Positions 1 to 64,000 of a stretch of DNA of 64,000 nucleotides are shown in pieces. Under the pieces are notes generated by a model that made no database searches, was not told the DNA's origin, and saw nothing but the letters and a program-made list of their open reading frames with translations. Source of the DNA: Agmasoma carcini (nom. nud.) (lineage: Eukaryota; Microsporidia; Thelohaniidae); NCBI GenBank assembly GCA_029232285.1, contig JAOXFI010000020.1, forward strand, positions 1-64,000, in the 5' to 3' direction. The position numbers were made by a program, and so were the translations under genes. Positions within the stretch are counted from its first letter, which is position 1. Each line of letters begins with the position of its first letter.

Positions 1-117
1 GTTGATAATGTTGATAATGTTGATAATGTTGATAATGTTGATAATGTTGATAATGTTGATAATGTTGATAATGTTGATAATGTTGAAAATATTGATAATG
101 TTGATAATGTTGATGGT
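1..117 (+). repeat. 9-bp coding minisatellite (GTTGATAAT)n
   Basis: Thirteen consecutive 9-bp units, the first nine identical, the last four with single changes. The array runs into the window's left edge, so its full length is unknown. Confidence 0.95.
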
Positions 118-489
118 ATTTCAAGTCAAGATAAGACAACACTTGATTATGATTCATTAAATAATCCACCTCAAGCAATGATAACTCCTGATACTTACGT
201 TGCTGATAGTTCAAACAATGCCTCTGTTGATAAAGAGTCTTCACCCTTAGTTACTGATAATATGAGATCAACCGTTAATGGTAATGCCATATCTTCAGCT
301 GGTAACTATTCAAAATCAAAAGAAGAATTATTTTCATCTTTTAATGATTCATCTGATTGTAACATGTTTGATGTTAAACGTGATGATGTAGACGAGAATA
401 ATAATGAATCTGTAAAATCTTTAAAAGAATTGTTTTCTGAAGATTCAAGCTTGTTAAATAATGATTTTAAGCCACAAGAAAAGAAATAA
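1..489 (+). CDS. C-terminal part of a Val-Asp-Asn repeat protein (5' end outside window)
   Basis: The reading frame is open from the first base to the TAA at 487-489, so this is the 3' end (162 codons) of a longer gene. The first ATG in the window, at 178, is internal. Codons 1-39 are thirteen 9-bp units encoding Val-Asp-Asn, nearly all identical; the last few degenerate to V-E-N, I-D-N and V-D-G. The rest is Ser/Asn/Asp/Lys-rich, acidic and probably disordered, ending in Lys-Lys. No recognisable domain is seen. Perfect DNA-level repeats suggest recent slippage and probable length polymorphism between strains. A surface or secreted low-complexity protein is possible, but the N-terminus that would show a signal peptide is missing. 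Confidence 0.7.
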   Translation, partial: VDNVDNVDNVDNVDNVDNVDNVDNVDNVENIDNVDNVDGISSQDKTTLDYDSLNNPPQAMITPDTYVADSSNNASVDKESSPLVTDNMRSTVNGNAISSAGNYSKSKEELFSSFNDSSDCNMFDVKRDDVDENNNESVKSLKELFSEDSSLLNNDFKPQEKK

Positions 490-1179
490 AATGATTTGTT
501 TTAAAAATATTTACAAAAGAGGATTTTATATACATTTTAGCTCAGCAAAGAGAGCTAGTCTAGATTTAGAGTTTGACTTAACTTATTAAAATATAAGAAA
601 TATCTTAAGTTCAATGTTACAATACGTTTTCCAAACTTTATAGTATAAAAATAGTGTATGGTGACATATTTTAGAGTGGGTGTATGTTTTATCAGAAAGG
701 AAATCGATAATTTATGGAGAGCGATCATAAGTTAGAGTGGTGTATGTTTTATCAAATTTTTATCAAATCGTAAATCGAAACAGCACCCTTTAAATGTAAT
801 AGAATTTTTGATGCTATCCAAAAAAAATATTGAATAGGTTATTATGTGCTATAACTGACTAATGACCAATAGTATTACGGCTTAAATAATTATTTTTGAG
901 TACTCAAATCATAAAGCTTAACAGAGTGCAACGGACAACGCTTGTTGTGAATCTTTACTCATATTTATCAAGATAAACCAACAAAATAAAATATATTATA
1001 TAAGTTTGTATTATATATACAGGAGTGAAGCCAATTTGTTTTTTCCCTCAGTGAAAATGTTGAAACAAAGAGCAATTAGAATATAAGGATTAGAGTTATC
1101 AATAGCTGAAGGGTATTAATAAAGCATTTTACTTTTGAAAATGGTAGCTATCAATAAATAACATTTCTTTTATATGGTA
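490..1179. other. Gene-free AT-rich stretch
   Basis: No coding frame is supported. An imperfect direct repeat of about 30 bp (unit TAGAGTGG-TGTATGTTTTATCA) lies at about 673-700 and 733-760. Nothing else recognised. Confidence 0.5.
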
Positions 1180-1980
1180 AAGAATGTTACTTCAAAATCT
1201 CAAAAAAATATAAGCTGATCTGACCGGTGTATAGAACGCTAAATCTAGTTAAAACCCCATCCTGTGGTTAGTATCTTTAATAATAATGGTTTTAATTCAA
1301 TATGCTCGTTTGTGACCATAGATATAAAGTAGTATCAATTGGAAAGCTTTCCTCTTATTTTCTATGAAGAATCTTAAAATATCAGTTGGCCTAGAAAAAC
1401 CAAAACATTAAGTAAAAAATTAACAATAATAGATAAAATAGAAGTGGAAGGCACGTATAGCAGGGATAGTGATCATATACTTATCGTGCTATTAATATTT
1501 TAAGGATATCATGCTATATTTTAACTGGGCTTAGTGCTATTGCACACACCAACCAGCTTATATCTTCAAGAAATGATCCTTCCCTACCAATGAAGAAAAG
1601 GTGTATGTCTTCAACTGCAAACAAGTTTTCTAAAGTTAATATGGTTATTCGTCCCATGTTCTTATTTCAACTCTATATCATGTGTAGTTCTGGGCTCTTT
1701 AAAGAACGGCAGGTATCACTATATAAGATAATTTTATATGGATGACATTTCGCTTTTGTTATTATTTTGATTAAAACTCAATGAGTTTATGATTGTTATT
1801 GATTTGTTTCAATTTTTAGAGTTTTTACATGTTTTATTAATTATTCTCCTATTGTAAGTAAATTTTAATTAGCTTTGATCACCTCATAGGAAACATGAGA
1901 AAATGGTAAGGTATCATATCGCTATATTTCTGTATTAGTATATTGGACAAGATAAATACATTTATTATTACCGTTTATTC
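1180..1980 (+). mobile_element. Degenerate plus-strand copy of the 510-bp SINE-like family, probably interrupted
   Basis: About 1180-1275 resembles the middle of the family (AAGCTG..., ...CACTAAGCCCAGCT-like). About 1735-1980 resembles its 3' half, including GTTTTTAC, a decayed AAGTTTATTGATAACTAAAATTCC-like segment, and the end TATTGGACAA...TTATTATTA. The opposite-strand copy at 1276-1735 lies between the two halves, so this may be a nested insertion. Divergence is high. Confidence 0.35.
1276..1735 (-). mobile_element. SINE-like family, minus-strand copy
   Basis: Read on the plus strand it follows the minus-oriented copy at 60938-61440: TTTAATAATAA, ATATGCTCG, GTAGTATCAATTGGAAAG, then GGGCTTAGTGCTATTGCACA, CCAACCAGCTTATATCTTC and the TTCTGG...CTC end. 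It is more diverged than the 61-kb copy. No clear target-site duplication remains. Confidence 0.6.
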
Positions 1981-2800
1981 GTCGGAACAACCAAGTTGAC
2001 AAAAAGTCAGATAAACATTAGAAAGCATTCATGCTGAGATTCGTAACTCATAAAGGTAAGATCATTATATTCTAAATTAGCTTAAGCGTTAAGAATCAAG
2101 AGTTAAAATAATGAAAATTTATTTTAAAAAACTTATTTATTTTAATATTAAAATTCTTATCAATATCAGCAACTTTATTTTAAATTGATATTTTAATTTA
2201 AAGGTTTTAGAACCAATAAAATATATTTTATTAAGTTATAAATAATATTTAATAATTTGTATGTTTTCTTATATAATTTATCAATGAATAATCACAATAT
2301 GAAAACCATTACACAAATAATAATATAAGTAGATAGTTATAGATCTTTTAAAACTAAATATAATATTGTTCTGGTCATAGAACAAGCCTCTATTCAATTA
2401 TTTGTAAACATATTGAGAGTAATTTATGTATATTTGATATTATTCACTATTTTATCAAAAATTCAAGACTTTTTGTAATTAAATATTCACAACAAACATT
2501 CCTCTTAGATCAAATTCATTAATATTGTAAAATATTTGATTTATTCAATAACAAATATATTTATTCACCATAAGTGGTTGTAAGATCGATTTTCTAAACA
2601 TTTTGACACACTCTCTATTTGATAATTAAAATTTGATATTTTTAATTGGACTATGATTTTAATTAATTAACTTATTGGATTGATTATATAATCATTCAAT
2701 AAACATATTGAAATACATCCTTTGTATCCTCATATAAGCATCCTCCTTTAATTTCATTCTTCTTATCACCCTTTATATTCTAGAAAAAAAAATTTATTTA
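1981..2800. other. Gene-free AT-rich stretch upstream of the 2822 gene
   Basis: Very AT-rich with long A and T runs. No coding frame, repeat family or RNA gene recognised. Confidence 0.5.
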
Positions 2801-2821
2801 AAAAAATTTTATTTTCCCCCC
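2801..2821 (+). promoter_or_regulatory. AAAAAATTTT plus six-C motif directly before ATG
   Basis: The ATG at 2822 is preceded by AAAAAATTTT (2801-2810), ATTTT and a run of six C (2816-2821). Microsporidian genes are known to carry CCC-like and AAATTT-like signals just upstream of the start. The same arrangement occurs here before actin, the Sec7 gene and the 43497 gene. Confidence 0.6.
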
Positions 2822-4063
2822 ATGGCAAAAATTTCAAATGGAACAATAATTAAATATAGCTTTTATTTATTAATTGGTGCTATAACAATTAAATACATGA
2901 TTAGCTTTATGGTAACAGTCTTTATGTTGAATGCTAAGTACGCTTCTTCAGTTTATTATACTACAAGATCTAAGTATGTCGACTCAGAAATGAGCAAAAC
3001 TATTTACAATCTTATGTTGGATATGGATACACCTCAATACAAAGAGTCTATCGACTTCGTCAACTATGCTCAAGGAGAAGGTACAAATAAAGACAAAAAA
3101 AATCTTAAAAATCAAATAAAGATATCTGAAGCCCCTAAAATCCTTTCCTTACCCATTCCTGATTCTTTCGTTCTAGGAAATAAAAACTCTTGTATGGTTT
3201 TTGTGAATAACGAAGAGGTTTTAGATTTAGAAAAGAAATATTTTGATATGAGATTTGAATCCTTAATTAATGGTTTTAAACTAAATATGGATGAAGATAC
3301 AAATATCAAGGACCTTCAAGACATATTTTATTATAATACAGTTAAGTTAGAGGCCAAGGATAAGAAAGTTGATGAAGGTACAAAAATTAGCTACAAATTA
3401 CTTAAAAATATTAAAAACAATGAAGATGGTTATAAAATATCAGTGAATAAGGATTTCAACGGTGTAACTATTGGTGATTCTATTCATGAAGATATCTTAA
3501 ATATTGCCAAGTCTTATGGCTTTTCTGGTGATTTATCTAAGGAAGCAATTGAAAAGGCTATTTATAACTCTTTTAGAGGTAAAAATAATTATTTGGAATT
3601 ACATTTGATGAATCGTCTACATATGCTTATAGTCGTGGACTTATTATCTTTAAAACATAATGAATTTAAAGCTTCATATGAGAATATTGAAATGTGTTCA
3701 AAGGATGCTGCAGACAAAAAACAAATCTTGAAAGATGCTACTGATGCTAACCGTAAAGAAGCTGAGAATGATTTCAACCTTGCATATGACAAGCTAAAGA
3801 AAACATCTCTTAAGTATTATTCATCAACTATTTATGGTTTTGGAAATCAAATCAGTAAATTGATTGCTAGTAACATTTTCAACGATGATGGAGAAAAGTT
3901 TGAAGTCTTCTTAGAAAATTCCAAAAAGGGATTCTTCTTTAGAACATTTGGTCTTGATACTTTATCAGAAGATCCAGTGAAGGATTCTAGTGTTTATGAT
4001 ACTATTTTAACTAACAGAATGAATAATTTGGTTAACGCACAACCAGCTTCTGGTCAAGCCTAA
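2822..4063 (+). CDS. N-terminally membrane-anchored hypothetical protein, 413 aa
   Basis: Not recognised as a known family. Residues about 12-36 form one strongly hydrophobic helix after a short Lys-containing N-terminus, which fits a signal anchor with the bulk of the protein lumenal or extracellular. The next 370 residues are hydrophilic and mixed alpha/beta in character. A Lys/Asp/Ala-rich segment around residues 280-325 has coiled-coil character, including repeated D-A-x and K-K stretches. The C-terminus ends Ala-Ser-Gly-Gln-Ala without a second membrane segment. The start is supported by the six-C motif abutting the ATG. It is flanked on both sides by more than 900 bp of non-coding DNA. 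A real gene is very likely; function unknown. Confidence 0.85.
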   Translation: MAKISNGTIIKYSFYLLIGAITIKYMISFMVTVFMLNAKYASSVYYTTRSKYVDSEMSKTIYNLMLDMDTPQYKESIDFVNYAQGEGTNKDKKNLKNQIKISEAPKILSLPIPDSFVLGNKNSCMVFVNNEEVLDLEKKYFDMRFESLINGFKLNMDEDTNIKDLQDIFYYNTVKLEAKDKKVDEGTKISYKLLKNIKNNEDGYKISVNKDFNGVTIGDSIHEDILNIAKSYGFSGDLSKEAIEKAIYNSFRGKNNYLELHLMNRLHMLIVVDLLSLKHNEFKASYENIEMCSKDAADKKQILKDATDANRKEAENDFNLAYDKLKKTSLKYYSSTIYGFGNQISKLIASNIFNDDGEKFEVFLENSKKGFFFRTFGLDTLSEDPVKDSSVYDTILTNRMNNLVNAQPASGQA

Positions 4064-4595
4064 ACAAAAAAATAAAAATTTTTAAATTATTTTGTTTATA
4101 TTAGATTCATGTTCGAAATGTTTAAATTTTGTAATTGTATTCGCTTATGATGGTGTTCTTAGCCAGATTTTAATTATTATTTGGTTAGAAGTTTGTAATC
4201 AGTGATTGGACGAGTATTCGGTATCGGTACTCATACTCGTTTAGGAAAAATCAAGATTTTATCTTATATTTGTAACCGAATATTTTATTTGGACAAAAAT
4301 ATATTTATATTTTAATTTTGCACAATATGAAGCTTATAACATGTTTAAAATAAGCTATAACCATATATGTTGAATGAAAACGTGATTATACTATATTATC
4401 AATAAACTATATACTATAAAAAGTGTTAAGGTTTAATTTGTAAAATGGGTTATGTTTGGGTTTTGGGTAGAATAAATTGTTTATTTATTTTTTGTTTGGT
4501 TTTTTAGAAACCATTACAATGATTGAAAAATCGTGCAATTTAACTGCAAATATTATATCGTTTAAAATATTTACTGTTTCTAATTTCAAAAATCA
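4064..4595. other. Gene-free stretch after the 2822 gene
   Basis: AT-rich DNA with no supported gene. A short open frame at 4477-4671 runs into a dispersed repeat and is not believed. Confidence 0.45.
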
Positions 4596-4870
4596 ATGTA
4601 TAGCACCAAGATTTACTGCTCCTGGGGTTGTAGGATTGTCGGTTTTGTACACGTGTGTTTTTTTCAAGTAGAATAATAAATCATTGTTAGAGGATGGGCC
4701 AGTTTCTGGATGGAAACATTTATTGATTGTGTCCTTTGTTCTATAATTTTACAAGTATTCAAGAAGCGAGCATGAATGTATGGTCGGTGTGAAGCATCAA
4801 GATTTGCTTATTGCCTTTCCCACTTCGAAATTTCGGTTTAGTTTAAAAGTAATCTTTTTTTTCAAGAAGC
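4596..4870 (+). repeat. Dispersed repeat, second family (copy 1)
   Basis: The core at 4601-4670 (GCACCAAGATTTACTG, GTTGTAGGATTGTCGGTTTT, then ACACGTGTG...TTCAAG) matches 62899-62970 with scattered substitutions. The phrase GTATGGTCGGTGTGAAGCA is present at about 4778, and the same phrase opens the core of the second copy. No coding potential seen; class unknown. Confidence 0.6.
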
Positions 4871-5052
4871 AAGCAATCACAGTTGCAAAACCTCAAATAA
4901 CCAATGCAATGAGAGTGTATAGTCAATTTATATCACTTATATTTACTATAAGTTGTTGAATTGGTATGTCTTACATTTTTACGATCAAGTAACAATAATT
5001 TTAATTAAAATATTTTTACATTTATTTAAAAAAATTAAAAAAATTTTCAAGG

Positions 5053-5259
5053 ATGAATTTGAAGTCAAAATACAACAATCTTACTCTTAAAAAAGTTCCA
5101 TTCGTTTTTGCAAAAGTTACTACTCGCAAGGAAGTTGAAGATCAGTTCTTAAGTGGAAGTGATAATAAATTGGTGTTTAAACTTAAGAATAGAGACATTT
5201 TTGCTAATAATAAGAAAAGAGCAAGCGGTTTATTTTTAGGAAATATTGAAAATGAATAA
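5053..5259 (+). CDS. Small basic hypothetical protein, 68 aa
   Basis: A short frame with plausible codon use, preceded by an AAAAAAATTTTC element within 12 bp of the ATG, as at other starts in this window. The product is basic, soluble and has no signal peptide or membrane segment; the C-terminal half contains a KNRDIF stretch followed by NNKKR and GLFLGN. No family is recognised. It stands alone: the nearest neighbour upstream is about 1 kb away. It may be a genuine conserved small protein. The chance-frame alternative cannot be excluded at this length. Confidence 0.55.
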   Translation: MNLKSKYNNLTLKKVPFVFAKVTTRKEVEDQFLSGSDNKLVFKLKNRDIFANNKKRASGLFLGNIENE

Positions 5260-5508
5260 CTATAAAAATATTTTTATTTGTTATTATTCAGTAATGATAA
5301 AAATTTATTTAAGATTTTAATCAATTCTGAATAATTCAATTTATTTTAATTTTTTTGAGTGTATTTTATATGTTGTTAAATATATGTCAAGGGAAGAAGA
5401 ATAATTGTGGATGGTATAGATTTGTTAATAAGTTGTAATTTGGAGTAAGGTTAAATATATTTATTATAATGAAGATAAGCTAAGCCTTATTGAAATTGAA
5501 ACGTATTT

Positions 5509-5669
5509 GTTGTAGTCTTGTGTTTGATGGAGATCTGTATTATATCATAAATATTATGATTAATATATTTTAATCATTTAAAATATCTTAGACAGGTTTG
5601 AAACTATTTAAGAAGTTTAACCCTTACAGACAATTAGGATAAATAAACACTTTGAACCTACTTACAACA
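5509..5669 (+). repeat. Dispersed repeat, third family, inverted relative to 42348-42509
   Basis: About 160 bp match the reverse complement of 42348-42509 with only about ten differences by eye. The shared part includes AAAATATCTTAGACAGGTTT, GAAACTATTTAAGAAGTTTA, ACCCTTACAGACAATTAGGA and AACACTTTGAACCTACTTAC. It is far better preserved than the other repeats, so it is a recent copy event or is under constraint. No coding frame. Confidence 0.8.
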
Positions 5670-6490
5670 GTATTATTGTAAGCAGTCTCAATAGAGATAC
5701 CATCTAGATCTTGATCAGCAAAATAGAATTAAAAATAATTCTTTATTTTTCAAATATTTCACCCATCAATGTTATTCAAGTCTAAAAATTACAACAAAGA
5801 TGCTTAGAAACCAATAATTATCAAGTTTAATTAAGTCTATTTATGTTATCAACCTCATAGGGCTTCCCATACCTGCAGATTGCAACATTATCTAAAAATT
5901 TGATTAGAGGCAGTGCACAACGTGGAGTAAACACGATAAAAAACCTTCCAAATATCTCATAAACAAAATAATTATTTATAATAAATTGAATGAGACTTAT
6001 ACGATTACAAAAATATAAAAAATCATCAATAAAATGAGTTTAATGATGTAAAATATACATATTTGAATATAAAACAAGTGATACAATAGAAGAGACTGAT
6101 TTTTTTAACAAAAAGTCACATATTAAGGAGATCCAAATCTTTTATATAAATATATACACAACAATTAGAAATTCAAATTCTTTATATTTCTACAGTTCAA
6201 TTCTAGACAATCAGAATACGAAAAATAACAAAATAAAAATTTTTAGAACAAGTTTGTAAGCAGGAGGTCTGAAAAATGAATATGTACAATTTCAATTGAT
6301 TAATGACCTTAAAAATTAACAAAGCTCATACTGGTTTGACTTAGGTGTACTGATGAATGTTAATAATTTATATAGATATGATTATGTTTGATTGTAATAT
6401 AATTAAGATGTATTGTGAAATTTTTTTTGTTAAATTCGGTTTTTGTCTAGCTAAATAAAAATTACCCAAATCAGAAGGAGCGAAGAACCT
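5670..6490. other. Gene-free stretch
   Basis: AT-rich, with no supported gene or recognised repeat. It ends at a decayed transposon. Confidence 0.5.
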
Positions 6491-6494
6491 AAGA

Positions 6495-7320
6495 TTATTA
6501 ATTCTTTTTCAAAATAACATTTAATGATGCTGTCTTTTGCCATCATTTCCGCTAGAAAAACTTCTATTCTAGTATTTTCTAAACCCTTTCTTGCTTTTAT
6601 ACGTGTCTTGATTTTTCCCCAGTATGACTCAATATTTTGAGTATGAATGGAGTTTAAAGGATCAACAAAGTTAACATTATGATTAACCGTGCGATGATCA
6701 AGCCAAGCCGAGAGTATATTCTAGAATATGATCGTTATTCATCAGAATGGATCACTGTATCCTCTCTACAAACACGTTTGATAATAGGTAATAAACACAG
6801 CACACTTCTATCAGTAACATGTTCTATGTATACTTTGGAAGGTATTGATGAGGTATTAGTGATATTGAACACCCATAGATCATTATTCTGATACCCACAC
6901 TTATGATTTTTTCTTTTGTGCTTGAATTAACTTTCATCAATCTGACAAACAACACCTGTTTCTCCCAATACCATCGGATGTGTATCAAAACAATCCATAC
7001 GCCCTAAATTTAATTATCGTTTTCTTAGATAATTTCGTTAAATTGACAACTATTGTATTATTTAACCTAAATTTTATTATTTTTACGAATTGACGTTTTT
7101 TAATAATTGGCGCGGGGTTTATTAAAACATCTAAAAGTCTTCTTATCTATGTTTCTTGTATAATTTGATATTGTACACATGACACGACAGATTGGGCATA
7201 AATAGTTTCCCTTTAATACCCCAAATCTTGTAGAAATATAATTAATTCATCGTTACTATTTAACAATGGCTCAATATTTCTAAAAAGATAATTAAGTGGC
7301 ATTGTATTAAAAAAGGTTTT
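6495..7320 (-). mobile_element. Decayed Merlin (IS1595/ISXO2-like) transposase, copy 1
   Basis: Reverse-strand translation across several frameshifts and stops gives, in order: a zinc-ribbon-like CPIC...C...FRC near 7215-7120; an IDES first-aspartate motif near 6940 with HK-rich residues after it; and near 6680-6600 a NFVDP...HTQNIESYWGKIK block. These are hallmarks of the Merlin/IS1595 DDE transposase. No intact frame remains, so this is a pseudogene. The open frame on the opposite strand at 6679-6891 is its antisense shadow. Confidence 0.7.
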
Positions 7321-7929
7321 TGAAAATTAGACCGGCTCAGATACATAAGGTTATATGATACAGTGGGGTATGGTATATCAGGTTTTAATAAATATCGTAC
7401 ATAAATGAGATTGATTTTATTAGATTTATTTAAGTCTCTCTGGTGACTCTATGACATTCCGTGGACTACCATAAGAGTAGTGTGGATTCTGTATTTTTAT
7501 AGTCGGGATTTAAACACCAGGTTTATCAATAATACTAAATGTGGCATCATAACATCTTAATGCAGAATATAAAGGAATTAAACAAATTAAATCTATGAAT
7601 TTTTGGCTTGATTGTATTATACGTGGTAAGAAGTAAAAAAGTTTTTCAAAAAATACAAAATTGATTGAAATTTTTAACTATAAATATATATTAAATCTCG
7701 AAAATTATTAATTCTGGATCGTTATCTATTAAAACCATTAAAAAAATCATCAAATATCTAAAAATTGAGAAAAATATGAAAATTCCGAACCAAAACATGC
7801 AATTCTAAGGTTTTTTCGTATATATAAACCCAAAAAAACATTTTTTCATTATTCATGTAATTAAAATAATAATTTTATTATATAAAAATACCGTAAGTAA
7901 TAATTCATAGAAAGTAGCGTCATTTATTT
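7321..7929. other. Gene-free stretch between two transposon relics
   Basis: No supported gene or repeat family match found. Confidence 0.45.
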
Positions 7930-8760
7930 TTCTGAATATGAATTCGTTTTCATGCCTCTTTCTACAGTTCTTCGTAAACATTCACTTTTAAATATACTTC
8001 AAGGGTTCAATTGTTCGGGTATAGACTTCTCTTATATCAACCGAAACAAAATTTAATAAATTAATAGTTTAATTATGATTATATTATCTTCATTTTGAAA
8101 CAATTTTATATAAGCTGACCAATAATCATTATTCATTATATCATCATTTAACACTTAATTATAATATTGTTGAACCCATGGCGTTTCTATCTCCTTCTTA
8201 AAACAATTACTACTATTTCTTTAAACCATAATTAATATTCAATTTTGTTTTTCTCACTTGTATTTGCTAAAAGTGTTTCATCGATCTCTATCGTTTTAGA
8301 TGTACCAAGTAAATCCGAAAGCATTTCTAAACGATTCTTTATTGCTAAATTTGTAATTTCTATAACATTAAAAACCGCCTTATACGACTGACCTGATTAG
8401 GTCTATAGTAAACATTATTACATAATTAATTTTATTCTTCTTTTGCTTTTCTCTTATTCATCATAGCTATAGATTAAAAATAATACATTTTTTATCTTTT
8501 AAATATCTGTATTATGATAATTTCAATTAATATCCGAAATATTATACATTCAACATAGTTATTGATAAAAATATTAAAATTCCTAAATTTCGATCATGTA
8601 TTTTTAAAAGTTTTTGACTTCCTAATACCATCGGTATTTATACTTAAAGTGTTTTCACAACCAGCACATTTTTTATTTTTCATCAAGTATACTCATATTT
8701 GTTCCGGTGTATTACTGCTTAAATAATCTCATAATTTTTATATAGAAAATCATCTAAACA
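7930..8760 (-). mobile_element. Decayed Merlin-like transposase, copy 2
   Basis: The reverse strand shows a CAGCENT zinc-ribbon half near 8670, IEIDET near 8290 (first acidic residue of the DDE core), DYWSAY near 8120, and NFVSVD...VYTRTIEPL near 8040-8000. The order and spacing follow Merlin transposases. Stops and frameshifts interrupt it throughout, and it differs strongly from copy 1, so these are independent old insertions. Confidence 0.65.
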
Positions 8761-9480
8761 ATTTTCTTATATTGTATAATCTTTTTTGCCCATGTAATAC
8801 AATAAATATTTGTTTAAAACCTTATAAATTAACTTTTAAATGGTTTTAAAATTTTATTATAGTTATTATTTAACAATTTGGTCACCCTTTTTATAAAATT
8901 CTTGTTATAAATCACTAAATAATTATAATTGATTTAAAATCATCTCGATTTAAATATTTGGTATACTGTATTAATACCTTTTCCTGATCAATTTTTAAAT
9001 TTGTACAAAATTATATAAATATACATAATTTTTATTTCTCACGTGTACTCGAATTACTATCTTGATATTATTAGGTAACAAAGACCATTTAATATAATGT
9101 TAAATCAAAATTGGTGCGCTAAGAAGGGGGTTTCATCGTTCCAACTGCGACTTATATTTCAGTTTTAGGCGCCTAACTATCAATTGCACAATTTTTCGAT
9201 GATTTTAATATATCTTCAAGTAAAATAATAAAAATCATTAATCTAACTGGTGTTTCAAAAAAATATTAAAATTTATACAAGGTTAAATAAATTATGTGTA
9301 AGTTCCTGATAGAATTTCTCAGATATTAAGTTAAGATAGAATAATATGCTAGGTTGATGAAAGTCAATTCAAACATAGGGTAAAATATAACAGAAAAAGA
9401 GAACTAGGAAATGATATCTAGATACATAATCTAGACTAGCGAGGATTTACCTAGAATATGTACGCGACCGCACTGTTAAT
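8761..9480. other. Gene-free stretch
   Basis: AT-rich. It may include the unrecognisable 5' half of the transposon relic that becomes visible from about 9490. Confidence 0.4.
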
Positions 9481-9484
9481 ACAT

Positions 9485-9865
9485 TTTTCTTATAATAGAA
9501 TAGTTTGTGATCGGGTACAATAATTTATTCCGATAGTGGAGTTCCTATTTTCATATGAGTGAAAACTTGGGGTTTGGTTTATGAAACAGTAAATCATTCC
9601 CTCCACTTTGTTCATACTCAAAACTTTGAATCTTATTGGGCGAAGACGAAATAAAGAATTGAAGAGGAAAAGAGATGTTATCTTGTGAATTTATTAAGCG
9701 AAATCGTGTTATACCAGAGCATTGTGAAAATGTATGGTGGCGTCTAGCCGGTGTTGTTGACCTAATAGGGTGTTAGGATGGATGTATTTTTGTATACTTG
9801 TATGCTTTTTGTCAGACGTTTTGCCTAACATCTTATCTCAACCTAGAATAAATACCATTTTTTTA
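9485..9865 (+). mobile_element. Decayed Merlin-like transposase, copy 3 (C-terminal part)
   Basis: Plus-strand translation across frameshifts gives a WSSY-like segment near 9530, then VNHS, HFV, HTQNFESYWAKTK near 9590-9650, and EFIKRNRVIPEHCENVWW near 9690-9740. These fit the C-terminal half of the transposase. Bases 9798-9857 match the reverse complement of 25261-25320 at 59 of 60 positions, so that 60-mer may be the 3' end of the element. Confidence 0.6.
9798..9857 (+). repeat. 60-bp repeat shared with 25261-25320 (inverted)
   Basis: TGCTTTTTGTCAGACGTTTT, GCCT, then ATCTTATCTCAACCTAGAAT and AAATACC are shared with one mismatch in 60. It lies directly after a Merlin-like relic here but stands without one at 25.3 kb. 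Confidence 0.8.
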
Positions 9866-10536
9866 TCAAGCGAAATCGTGTACAAAGATAATATTTTAAG
9901 AAGAGGTTTTGATCTAGTTAAAATTATTTTTTTCTTCGGTAAAACATTAGACTATATCCCTTTTTCTTTGAAATGTTATATTATCAACTTATATATTGTC
10001 TTGTTTATGGATAGACCCGTTTAAAGGCAGAATGTAATTTTTTGTTATAAGATATGTGAATTTAAAGTTCATAATCAACACTCTATTATCTAATACTATA
10101 TTTGATATGAAAACATCTGTACATTAAATATCTTCACTCAAATTTTATACTTTTGTTTACATATCCTTCTATGAGTCCATCATTTTAGCTTCTCCGTAAT
10201 ATTCTATTTCTATTAATCTTGTTCAGCTTAAAATTTCTACCTTAAACGAGTTAATTCGCGTGATTTGGGCAATTTATATTTGTTAGCAACAGCCTCTAAT
10301 AAAATGTTCATGTTATACAAAATTATCAACTTGCTTATTAGGGTTGCATCAATAAACAGTTTGTTTAACATTTAAAATAAAGGAAAATATTTTTGTAAAA
10401 TAATATCAATGAAGATGGCTCGTATCCGTTTTAAGGGGCCTTGAAAAATATAATAAAATTATATTTAAGTTTGGTCAGTTTGAAGTATATTCTTTATACA
10501 AAAATTTAAAACCCATTTTATTATTTTTAGAAAATT
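9866..10536. other. Gene-free stretch
   Basis: No supported gene. The frame at 9770-10024 overlaps the transposon end and is not believed. Confidence 0.45.
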
Positions 10537-10797
10537 ATGGTAATAACAATACAAGAGAATAACATTATAAATCCATCATTGGTGTTATCTTTTGATGAAA
10601 TATTGAATTATAAAATACATAAAGATCTTTTATATTCAAGATTAGGTAATACTGGAGAAAAGATTGAATTTTGGTTCAATTTAGATAATTTAAAAGTGTG
10701 CGAAACATTCATCGTCCTAATTAATGACAGCAATAATGCTGAAAAATGTGTTTGGAGGTGCAGGAAATATCATAAAAAGGCAAATTTAAAAAATTAA
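10537..10797 (+). CDS. 86-aa protein resembling the C-terminal domain of the 51-60 kb secreted family
   Basis: Short soluble protein without a signal peptide. Residues about 46-80 can be aligned by eye with the C-terminal domains of the proteins at 51389, 55804 and 59007. The shared pattern is N-L-[SD]-x-[VL]-K followed after four residues by F-[IV]-[VL]-[LI]-I and an Asp, then a Cys and a basic R-K-x-x-K end. This suggests a stand-alone version or a truncated remnant of that domain. An ACCCAT element lies about 27 bp upstream of the ATG. Function unknown. Since it lacks a secretion signal it could be a domain left over from a larger paralogue. A profile comparison of the four proteins would decide. 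Confidence 0.55.
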   Translation: MVITIQENNIINPSLVLSFDEILNYKIHKDLLYSRLGNTGEKIEFWFNLDNLKVCETFIVLINDSNNAEKCVWRCRKYHKKANLKN

Positions 10798-11904
10798 ACC
10801 CACCTTTTTCAAGTAATTTTGTTCTTCAAATATTATTGAAACTTATTTATAAAATAAGCTTTTATATACCTTAAATATATAATCGCAATTAAATGTCAGC
10901 AGAAAGACAATACAATTATGTCAAGAAGTGTGGAGAGATTTTATTGAGATAAGTGAAAGAAATAAACGAGAGTTTATTTTTAAAATAAAATACAACAAGG
11001 GTAGAGTTAAAAGAGGATCTTAGGTAGTATTGAAAGAAGACAAAGATTGCTTTGTTGAAGTGGTAGAGAACAGAAACAAATCAACTATGAAAATAATATT
11101 TTATTATAGTAACATATGAACGAAGAGCTTATGGGGTAGAATTTAATATATTAAACTACAATACAAACATAAGACCACTGATTTTCATATAAATTTGTTA
11201 ATCCTCATAATACAAGTATACAAATGTAATCTATTGAATGTCTTTGACCTCAGGCCAAATATAAGCTAGGAAAACAACTTAAAATTAAAAAACTGTTATA
11301 TTGTATTATGAATTGTTATTCCTATGACCAATAATCTCATACTATTACATCTTTTAATTTTAAAAACACCCTTGAAACAAACATGAACCCTAATGATTGT
11401 AGTACATCCATGTTTTTAGAAATATTTCTTATAGATTTATATCAAATTTGAATTTTTAATGTCTATTGATTAATACTTATAATGTATATGGTTTTATGTT
11501 TTAAAACAGAAGAAATCAATATTTACAAGTTTGATGAATATATATCTATATAAATTATACATATAAGCATTTATAGATGCTACAAATATAAAAACTAAAC
11601 AATATAAGCCTACCTTTGTAAATTACAAATTAGTTTGATTTCGTAAAAAAATTATTTCTATAATAATTTTACTAATATAATTACTCAATAAAATTGTATG
11701 AAAGCTCATATAAAACTAGTAATAATAGTGAATTCAGAACACTTCATACTTTAAAGAGTATCAAAAGTATTTAGTATTTATCTAATCGGGGAGAAAACCC
11801 AACTCGTATGTAAAGGCTTAGAAAATTTAAAATACATCACAGTAAGAACTAGATGGTAGTCATACTTTGGTAAAAACGGCAACAAAGCCAAATTACAGAT
11901 ATTT
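10798..11904. other. Gene-free stretch over 1 kb
   Basis: AT-rich DNA without a supported coding frame, RNA gene or repeat match. Confidence 0.5.
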
Positions 11905-12215
11905 TCCCTAGGACATTCTTAGATGATGGCGGTAAAATCTTAAAAATACTTAACATAGAATGTGGTTACAACTGGTTTTAGTGATTTACGTAAACTATAC
12001 TACCTTATTTCTCAATATCTCGAAGTATATCTTTACCAACAAAGAAGAAATGTCTATCTATCACCACACTTCATATTTCCAAGTTAGCAAGGTATCACGA
12101 AACCATCCGCCTGCTCAACCCTTAGCTGTTCCTAACCTGTTACAGCCCAAATAGCCGTTGTTTCTAACGTTACCACGTGGAGATATGGATTATTCCCAGA
12201 TCATCACAAATAAAT
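11905..12215 (-). mobile_element. SINE-like family, 5' half, minus-strand copy
   Basis: CTTAGATGATGG, TTAACATAGAATGTGGTTAC, AACTGGTTTTAGTG, TAGCCGTTGTTTCTAACGTT and ACCACGTGGAGATATGGATT parallel the 61200-61440 part of the well-preserved minus copy. The 3' half is missing or unrecognisable. The open frame at 11960-12154 falls inside it and is not a gene. Confidence 0.7.
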
Positions 12216-12476
12216 AAAGCGCTTACTATATATTCATTGTTACATTGGCTGTCTACATATAAGTATTAAATAATATATTTTTTACCATAAATGTATTTGT
12301 TGTACATAATTTGAGTGAATGTGAAGCTTCTCAAATCCAAAATATTTTTATATATTCTAGTTTTTCCATATAATACAAAAATTAAACCATAAAATTGTAT
12401 AGATTTCGTAATCACCCATCATCAGTGATAAATAATATTTTTACTAATTACATAAATACCATATATTTAATATTTT

Positions 12477-13106
12477 TTAATCATTATAAGAACACTTTTC
12501 TTCATAGTTTTTAAGTATATTTAAGTCTTTTGACCGAAGACTGTCAATGTGGTTAATTAACTTTTCATTAAATTCGGAAAGAATTAGCATCTTAAGTTCT
12601 TGTAACTCAGTTGGAAAAGATTCCTTAATAAGTGTTTCAAATTCTAAATTTAATTCTGATAACCTCGCTTTAAAAACATTAAAGAAATTATTTACCATTG
12701 ATTCTCGTTGGCCGTGATTTAATGTACAGAACATTTTTTCATTTTTGATAGCATATTCTATGCCCTCTTCTCTAGTCTTATAGAACCATTGCCCAAATTC
12801 TTTAAAGATGGCATCAAATTGGTTTCCTAGCTCGTCATTTTCCAACAGTTCCAAACATTTCTTCATATTTTCATATGAATCAACAATTTCCTTCCATACA
12901 TACTCAGAATTATACTCATAAGTTCCTATGGTAAATTTTGAATAGCTAAAATTTTGATCAACATTTACATTAATTTCAATTTCTACACAATCAAATTCAG
13001 ATAAAGATTTTACCTCATCATCTGTTTCCTTTTGAGGAGTCTCAACCACGGTTTCATTATCTTGACAAGAGATTGAAGATATTATGAGATGTGGGAGAAA
13101 GTTCAT
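12477..13106 (-). CDS. Putative secreted alpha-helical protein, 209 aa
   Basis: The first 15 or so residues (MNFLPHLIISSISC, then QDNE) look like a short signal peptide. An acidic Thr/Glu/Asp segment follows, then a long probably helical region from about residue 60 with charged and aromatic residues and a few Cys. No membrane segment at the C-terminus, so a secreted soluble protein is likely. The family is not recognised. It lies alone on the minus strand between SINE-like copies. The short signal resembles those of many other proteins in this window. Confidence 0.75.
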   Translation of the reverse strand: MNFLPHLIISSISCQDNETVVETPQKETDDEVKSLSEFDCVEIEINVNVDQNFSYSKFTIGTYEYNSEYVWKEIVDSYENMKKCLELLENDELGNQFDAIFKEFGQWFYKTREEGIEYAIKNEKMFCTLNHGQRESMVNNFFNVFKARLSELNLEFETLIKESFPTELQELKMLILSEFNEKLINHIDSLRSKDLNILKNYEEKCSYND

Positions 13107-13423
13107 TGCTAATTTTTTTATTTTTATTTTTATATTAAATATTTTGTATATAAAAACGAATAAAATTATTTTTTTTGTATATTTTAGAGCACGATTCTTA
13201 TATATATTTATTATATCATCTTAATTAGGTTTTAATCAACATAAATATTAATAGATAGATGTTTTTACATTCATTATTTAATTTCTAACAGCTATATAGA
13301 GCATCTCATCTATGATATCACAATATTAGTATTGTGATTTTAACTTAAGATATAATCCAGTGACTGATCATAGCTACTCTTTATATTAAACTTATAATAT
13401 CATAAGATCTAACATTCATTCCT

Positions 13424-13916
13424 GCTCTACAAAGAGTCTAGACCTCGATTTGATAACATTCGAAACAACAGCTAATTAGACTATAACAGGTTAGGGTCTG
13501 CTAGGGGGTAAAGGAATATTGTGAGGATACAGATGATCTTTGTTTGGTCTGAGAAACTAGTTTGTAGTCAATAGGCATACACTTCGTGATATAGCAGGTA
13601 ACAACCTGGTTGGTGTGCGTAATAGCACTAAGACAAGCTAAAATATAGTATGGTGTCTTTAAAGTCTTACTGTCACCATCTATGATGGTATGAAATCTAA
13701 AAATTTTACCAAAGCACGATAATTGTATGGTCATTATCCCCCAGTTATTCGTTTTTTAAATTATTGTTGTTCGACTTGGTAGTTTTTACTTGAAAGGCTT
13801 TCCTTTTCTAGGCTGACTGATTCATTATAGAAATAAAACGGGAAGGTTTCCAATCGATACTACTTTATGTTTATACCCATTGATTAAGTAAGCATATTGA
13901 TAAAACTATTATTATT
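13424..13916 (+). mobile_element. SINE-like family, nearly full-length plus copy
   Basis: Starts GCTCTACAAAGAGTCTAGAC and ends in TATTATTATT. It contains the core GTAATAGCACTAAG, TGTCTTTAAAGTCTTACTG, CACCATCTATGATGGTATGA, ACCAAAGCACGA and GGTTTCCAATCGATACTACT. It is flanked by ACATTCATTCC (13412-13422) and ACATCCACTCC (13917-13927), matching at 9 of 11 positions, which looks like an aged target-site duplication. No coding frame. Confidence 0.8.
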
Positions 13917-13927
13917 ACATCCACTCC

Positions 13928-14307
13928 ATTTTATTTAGCTAAAAAATACATACTAATGTCCTAATATCATAATTTAATCAAAAACCTAACTATTTTAATA
14001 TAAAAACGTATTTATGTCAGATTTACATGTTTTAAGATTAATATCATTCTCATAATCTTAAATTTGTAATCAAATAAAGATTTTAACTATTTTTTATAAA
14101 TAATTTCTATTTATAAAAATATTGTTAGATTTTTATTTTGAATTATTTTATAATAATATTTATTTATATCTTTAAGTATATGACACAGTTATATATAAAA
14201 AATAAGAATAAGGCTTGTTATTCTTCTAAAAATTTTTATTTATTTATATTAAAGATTTATTAAAAATAAACAACTCAAATATAAAAAAGAATTATTATTT
14301 ATAAATA
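13928..14307. other. AT-rich upstream region of the 14308 gene
   Basis: No gene. It would contain the promoter of the 14308 gene; a weak CTCAAATATAAAAA lies about 35 bp before the ATG. Confidence 0.4.
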
Positions 14308-14802
14308 ATGATGTACTATCTGTTATCCACATGGGCTGCAGCGTTAGGTGAATTAATTTTGATATTTGAAAATCATAACGATACACATATTTGTAAAATA
14401 GCATCTGATAATCATATAGCTAAGGCAGTGATCTACGAAGGATCACATGATGAGGGAACCAATGCCTCAGCATTTGCTTTTGCCGAGAATATAAAATACA
14501 TAGATGGTAATTATCATATAGAAATCCCTGAGAATTGCCGTAAAAGTCTAAGATATTTGTATACATTCCAATTGAAATCATCAAAAGATGATAAAAATGG
14601 TAGATTTACAGAGGCTTTCTGCTACGACCCTAACCTTAAAAGATTTGCTTTGGTTGGATCAGTGAACAGAAGTATATTTAGATTGTACAGTGAATACTTC
14701 TTAATTGGTACGATCTCAACTCTTATATTGACTAGTTTTGTTGCATTCTACTTTTTCAGAAAGAGCGCAAATAGCAGAAAAGAAAAAATGTCTGGTTTAT
14801 AA
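14308..14802 (+). CDS. Short type I membrane protein, subgroup A (1 of 2), 164 aa
   Basis: An N-terminal signal peptide of about 15 residues (MMYYLLSTWAAALGE) is followed by a 110-residue ectodomain with a beta-rich pattern. A single membrane helix (about 130-150, with TLILTSFVAFYFF) and a 14-residue basic tail (RKSANSRKEK) complete it, so the topology is type I with a tiny cytosolic end. The ectodomain shares with the 15768 protein the arrangement Y-x-IE-[IL]-PE, then Y-x-x-x-F, then [TE]-E-[AF]-F-[CY]-Y. Two Cys are in the ectodomain. It is first of five such genes on the same strand over 8 kb. The family is unrecognised. A cell-surface or host-interface role is inference from topology only. 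Confidence 0.8.
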   Translation: MMYYLLSTWAAALGELILIFENHNDTHICKIASDNHIAKAVIYEGSHDEGTNASAFAFAENIKYIDGNYHIEIPENCRKSLRYLYTFQLKSSKDDKNGRFTEAFCYDPNLKRFALVGSVNRSIFRLYSEYFLIGTISTLILTSFVAFYFFRKSANSRKEKMSGL

Positions 14803-15747
14803 ATCTTTGTTCTAAATTTTTTGTTTGTTTGAAATTTTAAAATTTGTATATTTTATCTTAAATATTACGTGAACTTGATTTATATGTTATAAATATTTTA
14901 AGAATATGTTATGACTATTTTATTATGACTATTTTATCATAATAAATAGCTTTTCATATATTATGAAGATTTTTAATGATTAAGAATGAATATTTTAACT
15001 TATCTACAGATTTTTGATATTCTTATATTTCATAATTAATGTACATTTGTACTATAAGTAAATTTTAACATTTTAGTTTATTTTTGATGATTGTTAGTGG
15101 ATTATTGTATACAAAAAATCATTATTTTATTTATTTATTTATATATTGTAGCTTTATAGTTTGTTATTGATTATTTATTTAAGTTTATGTGCTTGATAAG
15201 ACTCAAATTATACATTTTTTGCTTATAAAGATTTAAACTGTCTCATTAAAGAATGTATTGTGATAATTTATAAAATTAATGTGATTACGTACACCTACAT
15301 TTCAATTTAACATATATTTAACCTATTTTATTAATTATTCTTGTTGTAAGTTATATTATTAAGGTTATGATGTATATCTGGCTTATCACTATAGATATGT
15401 AACTATTAAGGTTATAAATACATCATAATGTGCATATCTTATATTAAAACATACATAAATATTTAATTTCTACTAATTTTAAAAAAGTAATACATGGTTT
15501 ATTTATTAAATAAACAAAATTATGATTTTTGATAATTTTCTTTAAATACCAAAAATAAATGATAATTTATCTCCTAAACAAATCTTAATATATTAATTAC
15601 TCATAATTGTTTATTTATACATAATATTATCTATTTACTATTAAAAATAAACACTTTTTAATGGATTTAAAGCTCCTTTTAACACCAATGTAAATCCTCT
15701 TAAATAATGTCAAGTGAATATTTTTAATTAATTTCGAGGTTTAAAAG
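14803..15747. other. Gene-free spacer between two type I membrane protein genes
   Basis: AT-rich, no coding frame or repeat-family match. Confidence 0.5.
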
Positions 15748-15762
15748 TTGACATAATATAAA
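15748..15762 (+). promoter_or_regulatory. TTGACATAATATAAA element before the 15768 gene
   Basis: TTGACATAATATAAA ends 5 bp before the ATG at 15768. It resembles TTGACTATATAAA before the 17833 and 22043 genes, though its position relative to the ATG differs (20 versus 32 bp from motif start). Confidence 0.45.
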
Positions 15763-15767
15763 TAAAC

Positions 15768-16247
15768 ATGTTCATCAACATTTTATCTGTCTTAGCTGCA
15801 AAAGACAATATACAGCAAATAGTCACCTTTAAACACGACGATCGAAAGGAAAAAGGACTAAAACAATATTGTGAAATCAAATTCTTTCCAGAAATTTTAG
15901 TTGATAAGTCATTTTTATACAGAGCTGGAGAAAGATCAACTCCCATCAAAGAGTTAGACCCAATCTATATCACAACCGAAAACATATATGAAATAGAACT
16001 ACCAGAAGATCTTGATAAGACTGGCAGTTATAGCATTAGCTTTAGCTATGAAGAAGGAAAAAAGCCACTTTGGACTGAAGAATTCTTCTATAATGAACAA
16101 GAAAGTAAATATACCCTTAATAGTGCTAAGAAATCATATTTCGAAAATAATGGTAAATATATAGCATGGATTGCCTTAGGTTCTGTCGTTTTTGGTATTT
16201 TTATAGCAAGACTTGTACACTACTTTTGTATTGCAGATGGAAAATAA
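15768..16247 (+). CDS. Short type I membrane protein, subgroup A (2 of 2), 159 aa
   Basis: The short signal peptide (MFINILSVLAA) is followed directly by a charged ectodomain of about 115 residues with IYEIELPEDL and TEEFFYNEQ segments that parallel the 14308 protein. A membrane helix lies at about 128-153 (WIALGSVVFGIFIA), and the cytosolic tail is only about 5 residues. The ATG was chosen because it gives a hydrophobic start and lies just after a TTGACATAATATAAA element. No known domain. With the 14308 gene it forms a diverged tandem pair. A minus-strand open frame overlapping its start (15728-15949) is a shadow. Confidence 0.8.
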   Translation: MFINILSVLAAKDNIQQIVTFKHDDRKEKGLKQYCEIKFFPEILVDKSFLYRAGERSTPIKELDPIYITTENIYEIELPEDLDKTGSYSISFSYEEGKKPLWTEEFFYNEQESKYTLNSAKKSYFENNGKYIAWIALGSVVFGIFIARLVHYFCIADGK

Positions 16248-16504
16248 AATTGTGAAAAATAATTCAATTTTTTAATTTTTAAAACTTAATCAGTACAAAA
16301 ATATCGGTCAAATTGATCAAATCATAATAATAATTTTATTTATCAAATATGCTTGCCTAGGTAAAAAAACACAAAATATTATCGATTTGAAACCTTTCCA
16401 CATATTTTAATGTTATATACAAATATTTTGAGTATATGCCAACCTAGAAAAGTTGAACCAGAAGTAAAAATTATTAAAATCAAACATCAATAATTAAATG
16501 GGGT

Positions 16505-16870
16505 GTAGAAAAGGCGAAAAGTATAATTTGGGGCCATACATTTATTGTGCTATGATAAAATGCAGTAGAAAAACTTGTTTGTCATACCATCTTAGATGGT
16601 GACAACAGTAAGACTTTAAAGACAACAAACTATATTGTAGGTGGCTTAGTGCTATTACACACATCAACCAGTTTATATCTTGAAGAAGTGGCCCTTCCCT
16701 GCCAATAAAGATGATTTCTCTCTCTATCGACCAGAAACTAGTTTCTTGGAGTGAATAAGCCTATCTGTATCTCTAAGTCATAGTTTACCCTAGTATTGCC
16801 CTGTTATACTCCAATTAACCATTGCTTTCAATATTTTCACATGAAGGTCTAACTTTTAGCGGAGCTTACA
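16505..16870 (-). mobile_element. SINE-like family, 5' two-thirds, minus copy
   Basis: Contains CATACCATCTTAGATGGTGA, CAACAGTAAGACTTTAAAGA, TAGGTGGCTTAGTGCTATTA, ACACACATCAACCAGTTTAT, CCTGTTATACTCCAATTAAC and ACATGAAGGTCTAAC, matching the minus copy at 61 kb. The (TTA)n end is not present, so it is truncated. It lies 290 bp from the plus copy at 17164, tail to tail in orientation. Confidence 0.75.
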
Positions 16871-17163
16871 CTGTTTTAAAAATTATAACAAAAACTCAAC
16901 AATAATTAAGTTATATTTATTTAACATATTTTCTTACTATAAATTAACTTATAAAGATATATTTGACATTTACAAATTATAGACAAGCATTTATAGTTCT
17001 GTATATCACTCATATTAAGATAATTTTATACAATAAATGTTTTTTTTGTACTAATGTTATGATACAAATATAAATTTGTTTATTTTTATATTTAAAGTTA
17101 TACTTTTTTATATATTCTTTAATCCTACACTGGCTCTATATAAATTATCATATCTTTTTTTTA

Positions 17164-17680
17164 ACTCGCAGATCAGTCCAGACCTTCACGTGGTAATGTT
17201 GGAAACAATGGCTAATTGTGCTAAAACATGACCATGGAGGATACGGATAACTTTGTTCACTCTGTGGAACTGTTTTGCTGTCGATAAACAGACATTTCTT
17301 AAAGATATAAACTGGTTGATGTGTATAATAGCACTAAGCCACCTACAATATAGTTTGCTGTCTTTAAAGTCTTACTGTTGTCATCATCTAAGATGGTATG
17401 ACAATCAGGTTTTTCTACTGCCTTTTACCAAAGCACGAATAGTGCATAATCATTAATGTTTGTTCTATCCCTTTTACATTCCATTTTATTATTGTTTGAT
17501 TTAGGTGTTTTTACTTGCTGGCTCGGCTTTTCTCTTATGATAAGTTTATTGATAACTAAAATTCCTTGTAAAAAATGTGAATATTGGCGGAGAGGTTTCC
17601 AATCGATACTACTTTAATTCTTGTTTTTGCCTGGGCAAGCATATTGGACAAATAAACCTTTTATTATTATTATTATTATA
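17164..17680 (+). mobile_element. SINE-like family, full-length plus copy
   Basis: All segments of the family are present in order, from CAGTCCAGACCTTCACGTGG to GCCTGGGCAAGCATATTGGA, CAAATAAACC and a tail of seven TTA units. T-rich DNA on both sides prevents a sure target-site duplication. The open frames at 17253-17456 and 17577-17780 lie inside it and are not genes. Confidence 0.85.
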
Positions 17681-17800
17681 TTTTTTTTTAATTTTTAAAA
17701 AAAGAAAACAAGAAGTTGAACATTGTTGCAAGAAATTCCGTTATATTGTAAAATTTATGTTGTTGTTTTTTTTTAATTAAATGTTCAGTTGTTTTTATTT

Positions 17801-17813
17801 TGACTATATAAAT
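17801..17813 (+). promoter_or_regulatory. TTGACTATATAAA element before the 17833 gene
   Basis: An exact 13-bp match to the element at 22011-22023. In both cases the motif starts 32 bp before the ATG. It includes a TATA-like core. Confidence 0.6.
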
Positions 17814-17832
17814 GTTTAAAATACTATAAACA

Positions 17833-18288
17833 ATGATTCTTACCAATCTTCTAACTATAGGAGCACAACTTTGTATGATGAAGGTAGAAAATAGTACAGT
17901 TGAACTTTATAACTCATTCCCTAGTCCAGTTGGTCTTACTTTGATGGCTAGAAAAGAAACTACTGATGAATGGGAAGAATACAAGATTCAACCTGAATAT
18001 AAAACAATAGCCTCAAATAGCTACTATTATTTGAGCACAGATAACTTTGAGACCGATATGTATTATTGCTTTAAAACTGATGAAGTACTTGTAGATGATG
18101 ATTTTGCATACACTGATCCAAGGTATATGGACCACAAAGGTAATTTGATTATTGGTGAAAGACCAGTAAAGAAGGAAAAAAACGTAAAAGAATCAGAAGA
18201 AGAAGATAATACAAACTGGTTGTTAATAATTGGATCTTTGATTGGAGCTGTGATTCTATGTGTTATACTTTTTACGTACATTTGTTAA
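17833..18288 (+). CDS. Short type I membrane protein, subgroup B (1 of 3), 151 aa
   Basis: Signal peptide MILTNLLTIGAQLC, then an ectodomain of about 110 residues, then an acidic Glu-rich linker and a C-terminal membrane helix (about 128-150) with almost no tail. The diagnostic block of the subgroup is D-x-[MR]-YYCF, followed by an acidic loop, [KR]-YM-[DN], a short gap and GERP (residues about 75-115). It shares this with the 18371 and 22043 genes. The only well-conserved Cys is in YYCF, which could allow dimerisation (inference). It sits 83 bp upstream of the 18371 gene. The family is unrecognised. Confidence 0.8.
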   Translation: MILTNLLTIGAQLCMMKVENSTVELYNSFPSPVGLTLMARKETTDEWEEYKIQPEYKTIASNSYYYLSTDNFETDMYYCFKTDEVLVDDDFAYTDPRYMDHKGNLIIGERPVKKEKNVKESEEEDNTNWLLIIGSLIGAVILCVILFTYIC

Positions 18289-18370
18289 ATGATTTTCTGT
18301 AATTTTTGGGTTGACATATTTTGAAATATTAATATAAATAAAATATATAAATGATTAGAAAATAATAGGC

Positions 18371-18808
18371 ATGTTTTTAATAAGGTTCATAAGAGCAGAA
18401 CTACAACTATACGATTCAGTGAATGATCATGCTGTATTAGCCAACCGATTTGACCAAGATGTGAATGTTGAAATATTGACGAAACATAACCTAGATGATA
18501 CGTGGGAAAGGGTTGATGGACCTTCATATTTTATTTCGTCAAATGAAAAGCAATATATTCCAATCAAAGATCTTCCTATCGACAGGTATTATTGCTTTTG
18601 TACTATGGAAAATCTTAAAGATGGTGATCGTGCATTTACGAAACAAAAATATATGAATTATAAAAATCAAATGGTTGATGGAGAAAGACCAATACTAAAA
18701 CCAAAGAAAACTATAGATAAGTTTACTGGTTACAGCATAATGATCTTAGCAGGTATAATATCTATATTTGTTCTTGCTTTCTTCCTCTCAATTTGCTGTA
18801 TTAAATAA
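18371..18808 (+). CDS. Short type I membrane protein, subgroup B (2 of 3), 145 aa
   Basis: Very short hydrophobic N-terminus (MFLIRFIRAEL), ectodomain with VNVEILTKHN, DTWERVDG, PIDRYYCF, KYMNYKNQ and GERP segments, then a membrane helix at about 121-143 ending in CCIK. It aligns over its whole length with the 22043 protein and more weakly with 17833. A TTGACATATT sequence lies 60 bp upstream (18311-18320), with AATATAAATAAA after it. It lies 83 bp after the 17833 gene on the same strand, too close for much more than its own promoter. The signal peptide is shorter than usual, so secretion is likely but not certain. Confidence 0.8.
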   Translation: MFLIRFIRAELQLYDSVNDHAVLANRFDQDVNVEILTKHNLDDTWERVDGPSYFISSNEKQYIPIKDLPIDRYYCFCTMENLKDGDRAFTKQKYMNYKNQMVDGERPILKPKKTIDKFTGYSIMILAGIISIFVLAFFLSICCIK

Positions 18809-20184
18809 AAATGAAGATTGAATGTTGATTTTTATAATATGGCTTATAAGATTTAATTTGTTGGTATTTGTATCAATATATATTTATTTAGTTAGAGTCT
18901 TAAGGGTTAAAGTGTTGTATAGATTAGTAAAACGAGGTATTGATTTTGATCTAAATTATCTAATAAATATAAAACTAGGACTCAATTATTAAAAATGAGG
19001 TATTAATACATTTAATATTGATGAAATACACCCATAAAAATATTATAAAGAATGATTTTATTATTTTCATCTTAGAAACATACTTGATCTTAAAACAAAG
19101 TAAAAATTAATCTATAAAATGTTATTAGCAGTAATCACACATAGATTAAAGAATATTTGGAGTAAATACTGTTTAGATCAGATATGGTTCTAAAATATAC
19201 TCATGCCACAAATAATTATATCAACAAATGAATATAAGCATTTATTAGGTTAAAAGGAACTTAATCTTACCTTTGATTAACGTGTATATTTAAAAAATGA
19301 TTTTTTTATATTTCACGTGGATCTGCTCTTATTTTAAGGGGTCAAATAAAAGACCAATATAATTTTACCTTGAGGTGTTAAATTAAAAATTATAAGAAAA
19401 AACTACAAACTTTTCATTAGTAAAAATTATTTTTAAGGTCAGAAAATATGTATATTAATCTAATTTAAAGTTATAATCATTAATAAGTATAATTTTAAAG
19501 CTTATTTATGTTATACCTTTAAGTATTTTAATAAATTAGATGAGGCAATGAAATTGTTCAATTTGATTAAACAATGCCAATTTATAGGTGTAAGAGACAT
19601 GTGGTTGCTCATCTAGTAATAAAACTAATGTTTTGGTTAATATAGAAATAAATGGTTGTATTACTCGTGATTCAGCTATTACAATTGATAACATACCTGA
19701 ATTAACTTTAGTTATAATGATTAACTAGATGGTAACAAAACTTTATTTGAGTGGATGTTAATTGTTCATATTATATTTTATATGAGTATAATTGTATTTA
19801 TAGTACTGTTTTTTCATATCTAAGATTTTATAAACAAAATTAATAATATGAATACTCAAAAATTTGAAAGTTTCAATAATATTATTTTGACTTCACATGA
19901 GTCTCTGGACGTAAATAGACTTAGTTTGGATATATGATCTTAAAGAAATATTTATAATACATGCATTTAAGTATCATTTTAAATCAAATACAGATATACT
20001 ATAAGTTTACAATGCTGTTTATTGTGTATTTAATATATAAATTCTAATAAATAGTTTTAAAACCAATTTTTTTATTGGTTTAATCCCTTTATATCCTGAG
20101 GAAAGGCAATAAAAAATCACTATGCTGAATCTTGGATCTCTTCCAACAAATAAAGTCCAAGATAAAATTGAAATATACTAAGTG
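18809..20184. other. Gene-free stretch over 1.3 kb
   Basis: AT-rich with no supported gene. A 40-bp segment at 19894-19933 resembles 21332-21371 (both contain GTCTCTGG-CGTA-ATA-AC-TAGTTTG). No remnant of the membrane protein family was found. Confidence 0.45.
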
Positions 20185-21051
20185 TTACACCTCTCCTTTT
20201 TTAGGTATTTTGATTTTACCATCTAACCAAGATCTTTCTATGGTCTGGGTATGTGCACCAGTCAGTGGATCTACATAGTTAGATTGATGAATGATGGCGT
20301 AATGCACATACTCAAGATAATTTAGATTTGGATGGTTTCGCCATTCATCTGAAAATATAACCGTGCCTTCTTCCACTTCTCTTTGTATAATAGGTTTTAA
20401 TGTTAATTTGTATCGCTTTTCAACAATTAAAACCCACAGTCATCTTCTTTAATTAAGCCAAACTCCATCGACTCTATTGCTAAAATCTCTATTATTTATT
20501 ATATTTGCTTCAGGACCAATCAAGCCTGCTGGTTCATCACTCCATTATAAGTGACCCCTGTTACTCTTTTTCTTCCCACAAAATTAGATTCGTCTATATA
20601 AAAAAATGTTCTATAGTACCTTACATTTTATTTCTATTTGTAATTGATACTATTTCTATACAAAATCTACGAAACATTTGCAAATTGTGTCACTACTTCT
20701 ACCAGTTAATTGTTGGTCTGTTCTATATGGTATTTCCATGGTAAAGTAAAAAAAATAATTCCAATATTTGAAAAATTCTCAATCTTGATATTCTTATATC
20801 ATATATACTCAAAAAAATTAAAATTGTTTTTACTATATTGTTTAAGCAATAGGTTATACAGTTTCTATTTCTACATCTCAATGTCAACATAACATTTCCA
20901 TCTTTTTTTTTCTTTTAACTTCTTGCAAGTCACCTCCACAGCGATGACAGGTTCTTGCTTCTTCTATTTCATCTATTAGACCATGCCTCCTTAAAAAATC
21001 AATTGATTTGACCTCTTCACTAATAATATCATAAAATTCAGTCGCTTTCAT
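20185..21051 (-). mobile_element. Merlin-like transposase pseudogene, best preserved copy (copy 4)
   Basis: On the reverse strand an ATG at 21051 opens MKATEFYDIISEEVK, then IDEIEEARTCHRCGGDLQ (zinc ribbon half). Further on come IDESNFVGRKRVTGV near 20600-20560, and in one open stretch GTVIFSDEWRNHPNL, NYVDPLTGAHTQTIERSW and IPKKG near 20370-20190. The three DDE-core blocks of the IS1595/ISXO2 family are therefore present. Frameshifts and stops, for example around 20440, break the frame, so it is a pseudogene. Terminal inverted repeats were not identified. Confidence 0.8.
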
Positions 21052-22010
21052 GAATCTTCTTATATAAATAACCGATCTTTGTTATTATTTATTCATAAGA
21101 TACATATAATATCCGAATTCTTTTAATCTGTACAGAAATATTTAAAAAACGATTAAACTATAAATTTATAATTATTGTATGTCATAGATGAATATTTTTA
21201 ATGCAAACATATACACAAAAGTATTATAAGCCTATTTGTTATCATATAAAATTTTTTATCTGAGATCGATCACATATCCAAACAGCACCGTTTTAATGCC
21301 CATAGCGTAGAATACGCCTGTTATGGGTTGTTACATGGGTCTCTGGGCGTAGATAAACATAGTTTGATAATATTTATTGTCCGTAGCGTAGAATGCGTCT
21401 GTTTCATGATGTGGTTGTTCATGAAGGGTGATAGGTAAACTTTGTAAAAGGTTTTTATAGTAGTCCAGAACCTAATTCAGTAATATGTCATTGTTATCGG
21501 CTATATAGTCGAGCTGAGTATCGTTAAGCTACTTTATGATAATATAATAAAGTTAGAAATTAAAAATTGAAAAGAGTAATTACGAACAAAATTTTATTCT
21601 TAAAAAATTGATTTCGTATTATATCAATGGCTTAGTAAATATTAAACCCTCACTTTCATAAACTAACTAGTTATTATTCAATGACCCTTCCTTCAGTAGC
21701 ATTATGATATATTGATAAATATTTATATTCTTTATACACTAATTAAAATATGTTAATTAGTGTATAAAGAACATATAAACACAATATTATAGCATTTTAA
21801 AGCTTATAAATATAATATTTATATCATTAGACTTAAGTAAAATTATGCATAAAACAGTCAAACTTCTTCATATATGTCAATCAACATGTTTAATCTATTA
21901 AAAACAAACAAAATAAATCAAAAATAAATTTATTTTTGTCTTTTAACCGAAAATTAAAAAGGTTTTATATTTTTTCATTAGATGATTTATATTGAATTAT
22001 TATAAACAAA
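21052..22010. other. Gene-free stretch before the 22043 gene
   Basis: Contains an imperfect internal repeat at about 21300-21420 (CATAGCGTAGAATACGCCTG and CGTAGCGTAGAATGCGTCTG). At 21735-21775 there is a short inverted repeat around TTAATTAGTGTATAAAGAA. No gene supported. Confidence 0.5.
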
Positions 22011-22023
22011 TTGACTATATAAA
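22011..22023 (+). promoter_or_regulatory. TTGACTATATAAA element before the 22043 gene
   Basis: Identical to 17801-17813 and at the same distance (32 bp) from the ATG. Confidence 0.6.
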
Positions 22024-22042
22024 GAAACCTTTCTAAAAAAAT

Positions 22043-22480
22043 ATGCTGTTTTTTAATGTGATTTTCACAGAATTGATATGGGAATCTGTTAAGAGTGACC
22101 GAGCAGAAGTACTAAACAAGTTTGATGATGCTGTTAATGTAAAGCTAATGCACAAATTTGATGATGATGACGATTGGCAAGTCTTTGATGAAAAACTGGT
22201 ATATATTCCATCAAATAGCAAAGGATACTTTCAACTAGAGGATCTAGAAACAGATAGATACTATTGTTTTTCAACAGCAGAAAATGTTGAAGGTGGAAAA
22301 CCCGCACTTTCTGATGCTAAATATATGAATGATCAAAATAAGTTGGTTGAAGGTACTAGGAAGCAACAAAAAACTAAAAAGGGGATGAGCAAGCTTGGGC
22401 CGATTGGTATTTTGCTATTAGTAGGAATTGTAGCCATATTTGCTGCAGCCTTTATATATGTAGCATATGGTATGAAATAA
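22043..22480 (+). CDS. Short type I membrane protein, subgroup B (3 of 3), 145 aa
   Basis: Same build as the 18371 protein: short hydrophobic start (MLFFNVIFTEL), VNVKLMHKFDD, an aspartate run, ETDRYYCF, AKYMNDQNK and a basic juxtamembrane stretch (KQQKTKK). A 24-residue membrane helix (GILLLVGIVAIFAAAF) ends the protein. Equal length (145 aa) and near-colinear alignment show recent paralogy with 18371, although 3.2 kb and a dead transposon separate the two. It shares the exact 13-bp upstream element with the 17833 gene. Unrecognised family; surface location inferred from topology. Confidence 0.8.
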   Translation: MLFFNVIFTELIWESVKSDRAEVLNKFDDAVNVKLMHKFDDDDDWQVFDEKLVYIPSNSKGYFQLEDLETDRYYCFSTAENVEGGKPALSDAKYMNDQNKLVEGTRKQQKTKKGMSKLGPIGILLLVGIVAIFAAAFIYVAYGMK

Positions 22481-22788
22481 ACATTTTTGTACGAATTTTA
22501 TTTATTTTACAACAAATATTGAATGTATTCCGTTACAATTTTTTATGTAAATAAAATATGTTGTAAGCTGTCCATTGTATTATGCTGAGTTTCTTCTTTA
22601 TCAATTATGTAAAATTTATTGATTATTCAATTGTTGTTTTAGTATCAATACACAGACCCTGTTATCATATATAATTACGTATAATTTAAGTTATAAAGAT
22701 CAATGATTGATATAATACACAATTCAGCCAGTTTTGATCATAAATTTATTAAAAACCATCTTCAAATGTAATATTTTATCATTTTTTG
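22481..22788. other. Convergent 3' spacer between the 22043 gene and ISU1
   Basis: AT-rich, no gene or recognised repeat. Confidence 0.5.
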
Positions 22789-23199
22789 TCATTTTCTTTG
22801 TTTTTTCTTAATATCAGATACTGCTGATTTAATAGCATCTTCAGCAAGCATCGAGCAATGCAGTTTTATTGGTGGTAAGCTTAGCTTACTAGCAATGTCT
22901 TTATTTGATATCTTAAGACCTTCATCAAGAGTCTTGCCCTTCAACATAACAGTCGCTAAGCTAGATGAGGCAATCGCTGATCCACATCCAAATGTTCTAA
23001 ACTTAGCATCTTCAATAATATTATCTTTAACTTTAATTTGTAATTTTAAAACATCACCGCACGCAGGAGCACCAACCAGACCGGTTCCGATGTTCATGCC
23101 ATTCTCAAAAGAACCGACATTACGAGGGTTGTTAAAGTGCTCCATTACATTCTTAGCATATTTAGTTGTAATTCTTGGTGCTTTATTAATGAGAGACAT
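22789..23199 (-). CDS. ISU1: Iron-sulfur cluster scaffold ISU1 (IscU)
   Basis: Scaffold on which Fe-S clusters are assembled from sulfur supplied by the Nfs1 desulfurase. In microsporidia the pathway sits in the mitosome. All functional residues are present: Cys47 and Asp49 in GAPACGD, Cys72 in FGCGSA, Cys115 in KLHCSMLAE, and the Hsp70-binding LPP[VI]K motif at 108-112. Length is 136 residues, as expected for the mature protein. Only about ten residues precede the conserved core, so any mitosomal targeting sequence is minimal. It is divergent from MED6, with 291 bp between the two starts. Identification is secure. Confidence 0.97.
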   Translation of the reverse strand: MSLINKAPRITTKYAKNVMEHFNNPRNVGSFENGMNIGTGLVGAPACGDVLKLQIKVKDNIIEDAKFRTFGCGSAIASSSLATVMLKGKTLDEGLKISNKDIASKLSLPPIKLHCSMLAEDAIKSAVSDIKKKQRK

Positions 23200-23490
23200 G
23201 GAAAATTTTTACGATTTATTTTTATAAATTATTTGACAGTTCTAATGACAATGTGACATTATCAGTAATTCGCCAATAATTAATTGTGTTGTTTTAGAAG
23301 CGAATATTTAATTTTTTACATATTATATAGGGTTTTCTATTCAATTGTAAATAACGAAATATGTATTAAATTAAAATATATATTTACCGATTGATATAAA
23401 AGGTTTGCAACTGGATTGATAAACATTATATTATATTTTTATATATTTTTCATTAACAACTTTTTATATCCAAGAGAAAACTTTTATCAG

Positions 23491-24015
23491 ATGGACAAAG
23501 AACAACACTCATGTTACTATGACCAGAATTTTCTTATGAATTACACTTTAGACTCTACAAATGTTATGCTTTACTTCTCTAACTCACATTTCTATTCAAA
23601 ATCTTCCTTAAACGAAATTCTAAAAATGCAATCTCAATTCTCAGAAATAGATACAACATCATTTCTAAAAAAAACAACTGGTTTTTATTATGAACTTATA
23701 CAGGACGACAAAGTCTTCATTATTGCCAGAAAGAAAAACGATGGCGCTAATACTGTAGTGGAAAGAGTGTATTACATCATTGAAGGTTGTATATATTGTG
23801 CACCAACCAATGAAATGATCACAGAGAAGCGACTAACAGATGCCTTGTACTATCTTAACGAAGCTATTGATTTTTATGAAACAAAGAAAAAATATCATTG
23901 GCTAAAGGGCTTTAGCTTTGGAGAAGATAAAAAGGATAACACAAATGCTGAAGATACAAAACTTTTACTTGAGAGTCTTCATGATTTTGAAATTTTAAAT
24001 AAAAAAAATAAATAA
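23491..24015 (+). CDS. MED6: Mediator complex subunit 6 (MED6), short form
   Basis: Head-module subunit of Mediator, linking transcription factors to RNA polymerase II. The protein follows the Med6 domain throughout: DSTNVMLYFSNSHFYSKSS (the V-x-YFxxSxFYxxxS block), NEILKMQSQF, a F-x-x-ELI...KVFIIARK strand, VYYIIEGCIYCAP and LTDALYYLNEAIDFYE. The ATG at 23491 (MDKEQHSCYYDQ) gives 174 residues; the frame is open further upstream, but no ATG is there. Yeast and animal Med6 are longer (about 250-300 aa), the difference being the C-terminal tail. It ends 104 bp before the convergent gene at 24120. Confidence 0.93.
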   Translation: MDKEQHSCYYDQNFLMNYTLDSTNVMLYFSNSHFYSKSSLNEILKMQSQFSEIDTTSFLKKTTGFYYELIQDDKVFIIARKKNDGANTVVERVYYIIEGCIYCAPTNEMITEKRLTDALYYLNEAIDFYETKKKYHWLKGFSFGEDKKDNTNAEDTKLLLESLHDFEILNKKNK

Positions 24016-24119
24016 TTTATTTTATTAAAATGGTAAATAATTTTTTATCAAATCCATTTTAGTAAAATAACAAAATAATATTTTTTTATTAAAATATACC
24101 TTTTTTCATAATAAATTAT

Positions 24120-24926
24120 TTATTGAAATTTAAGTGTTATACCATTTAAGATTTCCTTCTGCCAGTCTACAATTCTTTGATATTCCTTTATGAGTCTCTT
24201 AGCCTTGTCTTGTGTACTGACGAGCTGCTTGCTAAACTCACTTTTTATTAATGATGCTGGTGTATTTTGAATGCTTGACTTAAGGCTCGTTAGCTCCCTC
24301 TCAACATTCTCTAATTCCATAACCAATTCACCAAGTTGGACTGTTGATCTAATAATTAAATGCTTTACATTCTCCAAGCTATTCGCCACATATTTCTTAA
24401 TTGATAAGAAAAACGCTAAATCTTGATCTATTTCATTTACTATCGCCCCAGCTGGTGGTAAAGAAAACTGATAATCATTAGTAACACTATCCATCTTTAA
24501 GACTGAGTATGATTGTAAAATATTTTCGATCAAAGGTCTATTTTGTGGATATTTATCTAAAAATTTATCAAGAGTTCCTGGAGACTGGGACAGTTGGCCA
24601 GCGAATTCTTCATTTTTAAGATTTTTAGTCAAAAGGTTGTTTATCCCCATGTTGAATGATCCTGGTGTTGGGTTTTCGGATGGCTTAGGTGGTACACCAA
24701 GATAGCCCTGTGTTGGCATTGTAGTATTAATTTGCTGAGGTATGATGCTTTGTTGATTATATTGTTGGACTTGATTCAAGCCGACCTTCTGCTGTGGATA
24801 GGGTACAGTTGGAACGGTCATGTTTTTATTAGCGATATGATGGTATTGATTGTTATTAACTGCAACGCTTGCAGCTGCTAATAGAATATGCATCCAAATT
24901 GCTTTATGTTGTTTTAGAAATATCAT
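24120..24926 (-). CDS. Gln/Asn/Pro-rich protein with C-terminal coiled coil, 268 aa
   Basis: Unrecognised. Met1 and Met12 are both possible starts. From Met12 the N-terminus (MHILLAAASVAV) looks like the short signal peptides seen elsewhere here. From Met1 there is a charged pre-sequence. Residues about 25-95 are rich in Gln, Asn and Pro (QQ, PQQ, YNQQ runs) and probably disordered. Residues about 150-265 are helical with coiled-coil character (GELVMELENVERELTSLKSS). This order, a Q/N-rich segment followed by coiled coil, also occurs in nucleoporins and spore-structure proteins, so the signal peptide reading is not certain. Convergent with MED6. Confidence 0.7.
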   Translation of the reverse strand: MIFLKQHKAIWMHILLAAASVAVNNNQYHHIANKNMTVPTVPYPQQKVGLNQVQQYNQQSIIPQQINTTMPTQGYLGVPPKPSENPTPGSFNMGINNLLTKNLKNEEFAGQLSQSPGTLDKFLDKYPQNRPLIENILQSYSVLKMDSVTNDYQFSLPPAGAIVNEIDQDLAFFLSIKKYVANSLENVKHLIIRSTVQLGELVMELENVERELTSLKSSIQNTPASLIKSEFSKQLVSTQDKAKRLIKEYQRIVDWQKEILNGITLKFQ

Positions 24927-25520
24927 GTCTATTTGTTATGTTCGTGTTTTATTTTGTATTAAAACAATGTTTCAAGATTGAATATTATGTTTTCATTTAT
25001 ATGACAGCTGAATTATTTAAAATTGATAAGTTTTTATAAAATGATTTGTATATAACTGTAATTTGGTTAATATTTATTTATTAACTGATAAATAAACATT
25101 GAAAATCTATAAAACTATTGGTTCGCCACATAGACATCATTTATTGAACATTAGCTTGTTTTTATGAAAAAAAATATTATGATAATAAAAGGTCTTTATA
25201 AAGGAAAAAGTTAAATAGAAAAAGGTCTTTATAAAGGGAAAAGTTAAATATAAAAAAAATTGGTATTTATTCTAGGTTGAGATAAGATGTGAGGCAAAAC
25301 GTCTGACAAAAAGCATACAAAAGTTAAATATAAAAATCAAAGAAATTATAAAGGAAAAAGAATATATAAAAAACAAAGAAAACATAATATATATATAAAG
25401 AATATATAAAATATATATAAAATTTATATAAAGAAAACATATATATAAAATATATATAAAATTTATATAAAGAAAACATATATAAACAAAACATAAAATA
25501 TATTTCGATTTTTTTATCTA
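24927..25520. other. Gene-free spacer with short AT-rich tandem repeats
   Basis: Two copies of an about 32-bp unit (AAAGGTCTTTATAAAGG-AAAAGTTAAAT) lie at about 25190-25250. The 60-bp repeat shared with 9798-9857 is at 25261-25320. TATATAAAATTTATATAAAG type repeats fill 25380-25500. Confidence 0.65.
25261..25320 (-). repeat. 60-bp repeat shared with 9798-9857 (inverted)
   Basis: Reverse complement matches 9798-9857 at 59 of 60 positions. No adjacent transposase relic was recognised here. Confidence 0.8.
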
Positions 25521-26063
25521 TTATTTGAAAGAGAAGATCCTATCCATATTATTTCTCTCTTCATACTCGTGATGTGGTTCATTATGGTACAAGTCTTCAT
25601 TTTCTATTAGATTACCAGTAAATACAGTGGTAGTTCTCTTATATGGAGCATCATTGACTCCTATATTTTGATTTATAATGTTATTATCACAAAGAATTTC
25701 AGTAAGTGATGATATGTTTCTACCATCATTAGTGTGCCTTCTAGATCTATAATTAGACTTAACATTTTGGAATTCATAGCTAATCTTCCAGAATGAGCCT
25801 TTCCCGGCCTTTTCTCCATTCTGTGATCTTGGAATTCTAACAAAGCATCTATTTAGGCTGAGATTGTGTCTAATTGAATTTTGCCATCCGCCATTTGACA
25901 TTTTATAGAAGGGGTACCTGTTACTTATTGCTTTATATATCTCTTTAAGTGTAAGCATTCTGTCCTCGCTCTCTTCAATGGCCTGAGTGATTAATTCGCA
26001 ATAGCTTAGTGGTGGTCTTCTTTCTTTTTTCATAAAATTCTCCTCTTCATATCTGTTAAACAT
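25521..26063 (-). CDS. Forkhead transcription factor, 180 aa
   Basis: A single forkhead winged-helix DNA-binding domain fills residues about 16-98. It opens with RRPPLSYCELITQAI, continues with LTLKEIYKAISNRYPFY, and has the recognition helix block GGWQNSIRHNLSLNRCF at 58-74, followed by R-x-P and GKGSFWKI. These invariants make the family certain. The remainder is a short basic stretch and an unstructured tail ending RIFSFK. No FHA domain, so it is a minimal forkhead protein as known from microsporidia. It would bind DNA in the nucleus; targets unknown. It lies alone with long AT-rich spacers on both sides. Confidence 0.95.
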   Translation of the reverse strand: MFNRYEEENFMKKERRPPLSYCELITQAIEESEDRMLTLKEIYKAISNRYPFYKMSNGGWQNSIRHNLSLNRCFVRIPRSQNGEKAGKGSFWKISYEFQNVKSNYRSRRHTNDGRNISSLTEILCDNNIINQNIGVNDAPYKRTTTVFTGNLIENEDLYHNEPHHEYEERNNMDRIFSFK

Positions 26064-26387
26064 GTAAACAAATAAACAGAAATTTTTAAATCAAAAAAAA
26101 CAATGATAAAATTTGTTGTAATTGTATTGATTAGATGTATAAATTTTAAAAATGGATAATAAGGACGTGGGATGAGGTGATTGAATGAGGAGATGAATCT
26201 GGTAAAAGTAAGGGAAGTATTAAAAAGAAGAATGAATGAATAATAGAAATAAATGAGATTTATGGAGTGATTGTTTGTTTGTTTTTAATTAATTTAAATG
26301 ATTTATTAGTTAGTGGTCTTTTATTAAAACAAAATAAATAAATTGAAATTTTTATTTATTTTATAATTGAATCATTTCTATAAATAT

Positions 26388-26635
26388 GTTATATGTTATA
26401 TGTTATATATGTTATAATATATATGTGATATAATGTATATATGTTATAATATATATGTGATATAATGTATATATGTTATAATGTATATAAGGTATATGTT
26501 ATAATGTATATAAGGTATATATTATAAGGTATATAAGGTATATATTATAATGTATATAAGGTATATATCATAAGGTATATAAGGTATATTATATATAAGG
26601 TATAAATAATACTTATATGTTATATGTTATATGTT
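26388..26635. repeat. TATAATGTATATAAGGTATA-type minisatellite
   Basis: Repeated TATGTTATA, GTGATATAATG and GTATATAAGGTATA units with changing register over about 250 bp. Confidence 0.85.
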
Positions 26636-27190
26636 ATTTATAACAGATAAATAAACAAGATTTTGATATTATAGAACTGATTAATAATCTATTTTAATGG
26701 AATCAAAAAATAATTGTATTTGATAGATTTTATTCAATAAATGTACATGTTGAACTAACCCTAACACTTGTGGTAATTATTCTTAATGTGTTATGACATA
26801 GAACAGAATCTTTTTATAAATCTGGAAAACCCATTTTAATAAAAGATGCTCGTTTCGATTCTCATTGTCGACTTAAAAAATAAAAATATATTAACAATTA
26901 TTTTTATTATAAAATAATTTCTATTATAAAATTATCAAAATTGAGTACATGTTCAAATGTATAAAAAATTAATTTATTATGTTGAAAATATTGACTTGTT
27001 ACAATCTTATATCTATTATTTATGATTTGGTATAAAAAATAATTAAATGTTATTTTTTTGAATCATTACAAAATAAATAATGTTGTAATTATAATATTTT
27101 TAACTGGCAGGTAAGTCTTTCTCTTTTGAACTTAGTTATAGATCTAGTGCTTATGATTAATATAGGTTTTTGACTTTATAATTATAAATA

Positions 27191-27295
27191 TTTTGATATT
27201 GTTTGATATTGTTTGATATTGTTTATTATTGTTTATTATTGTTTGATATTGTTTATTATTGTTTGATATTGTCTGGTATTGCTTGATATTGTTTA
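27191..27295. repeat. 10-bp satellite GTTTGATATT / GTTTATTATT
   Basis: About ten consecutive 10-bp units with two alternating variants. Confidence 0.9.
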
Positions 27296-28207
27296 CTTTC
27301 CTTTAATAATAAGACAAGTAATATAAAATAATAAATATTGTTTTGTAAGATTTCTTATTCTAGAGATGGATAAGTTATATTCTTGAAAACTGGTTGTAAT
27401 GTAGCCACCTTCCTTTATATTATTTATTATATGGCAATTTTACTTTAGCTAAGTCATTATTGTTTATTTCAATTACCTTATAATCATTAATAATTTGTAA
27501 ATATAATATTATTAATCTTTATAAATATATGTTATCAATCTCAAAGGTCAATAAGCTATATATTAATAGTTATATAATGTTTTTATTGTAGTTATGTTCT
27601 TAATAATTATATTGTGATATTCTTTATTAATTTTTTTACTATAAAAAATAACCTACAAGCACATAATATTAATAAATAACTACCTATTATATTATTAACA
27701 AAAAGATGTGATATGAATTTATAAAAAATAATTATAATATAGATATTCTCAATCTAATTACAAATATTACATATCAAAATACAAAAACGAATAAATAAAT
27801 TTAAGAAAGTTGTAGTTTGGTATGAATTGTTTGTAATTAGATAGATAAATCTTATGTTTTATCATTGATTTAAATATGCTTATACCTTGATTGTTCTATT
27901 ATAAGGAAAAATATAAAGAATAGTTAATATGAACACGATAATAATCAACGTAAACATTATACTAGTCTAATATATACATATCATCAATACTAGACTAATA
28001 TATACATATAATACAATATAACAATATATACATATATATATAACACCATATAACAGAATATAACACCTTAAACAAAATACATTATAATACAAAGAGTTCC
28101 AAAAATTACCATCCCATCATCGTACACTCAACAACAAGCAATCCGTAAAACTCAAATTCTCTTATGTTGATTAACTCAAGGATGGGTAATTTTTTTACTA
28201 ACAAACT

Positions 28208-28564
28208 TCAACCGATAAGATTTATTTTGTTCGTTTTTTTACTAAGCACATTATTAACAATCTTTAGTAAAATCACTGCAGATACTTCGTTACATGCTTG
28301 ATTATCGATGACTGTCTTAAAATTAGCAGTTTTTTTATCAAATTGCCTTTTATTTTGAAACCATATCTGAATTGATCTTTCTGGCATCCTAATAATAATA
28401 GATAAATTTGAACGTGTTGTCTTGCTAGGATACTTAGTTATGTCATAGAGCTGTAAAAGGATACGAAACTGGAATTCAGTTGTTTTTCTCTTTACAAAAT
28501 CCATTTCTGTCTGCTTAAGCTTTAATATACCTATAAGTGCCTCTGCATATTTTTCTTCCATCAC
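28208..28564 (-). CDS. Homeodomain transcription factor, 118 aa
   Basis: Residues about 18-77 form a homeodomain. Helix 1 is around FQFRILLQLYDITKYPSK, helix 2 around RSNLSIIIRM, and helix 3 carries the recognition motif IQIWFQNKRQ with Trp68, Phe69, Asn71 and Arg73. Microsporidia possess a set of small homeobox genes, and this one is of the typical minimal size: a short helical N-terminus, the domain and a 40-residue tail. It is 585 bp from DRE2, divergent from it. Nuclear DNA-binding role from family knowledge; targets unknown. Confidence 0.93.
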   Translation of the reverse strand: MMEEKYAEALIGILKLKQTEMDFVKRKTTEFQFRILLQLYDITKYPSKTTRSNLSIIIRMPERSIQIWFQNKRQFDKKTANFKTVIDNQACNEVSAVILLKIVNNVLSKKTNKINLIG

Positions 28565-29148
28565 TAATAAAAAAATTTTAAATTTAAAAGAAGAATATCT
28601 TAGATTTTAATATAAGAAAGCTAATCAACAATATTAGTTAAAGTATAGAAGAGTATATTATTGAATTGTATGAGTAATAAATACCACATTATTTTGATAT
28701 ATTGATTTAAAACAAAGTGATCAAATGATTTTAGATAAAAACATTTATTCAAAATAAAGAATTGAAAAACATAAAATTCGAATAATTATTTTATAAAAAT
28801 CAAAAAAGATCAAAAAAGTTAAATTCAAATGTTTATTTTATAAATTTTTAAAAAGTAAAAAAATTGTTTATTTTATAAATTTTTTAAAAAAATATAATTC
28901 AAACAAAATAAAAAAAATTTTAATTCAAATATTTATTTTATAAAATTAAAAATATCAAATTTGTTTTTTTAAATGCATAGATCAATTAAAATAAAAAAAA
29001 ATTTAATAATCACTGATAATAAACCATAAAAGTAAACAAAACAAAATAATTTTAATAATCACTGATAATTAGCTATCAAATATGTTCATCACTCCATATA
29101 AATGTACATTATTTATTTATAAAAAGTTTTTTTTTATATTTTTTCCAT
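28565..29148. other. Divergent promoter region between homeodomain gene and DRE2
   Basis: Extremely AT-rich. An about 85-bp imperfect tandem array of AATTCAAATATTTATTTTATAA-like segments spans roughly 28790-28950, and TTTAATAATCACTGATAAT occurs twice (29001 and 29051). No gene. Confidence 0.5.
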
Positions 29149-29457
29149 ATGGAAAATAAAAAACTTGAAGATGCAATCAAAGAAGCAATGGAGGCACCGG
29201 TAGATCCAAATACTATAAATGAAGATGATTTTCTTACAATAGATGATAAAAAAAGAGTTGATAAGTGTGAAAGAAAGACACTTAAGCGTCAATGTGCTAA
29301 TTGTACTTGCTCTAGAAAAAATGAAGAAAATAAAAGTTACAAAAGTAAATGTGGGTCTTGTTATTTAGGAGATGCTTTCAGATGTGCAAATTGTCCTTAT
29401 TTGGGGATGCCCGCTTTTAAGGAGGGTGAAGAAGTGGATTTATCTGATGATTTATGA
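29149..29457 (+). CDS. DRE2: DRE2/anamorsin (CIAPIN1) reduced to its Fe-S domain, 102 aa
   Basis: Electron carrier of the cytosolic iron-sulfur assembly pathway, acting with the diflavin reductase Tah18. Both cysteine clusters are complete. The [2Fe-2S] motif Cys40-X8-Cys49-X2-Cys52-X-Cys54 is followed by the twin CX2C motif Cys68-X2-Cys71-X7-Cys79-X2-Cys82, in [20 protein letters not shown]. The C-terminus ([16 protein letters not shown]) is also characteristic. The N-terminal methyltransferase-like domain found in yeast and animals is absent, replaced by about 35 residues. The start is preceded by a T-rich tract and CCAT. ISU1 of the same overall pathway lies 6 kb away. Confidence 0.95.
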
Positions 29458-30349
29458 ATAAAAGTTTAAGATTTTGATTTTATAATAAAAGGATGTGTTT
29501 TTATGTAATATTAAAACAGATCAAAATGAAAAATTTTAATCATGTTAAAATCTTACATCAATAATAAAATTATATATAAATTAATATATAATTATAATAT
29601 AAAATGGATATAAAAAATTATATAATAAAATTATAATAAAAATATACATACATTATTACAATTATAAAAAAGACCAAATTTCAATAAATTAGCAAAGAAT
29701 TTCACTTTCATGTATAGATTTGTGAAGCAACAGGTTATTGAGCTAAAACATGTACATATGATACATATAACCCTATCTAACCTAATCTAACGATAGATAA
29801 ACACTTTTTATTGGTATAAAAGACCACTTCTTAAGATATAAGCAAGTCGGTATACGTAAAATATCAAATCTGTAAAAAATGTAACTTTATAGTTTTGGTA
29901 TCACCATCTAAGTATAAATAATAATGATCAATTATAATATAAATGGATTATCCTTTATGGGCAAGTTATCTCAATCTGTTATATTGTAATACATGAAATT
30001 ATAATCTTTAATCTAAAAACTTAAGATATCACATGATGGCTCATTGTTTAATAGAAATAGGCATTATCATTTGTAGATCTAGTTTTAAAGTATTGATTAT
30101 TCTACAAATTAAAATATTATTTCTTTTAAATCACTTACATTCTTATATGAACAAATTTTATATTTTATTGTTAATAATTTGAATTGTACTAAAAATGGTA
30201 AAACTTACTGCTATACAACGACCACACATTCATATATTAAAAATTGGCTTCCTTCTCTTATAAGTAAGATGTTTTTAATAATAAATATATTATTATATGA
30301 AAAAAATAATATTGTGTTTCTTCTATAGTTCTCATATTTGTGTTTCTTC
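29458..30349. other. Gene-free spacer after DRE2
   Basis: AT-rich, no gene recognised. TGTGTTTCTTCTATA is duplicated at 30313 and 30339, just before the pentanucleotide satellite. Confidence 0.5.
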
Positions 30350-30408
30350 TATATTATATTATATTATATTATATTATATTATATTATATTATATTATATT
30401 ATATTATA
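30350..30408. repeat. (ATATT)n microsatellite
   Basis: About eleven uninterrupted TATAT-pentamers. A plus-strand open frame (30340-30708) through this array is an artefact of the repeat. Confidence 0.95.
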
Positions 30409-30497
30409 AAGCTTTATAACGTTTATATCACTATTTACACATTTTTTATACACCCAATGACTATATACCAAAATATAGAAAAATATACAAAATTATT

Positions 30498-30656
30498 TCA
30501 TTTAGTACTAAATTCAACAAAATCATCATTCTTATATGATACAGGACACTTAACAACATCAACAACACTAGAGGACAGCTTAATCTCTCCATCAGAAGCT
30601 TGCTTAACAGACATCTCATCTTTTTTTAAATTTTCTAAAATTTTTGAGTTTCTCAT
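30498..30656 (-). CDS. Very small hypothetical protein, 52 aa
   Basis: On the reverse strand an ATG at 30656, immediately preceded by GCCC, opens a 52-codon frame: MRNSKILENLKKDEMS, then VKQASDGEIKLSSS, VVDVVKCPVSYKNDDF and VEFSTK. The C run at the start resembles that of actin and other genes here. Codon use and composition look coding, with many Asp, Glu, Lys and Ser. No signal peptide, membrane segment or known family. It lies about 210 bp downstream of actin on the same strand. Its first codons and upstream region are repeated in tandem towards actin. It is too short for certainty; conservation in related species would settle it. Confidence 0.5.
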   Translation of the reverse strand: MRNSKILENLKKDEMSVKQASDGEIKLSSSVVDVVKCPVSYKNDDFVEFSTK

Positions 30657-30850
30657 GGGCAAAAAAATAAAAAATGATGTAATTAGAATGATAGCACTTC
30701 TTTATTAAATATTTGAGTCTCTCATGACCAAAAGACGATGTAATTAGAATGATAGCACTTTTATTGAAATGTTTGAGCCTCTCATAACCAAAAGACGATA
30801 AAACTAATTTTTTATTAAATTTCTCAGAGCCAAAAAATAAAAAAACAATG
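30640..30850. repeat. About 65-bp tandem array between actin and the 52-aa gene
   Basis: Three to four diverging units of TTTGAG-CTCTCATGACCAAAAG, ACGATGTAATTAGAATGATA, GCACTT-TATT. The unit includes the start codon and upstream region of the 52-aa gene, and the array ends at the actin stop. It is therefore both the 3' flank of actin and the 5' flank of the small gene. Confidence 0.75.
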
Positions 30851-30864
30851 TAACTAGAATTTAA

Positions 30865-31983
30865 TTAAAAGCACTTCCTATGAACAATAACAGAACCGTG
30901 CTCATTATATTCATCCTTAGAGATCCACATACTAGAGAATGTAGACAAAGAAGCAAGAATAGAACCTCCAATCCATACAGAATACTTCCTTTCACAAGGT
31001 GCACTTACTGCAACATCAATAGTAGATGGTGCAAGGTTCTTAAGTTCAATCTCAAGTCTCTTCTCAATATTATTAAGACAAGTAGTACCACCACTTAGAA
31101 CAACCGACTTATAAAGTTCTCTTCTAATATCAACATCACAACGTTGAATAGAATTGTATAAAGAATAAGCAATACCACTCTGTTCACCACCAGTAAGAGA
31201 AGGTCTAAACAAGATTTCAGGGGCTCTGAACATTTGTGAGCCAATTGTAATAACTCTTCCATCAGGAAGCTCATAATCTTCAGTTCTGTTGTTAGTTTTC
31301 ATTTCTTCCTCAAAATTAGTGGAAACATAGCACAACCTCTCCTTAATATCACGTACAATTTCAGTTTCGGCTGTAGTGGTAAAAGAGCAACCAGTTTCTG
31401 TTAAAAGCTTTACTAACTCCCTTGTAACAGATCTACCAGCAATATCAAGTCTACTAATAGCATGTGGAAGTGAATAACCCTCATAGATAGGAACAGTATG
31501 ACTAACACCATCACCAGAGTCTAATACTATACCAGTTGTCTTACCAGATGAATAAAGACTAAGAACGGCCTGAATCTGAACATACATAGCTGGTACATCG
31601 AAAGTTTCGAATAATATTTGAGTCATCTTTTCTCTGTTTTTCTTTGAATTCAGAGGAGCTTCAGTCATAAGGACTGGAGCATCTCTAGGATCTACTCTAA
31701 GCTCATTGCAGAAAGTGTGATGCCATATTTTCTCCATGAAGTCCCAGTCTTGGACTTCACCATTTTCAAGAGCATACTTGAGAGTTAATATACCTCTCTT
31801 AGTGTTAGCTTCATCTCCAACGTAGGATTGTTTCTGGTTCATACCAACCATAACACCCTCATAACGAGGTATACCAACGACACTAGGGAATACAGCCTTT
31901 GGAGCATCATCACCAGCAATACCGGCCTTTAAAACACCTGTACCATTATCTATGACTACGGCTGAGTTTGTTTTTTCTACCAT
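30865..31983 (-). CDS. ACT1: Actin
   Basis: Conventional actin, 372 residues (375 usual), colinear from [13 protein letters not shown] (first phosphate loop) through [33 protein letters not shown] (second phosphate loop), LDIAGR, LSGGTTC and the terminal VHRKCF. It binds ATP and forms filaments in the cytoplasm. Replacements unusual for actin include Val-Leu after NGTG (usually Met-Cys), a cysteine-containing HTFCNELRV, and FRPS plus an S-x-C-less C-terminal helix, typical of fast-evolving microsporidian actins. The start is supported by AAAATTTTAACCCCA just upstream. Divergent from BUD23, 486 bp apart. Confidence 0.98.
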
Positions 31984-32002
31984 TGGGGTTAAAATTTTTT
32001 TT
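31984..32002 (-). promoter_or_regulatory. AAAATTTTAACCCC motif before actin
   Basis: Reverse strand AAAATTTTAACCCCA directly abuts the actin ATG: an AAATTT-like element plus a CCCC run as known for microsporidian start regions. Confidence 0.6.
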
Positions 32003-32469
32003 TTTTTATATAGAAAACAAACAAAAAATTAATTGAGTGAAAGTGTTTGACATAAATGAAAATGACGTATAAAAAATTATATTTTAAAAGTTTTCACAAT
32101 CTTTGATTATTAATTTATAATAAATTAATTTAAGATGAAGTGATCTATATGTTTTAATTATCAATAGTATTTGATTGTTTCATAGTGATGTGATTTATAT
32201 AGAAATATCAGATTAATGCCATTTCTTTAACCGATATTTTTCATCATCTATGATTATGCTATAGAAGTGAATAATAGTTATATATATATTGATCAATAAG
32301 AATATATGTTAATTATATTGTTTTAAAGCTTTAATATGATCATATTTGGATGTATTAGCTTTGCTTTAATTATGTAAATAATTTAATATAAAAGTATATA
32401 AATAGAATTACTTAAATTTATAATATTTAATTTTTACTTATAAATAAATTTTATTAAAATTTTTCAAAA
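32003..32469. other. Divergent promoter region of actin and BUD23
   Basis: AT-rich. On the BUD23 side AAATTTTATTAAAATTTTTC ends 5 bp before the ATG. No gene. Confidence 0.5.
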
Positions 32470-33066
32470 ATGGCTTTGCCAGAATTTACAGCACCAGCTG
32501 AATATTATTATGATGAAGTTGCAAGTAAAAAATACCATAAAAACTCAAGAATAATTCAAGTTCAGAAGGAAATCACTCAAAAGGCTTTAGATCTACTAAA
32601 AATATCAAAAGAGCAACCCATAATTTTAGATATAGGATGTGGTTCTGGTCTTAGTGGTGAAGTTTTAGATGGATACAATTGGGTAGGAATTGATATTTCA
32701 AGCTCTATGCTAAACATAGCTAGTTCAGTCAACCCTAATGTCATATTAGGAGATATTGGTGATAAAATGCCATTCAGAACGAATAGCTTTGACTACGGGA
32801 TCAGTATAAGTGTTGTTCAGTGGTTGTTTCAATCGTTTAAGTCATCTCATGATATCAGAAGCAGAATAAAGCAATTCCTATCGATGATTTACAACATTAT
32901 CAAGTACAAGACTGTCATACAATTGTATTGTTCTGAGCAAAACATTGAAATCTTTAAGAAAATGGCTTTAAGACAAAGATTTAATGTAAATATTGTGATT
33001 GACAATAAGAAAAGCAAAAAGAGGAAATATTTTGTCATTTTAGAAAAGGATTTTGATGATTTTTAG
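32470..33066 (+). CDS. BUD23: 18S rRNA (guanine-N7) methyltransferase BUD23
   Basis: SAM-dependent enzyme that methylates one guanine in 18S rRNA during small-subunit maturation, in yeast with the partner Trm112. The characteristic N-terminus (PEFTAPAEYYYDEVASKKY then NSRI) and IQ-x-E-x-TQKALDLL precede the class I motif I LDIGCGSGLSGE (53-64). Next come WVGIDIS with Asp75, GDIGDKMPF with Asp95, and FDYGISISVVQWL. At 198 residues it is shorter than yeast Bud23 (275); the basic C-terminal extension is reduced to KKSKKRK. Start preceded by an AAAATTTTTC element. Confidence 0.94.
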   Translation: MALPEFTAPAEYYYDEVASKKYHKNSRIIQVQKEITQKALDLLKISKEQPIILDIGCGSGLSGEVLDGYNWVGIDISSSMLNIASSVNPNVILGDIGDKMPFRTNSFDYGISISVVQWLFQSFKSSHDIRSRIKQFLSMIYNIIKYKTVIQLYCSEQNIEIFKKMALRQRFNVNIVIDNKKSKKRKYFVILEKDFDDF

Positions 33067-33715
33067 AAATAAATTTATTTATATTGTTGAATTTATTATT
33101 TTTATAAATATAGTTAAAATACGAAATAATTTGATTTAAATACTAAAGTGTGTTTCTTTTTTGTATAATATTCATAAAAGGGTATAATTTTAATATAAAG
33201 ATCAATTTAATTCATATTTAACATAAATATAAGTATTATATGATCAAAAGTGTAATATTTATATATGATACCCCCATCTTAAAAATATGACTATTTTTTT
33301 GATTATTTATAATTACTAAAATAATATTACATAATAAATTAAATTCTTATACTATAATTACCATATAATAAATAATATAACATCTGTAGGATATATTTAC
33401 ATCCTTTAATATTATTTCACCCTATTTTATTAACTTTAAGTAATATATCTACTAAATACAATATTAAAGCTTTAAAGTATAGTTAAAATGATATAAAATA
33501 TGGTATTTTATGATTATATATGATCTATAAGCCGTATCACTTGTTTTTATAATATTAAACCATTATATGCATGTTTATTGCTAAATAATCAAATATGAAG
33601 ATGATTTACATAAATATATATCTAATATAACATCTATATCATCAAATGATTGAAAGAATTATAATTTAATATTCTGTTTCCAAATTTTGTTAGTAAAATA
33701 AATTTTTTATACCCA
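33067..33715. other. Spacer between BUD23 and the Sec7 gene
   Basis: AT-rich, no gene; ends in AATTTTTTATACCCA directly before the Sec7 ATG, again the C-run type of start signal. Confidence 0.55.
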
Positions 33716-36700
33716 ATGACCTTAAACTCTGAAGAGAATGCTGCAGTAAAGGACAGTGATATGGTAGATGGGAATGCTACATCAAACATACAATCAGATA
33801 TTGTATTTACTTCACCAGTTCTTGAACCAAACAATAATTCAAATTTTAATTTAAACAAGTTCAATGGATCACTCAACTCTAAAGATTCCGAAATATCAGT
33901 TGATTTCATAGAAGAGAAGACCACACTATTCACTGATGACAGTTTCAAGTCACAAGAAATTAAAAGCTATGCCCCAAAGGATGAAGAAATCATAAAAGCT
34001 TTGATAAACCTTGCTCCATCAAAGGAATCAAGAAAAATAACATCAAAAATCAACAAATTAAGTGTTGATGAGATTATCGAATTATCTTTAACTGAAAAAC
34101 TACCTACCAAGGATATTATCCATTTTCTATCAATTCTAAACAGATTTCCTAATCTAAGGGTTGATGTTCAAAAAATGGTGGAATTGAAGTTCCCTATGGA
34201 GAAAAACATACAAAACTTATTATTGCTTTACTTTGACACATTAACATTACTTAATATTGATCTAGAACAGAAAATACACTGTTTTTATAGATACATTTAT
34301 ATCTTTCAAAATTATTCTAATCTTCCATTTGAATTGTACAAATTATTTAAGAATTTTCTAAATAAGGAATTTATCAATTTCTTCATTTCTAAAAGATTTT
34401 ATCTAAAATTTAGCTTTTTAGACCAGTTTTTGATTGATTACCCAGAATATGCCACCAGAATAGCTTATGATGTTTCTAAGTTAAGAAGATTAGCGTATTC
34501 TATATCTCCTAACAATTGGGTTATAGGAGAGTGGGAAATCGAGACACCACACGTAACAGATGTATTTTATAATGTTGATATGGTATTTTATCAAAAATCA
34601 TACACTTCTAAGCTTGTTGATAACAGAAATGACTTTTTGAATATTTTAAAATTTGATCTAAGAAATGCAACTAAGGATTGTATTAACAAATATAGGGATA
34701 AAACATACTATACTATTAAGATAGTTGATAATGGGAAGGATATGATCATAAGAGGTGGTCATGACTCTGAAAAGATAACATTTTATGATATTTGTCATAT
34801 AAAAATGATAAATAAGAAAAATTTTATAAAAGATATTTATAAATTTAATGGAAGTCTTAAAGTTGATCATATTGAAGAAAAATACGGTGAATATTTGTGC
34901 AAACTTCTTAGAATATCACCAGAAACCAATTTAAAGTCTTTAGGTGATTTTTTGGGTAAACTTAAGAACGTAGAATATCTTAAAAAGTTTTCTTTATTAG
35001 GAAATTATAAAGACTTAAGCCCACTACAAGCCTTAAGATTGTATTTGAAAGGTTTTCACTTGCCAGGTGAGTCGCAGATCATTGATAGAATGATAAGAGC
35101 TTTCATTGATAAGTATTGTGATGATAATATTAAAGAGAATAGACAATCGTATTTTGATTTGACATATTCTTTTATTATTTTGAATACTTTGCTTCATAAT
35201 GTTAATGTAGAAAGGAAATATACGTTTGAGGAGTATGTTAATACATTAAAGCAGCATGATTTTGATCTTAATGAACTTAAATCATTTTTTGATGAAATTA
35301 AGGAAAAGGAAATTAAGTTTCCACCTGGCTGGGAGGATTCATATGATAAGTATTTGTTATATGAAGAGTTAAAATCAAGTGGTGTGCATGATGTAGTTGA
35401 TTTAAAATCAATAGAAGCACTTAAGGGTGTTTATTCTATATGTGCTACTCATTTTAGTGATATGCATCTTAAGAATATACAGTCTTCCTATGAAGGTGAA
35501 GCCATTCCTGATCATCTTGGTAATAATAATGTTTATTATTGTGAGAAATGTATATTATTTGCTTATAGAGAAATATTTAAGTCATTATATAAAGATTTTA
35601 GCTTTGTTAAGCCTGAAATATTTTATGAAATTGTAGTGATCCTTGACCTGCCATATTTATTTGAAGAATATATTAAGGAAAATTCACATAATTTGATGAG
35701 ATTTTTCCAATCCTTTAAGTTATATGCCACTTCGTTTGAGATTACAGACAAATTATCAGAATTATTATCAAAAAATCTATCAAGAATTGAAAAGCCAACG
35801 TTTTTTTCTAAGCCTAAGATTTTGACACAATTTTCAAGTGTTCATAGTGAATTTTTGGAATTAAAATTTGAAAAATTTGCTAATGAGAATATAAGAAAGA
35901 TAGATCAAGAGATAGTGTTACCTATTGTAAAGAATAATATTTATCAGCTTGATGATATTTCTTTCTTAAGTGAAGATAAAATCAACAAGGTTTTGGATTT
36001 TTTAGCTGATCAAAATGATTTTGATAATTTTAAAAAATTTCTATCAAAGGATAAGAAATTCATTAAGCAATATTTTGCATCATCAAAGCATTTAAATATT
36101 GATTTTTATAGAATATTTGCTAATTATAAAATATTTGATGAAGATTCTCTAGTGATTTATAGCAAATATGATTCATTTAGTGATTTAATTAGTGTTTCTA
36201 GTACGTATGGTAGTGTTGAAGTATCAGATATTGATAAGATTGTGTTATCTAAGTATTGTGATTTAGGTATAAGGTTTAGTTATAAAGAGAATTTTATATT
36301 TGATGATCAAAAGCTTATCAAATATTTACAAAATAATAATTCAATATTAAATATAAACAAAATATATAAAATTCATTATAAAAATTGTCCTTTAGAGAAT
36401 AAATTTTATTGTGATTTTAACAAAGTGGCATATTTGATGCTAAGAGTTGATAGAAGTAAGGAATTAAGGAATTATTTGGTTAGTGTTGTTAATTATTTAA
36501 GTGATTCATTGATTTTGTTAACAGCCTTGTATAAATATTTGGATTCTTTGTTTTTTGATCCTTCTATTGATTCTAACTTAAAGGTTAAATTGGTAGAAAT
36601 ATATAAGAAGAGGGCTAAGCTAGATAGTGTTTGTTGTGTAGGTAAGAAATTAGACAGGGGGATTGTTGATGAAGTGATTAAAAGATTATCTAAAAGTGAG

Positions 36701-36739
36701 TTTAAGCAAGAAGTTAAAGGTGAAGTAGTTGAATTGTAA
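33716..36739 (+). CDS. SEC7: Sec7-domain Arf guanine-nucleotide exchange factor, 1007 aa
   Basis: Activates Arf GTPases for vesicle budding at the Golgi. The Sec7 domain lies at about residues 410-540. Its glutamic finger is Glu452 in GFHLPGESQIIDRMIRAF, followed by a conserved helix-rich part with SFIILNTLLHNVNVERKYTF (the usual LNTDLHNP with Thr-Leu for Thr-Asp). The N-terminal 100 residues are Ser/Asn/Asp-rich and disordered. The regions either side of the domain are helical, leucine- and lysine-rich, compatible with the DCB/HUS and HDS scaffolds of large Arf exchange factors. At half the length of yeast Sec7, it could equally be the Gea-type counterpart, so the symbol is tentative. ACCC precedes the ATG. 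Confidence 0.85.
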   Translation: MTLNSEENAAVKDSDMVDGNATSNIQSDIVFTSPVLEPNNNSNFNLNKFNGSLNSKDSEISVDFIEEKTTLFTDDSFKSQEIKSYAPKDEEIIKALINLAPSKESRKITSKINKLSVDEIIELSLTEKLPTKDIIHFLSILNRFPNLRVDVQKMVELKFPMEKNIQNLLLLYFDTLTLLNIDLEQKIHCFYRYIYIFQNYSNLPFELYKLFKNFLNKEFINFFISKRFYLKFSFLDQFLIDYPEYATRIAYDVSKLRRLAYSISPNNWVIGEWEIETPHVTDVFYNVDMVFYQKSYTSKLVDNRNDFLNILKFDLRNATKDCINKYRDKTYYTIKIVDNGKDMIIRGGHDSEKITFYDICHIKMINKKNFIKDIYKFNGSLKVDHIEEKYGEYLCKLLRISPETNLKSLGDFLGKLKNVEYLKKFSLLGNYKDLSPLQALRLYLKGFHLPGESQIIDRMIRAFIDKYCDDNIKENRQSYFDLTYSFIILNTLLHNVNVERKYTFEEYVNTLKQHDFDLNELKSFFDEIKEKEIKFPPGWEDSYDKYLLYEELKSSGVHDVVDLKSIEALKGVYSICATHFSDMHLKNIQSSYEGEAIPDHLGNNNVYYCEKCILFAYREIFKSLYKDFSFVKPEIFYEIVVILDLPYLFEEYIKENSHNLMRFFQSFKLYATSFEITDKLSELLSKNLSRIEKPTFFSKPKILTQFSSVHSEFLELKFEKFANENIRKIDQEIVLPIVKNNIYQLDDISFLSEDKINKVLDFLADQNDFDNFKKFLSKDKKFIKQYFASSKHLNIDFYRIFANYKIFDEDSLVIYSKYDSFSDLISVSSTYGSVEVSDIDKIVLSKYCDLGIRFSYKENFIFDDQKLIKYLQNNNSILNINKIYKIHYKNCPLENKFYCDFNKVAYLMLRVDRSKELRNYLVSVVNYLSDSLILLTALYKYLDSLFFDPSIDSNLKVKLVEIYKKRAKLDSVCCVGKKLDRGIVDEVIKRLSKSEFKQEVKGEVVEL

Positions 36740-38366
36740 AAATAAGAAAAATAAAATTATTTTTTAAAATTATTATTTTTATATGTGAGGGGAGGGTGGT
36801 TGAATTATAAGAAAAATAAATATTATTATTATATATATGAGAGGAGTAGCTAATTATAAAAATAAGAAAAGTAAATTCGTTAGTTTTTTATATGTAAGGG
36901 GTAGCTAAATTATATAAGATAACTATTTCATTTTTCAATTTTTTGTATTATGTAGAGGTATTAAATAAGCTGACTTAAAATTTATAAGAGATTAATATAT
37001 ATGTTGAAATATTTATCATGAATATAAACATTGTCCTTATCAAGACTATTTCTTAAATATTTATAGGATGTGATTTCTCTATCTAATTATAAACATTTTA
37101 TATCAATTTATAAATATCTGTCTATGAGAAGAAGCAATTCCGACCGAGACTATAAATACCATTAAATAAAAAATTTAACCCTAAATCATGTCGAGAATGA
37201 TTATAAGTGATAATAATGTATATTTATTGATATGAATGTAAGCAAATAATAAAATAAAAATTTATTTGTAATTGGATGTAAGCCCATTTAGCTATTGTCT
37301 TTATCAAAGTTACTTCTTAAATAATATAAAATTTTATCTTAATTTCAAATAATATTTTATGAATTATAATAAGGGTTTTCGATCTATTTGCAAATTTTTA
37401 CATCAACTGGTAAATATTATATATTAATTTAATATTAGTTAGTTAGTCTCTATTTACCTATTTTTATATCAAATAAAATATTAATATTTATACTTAGATA
37501 TGAATTATTTAAAATTAGATAGAGAAACTCTACATTATAATTTTAGTGAATGAATCATCATGAAGAGAAATAAAACATATAACTAAGGTCAAATATAATA
37601 AAATAAGTCATTTCTAAAGTATATTTACTTATTAATACTTGCAAGGTTATAACTAGATAGCATTTATTACACTGTATATCAATACTTAATAACTTAAATC
37701 TATTTTTTATTAAAGCTAAATTTTGATTATTTTTATAATTATTTGTTAAAATTTATAAATAAAAATATTAAAAATATTTTGTATGTTTGTATTTATTTAA
37801 AAAATAGGTAAATATTTTTAATCAAAAATTAACTTATTTTATTTGTTAGAAATTTATTTATTATAAATTAATATATTATTATTATTTTAATAATAATAAA
37901 CTTTAATAATATCATATTATCATAAAATCATACTATCATACTATCACACTATCATACTATCATACTATCACACTATCATACTATCACACTATCACCATAT
38001 CATACTATTATCATTATAATATAAATTTTTTTAAATTTTAAACTTTTTTTGATAAAATTTTGTTTTTAATTTTAATTTGTTTATATTAAAAAAAAATTAA
38101 CAAAAAATAAGGCAAAAATAATAACTTTTAATACTTTCTATTAATTTTTATACTAACATGATCATAACTCATCCTTTACCTCTACACCCCTCTCAATATA
38201 CCACTTCAACCATTTGTTTATTATTAATATTTAATTTTACATTAAAACAAACATCTTTCAAACTCATATTAATATTCATTCAACTATTTACCAATACTAT
38301 TATCCTGTCATCCATCCATTTCATAAATAAATTTTCTACTATAAAATTATCTACCCAACAATATTT
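36740..38366. other. Gene-free 1.6-kb region
   Basis: After the Sec7 stop two or three diverging repeats of ATAAGAAAAATAAA-type and TATATG-GAGGGG-type units occur (36740-36910). An 8-bp satellite lies at 37928-38009. The open frame at 38158-38370 has a composition typical of pyrimidine-rich non-coding DNA and is not believed. The part before 38367 is the promoter of the homeodomain gene. Confidence 0.5.
37928..38009. repeat. 8-bp satellite ATCATACT / ATCACACT
   Basis: About ten units, two variants alternating. Confidence 0.9.
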
Positions 38367-38789
38367 ATGATAGCTCCACACGTCTTAAACATTAGAAGAA
38401 GAAACATACAAGCCTTGCTAGGACTTATGAAAATGAGGTCTGTTAGCTGCGAATCTGAAAACAAATCCTACAGAGTTCAGAAGAACGACTTTCAAAAGAG
38501 CGTCCTTAAAGATGTCTTCAAAATTACTAGATTCCCTTCTAAGCAGACAAGAGAGGAACTAGCCTTACTTCTTAACCACACAAACAGAGGCATTCAGATT
38601 TGGTTTCAAAATCAAAGAAATAATAGAGGAGAGAAAGGTGACAAGGATGATGATAGGGACGAGAATGGTATTCCTAAGCGTAGGACTATAGACATACTTA
38701 TTATAATGGATATTATTGAGAGAAATATGTCAAATGAAAAACGAGAGAACTGGAGGAAAATTGTAAATTTTGATTCAAATTATTATTAA
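38367..38789 (+). CDS. Homeodomain transcription factor, 140 aa
   Basis: Homeodomain at residues about 34-92. Its pieces are YRVQKNDFQKSVLKDVFK (helix 1), ITRFPSKQTREELALLLN (loop and helix 2), and the recognition helix IQIWFQNQRNN with Trp79, Phe80, Asn82 and Arg84. The spacing RFPSKQTREEL matches KYPSKTTRSNL of the 28208 protein, so the two are paralogous. The C-terminal 48 residues start with an Asp/Lys-rich stretch and hold one helix. ATG supported by the CTACCCAACA upstream. Stand-alone gene between non-coding regions. Confidence 0.94.
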   Translation: MIAPHVLNIRRRNIQALLGLMKMRSVSCESENKSYRVQKNDFQKSVLKDVFKITRFPSKQTREELALLLNHTNRGIQIWFQNQRNNRGEKGDKDDDRDENGIPKRRTIDILIIMDIIERNMSNEKRENWRKIVNFDSNYY

Positions 38790-38892
38790 AATTCTGTACT
38801 TGCAATTTTTTAATATAATTTTTTGTTTTAATAGTTTTTGAAATATTTGATTTATGAAACAATTTTATGTAAAACAAACAAATTGATTATAA

Positions 38893-39155
38893 TATGGTAG
38901 GGTTAGCATGATGGGGTTAGTATTATGGGGTTAGCATGATGGGATTAGCTATGCTAGGGTTAGATATAATGGATTTAGCTATGATGGGATTAGCTAAGCT
39001 AGGGTTAGGTATAGTAGGGTTAGATATGATGGAATTAGCTATGCTAGGGTTAGATATAATGGATTTAGCTATGATGGATTTAGCTATGATGGGATTAGCT
39101 AAGCTAGGGCTAGGTATAGTAGGGTTAGATATGATAGGTTTAGTTAGGTTAGTAT
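38893..39155. repeat. 15-bp minisatellite with GGGTTAG core and higher-order period
   Basis: About seventeen 15-bp units of the type GGGTTAGATATAATG, GATTTAGCTATGATG, GGATTAGCTAAGCTA; a block of about six units repeats as a larger period. GGGTTAG recalls telomere repeats but the unit is 15 bp. Both strands are open through it because of the period of three, so apparent frames on either strand are artefacts. Confidence 0.9.
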
Positions 39156-39792
39156 TCATATATAATATAATAATGATAAATATATTATATTTGTATAAGG
39201 TTAAATCTTATGTTGATTAAAGGTTTGAATATTTTATATATAAGTGTAGAACATAATAATATGACGTATTATATAAATTATAACAAGTTAAGGCTTAAAG
39301 AAAATATTTATTAAATATTTGACATGATATTAATAATTATTTATTTAGTTAAAGCATTAACAATTATACAAATTTTGAATAATTTATAAAATATTGACAT
39401 ATTGAAAAATTAAAAATTTTTATTATAATTTTAAAAATTTATAGATCAGAATATTAAAATTATATTTTATAGTGTTTGTTTTTGGAATGATTTTATAAAT
39501 ATATTTTTAATTTGTATATATTAGTTAGATAGGATATATATATAGTATATATGATGAGATATATAAGTAGGATAGTTATATGGGACATATAAGTAGGATG
39601 TATGTTTAATATATAATAGGATTAATATTTAATATATAGCAAGGTATATAAGTAGGATGTATATTTAATATATAGAATATGTATAATAGTACATAAGTAG
39701 GATATTTAGATAGGATATATATATAGGATGTATATTTATTATATAGTAGGTTGTATATGTTTCTTAAAATTTTATATTTTAATTATTTTATC
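39156..39792. other. AT-rich stretch with AAGTAGGATATATA-like repeats
   Basis: From about 39530 to 39755 units of AGTAGGAT-TATAT-TTAATATATA recur irregularly. No gene. Confidence 0.55.
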
Positions 39793-40313
39793 ACCCAGCC
39801 AAAAGTCTAGATCTTCACGTGGTAACAAAGACTAATTGGACTATAACAGATAGGGCTGGGGGTATAAGAATGACCTTGTTCATTCTGAGAAACAAGTTGT
39901 AATTGATAGATACCTCTTTAAGATATGATTGGTGTACGTAATATTACTAACCATTTATAATATAGTATATAAGACGAAATGAAAATCAAGTTTTTTCACT
40001 ATCTTTTTACTAACCATCTATAATATAGTATGTATCACTTTTAGTATATAAGACGAAATGAAAATCAAGTTTTTTTACTATCTTTTACCGAAGCACGAAT
40101 AGAACATTGTCATTATGCCCTGCTTTTCGTTTATTTTACACTCTATTTTATTATTTGCTGATTTGGCTTTTTAATTTGTAAATTTATATTCTTTGTAGAA
40201 AACGTGAATATTAGCGAAGAGGTTTACAATCGATACTAGTTTGTGCTTCCTTTACATAAAATTAACCTGAGCAATCATATTAGACAAACAAACCTTTTGT
40301 TATTATTTGGACT
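39793..40313 (+). mobile_element. SINE-like family, diverged plus copy with internal duplication
   Basis: Follows the family from GTCTAGATCTTCACGTGGTA to TTACAATCGATACTAGTTTG and the TTGTTATTATT tail. An about 80-bp internal segment (ACTAACCAT-TATAATATAGTATATAAGACGAAATGAAAATCAAGTTTTTT) is present twice, at about 39945 and 40010. No clear target-site duplication. Confidence 0.8.
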
Positions 40314-40454
40314 GTTTTGATTTGTGATATTAAATTATAGATAATATTTATAAAATGATTCATATATATAAATAAGTAATGTTTATATTTAAATACTTCA
40401 CTTATATATATTTAATCTTTTTATAAGAAAATGATATTTTACATTAAAAGGAAA

Positions 40455-40567
40455 TGTATTTGATAATTAAAAGAGACTCATAAGGAAGATATACACTGCC
40501 TTGAAGAGAAAAGAAATTGTATTTGATAATTAAAAGAGACTCATAAGGAAGATATACACTGCCTTGA
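40455..40567. repeat. 63-bp tandem duplication
   Basis: Fifty identical bases (TGTATTTGATAATTAAAAGA, GACTCATAAGGAAGATATAC, ACTGCCTTGA) recur after 63 bp. A recent event. The small minus-strand open frame across it is not believed. Confidence 0.9.
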
Positions 40568-41039
40568 AAAAAGTCACACCCCCAAAATACGATATTTATG
40601 GCCAATTTATTATAATAATAAATAAACAAATTTATAATTAAATATGATCGTTGTGTGATAATCTCGCTCTATTTCATTATTTAAATATTATAAAATAAAA
40701 TATTTATATCTAAATAATTCACAGAAAAAAACCCAAATAATAAGTGATTTGGAAAACATAAATAAAAGAAAATATTATATTTGGATAGGGTTTGAGTTCA
40801 AAACATAAAATATTTGATATAATTGGTAGAGAAATCTATTCACTACTGTTGGAAATGACTAAAATATTATTATGTCACATGATATCACCATAGAAACTTG
40901 AGAATATCTATAGTATTGCAATATTGAATTTCTACAACAAAGGTTAAACCATTATTGATAAAAAAAACAAATTCCTATGAAAACGAATCTTATGGGATAC
41001 TCAAATAAAAAAGAAACAATTATAATATTTTTTGTTAAT
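40568..41039. other. Gene-free stretch
   Basis: No gene or repeat match; it may hold the unrecognisable 5' part of the following transposon relic. Confidence 0.4.
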
Positions 41040-41420
41040 TTAAAGAAGGTGGAAAGTTAAATCCTAAGTTTTTTCTCCTCTATATATCATCTAAAGGTAT
41101 TGAGAAACTTATAAATAATAGATGTTGGTGCATACAAACTACTATTAGCTCTCATAATCTTGAAAAATCGGTGCGTATGATGCGATTTTCATATTTTTAT
41201 TTTTAGTATGATAATACACCTCAGATTTGATCAAGAGCTTTATTAAAACGAAAGAATGAGGTGTATTGTTCTAGCAACTCAATCACCATATATTAATCCT
41301 ATTGAACATATTTAAGCTTATGTTTAGCGTAAATTAAAGGGTTTTATAGCTCTTTAAAAGAGATGATTTGAAATCAAAAATATCTGAAAATAGTTACAAT
41401 TTAGACCCTTTAATGATTTA
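41040..41420 (+). mobile_element. Decayed Tc1/mariner transposase relic
   Basis: Plus-strand translation over stops and frameshifts gives YDNTPQI (the QDNAPCH-like block with the second Asp) near 41210. Then ATQSPYINPIEHI, a stop, AYV, a stop and RKLKGF appear near 41270-41345, matching the SPDLNPIEHxWxxxKxxL block of Tc1/mariner transposases. The stops fall where Trp and Lys are expected. Only the C-terminal half is legible. Confidence 0.75.
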
Positions 41421-41944
41421 AATGTATTTCTAAGAAACTTAAAACGTGTTTTGGCTATTTATAGAGCTTAAAAATGCAATGTTAAGTTTAGGGTTTAACT
41501 TTTTTAAAAGACCTATTTTCAAAATATATTTATCACTCTTAAACTGAAGATATACATTTTTGAAAAGCTTTTATTTTACTTCACGATAAAGATATCATAT
41601 AAGTTAGTGAGAAAACACACTGGGCGGAGTAACTTCAACCATATAGTTTGTTTAGAAGATTTAGCTTTAAATTTGTTTCTATCATAATAGATGAAATAAG
41701 GTTCGAGAGGTATATAAAGTATAATAGAATCAATTGTTAAACAATATAAACCACTGAACGAGGTACATATTCGTACCTAAATTATGAACAATAGATACTA
41801 CTGTAACATAGTAGATAGACCTTGAATTTATAGAGGTTTGATTTTTATATGTTAAGGGTGAAATAAGAAAGCGGGTATAAATATGATTCATAGTGATGGA
41901 AGTGTTCAGTTTTATTTGCTGATGAACTACCCGCTTAATTAAAT
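41421..41944. other. Gene-free stretch
   Basis: No supported gene; an open frame on the minus strand (41730-41957) has no family features. Confidence 0.4.
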
Positions 41945-42130
41945 TATATATAATCATAAGACAGCTAGATTACAATGTAACGACCATGTTCTATTACGGT
42001 TAATTTTTTTATAAATTACCCCATCGTATGATAGAGGAGAAGAACTAGGGCAGTCACCACGAGACATACCGAACACCAACAAATCATTCAATATCAAGTT
42101 TATTTATATAGAAAAACCCATCCGAGTGAA
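41945..42130 (+). repeat. Segment related to the GC-rich coding relic at 53.2-53.7 kb
   Basis: ATAAGACAGCTAGATTACAA, CCATCGTATGATAGAGGAGA, GGGCAGTCACCACGAGACAT, AACAAATCATTCAATATCAA and CCATCCGAGTGAATCACA parallel 53480-53720 on the same strand with many substitutions. It is the older or more eroded copy. Confidence 0.5.
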
Positions 42131-42347
42131 TCACATAATATTATAGTTAAAATAATTTTATAAACCCATTAAGGGGCCATACAAAATATTGAAGGGTTAT
42201 AGTTAGAAAGTAATAACAGTAACACATTTCAATTAGATTTTATATATTGTAAAAAATCAAAAATTTCGAAGGTGATATTTTTATATCAATAAAAATGATT
42301 TGATAAATCGTCATTTTAATTTTATTTAGTAATCATAAAAATATATT

Positions 42348-42509
42348 GTTGTAAGTAGGTTCAAAGTGTTTATTTATCCTAATTGTCTGTAAGGGTTAAA
42401 CTTCTTAAATAGTTTCAAACCTGTCTAAGATATTTTAATTGATTAGAATATATCAGTCATAATATTTATGATATAATATCAGATCTCCATCAAACACAGA
42501 CTACAACAT
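42348..42509 (-). repeat. Dispersed repeat, third family, inverted copy of 5509-5669
   Basis: See 5509-5669: about 160 bp, roughly 94% identical by eye, reverse orientation, 37 kb apart. Confidence 0.8.
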
Positions 42510-42689
42510 ATATAACACTTAGTTCTCATTTTCTTACAATGATCTTAGAGCATCAGCAGAAACGTAAAATCAAACAATTAAATTTATTAAAGAAGGGCTA
42601 TAAGAAGAAAAACGACAATACAAATGAGAGTGTCTTATCTGTTTAACTCATATATAAAATGATTACGACAAGATTTTAAAAAAGAAGAT

Positions 42690-42960
42690 GTCATAAGATG
42701 TGATCATAGCTAAGCTTATACCTTCAAGATCACAATATGAAGATTGTTTTTCACTCGCTACAAACTAGTTCTAGAGTGAACAAAAAGCTGTAACACTTGA
42801 CAAGTCTTATAGTCCAATTGATTGGTGTTTTTCACTCGCTACAAACTAGTTCTAGAGTGAACAAAAAACTGTAACACCTTGACATGTCTTATAGTTCAAT
42901 TGATTGGTGTTTTTCAACGTTTACAATCTGCAACATATGAAAATCTGGATTCTTCGTAGG
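42690..42960 (-). mobile_element. SINE-like family fragment with 81-bp tandem duplication
   Basis: AGCTTATACCTTCAAGATCA, CGCTACAAACTAGTTCTAGA, GTGAACAAAAAGCTGTAACA and CTTATAGTCCAATTGATTGG resemble the 5' part of minus-oriented family copies. The segment from TTTTTCACTCGC to ATTGATTGGTG is repeated at 42745 and 42826, with a third partial start at 42908. Confidence 0.55.
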
Positions 42961-43231
42961 TCTCTCATTTTTTTAAAAAATTTTTGTTATTCCCAAATCG
43001 AAACAACTCTTAATATTTTTAGTTGAACTAATTTATGTTTTTTTGTCACAATTTTTTTATTTTTAATCACATAACATAAAAATATGATTAGTTAATGATT
43101 AAAAGACTTTTATATATTTAAAGTTATAATAATTATCATTATTTTCTGTATTTTATCTCAATTTCAAATATTAACCTCCTTAACGTAGATAAATATCCTT
43201 ATCATCACTTTTTACTATAGGTAGTTAACCA

Positions 43232-43232
43232 G

Positions 43233-43286
<54 letters not shown>
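43232..43286. repeat. (ACTA)n microsatellite
   Basis: About thirteen perfect ACTA units upstream of the 43497 gene; the complementary (TTAG)n satellite lies downstream of its paralogue at 45.8-46.0 kb. Confidence 0.95.
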
Positions 43287-43454
43287 ATATTATATCATTA
43301 TATAATCTATCATCTAACATATATTATATCATTATATAATCTATATCATTATATAATCTATCATATCTGACTAACTAACATATAATATCAATTATCACAT
43401 ATTGTCACATGTTTAATTGATCTCTTATAAATAAATTTTTATTAAAATTTTTCC

Positions 43455-43496
43455 TTTTCTCCTTCAAAGTTTTTAATCACACAAAAAAATTACCCC
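43455..43496 (+). promoter_or_regulatory. TTTTCTCCTTCAAA element and CCCC motif before the 43497 gene
   Basis: TTTTCTCCTTCAAA (43455-43468) recurs as TTTCTCCTTCAAA at 44938-44950 before the paralogue. CCCC (43493-43496) abuts the ATG. Confidence 0.6.
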
Positions 43497-44303
43497 ATGT
43501 TAAATTCAGATCTACAAAAGATAGTAAAACTTTCAAAAGGTTTATTCTATGAAATTTTATCTGCTAATAATGGTTTTGATTTATCAGATACCAGTGATTT
43601 ATGCAATAACATTCTATCTATTCTCTTGTCCACACTTCTTTTGCTTTCAAGTAGGGAAAAACACTTCCTTAATTCATTCTTCTTGCTTGTAATGATTGTT
43701 TTCCACAATGCTTCAATTTCTTTAACTGATTTCAACTTCTTAAAAAGTGTACCTATAACATTCCATTCTGTTGATAAAATACGTGGCTTAATAGAAGGCT
43801 TCCTTATTTTATGTGCTGTTTATGTTGTTCTTTACTTCGTCACACTTCTAACAGAGAAAATAAGATTATTTTATTTAGCAACATTATCATTTACTGTAGC
43901 ATTTATTGCTACTTATGTAATTGATTATATAAATGTAACATCTTACAGTTATTATTCAATATACATTGTATCAATTGTTATGGTCATTGCTGCCTTTATT
44001 ATTTTAGGTGAAGGTATTACTAACATTATTGTTTATCCATTTATGTTTACTATTGGCGTATCATTTTTATTAACAAATATTTGTGTTCTTCCCAGAGGAC
44101 TTGTTGATGCTACAAAAATTCCTACTACTGAATCTTTAAAAAACATAGAAATGTTATTTTTGATAATATTTACACTTGTTATGTTTTGTGATCTGATTTC
44201 TTATTTATTTACTCGTAGGGAGAGCGGAGATAGTGAATTACAAGAAAAAATATCAAATTTTAACGCTTCAGAACTTTCATTTTCAACTCCATTAAATAAA
44301 TAA
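43497..44303 (+). CDS. Multi-pass membrane protein, tandem pair member 1, 268 aa
   Basis: At least six hydrophobic segments by eye: about 40-53 (ILSILLSTLLLLSS), 60-71, 98-122 (FLILCAVYVVLYFVTLL), 126-144, 155-172 (IVSIVMVIAAFIILG), 176-197 and 218-240. The N-terminal 35 residues and C-terminal 25 residues are hydrophilic; the tail ends in ELSFSTPLNK. It aligns with the 44960 protein over its length, for example in VLYFVTLLTEKIRLFYLATLS versus LLYFITFISEKVHIFYLTSLS, the FIILGEGITNI/FMILGHNFTDI block, and the terminal L-S-x-S/T-x-x-L-[NS]-K. The family is not recognised. It could be a transporter or structural membrane protein. Confidence 0.85.
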   Translation: MLNSDLQKIVKLSKGLFYEILSANNGFDLSDTSDLCNNILSILLSTLLLLSSREKHFLNSFFLLVMIVFHNASISLTDFNFLKSVPITFHSVDKIRGLIEGFLILCAVYVVLYFVTLLTEKIRLFYLATLSFTVAFIATYVIDYINVTSYSYYSIYIVSIVMVIAAFIILGEGITNIIVYPFMFTIGVSFLLTNICVLPRGLVDATKIPTTESLKNIEMLFLIIFTLVMFCDLISYLFTRRESGDSELQEKISNFNASELSFSTPLNK

Positions 44304-44400
44304 ATATTTATAAAATTTAGTTAGATCAAATTATTAAGAAATAATATTTTAATATATGTTTGATTTTCTTGTATATTAGTAATGTGATTAATATAAATAT

Positions 44401-44561
44401 TTACATGTACCAGTGTTCCGGGTTCGATTCTCATTGAAAGGTATTTTAATAAACATATTTATATATTTTAAATATTCACATGTACCAGTATCCCGGGTTC
44501 GATTCTCATTGAAAGGTATTTTAATAAAAATATTTATATATTTTAAATATTTACATGTACC
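44401..44561. repeat. 75-bp tandem duplication carrying a B-box-like GGGTTCGATTCTC
   Basis: Unit: TTACATGTACCAGTGTTCCG, GGTTCGATTCTCATTGAAAG, GTATTTTAATAAACATATTT and ATATATTTTAAATA. Two full copies and a third start. The GGTTCGATTCT part resembles a tRNA T-arm/B box, but no cloverleaf can be built around it. Confidence 0.85.
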
Positions 44562-44827
44562 TTTAATATAAAGTCTTATATTAATAATTAAATCTTTATA
44601 TCATTTACATATGCTTAAATATCAATTTATTTAAAATTTTTAAATTATCTCCTTTTACACATGTCAATGATGTATTATTGTATAAATAACCATTTAACAA
44701 CTATAAACTAACGTTACTTCATACTTATTAAATACCTTAACTAACTAAAAACAACTAATTACAAATTAAATATTTTATCAAATCTTTTTCAATTGGATCA
44801 AAAGTTTATAAATATTAACTGATATAA

Positions 44828-44882
44828 CTAACTATACTATACTATACTATACTATACTATACTATACTATACTATACTATAT
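44828..44882. repeat. (ACTAT)n microsatellite
   Basis: About ten units of the pentamer. Confidence 0.95.
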
Positions 44883-44937
44883 AACTAACTAATTATCCCT
44901 TAAAAGTCAGATAATCCTTATCCTTAATTTATTCTCC

Positions 44938-44950
44938 TTTCTCCTTCAAA
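44938..44950 (+). promoter_or_regulatory. TTTCTCCTTCAAA element before the 44960 gene
   Basis: Thirteen bases shared with the 43497 upstream region, here only 10 bp from the ATG. Confidence 0.55.
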
Positions 44951-44959
44951 TAAAAACGG

Positions 44960-45724
44960 ATGAGAAAAACTACCCACATGAAAATATTAGGTGAAGCTTC
45001 AACTTACAAAGAAATATTCTTCAATCTATTTTTAAATGATACAGCACAAACACAATCTACTGCTATCGCCTCTACCTACACTGAAAAACACTTATCAACG
45101 ATTCTTCCATCATGTCTGATTTGCTTTTCAAAATGTGAAAATTATTTCAATTCTTTGTTTTTTATATTTGCAATTATAATCAACAAAAAGTATTCAATAG
45201 CAGATTTTGACTTTCTAAATAAGTTTATTGAAGATGAAGAACTATGCAAATCAGCTGAAGTGTTGATCATTTTAAGTTTTTTATATGCTTTACTATACTT
45301 TATTACCTTTATCAGTGAGAAAGTTCATATTTTCTACTTAACCTCTTTATCTTTGTCAGTTTTTTACATAACTAGCTTTGTATTAGAAAAAATAGCTGTA
45401 AATTACAATCCTAACTTGATCTATACCGGTTCAATTGGTCTGATGCTTTTTATATTTATGATTTTAGGACATAATTTTACTGATATTTTAGTCCATTCGA
45501 TCTATCTTTCAATGGGAGTGATGGCATTGGTCAATGGGTTATCTGATAAAGGTGTTAATTCTGTTGAGGAGATGTTTTCTTGTGTATTTATGTGTGCTTT
45601 GTTTTGTACAGCTGTTCAAAAAATGTTTGGTGGAAGAAATACAGAAGAGCACGATGGTCCTTGTAAAGTGAGTGACATAAAGCCTATTGAGTTGACTTCA
45701 TTCACATCACAATTAAGTAAATAA
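44960..45724 (+). CDS. Multi-pass membrane protein, tandem pair member 2, 254 aa
   Basis: Paralogue of the 43497 protein with the same succession of hydrophobic segments: about 52-75, 93-113 (VLIILSFLYALLYFITFI), 117-136, 149-168 (IGLMLFIFMILG), 172-192 and 203-218. The hydrophilic tail has an acidic RNTEEHDGP portion and ends LTSFTSQLSK. Two conserved features are the serine-rich start of the first segment and the F-Y-L-[AT]-[TS]-LS block after the third. Cysteines are more frequent than in member 1, in SCLICFSKCE and SCVFMCALFC. The ATG follows TTTCTCCTTCAAATAAAAACGG; a second Met lies at codon 8. Function unknown. Confidence 0.85.
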   Translation: MRKTTHMKILGEASTYKEIFFNLFLNDTAQTQSTAIASTYTEKHLSTILPSCLICFSKCENYFNSLFFIFAIIINKKYSIADFDFLNKFIEDEELCKSAEVLIILSFLYALLYFITFISEKVHIFYLTSLSLSVFYITSFVLEKIAVNYNPNLIYTGSIGLMLFIFMILGHNFTDILVHSIYLSMGVMALVNGLSDKGVNSVEEMFSCVFMCALFCTAVQKMFGGRNTEEHDGPCKVSDIKPIELTSFTSQLSK

Positions 45725-45759
45725 AAAATACATTATAGTTTATATTATATAAGGGTTAG

Positions 45760-45938
45760 TATATGTTAGTTAATCAGGTTAGTCTAGTTAGTTAGTATAG
45801 TTAGTTAGTCTAGTTAGTTAGTATAGTTAGTTAGTCTAGTTAGTTAGTATAGTTAGTTAGTATAGTTAGTTAGTCTAGTTAGTTAGTTAGTTAGTATAGT
45901 TAGTTAGTTAGTCTAGTTAGTTAGTTAGTTAGTTAGTC

Positions 45939-45974
<36 letters not shown>

Positions 45975-46022
45975 ATAGTTAGTTAGTCTAGTTAGTTAGT
46001 CAGGTTAGTCAGTATAGTTAGA
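45760..46022. repeat. (GTTA)n satellite with TCTAG/TATAG interruptions
   Basis: About 260 bp of TTAG units broken at intervals by TCTAG or TATAG. It is complementary in sequence to the (ACTA)n array upstream of the gene pair. Confidence 0.95.
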
Positions 46023-46101
46023 TATATAGGGTTGAATATAACCTGTAATCATATAAATAATCACAATTTAAAATTATCAAAAACAAATTCCAACAACCAT
46101 T

Positions 46102-46314
46102 TTAATTGTTTAAACTTTCAACTGCAGGATTTGAGACATTTTGACCATCATTTTGAGCAGAACTTCGACCACTTGATCCAGATGAGACATCAGCATTTGG
46201 ACCAGATTTGACAACAGCATTTTGATCCACTTTGACACCATCCTTATTTTCACCAGAAGTAGTAGTTGAAATAAAAGCAACCCACACAAGTAACAATAGT
46301 TTACCAGTTAACAT
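46102..46314 (-). CDS. Small secreted Ser/Asn-rich protein, 70 aa
   Basis: A textbook signal peptide (MLTGKLLLLVWVAFISTTTS, probable cleavage near residue 20) is followed by about 50 residues of Asn, Ser, Gly, Asp and Val with no cysteine. There is a loose internal repeat, KVDQNAVVKSGPNADV then SSGSSGRSSAQNDGQNVSN. Reads as a short disordered secreted peptide, similar in style to the 63163 gene. Real gene probable because of the signal peptide; function unknown. Upstream on its strand lies an array of about 60-bp repeats. Confidence 0.65.
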   Translation of the reverse strand: MLTGKLLLLVWVAFISTTTSGENKDGVKVDQNAVVKSGPNADVSSGSSGRSSAQNDGQNVSNPAVESLNN

Positions 46315-46504
46315 ACTTGATTCAAATTACATATTTTTATATCTTAAATTTAATAATGGTTGTTAATATTTCAATCACATGTTGAATCTTGAACATAATA
46401 ACATAGATTTATATCTTAAATTAAATATTTAGATGATTTATAATAAAATATTATATAAACAATTTATATTAAATATTTTATAATATGTAGTAATATAAAT
46501 AAAA

Positions 46505-46770
46505 TATTTGAAATGAAATACTTAAGCATAAATTATTGAATTTTATAAATACCAAAAATGATTTTATTTTAAATGGAATACTTAAGCATAGATTATTGGA
46601 TTTATAAATACCAAAAATGATTAAATATGTGATTTTATTTAATTTGAAATAAAATAGTTAATATATTGAAATTATTGAGTTTTATAAATACCAAAAATGA
46701 TTTTATTTAATTTGAAATGAAATACTTAAGCATAAATTATTGAATCTTATAAATACCAAAAATGACTGAA
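46505..46770. repeat. About 60-80-bp tandem array upstream of the 46102 gene
   Basis: Four units of TTGAAATGAAATACTTAAGC, ATAAATTATTGAATTTTATA, AATACCAAAAATGATTTTAT with small length differences. Confidence 0.85.
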
Positions 46771-47615
46771 GCTTTAATAACTTAAAAATGGTGGATTAGA
46801 AAACAAATATAATAAATTATTTACTTTTTTAATACCTTAGGAAAAATATATTTATATTATTGTTAATAGAATTTTTATTGGTAAGTTAAAAAATATGATT
46901 GGAGGCGTGCGAACAAAAAATATTAAATTTTAATAAGAAAAGATGGCCTTATTGAAGTTTGTTATAACATATACGTTTATTGATAAATTACATAATAAAA
47001 CTGTATGAAAAACAACATTAATAAAACCTTTAATATTATGAACTTAAAGAACATATCTATATTAAATATTTTAGCGATTGAAGACTTAAAAATATTTTTA
47101 CTTTCTGTGACAATACAATAAAGAAAATCATAGCTAAAACACCAACCAAGATCCCACAAAAGGACTTTCAAATAAATAAGTTAAGGGTTCTGATAAGTTG
47201 GTAATTAAAAAGCAAATATTATTGTGGTAGGTCACCACACAACAAGTCTAATGCTCTAAGTATAATTATAAACGGTAAAATCACTAATATTTTTGTAAAA
47301 GAATACCCACCAAGACAGTCTCTTTGATCATACCTATTATACACTAGAAGAAAAAGCAACACCCCTTAAATGATTGATTTTCTGTGAACCGAAAACATAT
47401 TATACAGTAATAGATATAACTAATTTTATAGTTATTACTTTATATTATGTTTTCATTTTTTATTATTTACATTGGATGCTATTATAGTATAAAATCTACC
47501 CGGTAATTACTTTTACGTGGTCTACCAAAATTGACTATAAATTTTTAACCATTTATACTGCATTATATTAACAAATCTTTAAAAAATAATCATCAAATAG
47601 TTTATAATATGTACA
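46771..47615. other. Gene-free stretch
   Basis: No supported gene. The minus-strand frame at 46977-47171 is hydrophobic but AT-driven and not believed. Confidence 0.45.
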
Positions 47616-47619
47616 GAAA

Positions 47620-48470
47620 AGATACTGTTATGTTTATAAGAGAACATGACCTTCTAGATATACTTGTTGGTGCACTCTTTGTCACAAATGTGGTTCAATG
47701 ATGAAAAAATAAATAAAAAGTATAGAAAGGGAAATTCAATACCAGTATTGAAATGCCTTAAAAAGGACTGTTTTTTGTAAACTGTAAGCTAACACTATGC
47801 GAGATTTTGGAATCAATATATTTATATATATTATAAATACCGATATCAAATATGATAGACTTGGCAGGAAGATCATCAAATACTCTCACGAAATATGTAG
47901 AAAAGTCTACTCAAAAATCGTATAGTGAGATCAACGCGGAAAAATGATTGGATCGACTGAAAGTCCAATGTCCAATACAGATTGATGAGGCCAAATTCTA
48001 TAGGCGAAGGAAATATGATAGAGGAAGAATGCTTACAGGCGATGTTCTGAGTTTATATGAGGATCAAACTGTCGAAGTTTTCAATAATAGGAACCATGGG
48101 CGTAAAATTGATTGGCATGGGGTTTGGTCTTAATTTTTGGGTAGAAACCCGTGATCGAAACATACTTAGTGAAATAATCAATAGAGGGTTGAATTATGCT
48201 CTTTAATTCACTCTGAGATTGCCCTGCATATATATGTTTGAATTCGATATGATATCAGCATGAAACTGTAAATCATCAACTATATTATGTTGATCCAATT
48301 ACAGGTGCGTATACTCAAAGTGTTGAACGTTCATGGCTTGAGTCTAAGATAAGAATATTTAAAAAAACGAGTGGGGTTAAAACACAAACATTTCAATCAC
48401 ATTTTGATTACTTCTGTTAAAGGATTAGGAAGTCAAACAATGAGGATATGTTTATATCTTTTTAGAAGAT
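47620..48470 (+). mobile_element. Decayed Merlin-like transposase, copy 5
   Basis: In order on the plus strand, across frameshifts: EHDLLDIL and CTLCHKCGSMM (zinc ribbon) near 47650-47705, KCLKKDC near 47750, IQIDEAKFYRRRKYDRGRML near 47968-48030 (first Asp block), and VNHHQLYYVDPITGAYTQSV then ERSWLESK near 48270-48350. These are Merlin/IS1595 hallmarks. Stops and shifts leave only a 61-codon open piece (47948-48133). Orientation is opposite to copies 1, 2 and 4. Confidence 0.75.
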
Positions 48471-50313
48471 TTGTATAATGTGAATTTATGAATAAATACT
48501 CACTTTCAATTAATATATTTTATAATAAATAAATATTATTAGTATGTATGCTTTTAATTTTTGAATAAAAGTTTGGTAGGAAGCTTATTATAATATTGTA
48601 TGTATAAATAATTACAGTAGACTACATGCCATAATAGCACCCTACATTGTTATATATTTTACAAATTTTGTAAATTAACTAATAAAAACATTAATTAATA
48701 ATTTGTTAGTCACCTTATTTGCTTTACATATATTTCTCATTTTAGAAACCCATTTTTACAAAATTAATTTATATATTATACCATAATCTTGATTTTTTAT
48801 TTATATCATTTAGTATTTGAATAAATATGTTCGATTTGTTAAAATCAGGTTGTTGGGCTGACATTTTATACCATATCCTAAAATATAAACCAGTCATTCT
48901 AGAAGTGTGACAAATGCGCTGTCTTATCGAGAAATAAATTGATATAGGTCTTTTTTATACTAAAAGATCAATATAAACCAATCATTCTAGAAGCGTGACA
49001 GGATGCGCTGTCTTGTCGAGAAATAAATTGATATAGGTCTTCTTTACACTAAAAGATCAATATAACCACATGAAACCAATCCTCTATTTACTAACACTGA
49101 ATTACCTTTACAGAATTTTGTTGATACACTCTACTTTAAGCCTATCTCTTAAATTTCTCATTTTAATCTTTTCCTATCATTCTCATTTAGTGTAAATCTG
49201 CCCATCTCTTTTTATTATTTTATCCCAATCATCTTTTATGTTTAAAATACCCTCCAAAACTAATCATAAACGAGATTCTTTGTGTAATTTGGTTAAAAGG
49301 GTTTAATGGCTGCAACTCTTACACAAATATTCATATTATGTATTTTTATAGTTAATGGTTCACATTCAATGACAGATTTTTTGTTAAATTTGGGGACGTG
49401 GAAAAGGGGTTTCAATTTTATTTTAATCACTTGTTTAAGAAATATATGCCTCTCATAACCACTTTATCTTTCTAAATAATCATATTCTCGTAAAATATCT
49501 CTTATGACATTCTATCCTCTTTAAGTCTCAAAATTTTTTTTTAATATTTAAAGATCAAAGACTACTCATAAGGATAATAAAATATATTCTAAATTTAAAT
49601 TAGAAACGGTCTTTTTTGTCGGGAGTCCGGTTTTCTTTTCGGCAAATTTACAAAAATCATTAAAATATAAAAATATAACAATATACAAAGTTGTATACGC
49701 TAATAACTATAACAATATTTGTTATTTTTTTACATTTCAACAAAAACATATAATTTTACAGGTGTCCAGTTTTTCCCTCTATATATTATTTATTATAGTA
49801 CACAAGGGAATTCTTTATATTATTAACATCCTAACCAGTATAATAAGCTTATGATTTAAAGGTTTACGTCTTCGTTTAAACAAAAATATAAAATATTAAT
49901 CACTCGTTATACAAATCATTCAGTAAAGAATAAACAAACAACATTCAAATCTATTTATTTAAATTATTTTGAAGGTGTTAGTCATCGACAGATACATCAC
50001 AAGATAAATTTATATAAGTCATATCTATTTCCACATCTTTAAAACAATCATATGTCAAATAAACGTATTATCATAACAACATACTTATCTAATATAACAG
50101 CTAGAATATATTGTTAATATGATGTAAAAAGAAAATTTATTCAATCTACGTGTTATTATGGACTTTACAAAACATCAGAAGTAATAAACCAACAATTTCA
50201 AGGATGGTAAATCTTGATTCCACACCAATCATACACTCACTTAATCTGCGCTAAATGATTGATATATTAATTAACTTAACAAAAAACATATAAATCAACC
50301 AACAATATATTTC
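48471..50313. other. Gene-free 1.8-kb stretch
   Basis: Contains an 88-bp tandem duplication at 48886-49064; otherwise no gene or recognised repeat. Confidence 0.5.
48886..49064. repeat. About 88-bp tandem duplication
   Basis: Two copies of ATAAACCA-TCATTCTAGAAG, GTGACA-ATGCGCTGTCTT, TCGAGAAATAAATTGATATA, GGTCTT-TTTA-ACTAAAAGATCAAT with few differences. Confidence 0.9.
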
Positions 50314-50745
50314 ATGATATTCTTAGTGAATGTATTTCTAAAACCTCCAGTAGAAGATGAAGATGACACGTATAAAGGCACATTTATTGATATTCACTTC
50401 AATGGATATGAAACTCCTACCAGCAGTTATACTGAATCTGATTCTAGGGAAAAGGTAGATGAAAGCACTTCATCAGATGCAACAACATGCACAGAGTACT
50501 GCCCTTTTTGCAATCGTCATTCTCATAATAAATTATTCTCAAATCCTGACGATCTAAAAAACAAAATAACTTCAGAAGAAGACTCCGAGTTTGAAAGTTC
50601 AGTCGAAAATGAAAACTCTTCTTCATATGATAAATTAGAAACAAAATCTGTTTCAGAGGAAGACTCCGAGTTTGAAGGTTCAATCGAAGATGAAAACTCT
50701 TCTTCATATAAGCATGTTTTAGATACAGATCTTCAGCCCGTTTAA
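50314..50745 (+). CDS. Putative secreted acidic repeat protein, 143 aa
   Basis: The hydrophobic start MIFLVNVFL then PPVEDED may be a very short signal peptide, weaker than in neighbours. The rest is highly acidic and Ser-rich. One CPFC pair with nearby Cys and His (CTEYCPFCNRHSH) could bind metal. The C-terminal half has two copies of a 27-residue unit, SEEDSEFE-[SG]-S then E-x-ENSSSY, almost identical at DNA level (81-bp period, about 50565-50720). Unrecognised. Its minus-strand open frame is a shadow of the repeats. Confidence 0.65.
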   Translation: MIFLVNVFLKPPVEDEDDTYKGTFIDIHFNGYETPTSSYTESDSREKVDESTSSDATTCTEYCPFCNRHSHNKLFSNPDDLKNKITSEEDSEFESSVENENSSSYDKLETKSVSEEDSEFEGSIEDENSSSYKHVLDTDLQPV

Positions 50746-50833
50746 TTAAATATAATTAACTATTTTAATCACTTATATTATATTTTAGTACATAATTTAG
50801 CTAGGTTAATATATGGTAACAAGTAATACCTAA

Positions 50834-51345
50834 GCTCTGTGATTAATCCAGACCCCCACGTGGTGCAGAGTGGTAACGTTGGAAATAACGGCTAAAGCAT
50901 GACCGTGGGGGATACAATTAACTTTGTTCACTTTGGGAAACTGGTTTGCAGTCGATAGACAGACACCTCTTCTTAAATATTAAGCTGGTTGATGTTCGTA
51001 ATAGCACTAAGCCCAGCTACAACCGCATTCTATAGTTTGGTGTCTTTAAAGTCATACTGTCACCATCTAAGATGGCATGACAATAAAGTTTCTCTACTGC
51101 CTTTTACCAAAGCACGAATAGTGTATGGTCATTAATGTCTATTTTCGTCTCTTCTATATTTTATTATTTTGTTTGATTAAGGAGTTTAACTTGCTGGTTC
51201 GGATTTCTCCTATGGTAAATTTATTGATAACTAAAATTCCTTGTAAATATTAGCGGAGAAATTCCAATCAATACTACCTTAAGTCTTATTTCATACTTTT
51301 GCCTGAGCAAGCATATTGGGCAAATAAACCTTCTATTATTATACA
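50834..51345 (+). mobile_element. SINE-like family, reference full-length copy with 9-bp target-site duplication
   Basis: 512 bp from GCTCTGTGATTAATCCAGAC to CTATTATTATAC. Flanked by perfect AATACCTAA at 50825-50833 and 51346-51354. The 5' region has TGGTGCAGAGTGG (50861-50873), which resembles a Pol III A box, and about 80 bp on GGTTTGCAGTC, a weak B box. No coding frame. The tail is a TTA microsatellite. All this fits a tRNA-derived or other Pol III-type retroposon, but the promoter boxes are only suggestive. Confidence 0.85.
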
Positions 51346-51388
51346 AATACCTAATTTTATATTATAAAATAATTTTAACTGTTTTTAA

Positions 51389-52747
51389 TCATTCATTATA
51401 AAAAACCAAACAATATATTTCTGCCTCGCCTTTAAACTCAAATATTTTATCTTTTTTTCTTAGTTTAAAACAAATATTTTTATCATCGTCAGCTGCAATA
51501 TCAATTATCAACACAAATACATTAGGGGTTTTAACATCAGAAAGGTTTACACTTATACAATCTTTACTGGTTTTACTAAAAGAATTTTTAAGTTCTTTAT
51601 AGGATTGTAACTTATTACCTTTCTTTTTAAATAAAAATATTCTCAATTGACTTTTATCAATGTTTTCTCTTAATAAGTAAAAAATATTCCCTTTCATTTT
51701 TAAGTGTTTTACTTTTATACCAAGACTTGTTAATTTTTGATATGTAAATTTATTAATATACAAAGAGGGTCCTGAAATTCCTTTTTCGCTATTATATTTT
51801 GTTACTTGGCAGTTTTTACTTGAATCATTATCAATTTTATTCGTATTCAGAACTCGCAAATTATAATTTAGTTTTTTATGATAATATTTTTTAATATTTT
51901 TTGATTTTTTTGGAGCAATTTTTACAAATTCTTTGGGTTTTATCTTTTTAACCTTGTTTTTATCATCAGGAGGTGTTGAAGATGATGATATTGAAGACTT
52001 TTCTTTATTTAATTCAGTTAAGTCAAAAGTACTACTATTGTTTATATGAGTGGAAGATGGGTTTGGTTGAGGTTGTTGATAAGAAGGTTTAATTATATCA
52101 AAAATTTCAAGGTTTTGATTTATAGGAATAAGTTGTGTTGTATTGTTAGATGGATTTGAAATGATTTGTTGATCATAAGCTGGTGATTGAACTATTTGAC
52201 TATTAGAAGGATTAACATACTGATATGAAATTATATCTTGGGTAATAATTGGTGGTTGGATTGCTTGAACATTAGAAGGATTAATATACTGATATGGATT
52301 TATATCTTGGGTAATAATTGGTGGTTGGATTGCTTGAACATTAGAAGGATTAATATACTGATATGAATTTATATCTTGGGTAATAATTGGTGATTGGATT
52401 AATTGAACATTAGAAGGATTAATATACTGATATGAATTTATATCTTGAGTAATAATTGGTGATCGGATTATTTGATTATCAGCTTGTTGTAAGGTAGTAT
52501 CAAAATTTGTATTTTGTGAAATAATAGGAATAAAATAGGATGGATGTGAGTTAATATATTGTGTTGGTGTATTTGGTATATTCAAGTAAGCATTTAAGTT
52601 TTGTATTGCTATGTTGCGTGGTTGATTTGGAAGAACATTATAAATATATCCTGAATTGTTGGATGGGTTTGGAATATTTACAAAAGATACATTTTCAGAA
52701 GTGTTGTAGGCTGTTGCACTAATTAATATTACAAAGAGTATAATCAT
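51389..52747 (-). CDS. Secreted Asn/Pro/Ser-rich repeat protein with conserved C-terminal domain, 452 aa
   Basis: Signal peptide MIILFVILISATAY, then an Asn/Pro/Ser/Gln-rich disordered region. This includes about four tandem 23-residue units of the type PIITQDI-NSYQY-[IV]-NPSN-VQ (residues about 90-190, 69-bp DNA period near 52160-52490). A Ser/Thr and Lys-rich linker (KKIKPKEFVKIAPKKSKN) leads to a globular C-terminal part of about 150 residues. That part shares YxLRENI, LRIFLFKKKGN, NLSDV and FVLIIDI with the 55804 and 59007 proteins. No membrane helix, so secreted. A spore-wall or host-directed protein is inference. It lies 35 bp from the SINE-like copy's duplication. Confidence 0.85.
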   Translation of the reverse strand: MIILFVILISATAYNTSENVSFVNIPNPSNNSGYIYNVLPNQPRNIAIQNLNAYLNIPNTPTQYINSHPSYFIPIISQNTNFDTTLQQADNQIIRSPIITQDINSYQYINPSNVQLIQSPIITQDINSYQYINPSNVQAIQPPIITQDINPYQYINPSNVQAIQPPIITQDIISYQYVNPSNSQIVQSPAYDQQIISNPSNNTTQLIPINQNLEIFDIIKPSYQQPQPNPSSTHINNSSTFDLTELNKEKSSISSSSTPPDDKNKVKKIKPKEFVKIAPKKSKNIKKYYHKKLNYNLRVLNTNKIDNDSSKNCQVTKYNSEKGISGPSLYINKFTYQKLTSLGIKVKHLKMKGNIFYLLRENIDKSQLRIFLFKKKGNKLQSYKELKNSFSKTSKDCISVNLSDVKTPNVFVLIIDIAADDDKNICFKLRKKDKIFEFKGEAEIYCLVFYNE

Positions 52748-53209
52748 CTTGCGGTATATTTTTATTTTTTATATTTAAAACAAAAATTTTAATTTTAGTT
52801 GACAGATCTGCAATTATTCAATCATTTGAAATCTATTTAAATATAATACTATTATTAGTTCACTATTTTATAAAAGATATTATCTATTAAATAATTTAGA
52901 CATTTTTGAATATTCAAAATTGTGACGGAATCCAATTAATAAAAATATCAACTAAATAATGATTTTAATAAATTCAAATGTCTATTATATTCAAAATATT
53001 GCTGTCATGTTATTATAAGTAATTTACTAAAATTTTTTATAGTATAGCGATTTACCTAGACAACAAAAATTTCGCTGTACAGCACACTAAATTACTAGTA
53101 CACACGCCCCATTTGATAATTTCTATCCTTATTAAAATTCGTAACCTTTATATAATTTATTTAAAGATTTGTTGATAAATTATCCATTATTTTTGTATTT
53201 CAAACAATA
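52748..53209. other. AT-rich upstream region of the 51389 gene
   Basis: No gene or recognised repeat; composition changes abruptly to GC-richer DNA near 53200. Confidence 0.5.
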
Positions 53210-53740
53210 AACAGCAAGCTTTCACTGAGAGGCCCACATGTCCTGAAACAAACTTTTTACCCATCGTATGGCCCGTAACCAAGACAACTACATGTTCACC
53301 GTACGCATCGAAAGCTCAGACCCCAAATGCTCATTCAATAAACAGTTTCCTTACAATCATATTAATAGTATCTACATATACTGCCTGGAGCTTAACAAAC
53401 TTCTTCCTGCCCACGCCAAGTCACCCTATTAATAGGAATAATTATTTTCCCTCAATAGTACACAAGTTAAAATTATACTGTCATAAGACACCTTTATGAC
53501 AATGGACTAACCGCCTTATCAGACGGCATTAAGATCCTACTCGATCATTTCGGGAATATTATAAAAAGTTTTGCAGAAATTTACTTATCGCATGACAGAA
53601 GAGCAATGCAAAAAGACGGCGCCACAAGGCAAATCTAAGATCAATAAATCATTAAGTACAATTCCATTTACACCCAACGACTCAAGGGACAACCCATTCG
53701 AGCGATTCACGACAATACCATCTAAAACATAGCCTTTACC
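53210..53740 (+). pseudogene. GC-rich decayed coding stretch, unidentified
   Basis: GC is near 45% here against about 20% around it. Two frames read as protein: from 53269 MARNQDNYMFTVRIESSD, PKCSFNKQFPYNHINS, IYIYCLELNKLLPAHAKSP. After a frameshift, from about 53480, IRHLYDNGLTALSDGIKILL, DHFGNIIKSFAEIYLSHDRR, AMQKDGATRQI. The text ends near 53720 with PFTPNDSRDNPFERF. A related, more eroded copy is at 41945-42130. A gag-like or other mobile-element protein, or a transferred gene, are possible; not recognised. Confidence 0.5.
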
Positions 53741-54079
53741 ACCGACCTACAACAATTAAATAAATTCAACAATATAAATACGAATATCAGCAAGTATTGT
53801 GGTTTATTGATCCAAATATGTTTTTTGATTGTATTTTTATTGACCATTATTGTTGCCAAACAACATAAAAGTTTTGAAAAGGGTCTATTATAGGGCCTGA
53901 GAAAATATTTTAGTCAAAATAATATTATCAAATATTAAATCTAGAATAACAATAAAAGAATACAATTCATGTTGATAAAAAGTTAGCATTTTATTTAGCT
54001 ACCTTCATAAATTTCAAAAATCTTTTACCTTGAACACTCTCCTAAACTTAAAATCATCAAGGTAAAAACTTAACCGCTA
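53741..54079. other. Gene-free stretch
   Basis: AT-rich DNA between the GC-rich relic and a transposon relic; nothing recognised. Confidence 0.45.
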
Positions 54080-54720
54080 TCTTGAACAAAAAGAATATTT
54101 CCTTAATATTTTCTTAAGGAGCATCCAAAGATTCTCAATGGTTTGAGTATGAGCTCCTGTGTTAGGATCAACAAGAAAATCATTGTGTTCAAGCATAAAA
54201 ATTTTTGCAGAAATGAGGCTCATCTTTTCCAAAAATAAGACATGGGTGGGCAATTATACGAAATTACTACTGATGCTTCTGATATGACATCTTTAATCAA
54301 TCAGCCCAATGTTCTTTTCGAACGACTATCAACACATTAAATAAAAATATCATAAGATTGTCTACCGATTACACCAAAAATCTACTGCAGTTTATGCATT
54401 CGTCCTTTACCATACTTTGAATTCCATGTGATGTATTATCAATTCTAACAATGCGACCAGTACCTCCTAGTTTTGAAAAAGATGCATCATTTTAAAATTC
54501 AATTAGGTTCTTTAAAACCCCATGTCACATTATTACATTCAAGTTTGAGATCTCTAAATCCTTGTCAGTTCTAGAAACCTGTTGATCTTTAGCAAATATA
54601 ACGACTATCTTAAACATGTTAAAAATTTAGAGCTCATAACTCGAGAATACCGCGCCATTTCTTATTGAAATTTTAGTATCACATCTGCTACACCCGTGAA
54701 CTCAAAAAACCCCAAAGTTC
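54080..54720 (-). mobile_element. Decayed Merlin-like transposase, copy 6
   Basis: The reverse strand shows KISIRNGAVFSSYEL then IFNMFKIVVIFAKDQQVS near 54690-54580. Next are GGTGRIVRIDNTSHGIQ near 54460 (first Asp block) and HNDFLVDPNTGAHTQTIENLW near 54185-54125. Order and motifs match Merlin/IS1595 transposases. No intact frame. Confidence 0.75.
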
Positions 54721-55054
54721 GTCCTAATTGTATTATACCCTTATTAACTTTTGACCTTTTAGAGAGATTTATAAATTAACAGTTTCAAAAACTTATTGTT
54801 TTAAGCATTATATAAAAAACCTCAACATTGATATTTTAGAAAAAGCCTTAAAAACGAATTAAAAAGATAAAACATCATGATTTTAATTTTAACATTATAA
54901 AGAGCTTAATTTATTATAAAATTTCTAGAAAAAATAATATTATATTTTTGGGGTTTCGGTGAAATTTATAAAGCTTATAATCCATTGATTTTTTCATTAA
55001 TATTTATTTGGTTTTTATATTAAATTTGTGAAAGTGTATAAAATCGGTATAATT
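54721..55054. other. Gene-free spacer
   Basis: AT-rich, nothing recognised. Confidence 0.45.
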
Positions 55055-55213
55055 ATGAAAATCCAATCGAAATTCACCAGTTTTCTTAAAATTATAAAAT
55101 CACTTAAAAACTCAAAGTATTCCGAACAACCAACATTTTTTGAAGAGAATATAGTTTTTATAAAAAACACAGAAACCTACGATTTAAACTATGAAAAATT
55201 ACTCCATTTTTAA
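55055..55213 (+). CDS. Very small hypothetical protein, 52 aa (doubtful)
   Basis: From the ATG at 55055 the frame gives a basic 52-residue product: MKIQSKFTSFLKIIKSLKNS, KYSEQPTFFEENIVFIKN, TETYDLNYEKLLHF. The composition is less AT-driven than the surroundings and would suit an amphipathic N-terminal helix followed by an acidic part. No C-run or AAATTT motif was seen directly before the ATG, and no family is recognised. Could be a small real gene or chance. Confidence 0.3.
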   Translation: MKIQSKFTSFLKIIKSLKNSKYSEQPTFFEENIVFIKNTETYDLNYEKLLHF

Positions 55214-55803
55214 TCTAAACATTCTTTAAAACCTTTAAATAATATATAAATTATATTTTTTATTATTCTTTTCAATATTATTATCATGTATAATGTTTCT
55301 GGGCATAATTCAAAATATTTTTTTTATTTAATGGTATTTATAGTCTCGGTTGGAACTGTTTCTTCTCGTAGACCAAGATCAATATTTCTGACACAAAATT
55401 TATTGATATTTTAAGTTTAACATATGATAATTTTATTAATTTATATTCCCTCTGTCCCTATAACAAACCCTTACCAATATATAAAAATATGCTTCATTCG
55501 TCTTTTATATGATTTATGATCTATAAACATGGTTATTATAAAATTTATATTTAACGTATTATTGTAGACACTACTCATAACAAGTCTTCAAAATAATTAT
55601 ATTTACTTAATCTTATAACTATTACCGACTATAAAATATTGTAAATCTTTTTACCATCTTCAATGAACCACCAATCAAATTAATCTCTATTTTATATCAA
55701 CTTGGTAAGTTGATACCTATCTCCAACAATATATTAAAATATGACTTCTCAAATAATTAGTATAATTTTATCATAAAATTATTTAGATACTGATAAAAAT
55801 AAT
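55214..55803. other. Gene-free spacer
   Basis: AT-rich, nothing recognised. Confidence 0.45.
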
Positions 55804-57240
55804 TTAATAAAGTGCAATATTTAATAAAAACCCATATCCATACAAATATTGTGTATCTTTCCCTTGATAATAAAATTTGTTAGTATAATTTTTACCATCA
55901 GAAATTATAATCAAAAGATAACATACTTTATCAAATTTCTCAAGGTTCAATAATACTTCATCATTATTTACCCTTATTAATATATGTTCCAATATTTTAA
56001 CCATTTTGTAATTGTTTCTCTTCTTCTCATACGAAATAACATAAATTTGTTCATTAATTATGTTTTTTCTTATTATTTTTATTACTTTGTTAAAAACTTT
56101 TAAAATATCATTTTTGATTCTCAAATATTTTATAGTATTCCCTGAAAATTCGTTAATTAACACAAAAGATTTCAAATTTAAAGGTAAATCGCATTTAGTT
56201 TTCTTCATCATTGAATAATGCAACATAGAAAAATTTTCTTCAGATTTTCCATACAATTTCTCAGAAATAAAAATAATTTCATCACTAAAATTTTTATCAT
56301 TCTCAAATAGATCTGAACTAGTTGTTTTATGAATATTCTTTGATGATGACACACTATCACCTGTAGATAGTTCTAATTCCTGTATTTGAGATGGACTGAG
56401 TGTTTCATAATTTAAGTCTGCATTAGGATTACTTAGATCAGGAATTTCATTAGAAGGACTATAGCTTTTATCCTCTGTAAATAATCTGTTATTTACAGGG
56501 GATAACAAGTTGATATTTATTAAAGTTAAACATATTGGATTTGGCACTTTAGAAGTATTGACTACGTTCAAATTTTCGAAGGTTGGCTTTAGTGTGCTAT
56601 TCTGATTCAAATTATCGGAAATATGCATCCCACCCATGTGCTGGTTGCATTGAGTGTAACTATTCCCACTACTGTATAAGTTCATGCTATCCTTACATAC
56701 ATTTTCTTTTTCCTCTAAACCATTAAGTATATATTCATTAGTGGTGGGTGGCGGGTTTTGAACTATCTGGTTTGATAAACAGGACAATATCAAAGGATTA
56801 GAGTATGTTAGGTCGCTGATATTAGAATCATCGTCAGATACAAAAGGCTCTGTGGTTGCCAGTTCTTTTGGTGTTTCTGATATTTTTTTAGCATCTATCA
56901 TGTTGTCTGTTAAGATAGAATCATACATCCCAATAGTAGGACAGATAGAATCCGTTCCTTTTGGTGTTTCTGATATGTCTTCAGCATCTATCATGTTGTC
57001 TGTTAAGATAGAATCATACATCCCAATAGTAGGACAGATAGAATCCAGTTCTATTTCACCTTCATCGTTTGCATACACACCAAACTCTTGTTCTACATCA
57101 TATTTTATCTCCTTAAAACTTTCAGTTTCAGTTTTATCTTCTAATGATCTTTTTAGTCCTGATTTAGAATAATTATTTGAATTATTTAAATTCTCAAGAC
57201 CAAATATTAAATTTGTAAGTAGAAAAATTTTATGAAGCAT
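55804..57240 (-). CDS. Secreted repeat protein with conserved C-terminal domain, 478 aa
   Basis: The ATG at 57240 is preferred because it opens a signal peptide (MLHKIFLLTNLIFGLENLNN). The frame is open 24 codons further upstream to another ATG at 57312. The middle is long, acidic and Asn/Ser-rich, with two near-identical 31-residue units (DSICPTIGMYDSILTDNMID, then an A-x-x-ISETPK end; 93-bp DNA period, 56865-57050). The last 110 residues form the shared domain, with IRKNIINEQIYVISYEKK, RNNYKMVKILEH, NNDEVLLNLEKF and KVCYLLIIISDGK. It is closest to the 59007 protein, which also has an ELESIIPTFGDLHD element like the repeat unit. No membrane helix. Function unknown. Confidence 0.82.
   Translation of the reverse strand: MLHKIFLLTNLIFGLENLNNSNNYSKSGLKRSLEDKTETESFKEIKYDVEQEFGVYANDEGEIELDSICPTIGMYDSILTDNMIDAEDISETPKGTDSICPTIGMYDSILTDNMIDAKKISETPKELATTEPFVSDDDSNISDLTYSNPLILSCLSNQIVQNPPPTTNEYILNGLEEKENVCKDSMNLYSSGNSYTQCNQHMGGMHISDNLNQNSTLKPTFENLNVVNTSKVPNPICLTLININLLSPVNNRLFTEDKSYSPSNEIPDLSNPNADLNYETLSPSQIQELELSTGDSVSSSKNIHKTTSSDLFENDKNFSDEIIFISEKLYGKSEENFSMLHYSMMKKTKCDLPLNLKSFVLINEFSGNTIKYLRIKNDILKVFNKVIKIIRKNIINEQIYVISYEKKRNNYKMVKILEHILIRVNNDEVLLNLEKFDKVCYLLIIISDGKNYTNKFYYQGKDTQYLYGYGFLLNIALY
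56865..57050. repeat. 93-bp coding tandem duplication in the 55804 gene
   Basis: Two 93-bp units, nearly identical over about 85 bp, inside the reading frame. The near identity indicates a recent duplication. Confidence 0.9.
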
Positions 57241-58159
57241 GGTTTGACAAAAAAAAGTATATAAATAGTATTTTTTGATGTATTTATTGGTCACAAAGAA
57301 GGAAACCGACATATAATTGAATTATATGGTATTTAGCTGATCTTTTCTATTATTACTAAGTATCTTAAGATCGATATGACCTACTTATAGTCTTAAAAAT
57401 TAATTAATTATTTTTTGTGGTGGTATTTTATACTAAGCTTGTTATAAAACAATATATGAGCCATACCAAGATTTAAAATGTGAAGCATTAGTAAATATTT
57501 TATTAATTTAACATATAATTAAAATCAAAACTAACAATAATAACATTTCATTATTACACCATTTCAATTTTTTTTATTAATTGAATATATTTTTAAAAAA
57601 TCAAAATTAACAATAATAACATTTCATTATTACACCATTTCAATATTTTTATTAACTTGTGTTGACGTTTCGTATTGAATGGTTAAATTAAAAAAATAAT
57701 TTTATTAAATAATTAATTAATTTTTATTTTATGATAATTCAAAATAATACAAATAAAGTAATCTGATACTTATTGATGTATAATTATAAATTCTTAATAT
57801 TGTATAAGACATTAAATTCATTTACAGATACTCTGAATTTTATAATTTTTTCATGATTTATCAGTTTTCTTCTGACTAATAATAAATTATTTATTGTTAA
57901 GATACATGCCAAAAATTCGAATCATTCGTGTTCATCACCTTCAATTAACATTTAATGATTTATTAAAAGATCGATTCCGCCTTAAGCCACAAAGATTGTG
58001 ATAACACATTATTAACTCATGTTATTATAGAATAATTCATGGGTTTCCTATTTCACACTCAAATAGATCTCTTATATGCAATTGTGAAATCTTTATTTGT
58101 ATATTTAGAGCTTGTTATAATATACCCTTACCGATTTTCTAATTTACACCATGAAGAGG
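57241..58159. other. Gene-free stretch with a 76-bp tandem duplication
   Basis: At 57521-57655 the segment ATCAAAACTAACAATAATAA, CATTTCATTATTACACCATT, TCAAT occurs twice with 76-bp period. No gene. Confidence 0.65.
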
Positions 58160-58510
58160 GTTCTGCGATAAGTCTAAACACAAAAACATAGAGTGGAAAT
58201 AAGCTGATTGAGCTATAACAGGTCAGAGACTAAAGAAGGGCTATGGGGATGCGGATAATACTGTTTACTTTATCAAACCAGACTGAAAACAAGATAAATA
58301 TTTCATCTTATTGATAAAGAAGGACACAACAGGTTTGAAGATATAAGCTGGCTGGTGTAAGTAGAGTATTAAATCTAATCAATAGATGTTTTAAAGTTTC
58401 GTAGTCGTTTTTTATCCACTATCTGATTATTCTCTATTGATTTGTTCAATTTTATAAGTAAATATTAATTAGTTTTGATCACTATCGTATGTTTATTTTT
58501 CATTTGTAAT
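58160..58510 (+). mobile_element. SINE-like family, strongly diverged plus copy
   Basis: GATTGAGCTATAACAGGTCA, GGGGATGCGGATAATACTGT, GAAGATATAAGCTGGCTGGT, and near 58450 TTTATAAGTAAATATTAATT then AGTTTTGATC resemble the family, the last segment sharing a variant form with the copies at 1.8 kb and 61.5 kb. End points unclear. Confidence 0.5.
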
Positions 58511-59006
58511 TATATTGGAACAATAAAATTATATATTTTTATGTTGTGAGGAGGTTTGGGTTATTTTAAGAACAAAAACTATATTCATTATTTATTTAAG
58601 CTGATCACACTTAATTTTACCATTATTTGTTTTATTGATATTTGACATTGTTGCTTAAAACCATGTCTTTATTTTCGTAATATATATTCTATAATTTATT
58701 GAAATACTTTCCAAGATTTTTTAACACAGTGATCTGGTTGTAAACGATTACTGAAGTGATGCCAACTTTTTAGGAATAGGCTATATTGTAATTTGTTACT
58801 ATTCGATGTTAAAACTTAATATATTATTAAACCTATACCTTTATCTATCACAACATTTTTTTTATTTTTACAGAGCTAGAAAAAAAAGATTTATTTAACT
58901 TACATGAGACTACAGGCTTAATAACGTAATGAGTTACTAAACCAACAATCCAGAGGTGCTTCATATAGACCATACGTTCGCGGTGCCAAGGTTAATATTC
59001 ACACAA
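58511..59006. other. Gene-free stretch
   Basis: AT-rich, nothing recognised. Confidence 0.45.
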
Positions 59007-60284
59007 TTAGAATTCTATCATAAATCCTCTGCCTTTAAATTCCTTAGATAATTTTCTTGAGTAAAAACAATGTTCTATTTCTAAGCCTGAAATTATAATT
59101 AGAATATTGGAATTCCTCGTAACATCTTGAAGGCTTAATAAAAGCTCATCATCATTTATAATTGCCATTTTACAATCTAAAATATTAACTAATCGATAAT
59201 TTTGTCGTTCTCTTTTAAATAATATTACATTAATTTGATTTTCATGAATATTCTTTTTTCTTATAATAATTCTTTTGTTTTTAATAACTAAATAAAATAC
59301 TGAAATATCAAAGAATGATAGTTTTTGACTAAAAAACATATCAATTTTGAATCCTTTAAAACTTTTACTAGTCAATGAAGTTCTATTGAATTGTTTTACC
59401 AAAATATTTTCATCTGGTTTGATCAGATAATATGCAATGCTTGTATTTAAACCCGATTTTGATTTTAAAAGCGTTTGTTCAAAATTACCCGTGTAAAAAA
59501 TGATATATTTTTCAAAATCAATATTATTTATCAAAACTGGTGTCTTATCGTGTTCATTTAAGTTATTTGTATTCATATTATATTTTAACTGTGAATTCAC
59601 AAAAGAATTTGAGTATGGTACACTCTGATATTGACGAATTTTTTTTTTTTGAAATTTATAACTTTGATCATAATTTTCAGTAATAGAATCATCTGAAATT
59701 GGTAAATAACATTTTAGATCATTAATACTGTTTATATGCTGTAATTGAATGATGTCATTGTATTTATTATCAATTTCTTGTATTTCTTGAATTTCAGAAT
59801 TATTAATCAAAATTAAACTATTTGTAATACAAGAAAATGGGTTTAAAGAAGAACTTTCTGTATTTACATCATCATGTGTGTTTTTATAAAGGCATTCTCC
59901 ATTTTTTCTGGTAATTGAATCATTTGGAACAGGATTTTGATATGTTCTGTCTTTAGTAGGAAAATAATAGATTTCTTCATTATGAATATTTGTACAATCA
60001 TTGGGAGGTTTGTAGGAATTAAGATGATGTGAATCTTGTTTTTCTATAGAATTGTCATGAAGATCCCCAAAAGTTGGTATAATTGACTCTAATTCGACGT
60101 TGGTTTTGTTATACACAATAATATCATCAAATGTGCATTCTTTTTCTGATTCAACTGATGTGAATGAAGAATATATAGCTTGGTCGTGTTCACATACATT
60201 TTCTAATGCGGTCTCATCATTTATAATATAATTCAAGGTACGATCATCATAACTTAAACACAAAACCAAATATTTAAAAAACAT
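59007..60284 (-). CDS. Secreted protein with conserved C-terminal domain, 425 aa
   Basis: Signal peptide MFFKYLVLCLS, then an Asn/Asp/Ser/His-rich region with two PNDS/ISDDSIT-like motifs and isolated cysteines. From about residue 260 a more ordered part begins: KYIIFYTGNFEQTLLKSKSG. The C-terminal 110 residues carry IRKKNIHENQINVILFKRER, QNYRLVNILDCK, NDDELLLSLQDV and NILIIISGLE, colinear with the 55804 protein. Both genes lie on the minus strand, as does 51389, with about 1.7 and 3 kb between them, so this is a dispersed tandem family. No known domain; secreted by prediction. Confidence 0.85.
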   Translation of the reverse strand: MFFKYLVLCLSYDDRTLNYIINDETALENVCEHDQAIYSSFTSVESEKECTFDDIIVYNKTNVELESIIPTFGDLHDNSIEKQDSHHLNSYKPPNDCTNIHNEEIYYFPTKDRTYQNPVPNDSITRKNGECLYKNTHDDVNTESSSLNPFSCITNSLILINNSEIQEIQEIDNKYNDIIQLQHINSINDLKCYLPISDDSITENYDQSYKFQKKKIRQYQSVPYSNSFVNSQLKYNMNTNNLNEHDKTPVLINNIDFEKYIIFYTGNFEQTLLKSKSGLNTSIAYYLIKPDENILVKQFNRTSLTSKSFKGFKIDMFFSQKLSFFDISVFYLVIKNKRIIIRKKNIHENQINVILFKRERQNYRLVNILDCKMAIINDDELLLSLQDVTRNSNILIIISGLEIEHCFYSRKLSKEFKGRGFMIEF

Positions 60285-60659
60285 GGATAAAAATTAAATT
60301 TTATTTAATATATGTCAATACCTTAAAAAATTATTTATAGATAAAAATAGGAAATATATATTCTCTTATTTAAAGCAACATAGACCGTAAATTTGGCTTA
60401 CACCACCTTAAACTCACAGAGATTGTAGTAAGATGTTATTGATCAATTTTATATCTATTTTACGTTCAAATATTGTTCTTATATATTTTTAGTCTTCTTT
60501 AAATATATTTATCAAAAGATAAATTTTCACTTAAAGTATATTTATGCTTTTAAAGTTCTGTTGATCGTTATAATCTAATCAGTCATCAATTAATAAGTTT
60601 CTAGTCTGCATTACTATGAGGTTTAGTTTATTTATTTGAAGAACTTTAATTTATGTCAT
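60285..60659. other. AT-rich upstream region of the 59007 gene
   Basis: No gene or clear repeat. Confidence 0.45.
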
Positions 60660-61560
60660 TCTCTGAAAAGAATCTTGATCTTCACATGATGCAGATTGAA
60701 AACGTCAAATATAACTTATAATTGAATTATGAAAGGTTTGATTTGTTAAAAGCTAAAGGAATAACATTATTCACTCTAACTAATTATATTATACACCCTT
60801 TCTTAAAGGTATAAGCTAGTTGATGTACGTATAACATTAAGTTAATCTGTTATCGCATTCTATGTAAAATGGTTTAAGAGGTATGACAGTCTACCTTTGC
60901 TTCCATTTTTATTAAAGTCACTTTAAGTGTTTGATTATTTAATAATAAAAGGTTTATTTGTCCAATATGCTTGCCCAGACAAAAGTATGAAATAAGACTT
61001 AAAGTAGTATTGATTGGAAACCTCTCCGCTAATATTCACAAAGAATCTTAATTTTCAATAAACTTATCATAGGAGAAAAACCGAGCCAGCAAGTTAAACC
61101 CCCTAAATCAAACAAAATAATAAAATATAGAAGAGACGAAAAAGAAATTAATGATCATACACTATTCGTGCTTTGGTAAAAGGCAGTAAGAAACTTGATT
61201 GTCATGCCATCTTAGATGGTGACAACAGTAAGGCTTTAAAGAAACTAAACTATAGAATGCGGTTGTAGCTGGGCTTAGTGCTATTACGAACATCAACCAG
61301 CTTATATATTTAAGAAAAGGTGTCTGTCTATCGACTACAAACCAGTTTCCCCCAAGGCCTTGATCTTTTATAGCCTAATTAGCCGTTATTTCCAACGTTA
61401 TCACACTGCACCACGTGGAGGTCTGGATTAATCACAGAGCTAAGTGTATGATTACTAACTAACCATTTTCTTTGAATCTAACTGCTGATGTGTTACATTT
61501 TTGACTGTATTTCTTCTTTTATAAGTAAATAATAGTTAGTTTTGATCTTCATATAAGATA
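60660..61560 (+). mobile_element. SINE-like family, old plus copy split by a younger copy
   Basis: The 5' two-thirds lie at about 60660-60937 (ATCTTCACATGATGCAGATT, GGTATAAGCTAGTTGATGTA, TTATCGCATTCTATGT). The 3' part resumes after the inserted copy at about 61441-61560, with GTTACATTTTTGACTG and TTTATAAGTAAATAATAGTT, AGTTTTGATC. The break falls exactly at the 14-bp duplication flanking the 60938-61440 element, so that element inserted into this older one. Confidence 0.6.
60938..61440 (-). mobile_element. SINE-like family, full-length minus copy with 14-bp target-site duplication
   Basis: 503 bp, closely similar to the reverse complement of 50834-51345 from TTTAATAATAAAAGG to GTCTGGATTAATCACAGAGC. 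Flanked by TAAGTGTTTGATTA (60924-60937) and TAAGTGTATGATTA (61441-61454), 13 of 14 identical. The A-box-like TGGTGCAGTGTGA is retained on the reverse strand. Confidence 0.85.
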
Positions 61561-61818
61561 TGAAAGTTTTCCTACACAAACATTCTTAGCAACATAAAAT
61601 AATGATTTAATATTTATAAATTGAGAATGTCAGAATTATATAAATTTAGCTTTAAATATTTGATTAAGACTTATTCCTTATAATATATTTTTTATAAAAA
61701 GTCATATACCAATACCTAACCAATAAACTAATCACATTTTATATTATGTCTACCTGTGATTGATATGTTTATTAATACATTAAAAAATAAATATTTAAGA
61801 AAGTAAAAAATAATAATT
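61561..61818. other. Spacer before the 61819 gene
   Basis: AT-rich promoter region. No motif stands out. Confidence 0.4.
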
Positions 61819-62493
61819 ATGTTGACTTGTTTCTACTTAGTTGTCTTAACTACACATGAAGATGTAGAAGAATCTTTTAAGAATTTAGCTATTACACCAT
61901 CAGCTCATTATAGTTCTGATACGATTGAAGAATATGATGTAATTTCTGAAGAAAAACAATCAATTATATCGCCATCAGCTCATTATAGTTCTGATACAAA
62001 TGAAGTATCTATAGCAGCAATCCCTTGTAAAGATAATATATTTTCAGAGTATGAAACAAAGACTACAAAAATCACTAGGCCAAATAAACCATCCAGACTT
62101 ACCTTACCACACCTTCATAATTGTGGTGGGTTTACTAAAAATGATGAATTTATACCTGATCCTTCATCTAAAAAACATCGCCCAGTAAGTCTAAATATTA
62201 ATCCCCCTCAGCATGTTTTCCCAGTTCCTACAAATTCTGATAGTGGTCTTGATAGAAATGAAATATATGTACCTGGTAATGTTTGTGAACAGCCCGATGA
62301 AGGTGAGAGTATTAAACAATCTGTTAATATCTCAAATCCTAGCGAATCCGATTTATATTCCTGTGGTTGCTTTAACTTAGATGAAACATCTATACCTACT
62401 ACTGAAGTTGAACATGTAGCCCAAGAAGGACAGTGTGAATATAAAGAATTAAAGAAAGATGAAAATCAAACGGATGGAAAGTTTTTTGATTAA
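61819..62493 (+). CDS. Putative secreted repeat protein, 224 aa
   Basis: Short hydrophobic start MLTCFYLVVLTTHEDVEES suggests a signal peptide. Two copies of SPSAHYSSDT-x-E (about residues 27-40 and 51-64) are followed by a Pro/Ser/Asn-rich stretch. Two related cysteine elements come next: HNCGGFTKNDEFIPDP (about 100) and YSCGCFNLDETSIPTTE (about 190), which share x-CG-x-F, then DE-x-x-IP. Acidic C-terminus. No membrane helix, unrecognised family. In style it resembles the disordered N-terminal parts of the 51-60 kb secreted proteins, but no shared C-terminal domain is seen. Confidence 0.75.
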   Translation: MLTCFYLVVLTTHEDVEESFKNLAITPSAHYSSDTIEEYDVISEEKQSIISPSAHYSSDTNEVSIAAIPCKDNIFSEYETKTTKITRPNKPSRLTLPHLHNCGGFTKNDEFIPDPSSKKHRPVSLNINPPQHVFPVPTNSDSGLDRNEIYVPGNVCEQPDEGESIKQSVNISNPSESDLYSCGCFNLDETSIPTTEVEHVAQEGQCEYKELKKDENQTDGKFFD

Positions 62494-62659
62494 AAAAATT
62501 CTGAATTTTTTAAAAATATTATTAATAGAAATTAACATAAAGGTACGTAGATTTTCTTACTTAAAAATGATCAATTTATCATACTTTACATATTATTGAT
62601 GATAATTATTAGCTTATTCATTAAATGTTAGTAACTAAAGCGTATGTGAGGTACTAATA

Positions 62660-62985
62660 TTTACTGCCCTTCAGGTTATTGGTTTGCTGATTTTGTACAT
62701 TCGTGCCTTTGATTTTAAGTAAATCAATAAATCATCGTTTTTTACGAATACAGCTAAATTTTTATTTTACTAATATTAGTGTGATCTTATCTATCGACCG
62801 CAAATTATTTCACAAAGAAAGTAGTTTATCTCTCGTCTTTAACATGTTATAGGTCTACATGTTGTTTTATAACATTTCAAGAGTGTATGGTCGGTGTGAA
62901 GCACCAATATTTAGTGTCCCTGGTATTGTAGGGTTATCAGTTTTATACACATGTGCTTTTTCAAGCCTCTGATTTCGAGTAGAAT
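62660..62985 (+). repeat. Dispersed repeat, second family (copy 2)
   Basis: GTATGGTCGGTGTGAAGCAC, CAATATTTAGTGTCCCTGGT, ATTGTAGGGTTATCAGTTTT, ATACACATGTGC and TTCAAG match 4596-4870. The left part (62690-62720) contains a second degenerate copy of the GGTTTGCTGATTTTGTACAT-like piece. Confidence 0.6.
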
Positions 62986-63162
62986 TTATAAATTAAACCT
63001 ACTTATCTTAAAAATTGTTTTTTTTATAATAAAAATAGTGAAAGTTAATAATTATTGTATAAATAAATATTCGTATCAAAATTTTATATTTTTTGAAAAG
63101 CTAACAACTATAATAAATTAATATAATAATCAAAATAATATGATTTGATTTTAAAAATGGCT

Positions 63163-63420
63163 TTAATCCGTTAATTCTTTTTTATCAGATTCAGATTGAG
63201 AGTCAGTAGACTGGTCCTTTACATCTTTACCCTTTTTTTCTTCATCAGTTTTTTTTTCTCCTTCATCAGCTTCTTTGGCTTTTTTGGCTTCGGGAACAGG
63301 ATTAGAACTTGGTTCTGTAGTAGCAAGTGCAACAGCACCTTCAACAGCACCTTCAACATCGCTTTTTTTAGTGGCATCTGTTAAAAAAACATTAAGGTAG
63401 AACAAATATAAACCTAACAT
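63163..63420 (-). CDS. Small secreted Lys/Glu-rich protein, 85 aa
   Basis: Signal peptide MLGLYLFYLNVFLTDA, then a short Val/Glu/Gly/Ala repeat (VEGAVEGAVA). From residue 40 the sequence is highly charged and made almost entirely of Lys, Glu, Asp, Ser and Thr (KKTDEEKKGKDVKD), so probably disordered. The upstream region has TATAAAAGGAGC about 20 bp before the ATG and AAAATTTTTTTT next to it. Comparable to the 46102 protein in size and design but without obvious sequence homology. A real secreted peptide is likely; role unknown. Confidence 0.7.
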   Translation of the reverse strand: MLGLYLFYLNVFLTDATKKSDVEGAVEGAVALATTEPSSNPVPEAKKAKEADEGEKKTDEEKKGKDVKDQSTDSQSESDKKELTD

Positions 63421-64000
63421 GAAAAAAAATTTTTTGCTCCTTTTATACTTTTTTTTTAATTTTTCTAAAAAAATCTATCAATCATATAATGGCTTTGAAT
63501 ATGAAAATAAATAAAAATTTTTATCAATTAACAACCAAAAAAATAAGTTAAATTTTTTTATTTCAATAAAGTTTTTTTGACATATTATAAATTATGTTGT
63601 AAAAACAAAACAATTGACCTTTTTATTATTATTTTATATATTATGACATATTTATCCTTCTTACTTCAATTTTATTTACCATGCTGTGAAAAAATAAAAA
63701 AAATCACCATTTTATAAAAAAATTAATATTTCAGGTTCGAATGTTTAAAATTAAGGTTAGAATATATCAAATCAACCACTTCTAACATAAAAAAATCAAT
63801 ATTGGGTTGATAATTTATATATTACAATTCTTAATATTAATTATTCATATTTAAAGTAAAATTCTTATAAATCTCGTTTTTTAAGAACAATATTATCTAA
63901 TTGTTCATATTACAATACATTGTATGACAAACACTTTAAATTGTCTTGTTTAATGAATTTATAATACTTCTTTTGATGTTTGCTATCAATAATAAGTTTA
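63421..64000. other. AT-rich right end of the window
   Basis: Contains the upstream region of the 63163 gene; otherwise no gene, repeat family or RNA recognised. Confidence 0.5.

Follow-up and report, generated by a model that had tools for sequence, protein, structure and literature searches.

The window, by which we mean the whole 64,000-nucleotide stretch of Agmasoma carcini DNA that was analysed, carries near position 50.8 kb a short non-coding repeat bounded by a 9-bp duplication, and a profile search detected 12 elements or fragments of this retroposon in the window on both strands (Table 1). The nhmmer profile was built from 33 of 40 aligned loci, the other seven being set aside, and a second profile was built for a subfamily here named B. 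An earlier note on this DNA, made from its letters alone, had listed about a dozen copies; the list was reproduced, except that its entries at 1.3 and 1.2/1.8 kb were taken as one copy, and a fragment at 29.7 kb was added to it. The fixed 5' end and (TTA)n-type tail that it described are both visible in copy alignments, and its impression that the repeat lacks coding capacity also holds, in that no ATG-started ORF of at least 100 aa overlaps any of the 12 window elements.

Table 1. Copies of the element in the window and features of the copy at 50.8 kb
Feature	Position	Strand	Basis or remark
Diverged copy	1284..1705	-	
Copy without recognisable 3' end	11801..12200	-	
Full-length copy	13424..13915	+	Weak target-site duplication
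Full-length copy	16324..16864	-	
Full-length copy	17165..17667	+	Labelled as without P1 3' strand
Fragment	29727..29915	+	32.8 bits
Diverged copy	39794..40303	+	Two profile matches joined
5' fragment	42824..42960	-	
Subfamily A copy, about 512 bp including tail	50834..51345	+	blastn and nhmmer; profile match 50834-51339
5' fragment	58162..58363	+	
5' fragment	60661..60863	+	
Nearly full-length copy	60942..61440	-	blastn, nhmmer; 87% identity to 50.8-kb copy
5' target-site duplication AATACCTAA	50825..50833	+	Sequence; rank p 0.011 vs mismatched flanks (slack 1)
Putative HDV-like ribozyme, damaged	50834..50902	+	RF02682 match and helix count
Predicted P1	50834-50840 paired with 50865-50871	+	
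Predicted P3	50852-50854 paired with 50862-50864	+	
Predicted P4	50877-50890	+	
Predicted J4/2 GCUAA	50891-50895	+	Presumed catalytic C at 50892
3' hairpin ACCAAAG-CACGAATAGTG-TATGGT	51106..51129	+	Pattern searches; also in LINE 3' UTRs
A/T-rich (TTA)n-type 3' tail	51330..51345	+	Sequence, alignment
3' target-site duplication AATACCTAA	51346..51354	+	Sequence

Distribution, subfamilies and insertion of the element

Genomic copies were collected from the assembly (4.26 Mb, 69 contigs), as the earlier note had proposed, and at least 56 matches were obtained from the 40 of 149 candidates that were scored. Because DNA searches covered no more than 40 candidates apiece, genome-wide copy numbers are lower bounds. 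Within 309,776 bases examined, which were mostly picked as copy-bearing, 109 distinct elements or fragments were found on 44 contigs, 80 of them at least 400 bp long and 75 extending to the 5' end. Considering that an arbitrary 50-kb sample of the genome (five 10-kb stretches) gave one fragment, the window appears to be a dense spot for the element. Eight copies (L047, L065, L066, L068, L069, L073, L076 and, found later, L111), all detected via the 5' end, constitute subfamily B, which has the 5' head and body in common with subfamily A and differs from it in the last ~100 nt and in the loop of the P4 helix described below, which in B is mostly UAUAAAAG. The first seven B copies are 84.6-92.0% identical in pairwise comparisons, and a branch with an SH-aLRT support of 100% separates them from the rest of the tree.

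Duplications at the insertion sites were assessed by scoring how similar each copy's two flanks are when anchored at element nucleotide 1 and comparing this with all mismatched pairs of 5' and 3' flanks. The test covered 48 copies with both ends; hits lacking an end were left out (hence no subfamily B), as were L010, L011 and L015, which repeat window copies, L005, and hits with a short flank. Without slack, a score of at least 8 was reached by 24 of the 48 copies vs 2.9 expected and a score of at least 12 by ten vs 0.09 expected, and the real mean score was reached by none of 5000 permutations. Singly, 20 of the 48 duplications have p<=0.05 and the other 28 are unconvincing. A cruder first scoring gave a weaker separation (17 of 48 at a score of at least 12, with 3.3 expected). 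In subfamily B, six of eight copies scored higher than any of the 54 control flanks; the duplications at L073 (18 bp), L068 and L069 (15 bp each) are perfect, and no duplication was found at L047 or L111 (48 control flanks for the latter). As for the duplications that had been reported from the window, the perfect 9-bp one is present on both flanks of the 50.8-kb copy and the 14-bp one with a single mismatch at the 61-kb copy (TAATCATACACTTA/TAATCAAACACTTA) was confirmed, whereas that of the 13.4-kb copy is weak (score 8 in the cruder and 9 in the anchored scoring). Thus, duplications of variable length adjoin nucleotide 1 well above mismatched-flank controls, and target-primed insertion is well supported by these flanks.

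Several other features lie close to copies of the element. Predicted secreted or membrane proteins that resemble one another by eye follow in rows near retroposon copies at 14308-22480 and 51389-60284 of the window, which also contains ORFs (25521-26063, 28208-28561 and 38367-38789) that we take, from their motifs, to be forkhead- and homeobox-like. Elsewhere, at a distance of about 200 bp from a copy of the element, a match to the C/D snoRNA SNORD31 was observed at L014:39-102 (C20:82482-82545; 33.7 bits, cut-off 40, E 3.5e-4).

The HDV-like fold at the 5' end

HDV-like ribozymes are recognised by a P1 of 7 bp, P2, a P3 of 3 bp, P1.1, P4, and a J4/2 strand bearing the catalytic C in G-C-N-A-A. 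At curated Rfam cut-offs, the whole window gave zero matches. In a search of 801 bases, RF02682 (HDV-F-prausnitzii) matched the start of the 50.8-kb copy with 35.3 bits (E 9.7e-5), and this match begins at the first base past the 5' duplication, which is element nucleotide 1. When 18 other copy-bearing loci were scanned, the same model matched six of them, always from element nucleotide 1 onwards (25.1-34.3 bits, E 0.0047-0.61), and no HDV match at E<=1 was found in the other 12 by the Rfam scan. RF02682 is the best Rfam match and resembles the element in its 7-bp P1, 3-bp P3, UCNACGU-type L3, P4, and J4/2 GCUAA; however, it is a bacterial family whose P2 sequence differs, and the scores of the element (25.1-35.3 bits) all remain below the gathering score of 44.

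Helix counts revealed different degrees of damage. The 50.8-kb copy keeps P1, P3, P1.1, P4, and J4/2, with 0/7 pairs in P2, the 3' strand of which is missing; the copy at 60942-61440 keeps the P2 3' strand and has 6/7 pairs in P1, 5/7 in P2, and 1/2 in P1.1. In the majority row of 16 copies all helices are complete (P1 7/7, P2 7/7, P3 3/3, P1.1 2/2, P4 5/5), together with a GAAA P4 loop, the L3 sequence UCCACGU, and J4/2 GCUAA, and two single copies, L019 and L073, have all of P1, P2, P1.1, P3, and P4 intact. The majority row and the copies L019 and L073 show the full HDV-like feature set, which is incomplete in the 50.8-kb copy and in most others. Five of the eight B copies entered this count (L066, L047, and L111 were left out), and the F. 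prausnitzii consensus, counted likewise, keeps its own P1, P3, and P4 and has a P2 of 5 bp.

A ribozyme descriptor that allows at most one P1 mismatch, composed after the family had been seen, found seven matches on both strands of 313,683 bases (partly duplicate stretches, with identical matches counted once). Six of them start at element nucleotide 1, including both matches without a P1 mismatch; the seventh (in L088) is A/T-rich and lies away from element starts. In a Markov control, 148.7 Mb of a single strand yielded 835 matches with at most one mismatch and 70 without any, corresponding to ~3.5 and ~0.3 matches expected at any position in the scanned bases. Descriptor matches at element starts were found in two of seven B copies vs four of 63 other 5'-reaching matches, small numbers which suggest that the less diverged B set keeps the fold more often. 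Covariation of the ribozyme pairs among 16 subfamily-A copies did not rise above shuffles and so lends the fold no support, although decay of copies after insertion would be expected to give this outcome; comparison of the A majority row with the intact B copy L073 revealed compatible changes and a different P4 loop. Judging from these alignments and matches, element nucleotide 1 appears to be nucleotide 1 of an HDV-like ribozyme fold. In trypanosomatids, a 46-nt downstream sequence is described as able to inhibit an HDV-like ribozyme of this sort (PMC4035085); in some A copies, a downstream stretch could pair with P3/L3 (CCTCCACG with CGTGGAGG, CCCCCACG with CGTGGGGG).

One type of damage is recurrent. 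Among the 48 copies that could be scored for it and placed on the tree (eight of 56 rows were unscorable and left out), 15 were labelled as having lost the 3' strand of P1. The junction of the loss is a 10-nt deletion between GTGGT repeats, which eight of the 15 fit with at most three errors and seven with four or five, so that some of these labels are uncertain. A single origin of the loss was not supported, since the tree requires 12 changes, close to the shuffled mean of 13.0 (168 of 500 shuffles were as low). The starred branches require at least four changes of P1-strand state, and L012, which has lost the strand, is sister to L013, which has kept it, with 98% support. One explanation is that reverse transcriptase jumped across the folded ribozyme; alternatively, the DNA may have slipped or copies may have exchanged sequence.

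LINE relatives and the 3' end

An RVT_1 search returned nine matches, namely four on contig C48, two that are Ty3/gypsy-like, one on C26, and two weaker ones on C59, which bears another copy of the element, and C38. At E<=0.001, 467 relatives were found for the 333-aa reverse transcriptase ORF on C48; the best 120 are mostly unnamed, and the named ones include Smittium and the microsporidia Pancytospora philotis and Nucleospora cyclopteri. No endonuclease domain of the LINE was detected by Pfam in the ORF pieces scanned, nor any ribozyme by Rfam or the descriptor on the C48 LINE stretches, which are broken and may be 5'-truncated. Several broken LINE copies in a single orientation occupy C48:25000-42071 (L050, L051, L054), and the end of the contig matches microsporidian SSU rRNA (55.3 bits, cut-off 50), as if a LINE array adjoined the rDNA. 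The Ty3/gypsy-like pol reading frames are located at contig ends (C21:1-2186 and C37:58013-59758). The match on C26 (45856-49404, L005) is a 797-aa reverse transcriptase-like ORF with an element fragment nearby and no match among PDB sequences; it may be a telomerase, which is a guess of ours.

The last part of the full B profile (622 positions) resembles C48 in two places, both in the orientation of the LINE ORFs: positions 513-614 align with C48:41814-41707 at E 6.3e-6 and positions 513-615 with C48:38265-38158 at E 7.9e-4. Against reversed sequences the full profile gave nothing at E<=10. A profile of the B 3' end only gave weaker matches to C48 (E 0.011 and 0.6), and the composition correction of the full-profile match is 14.8 bits vs a score of 24.7. 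Over CTGCCTCTTTTGTTTANTGTGTGTTTTT, the aligned bases agree at 27 of 28 positions. Both matches lie in a repeat (C48:38149-38309 vs 41697-41858, 92.6% identity), which we read as a LINE 3' UTR because it lies directly 3' of the ORF piece 38318-38662. In a single comparison (E 4e-4), this piece aligned at 29% over 48 positions with the zinc-knuckle terminus of the protein of a C48 LINE that we call LINE-X, and its zf-RVT match (E 0.059) lies below the threshold. Behind the second place of the repeat, a LINE body is not seen. The subfamily-B terminus thus shows a moderately supported resemblance to a segment that may be a LINE 3' UTR.

For subfamily A, blastn of the 50.8-kb copy against C48:26001-42071 found nothing below E 0.18, and a search with the A 3' end gave at least 36 matches from 35 scored candidates, among which, after partial inspection for a neighbouring LINE, no LINE with an A-type terminus was recognised. 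Copy L012 of subfamily A was also compared with the LINE-X 3' UTR on C48, and the likeness was rejected as not significant (23 vs a shuffle mean of 20.9). Upstream of the terminus, however, a hairpin with the pattern ACCAAAG-N7..15-TATGGT occurs in subfamily A and in the B copy L047, its first bases varying in the other aligned B copies. It is also present in the LINE-X 3' UTR (C48:32461), downstream of the LINE-X ORFs, in related LINE 3' UTR pieces (C48:39331 and 41111; C64:5077), and in the B-like C48 segment (C48:41827). The pattern has 36 matches genome-wide vs one for the backwards pattern, and in Markov control sequence it appeared 13 times per 40 Mb, which corresponds to ~2.8 expected matches over both genome strands. 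Among 12 distinct hairpin forms, six form every one of the four inner base pairs (GCAC/GTGT twice, GCGC/GCGT twice, GTGC/GCAT, and GCAT/ATGT), with two-sided changes at three of the four, and six are broken (five element copies and that on C64). Among 27 distinct interiors, the stem has at least 3 bp in 19 and at least 4 bp in 13 (17% and 7% when shuffled); these are not independent tests because many are related subfamily-A copies. A further family of LINE-like 3' segments with an ACCAAAG...TATGGT hairpin was observed in L098, L100, L102, and L109 (on C13, C14, C18, and C47), several copies of which have a similar GTGTG..GCACCAA.ATTTA block after the hairpin. The earlier note had suggested looking for a LINE with a matching 3' end: a candidate segment was found by profile for the B terminus, whereas A has the hairpin in common with LINEs but not the terminus. 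The ribozyme, subfamily B, and this hairpin had not figured in that note.

Interpretation and relation to known retroposons

We consider it highly probable that the family is a non-autonomous non-LTR retroposon, in which a 5' HDV-like ribozyme (~70-75 nt) is followed by a non-coding body of ~400 nt and a LINE-like 3' module that consists of the hairpin, a terminal segment, and the A/T-rich tail, and that it propagates by the following cycle. The element would be transcribed by read-through from neighbouring genes, and the ribozyme would cut the RNA before nucleotide 1, freeing the 5' end. A LINE reverse transcriptase may then bind the 3' hairpin and terminus, and the RNA would be copied at the target nick by target priming. 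Because read-through at each new site would restart the cycle, an internal promoter would be unnecessary. In a more specific and tentative version, which we hold to be somewhat less likely than not, retroposition would be promoterless, one ribozyme and body module would have been combined with different LINE-type 3' ends, reverse transcriptase would grip the hairpin that several LINE and short families have in common, and the P1-strand loss would be a footprint of its jumps.

Other readings were weighed against this one. The repeat is short, multi-copy, and non-coding and Ty3/gypsy-like reading frames occur in the genome, as might be expected of a MITE, a solo LTR, or an internal piece of a longer element, yet such an identity is hardly conceivable considering that length-variable duplications flank both defined ends and that the aligned ends, inspected by eye, show neither a terminal inverted repeat nor TG..CA. 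A classical SINE with a tRNA-like or other type-2 Pol III promoter, the ribozyme likeness being incidental, is also very improbable. Its copies would be short, non-coding, and target-primed with a LINE-like 3' end, as observed here, and the earlier note had seen in an A-box-like string near the 5' end a hint of Pol III transcription. However, this string (TGGTGCAGAGTGG, 50861-50873, + strand) is made up of the P3 3' strand, the P1 3' strand, and P1.1 of the putative ribozyme, and it is labelled missing in 15 of 48 scorable copies. The tRNA/5S comparison which that note had proposed gave no tRNA, 5S, or 7SL match in looser Rfam scans or at curated cut-offs, a tRNA search of eight copy-bearing loci found none, and an origin from these RNAs was dismissed. 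Under a definition of SINEs that requires a Pol III promoter (PMC3414825), the element would by definition not be a classical SINE. From the SINE-like interpretation of the earlier note there remain a dispersed, non-coding, target-primed retroposon with an A/T tail and, for subfamily B, a LINE-like 3' end, but not the Pol III promoter.

It is improbable, too, that the ribozyme is a relic whose fold was inherited and whose cleavage is irrelevant to mobility. The many structurally broken copies, among them those labelled as without the P1 3' strand, and the flat covariation would agree with a relic, whereas the more frequent retention of the fold in the less diverged B set (in small numbers) and the scattering of the broken state on the tree, instead of its restriction to one successful lineage, argue against it. 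An origin of the whole element, including its body, as an internally deleted LINE that supplied both the ribozyme and the 3' end has precedents in the R2 SIDEs (PMC3414825) and NARTc/RIME (PMC4035085), which are described in this way, and is in line with the LINE-like 3' hairpin. We regard it as rather unlikely, as body and ribozyme match none of the LINE stretches examined and subfamilies A and B have head and body in common but different termini.

The preferred reading, a ribozyme-headed non-autonomous retroposon, has its closest counterparts among elements of other eukaryotes. Drosophila R2/R1 hybrid SIDEs are reported to combine an R2 ribozyme with the 3' ends of R1 and are thought to be mobilised by the latter LINE without Pol III transcription (PMC3414825). 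Like them, the present element would combine a 5' HDV-like ribozyme with the 3' end of another LINE; however, the SIDEs reside in rDNA and their ribozyme is traceable to R2 according to that report, whereas the element is dispersed, has a ~400-nt body between the two modules, and no ribozyme-bearing LINE was found. R2 ribozymes are reported to cleave at the 5' junction or upstream of it, and the R4, L1, and RTE clades are also cited as having ribozymes (PMC3774820). In trypanosomatids, L1Tc/NARTc and SIDER elements are described as carrying ribozymes, and NARTc/RIME/SIDER resemble the element in being short, non-autonomous, abundant, and dispersed, with an HDV-like ribozyme start and many degenerate copies; they have a 77-nt head in common with L1Tc/ingi LINEs that is also a promoter (PMC4035085), while no LINE with the head of the present element was found here, the comparison being one of descriptions and not of sequences. 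Compared with tRNA-type SINEs, the element is likewise short, non-coding, and target-primed with a LINE-like 3' end, but it would carry a ribozyme instead of a Pol III head. Non-LTR families of microsporidia have been reported in a study whose main text does not contain the words SINE or ribozyme (PMC4202319), and a table for Nosema bombycis contains 0.18% 'SINE' (PMC3614468). No report of a ribozyme-headed retroposon in microsporidia was found among the literature matches listed, in which subscription journals are thinly covered.

Microsporidian genomes serve as models of reduction. If the proposed cycle is true, it would explain how a LINE parasite that lacks its own promoter could spread where genes are densely packed, via read-through and self-trimming, and would extend HDV-like ribozymes to retroposons of the microsporidian lineage. 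It would also imply that LINE tails have been exchanged under a constant ribozyme head, the RNA of which would be directly testable.
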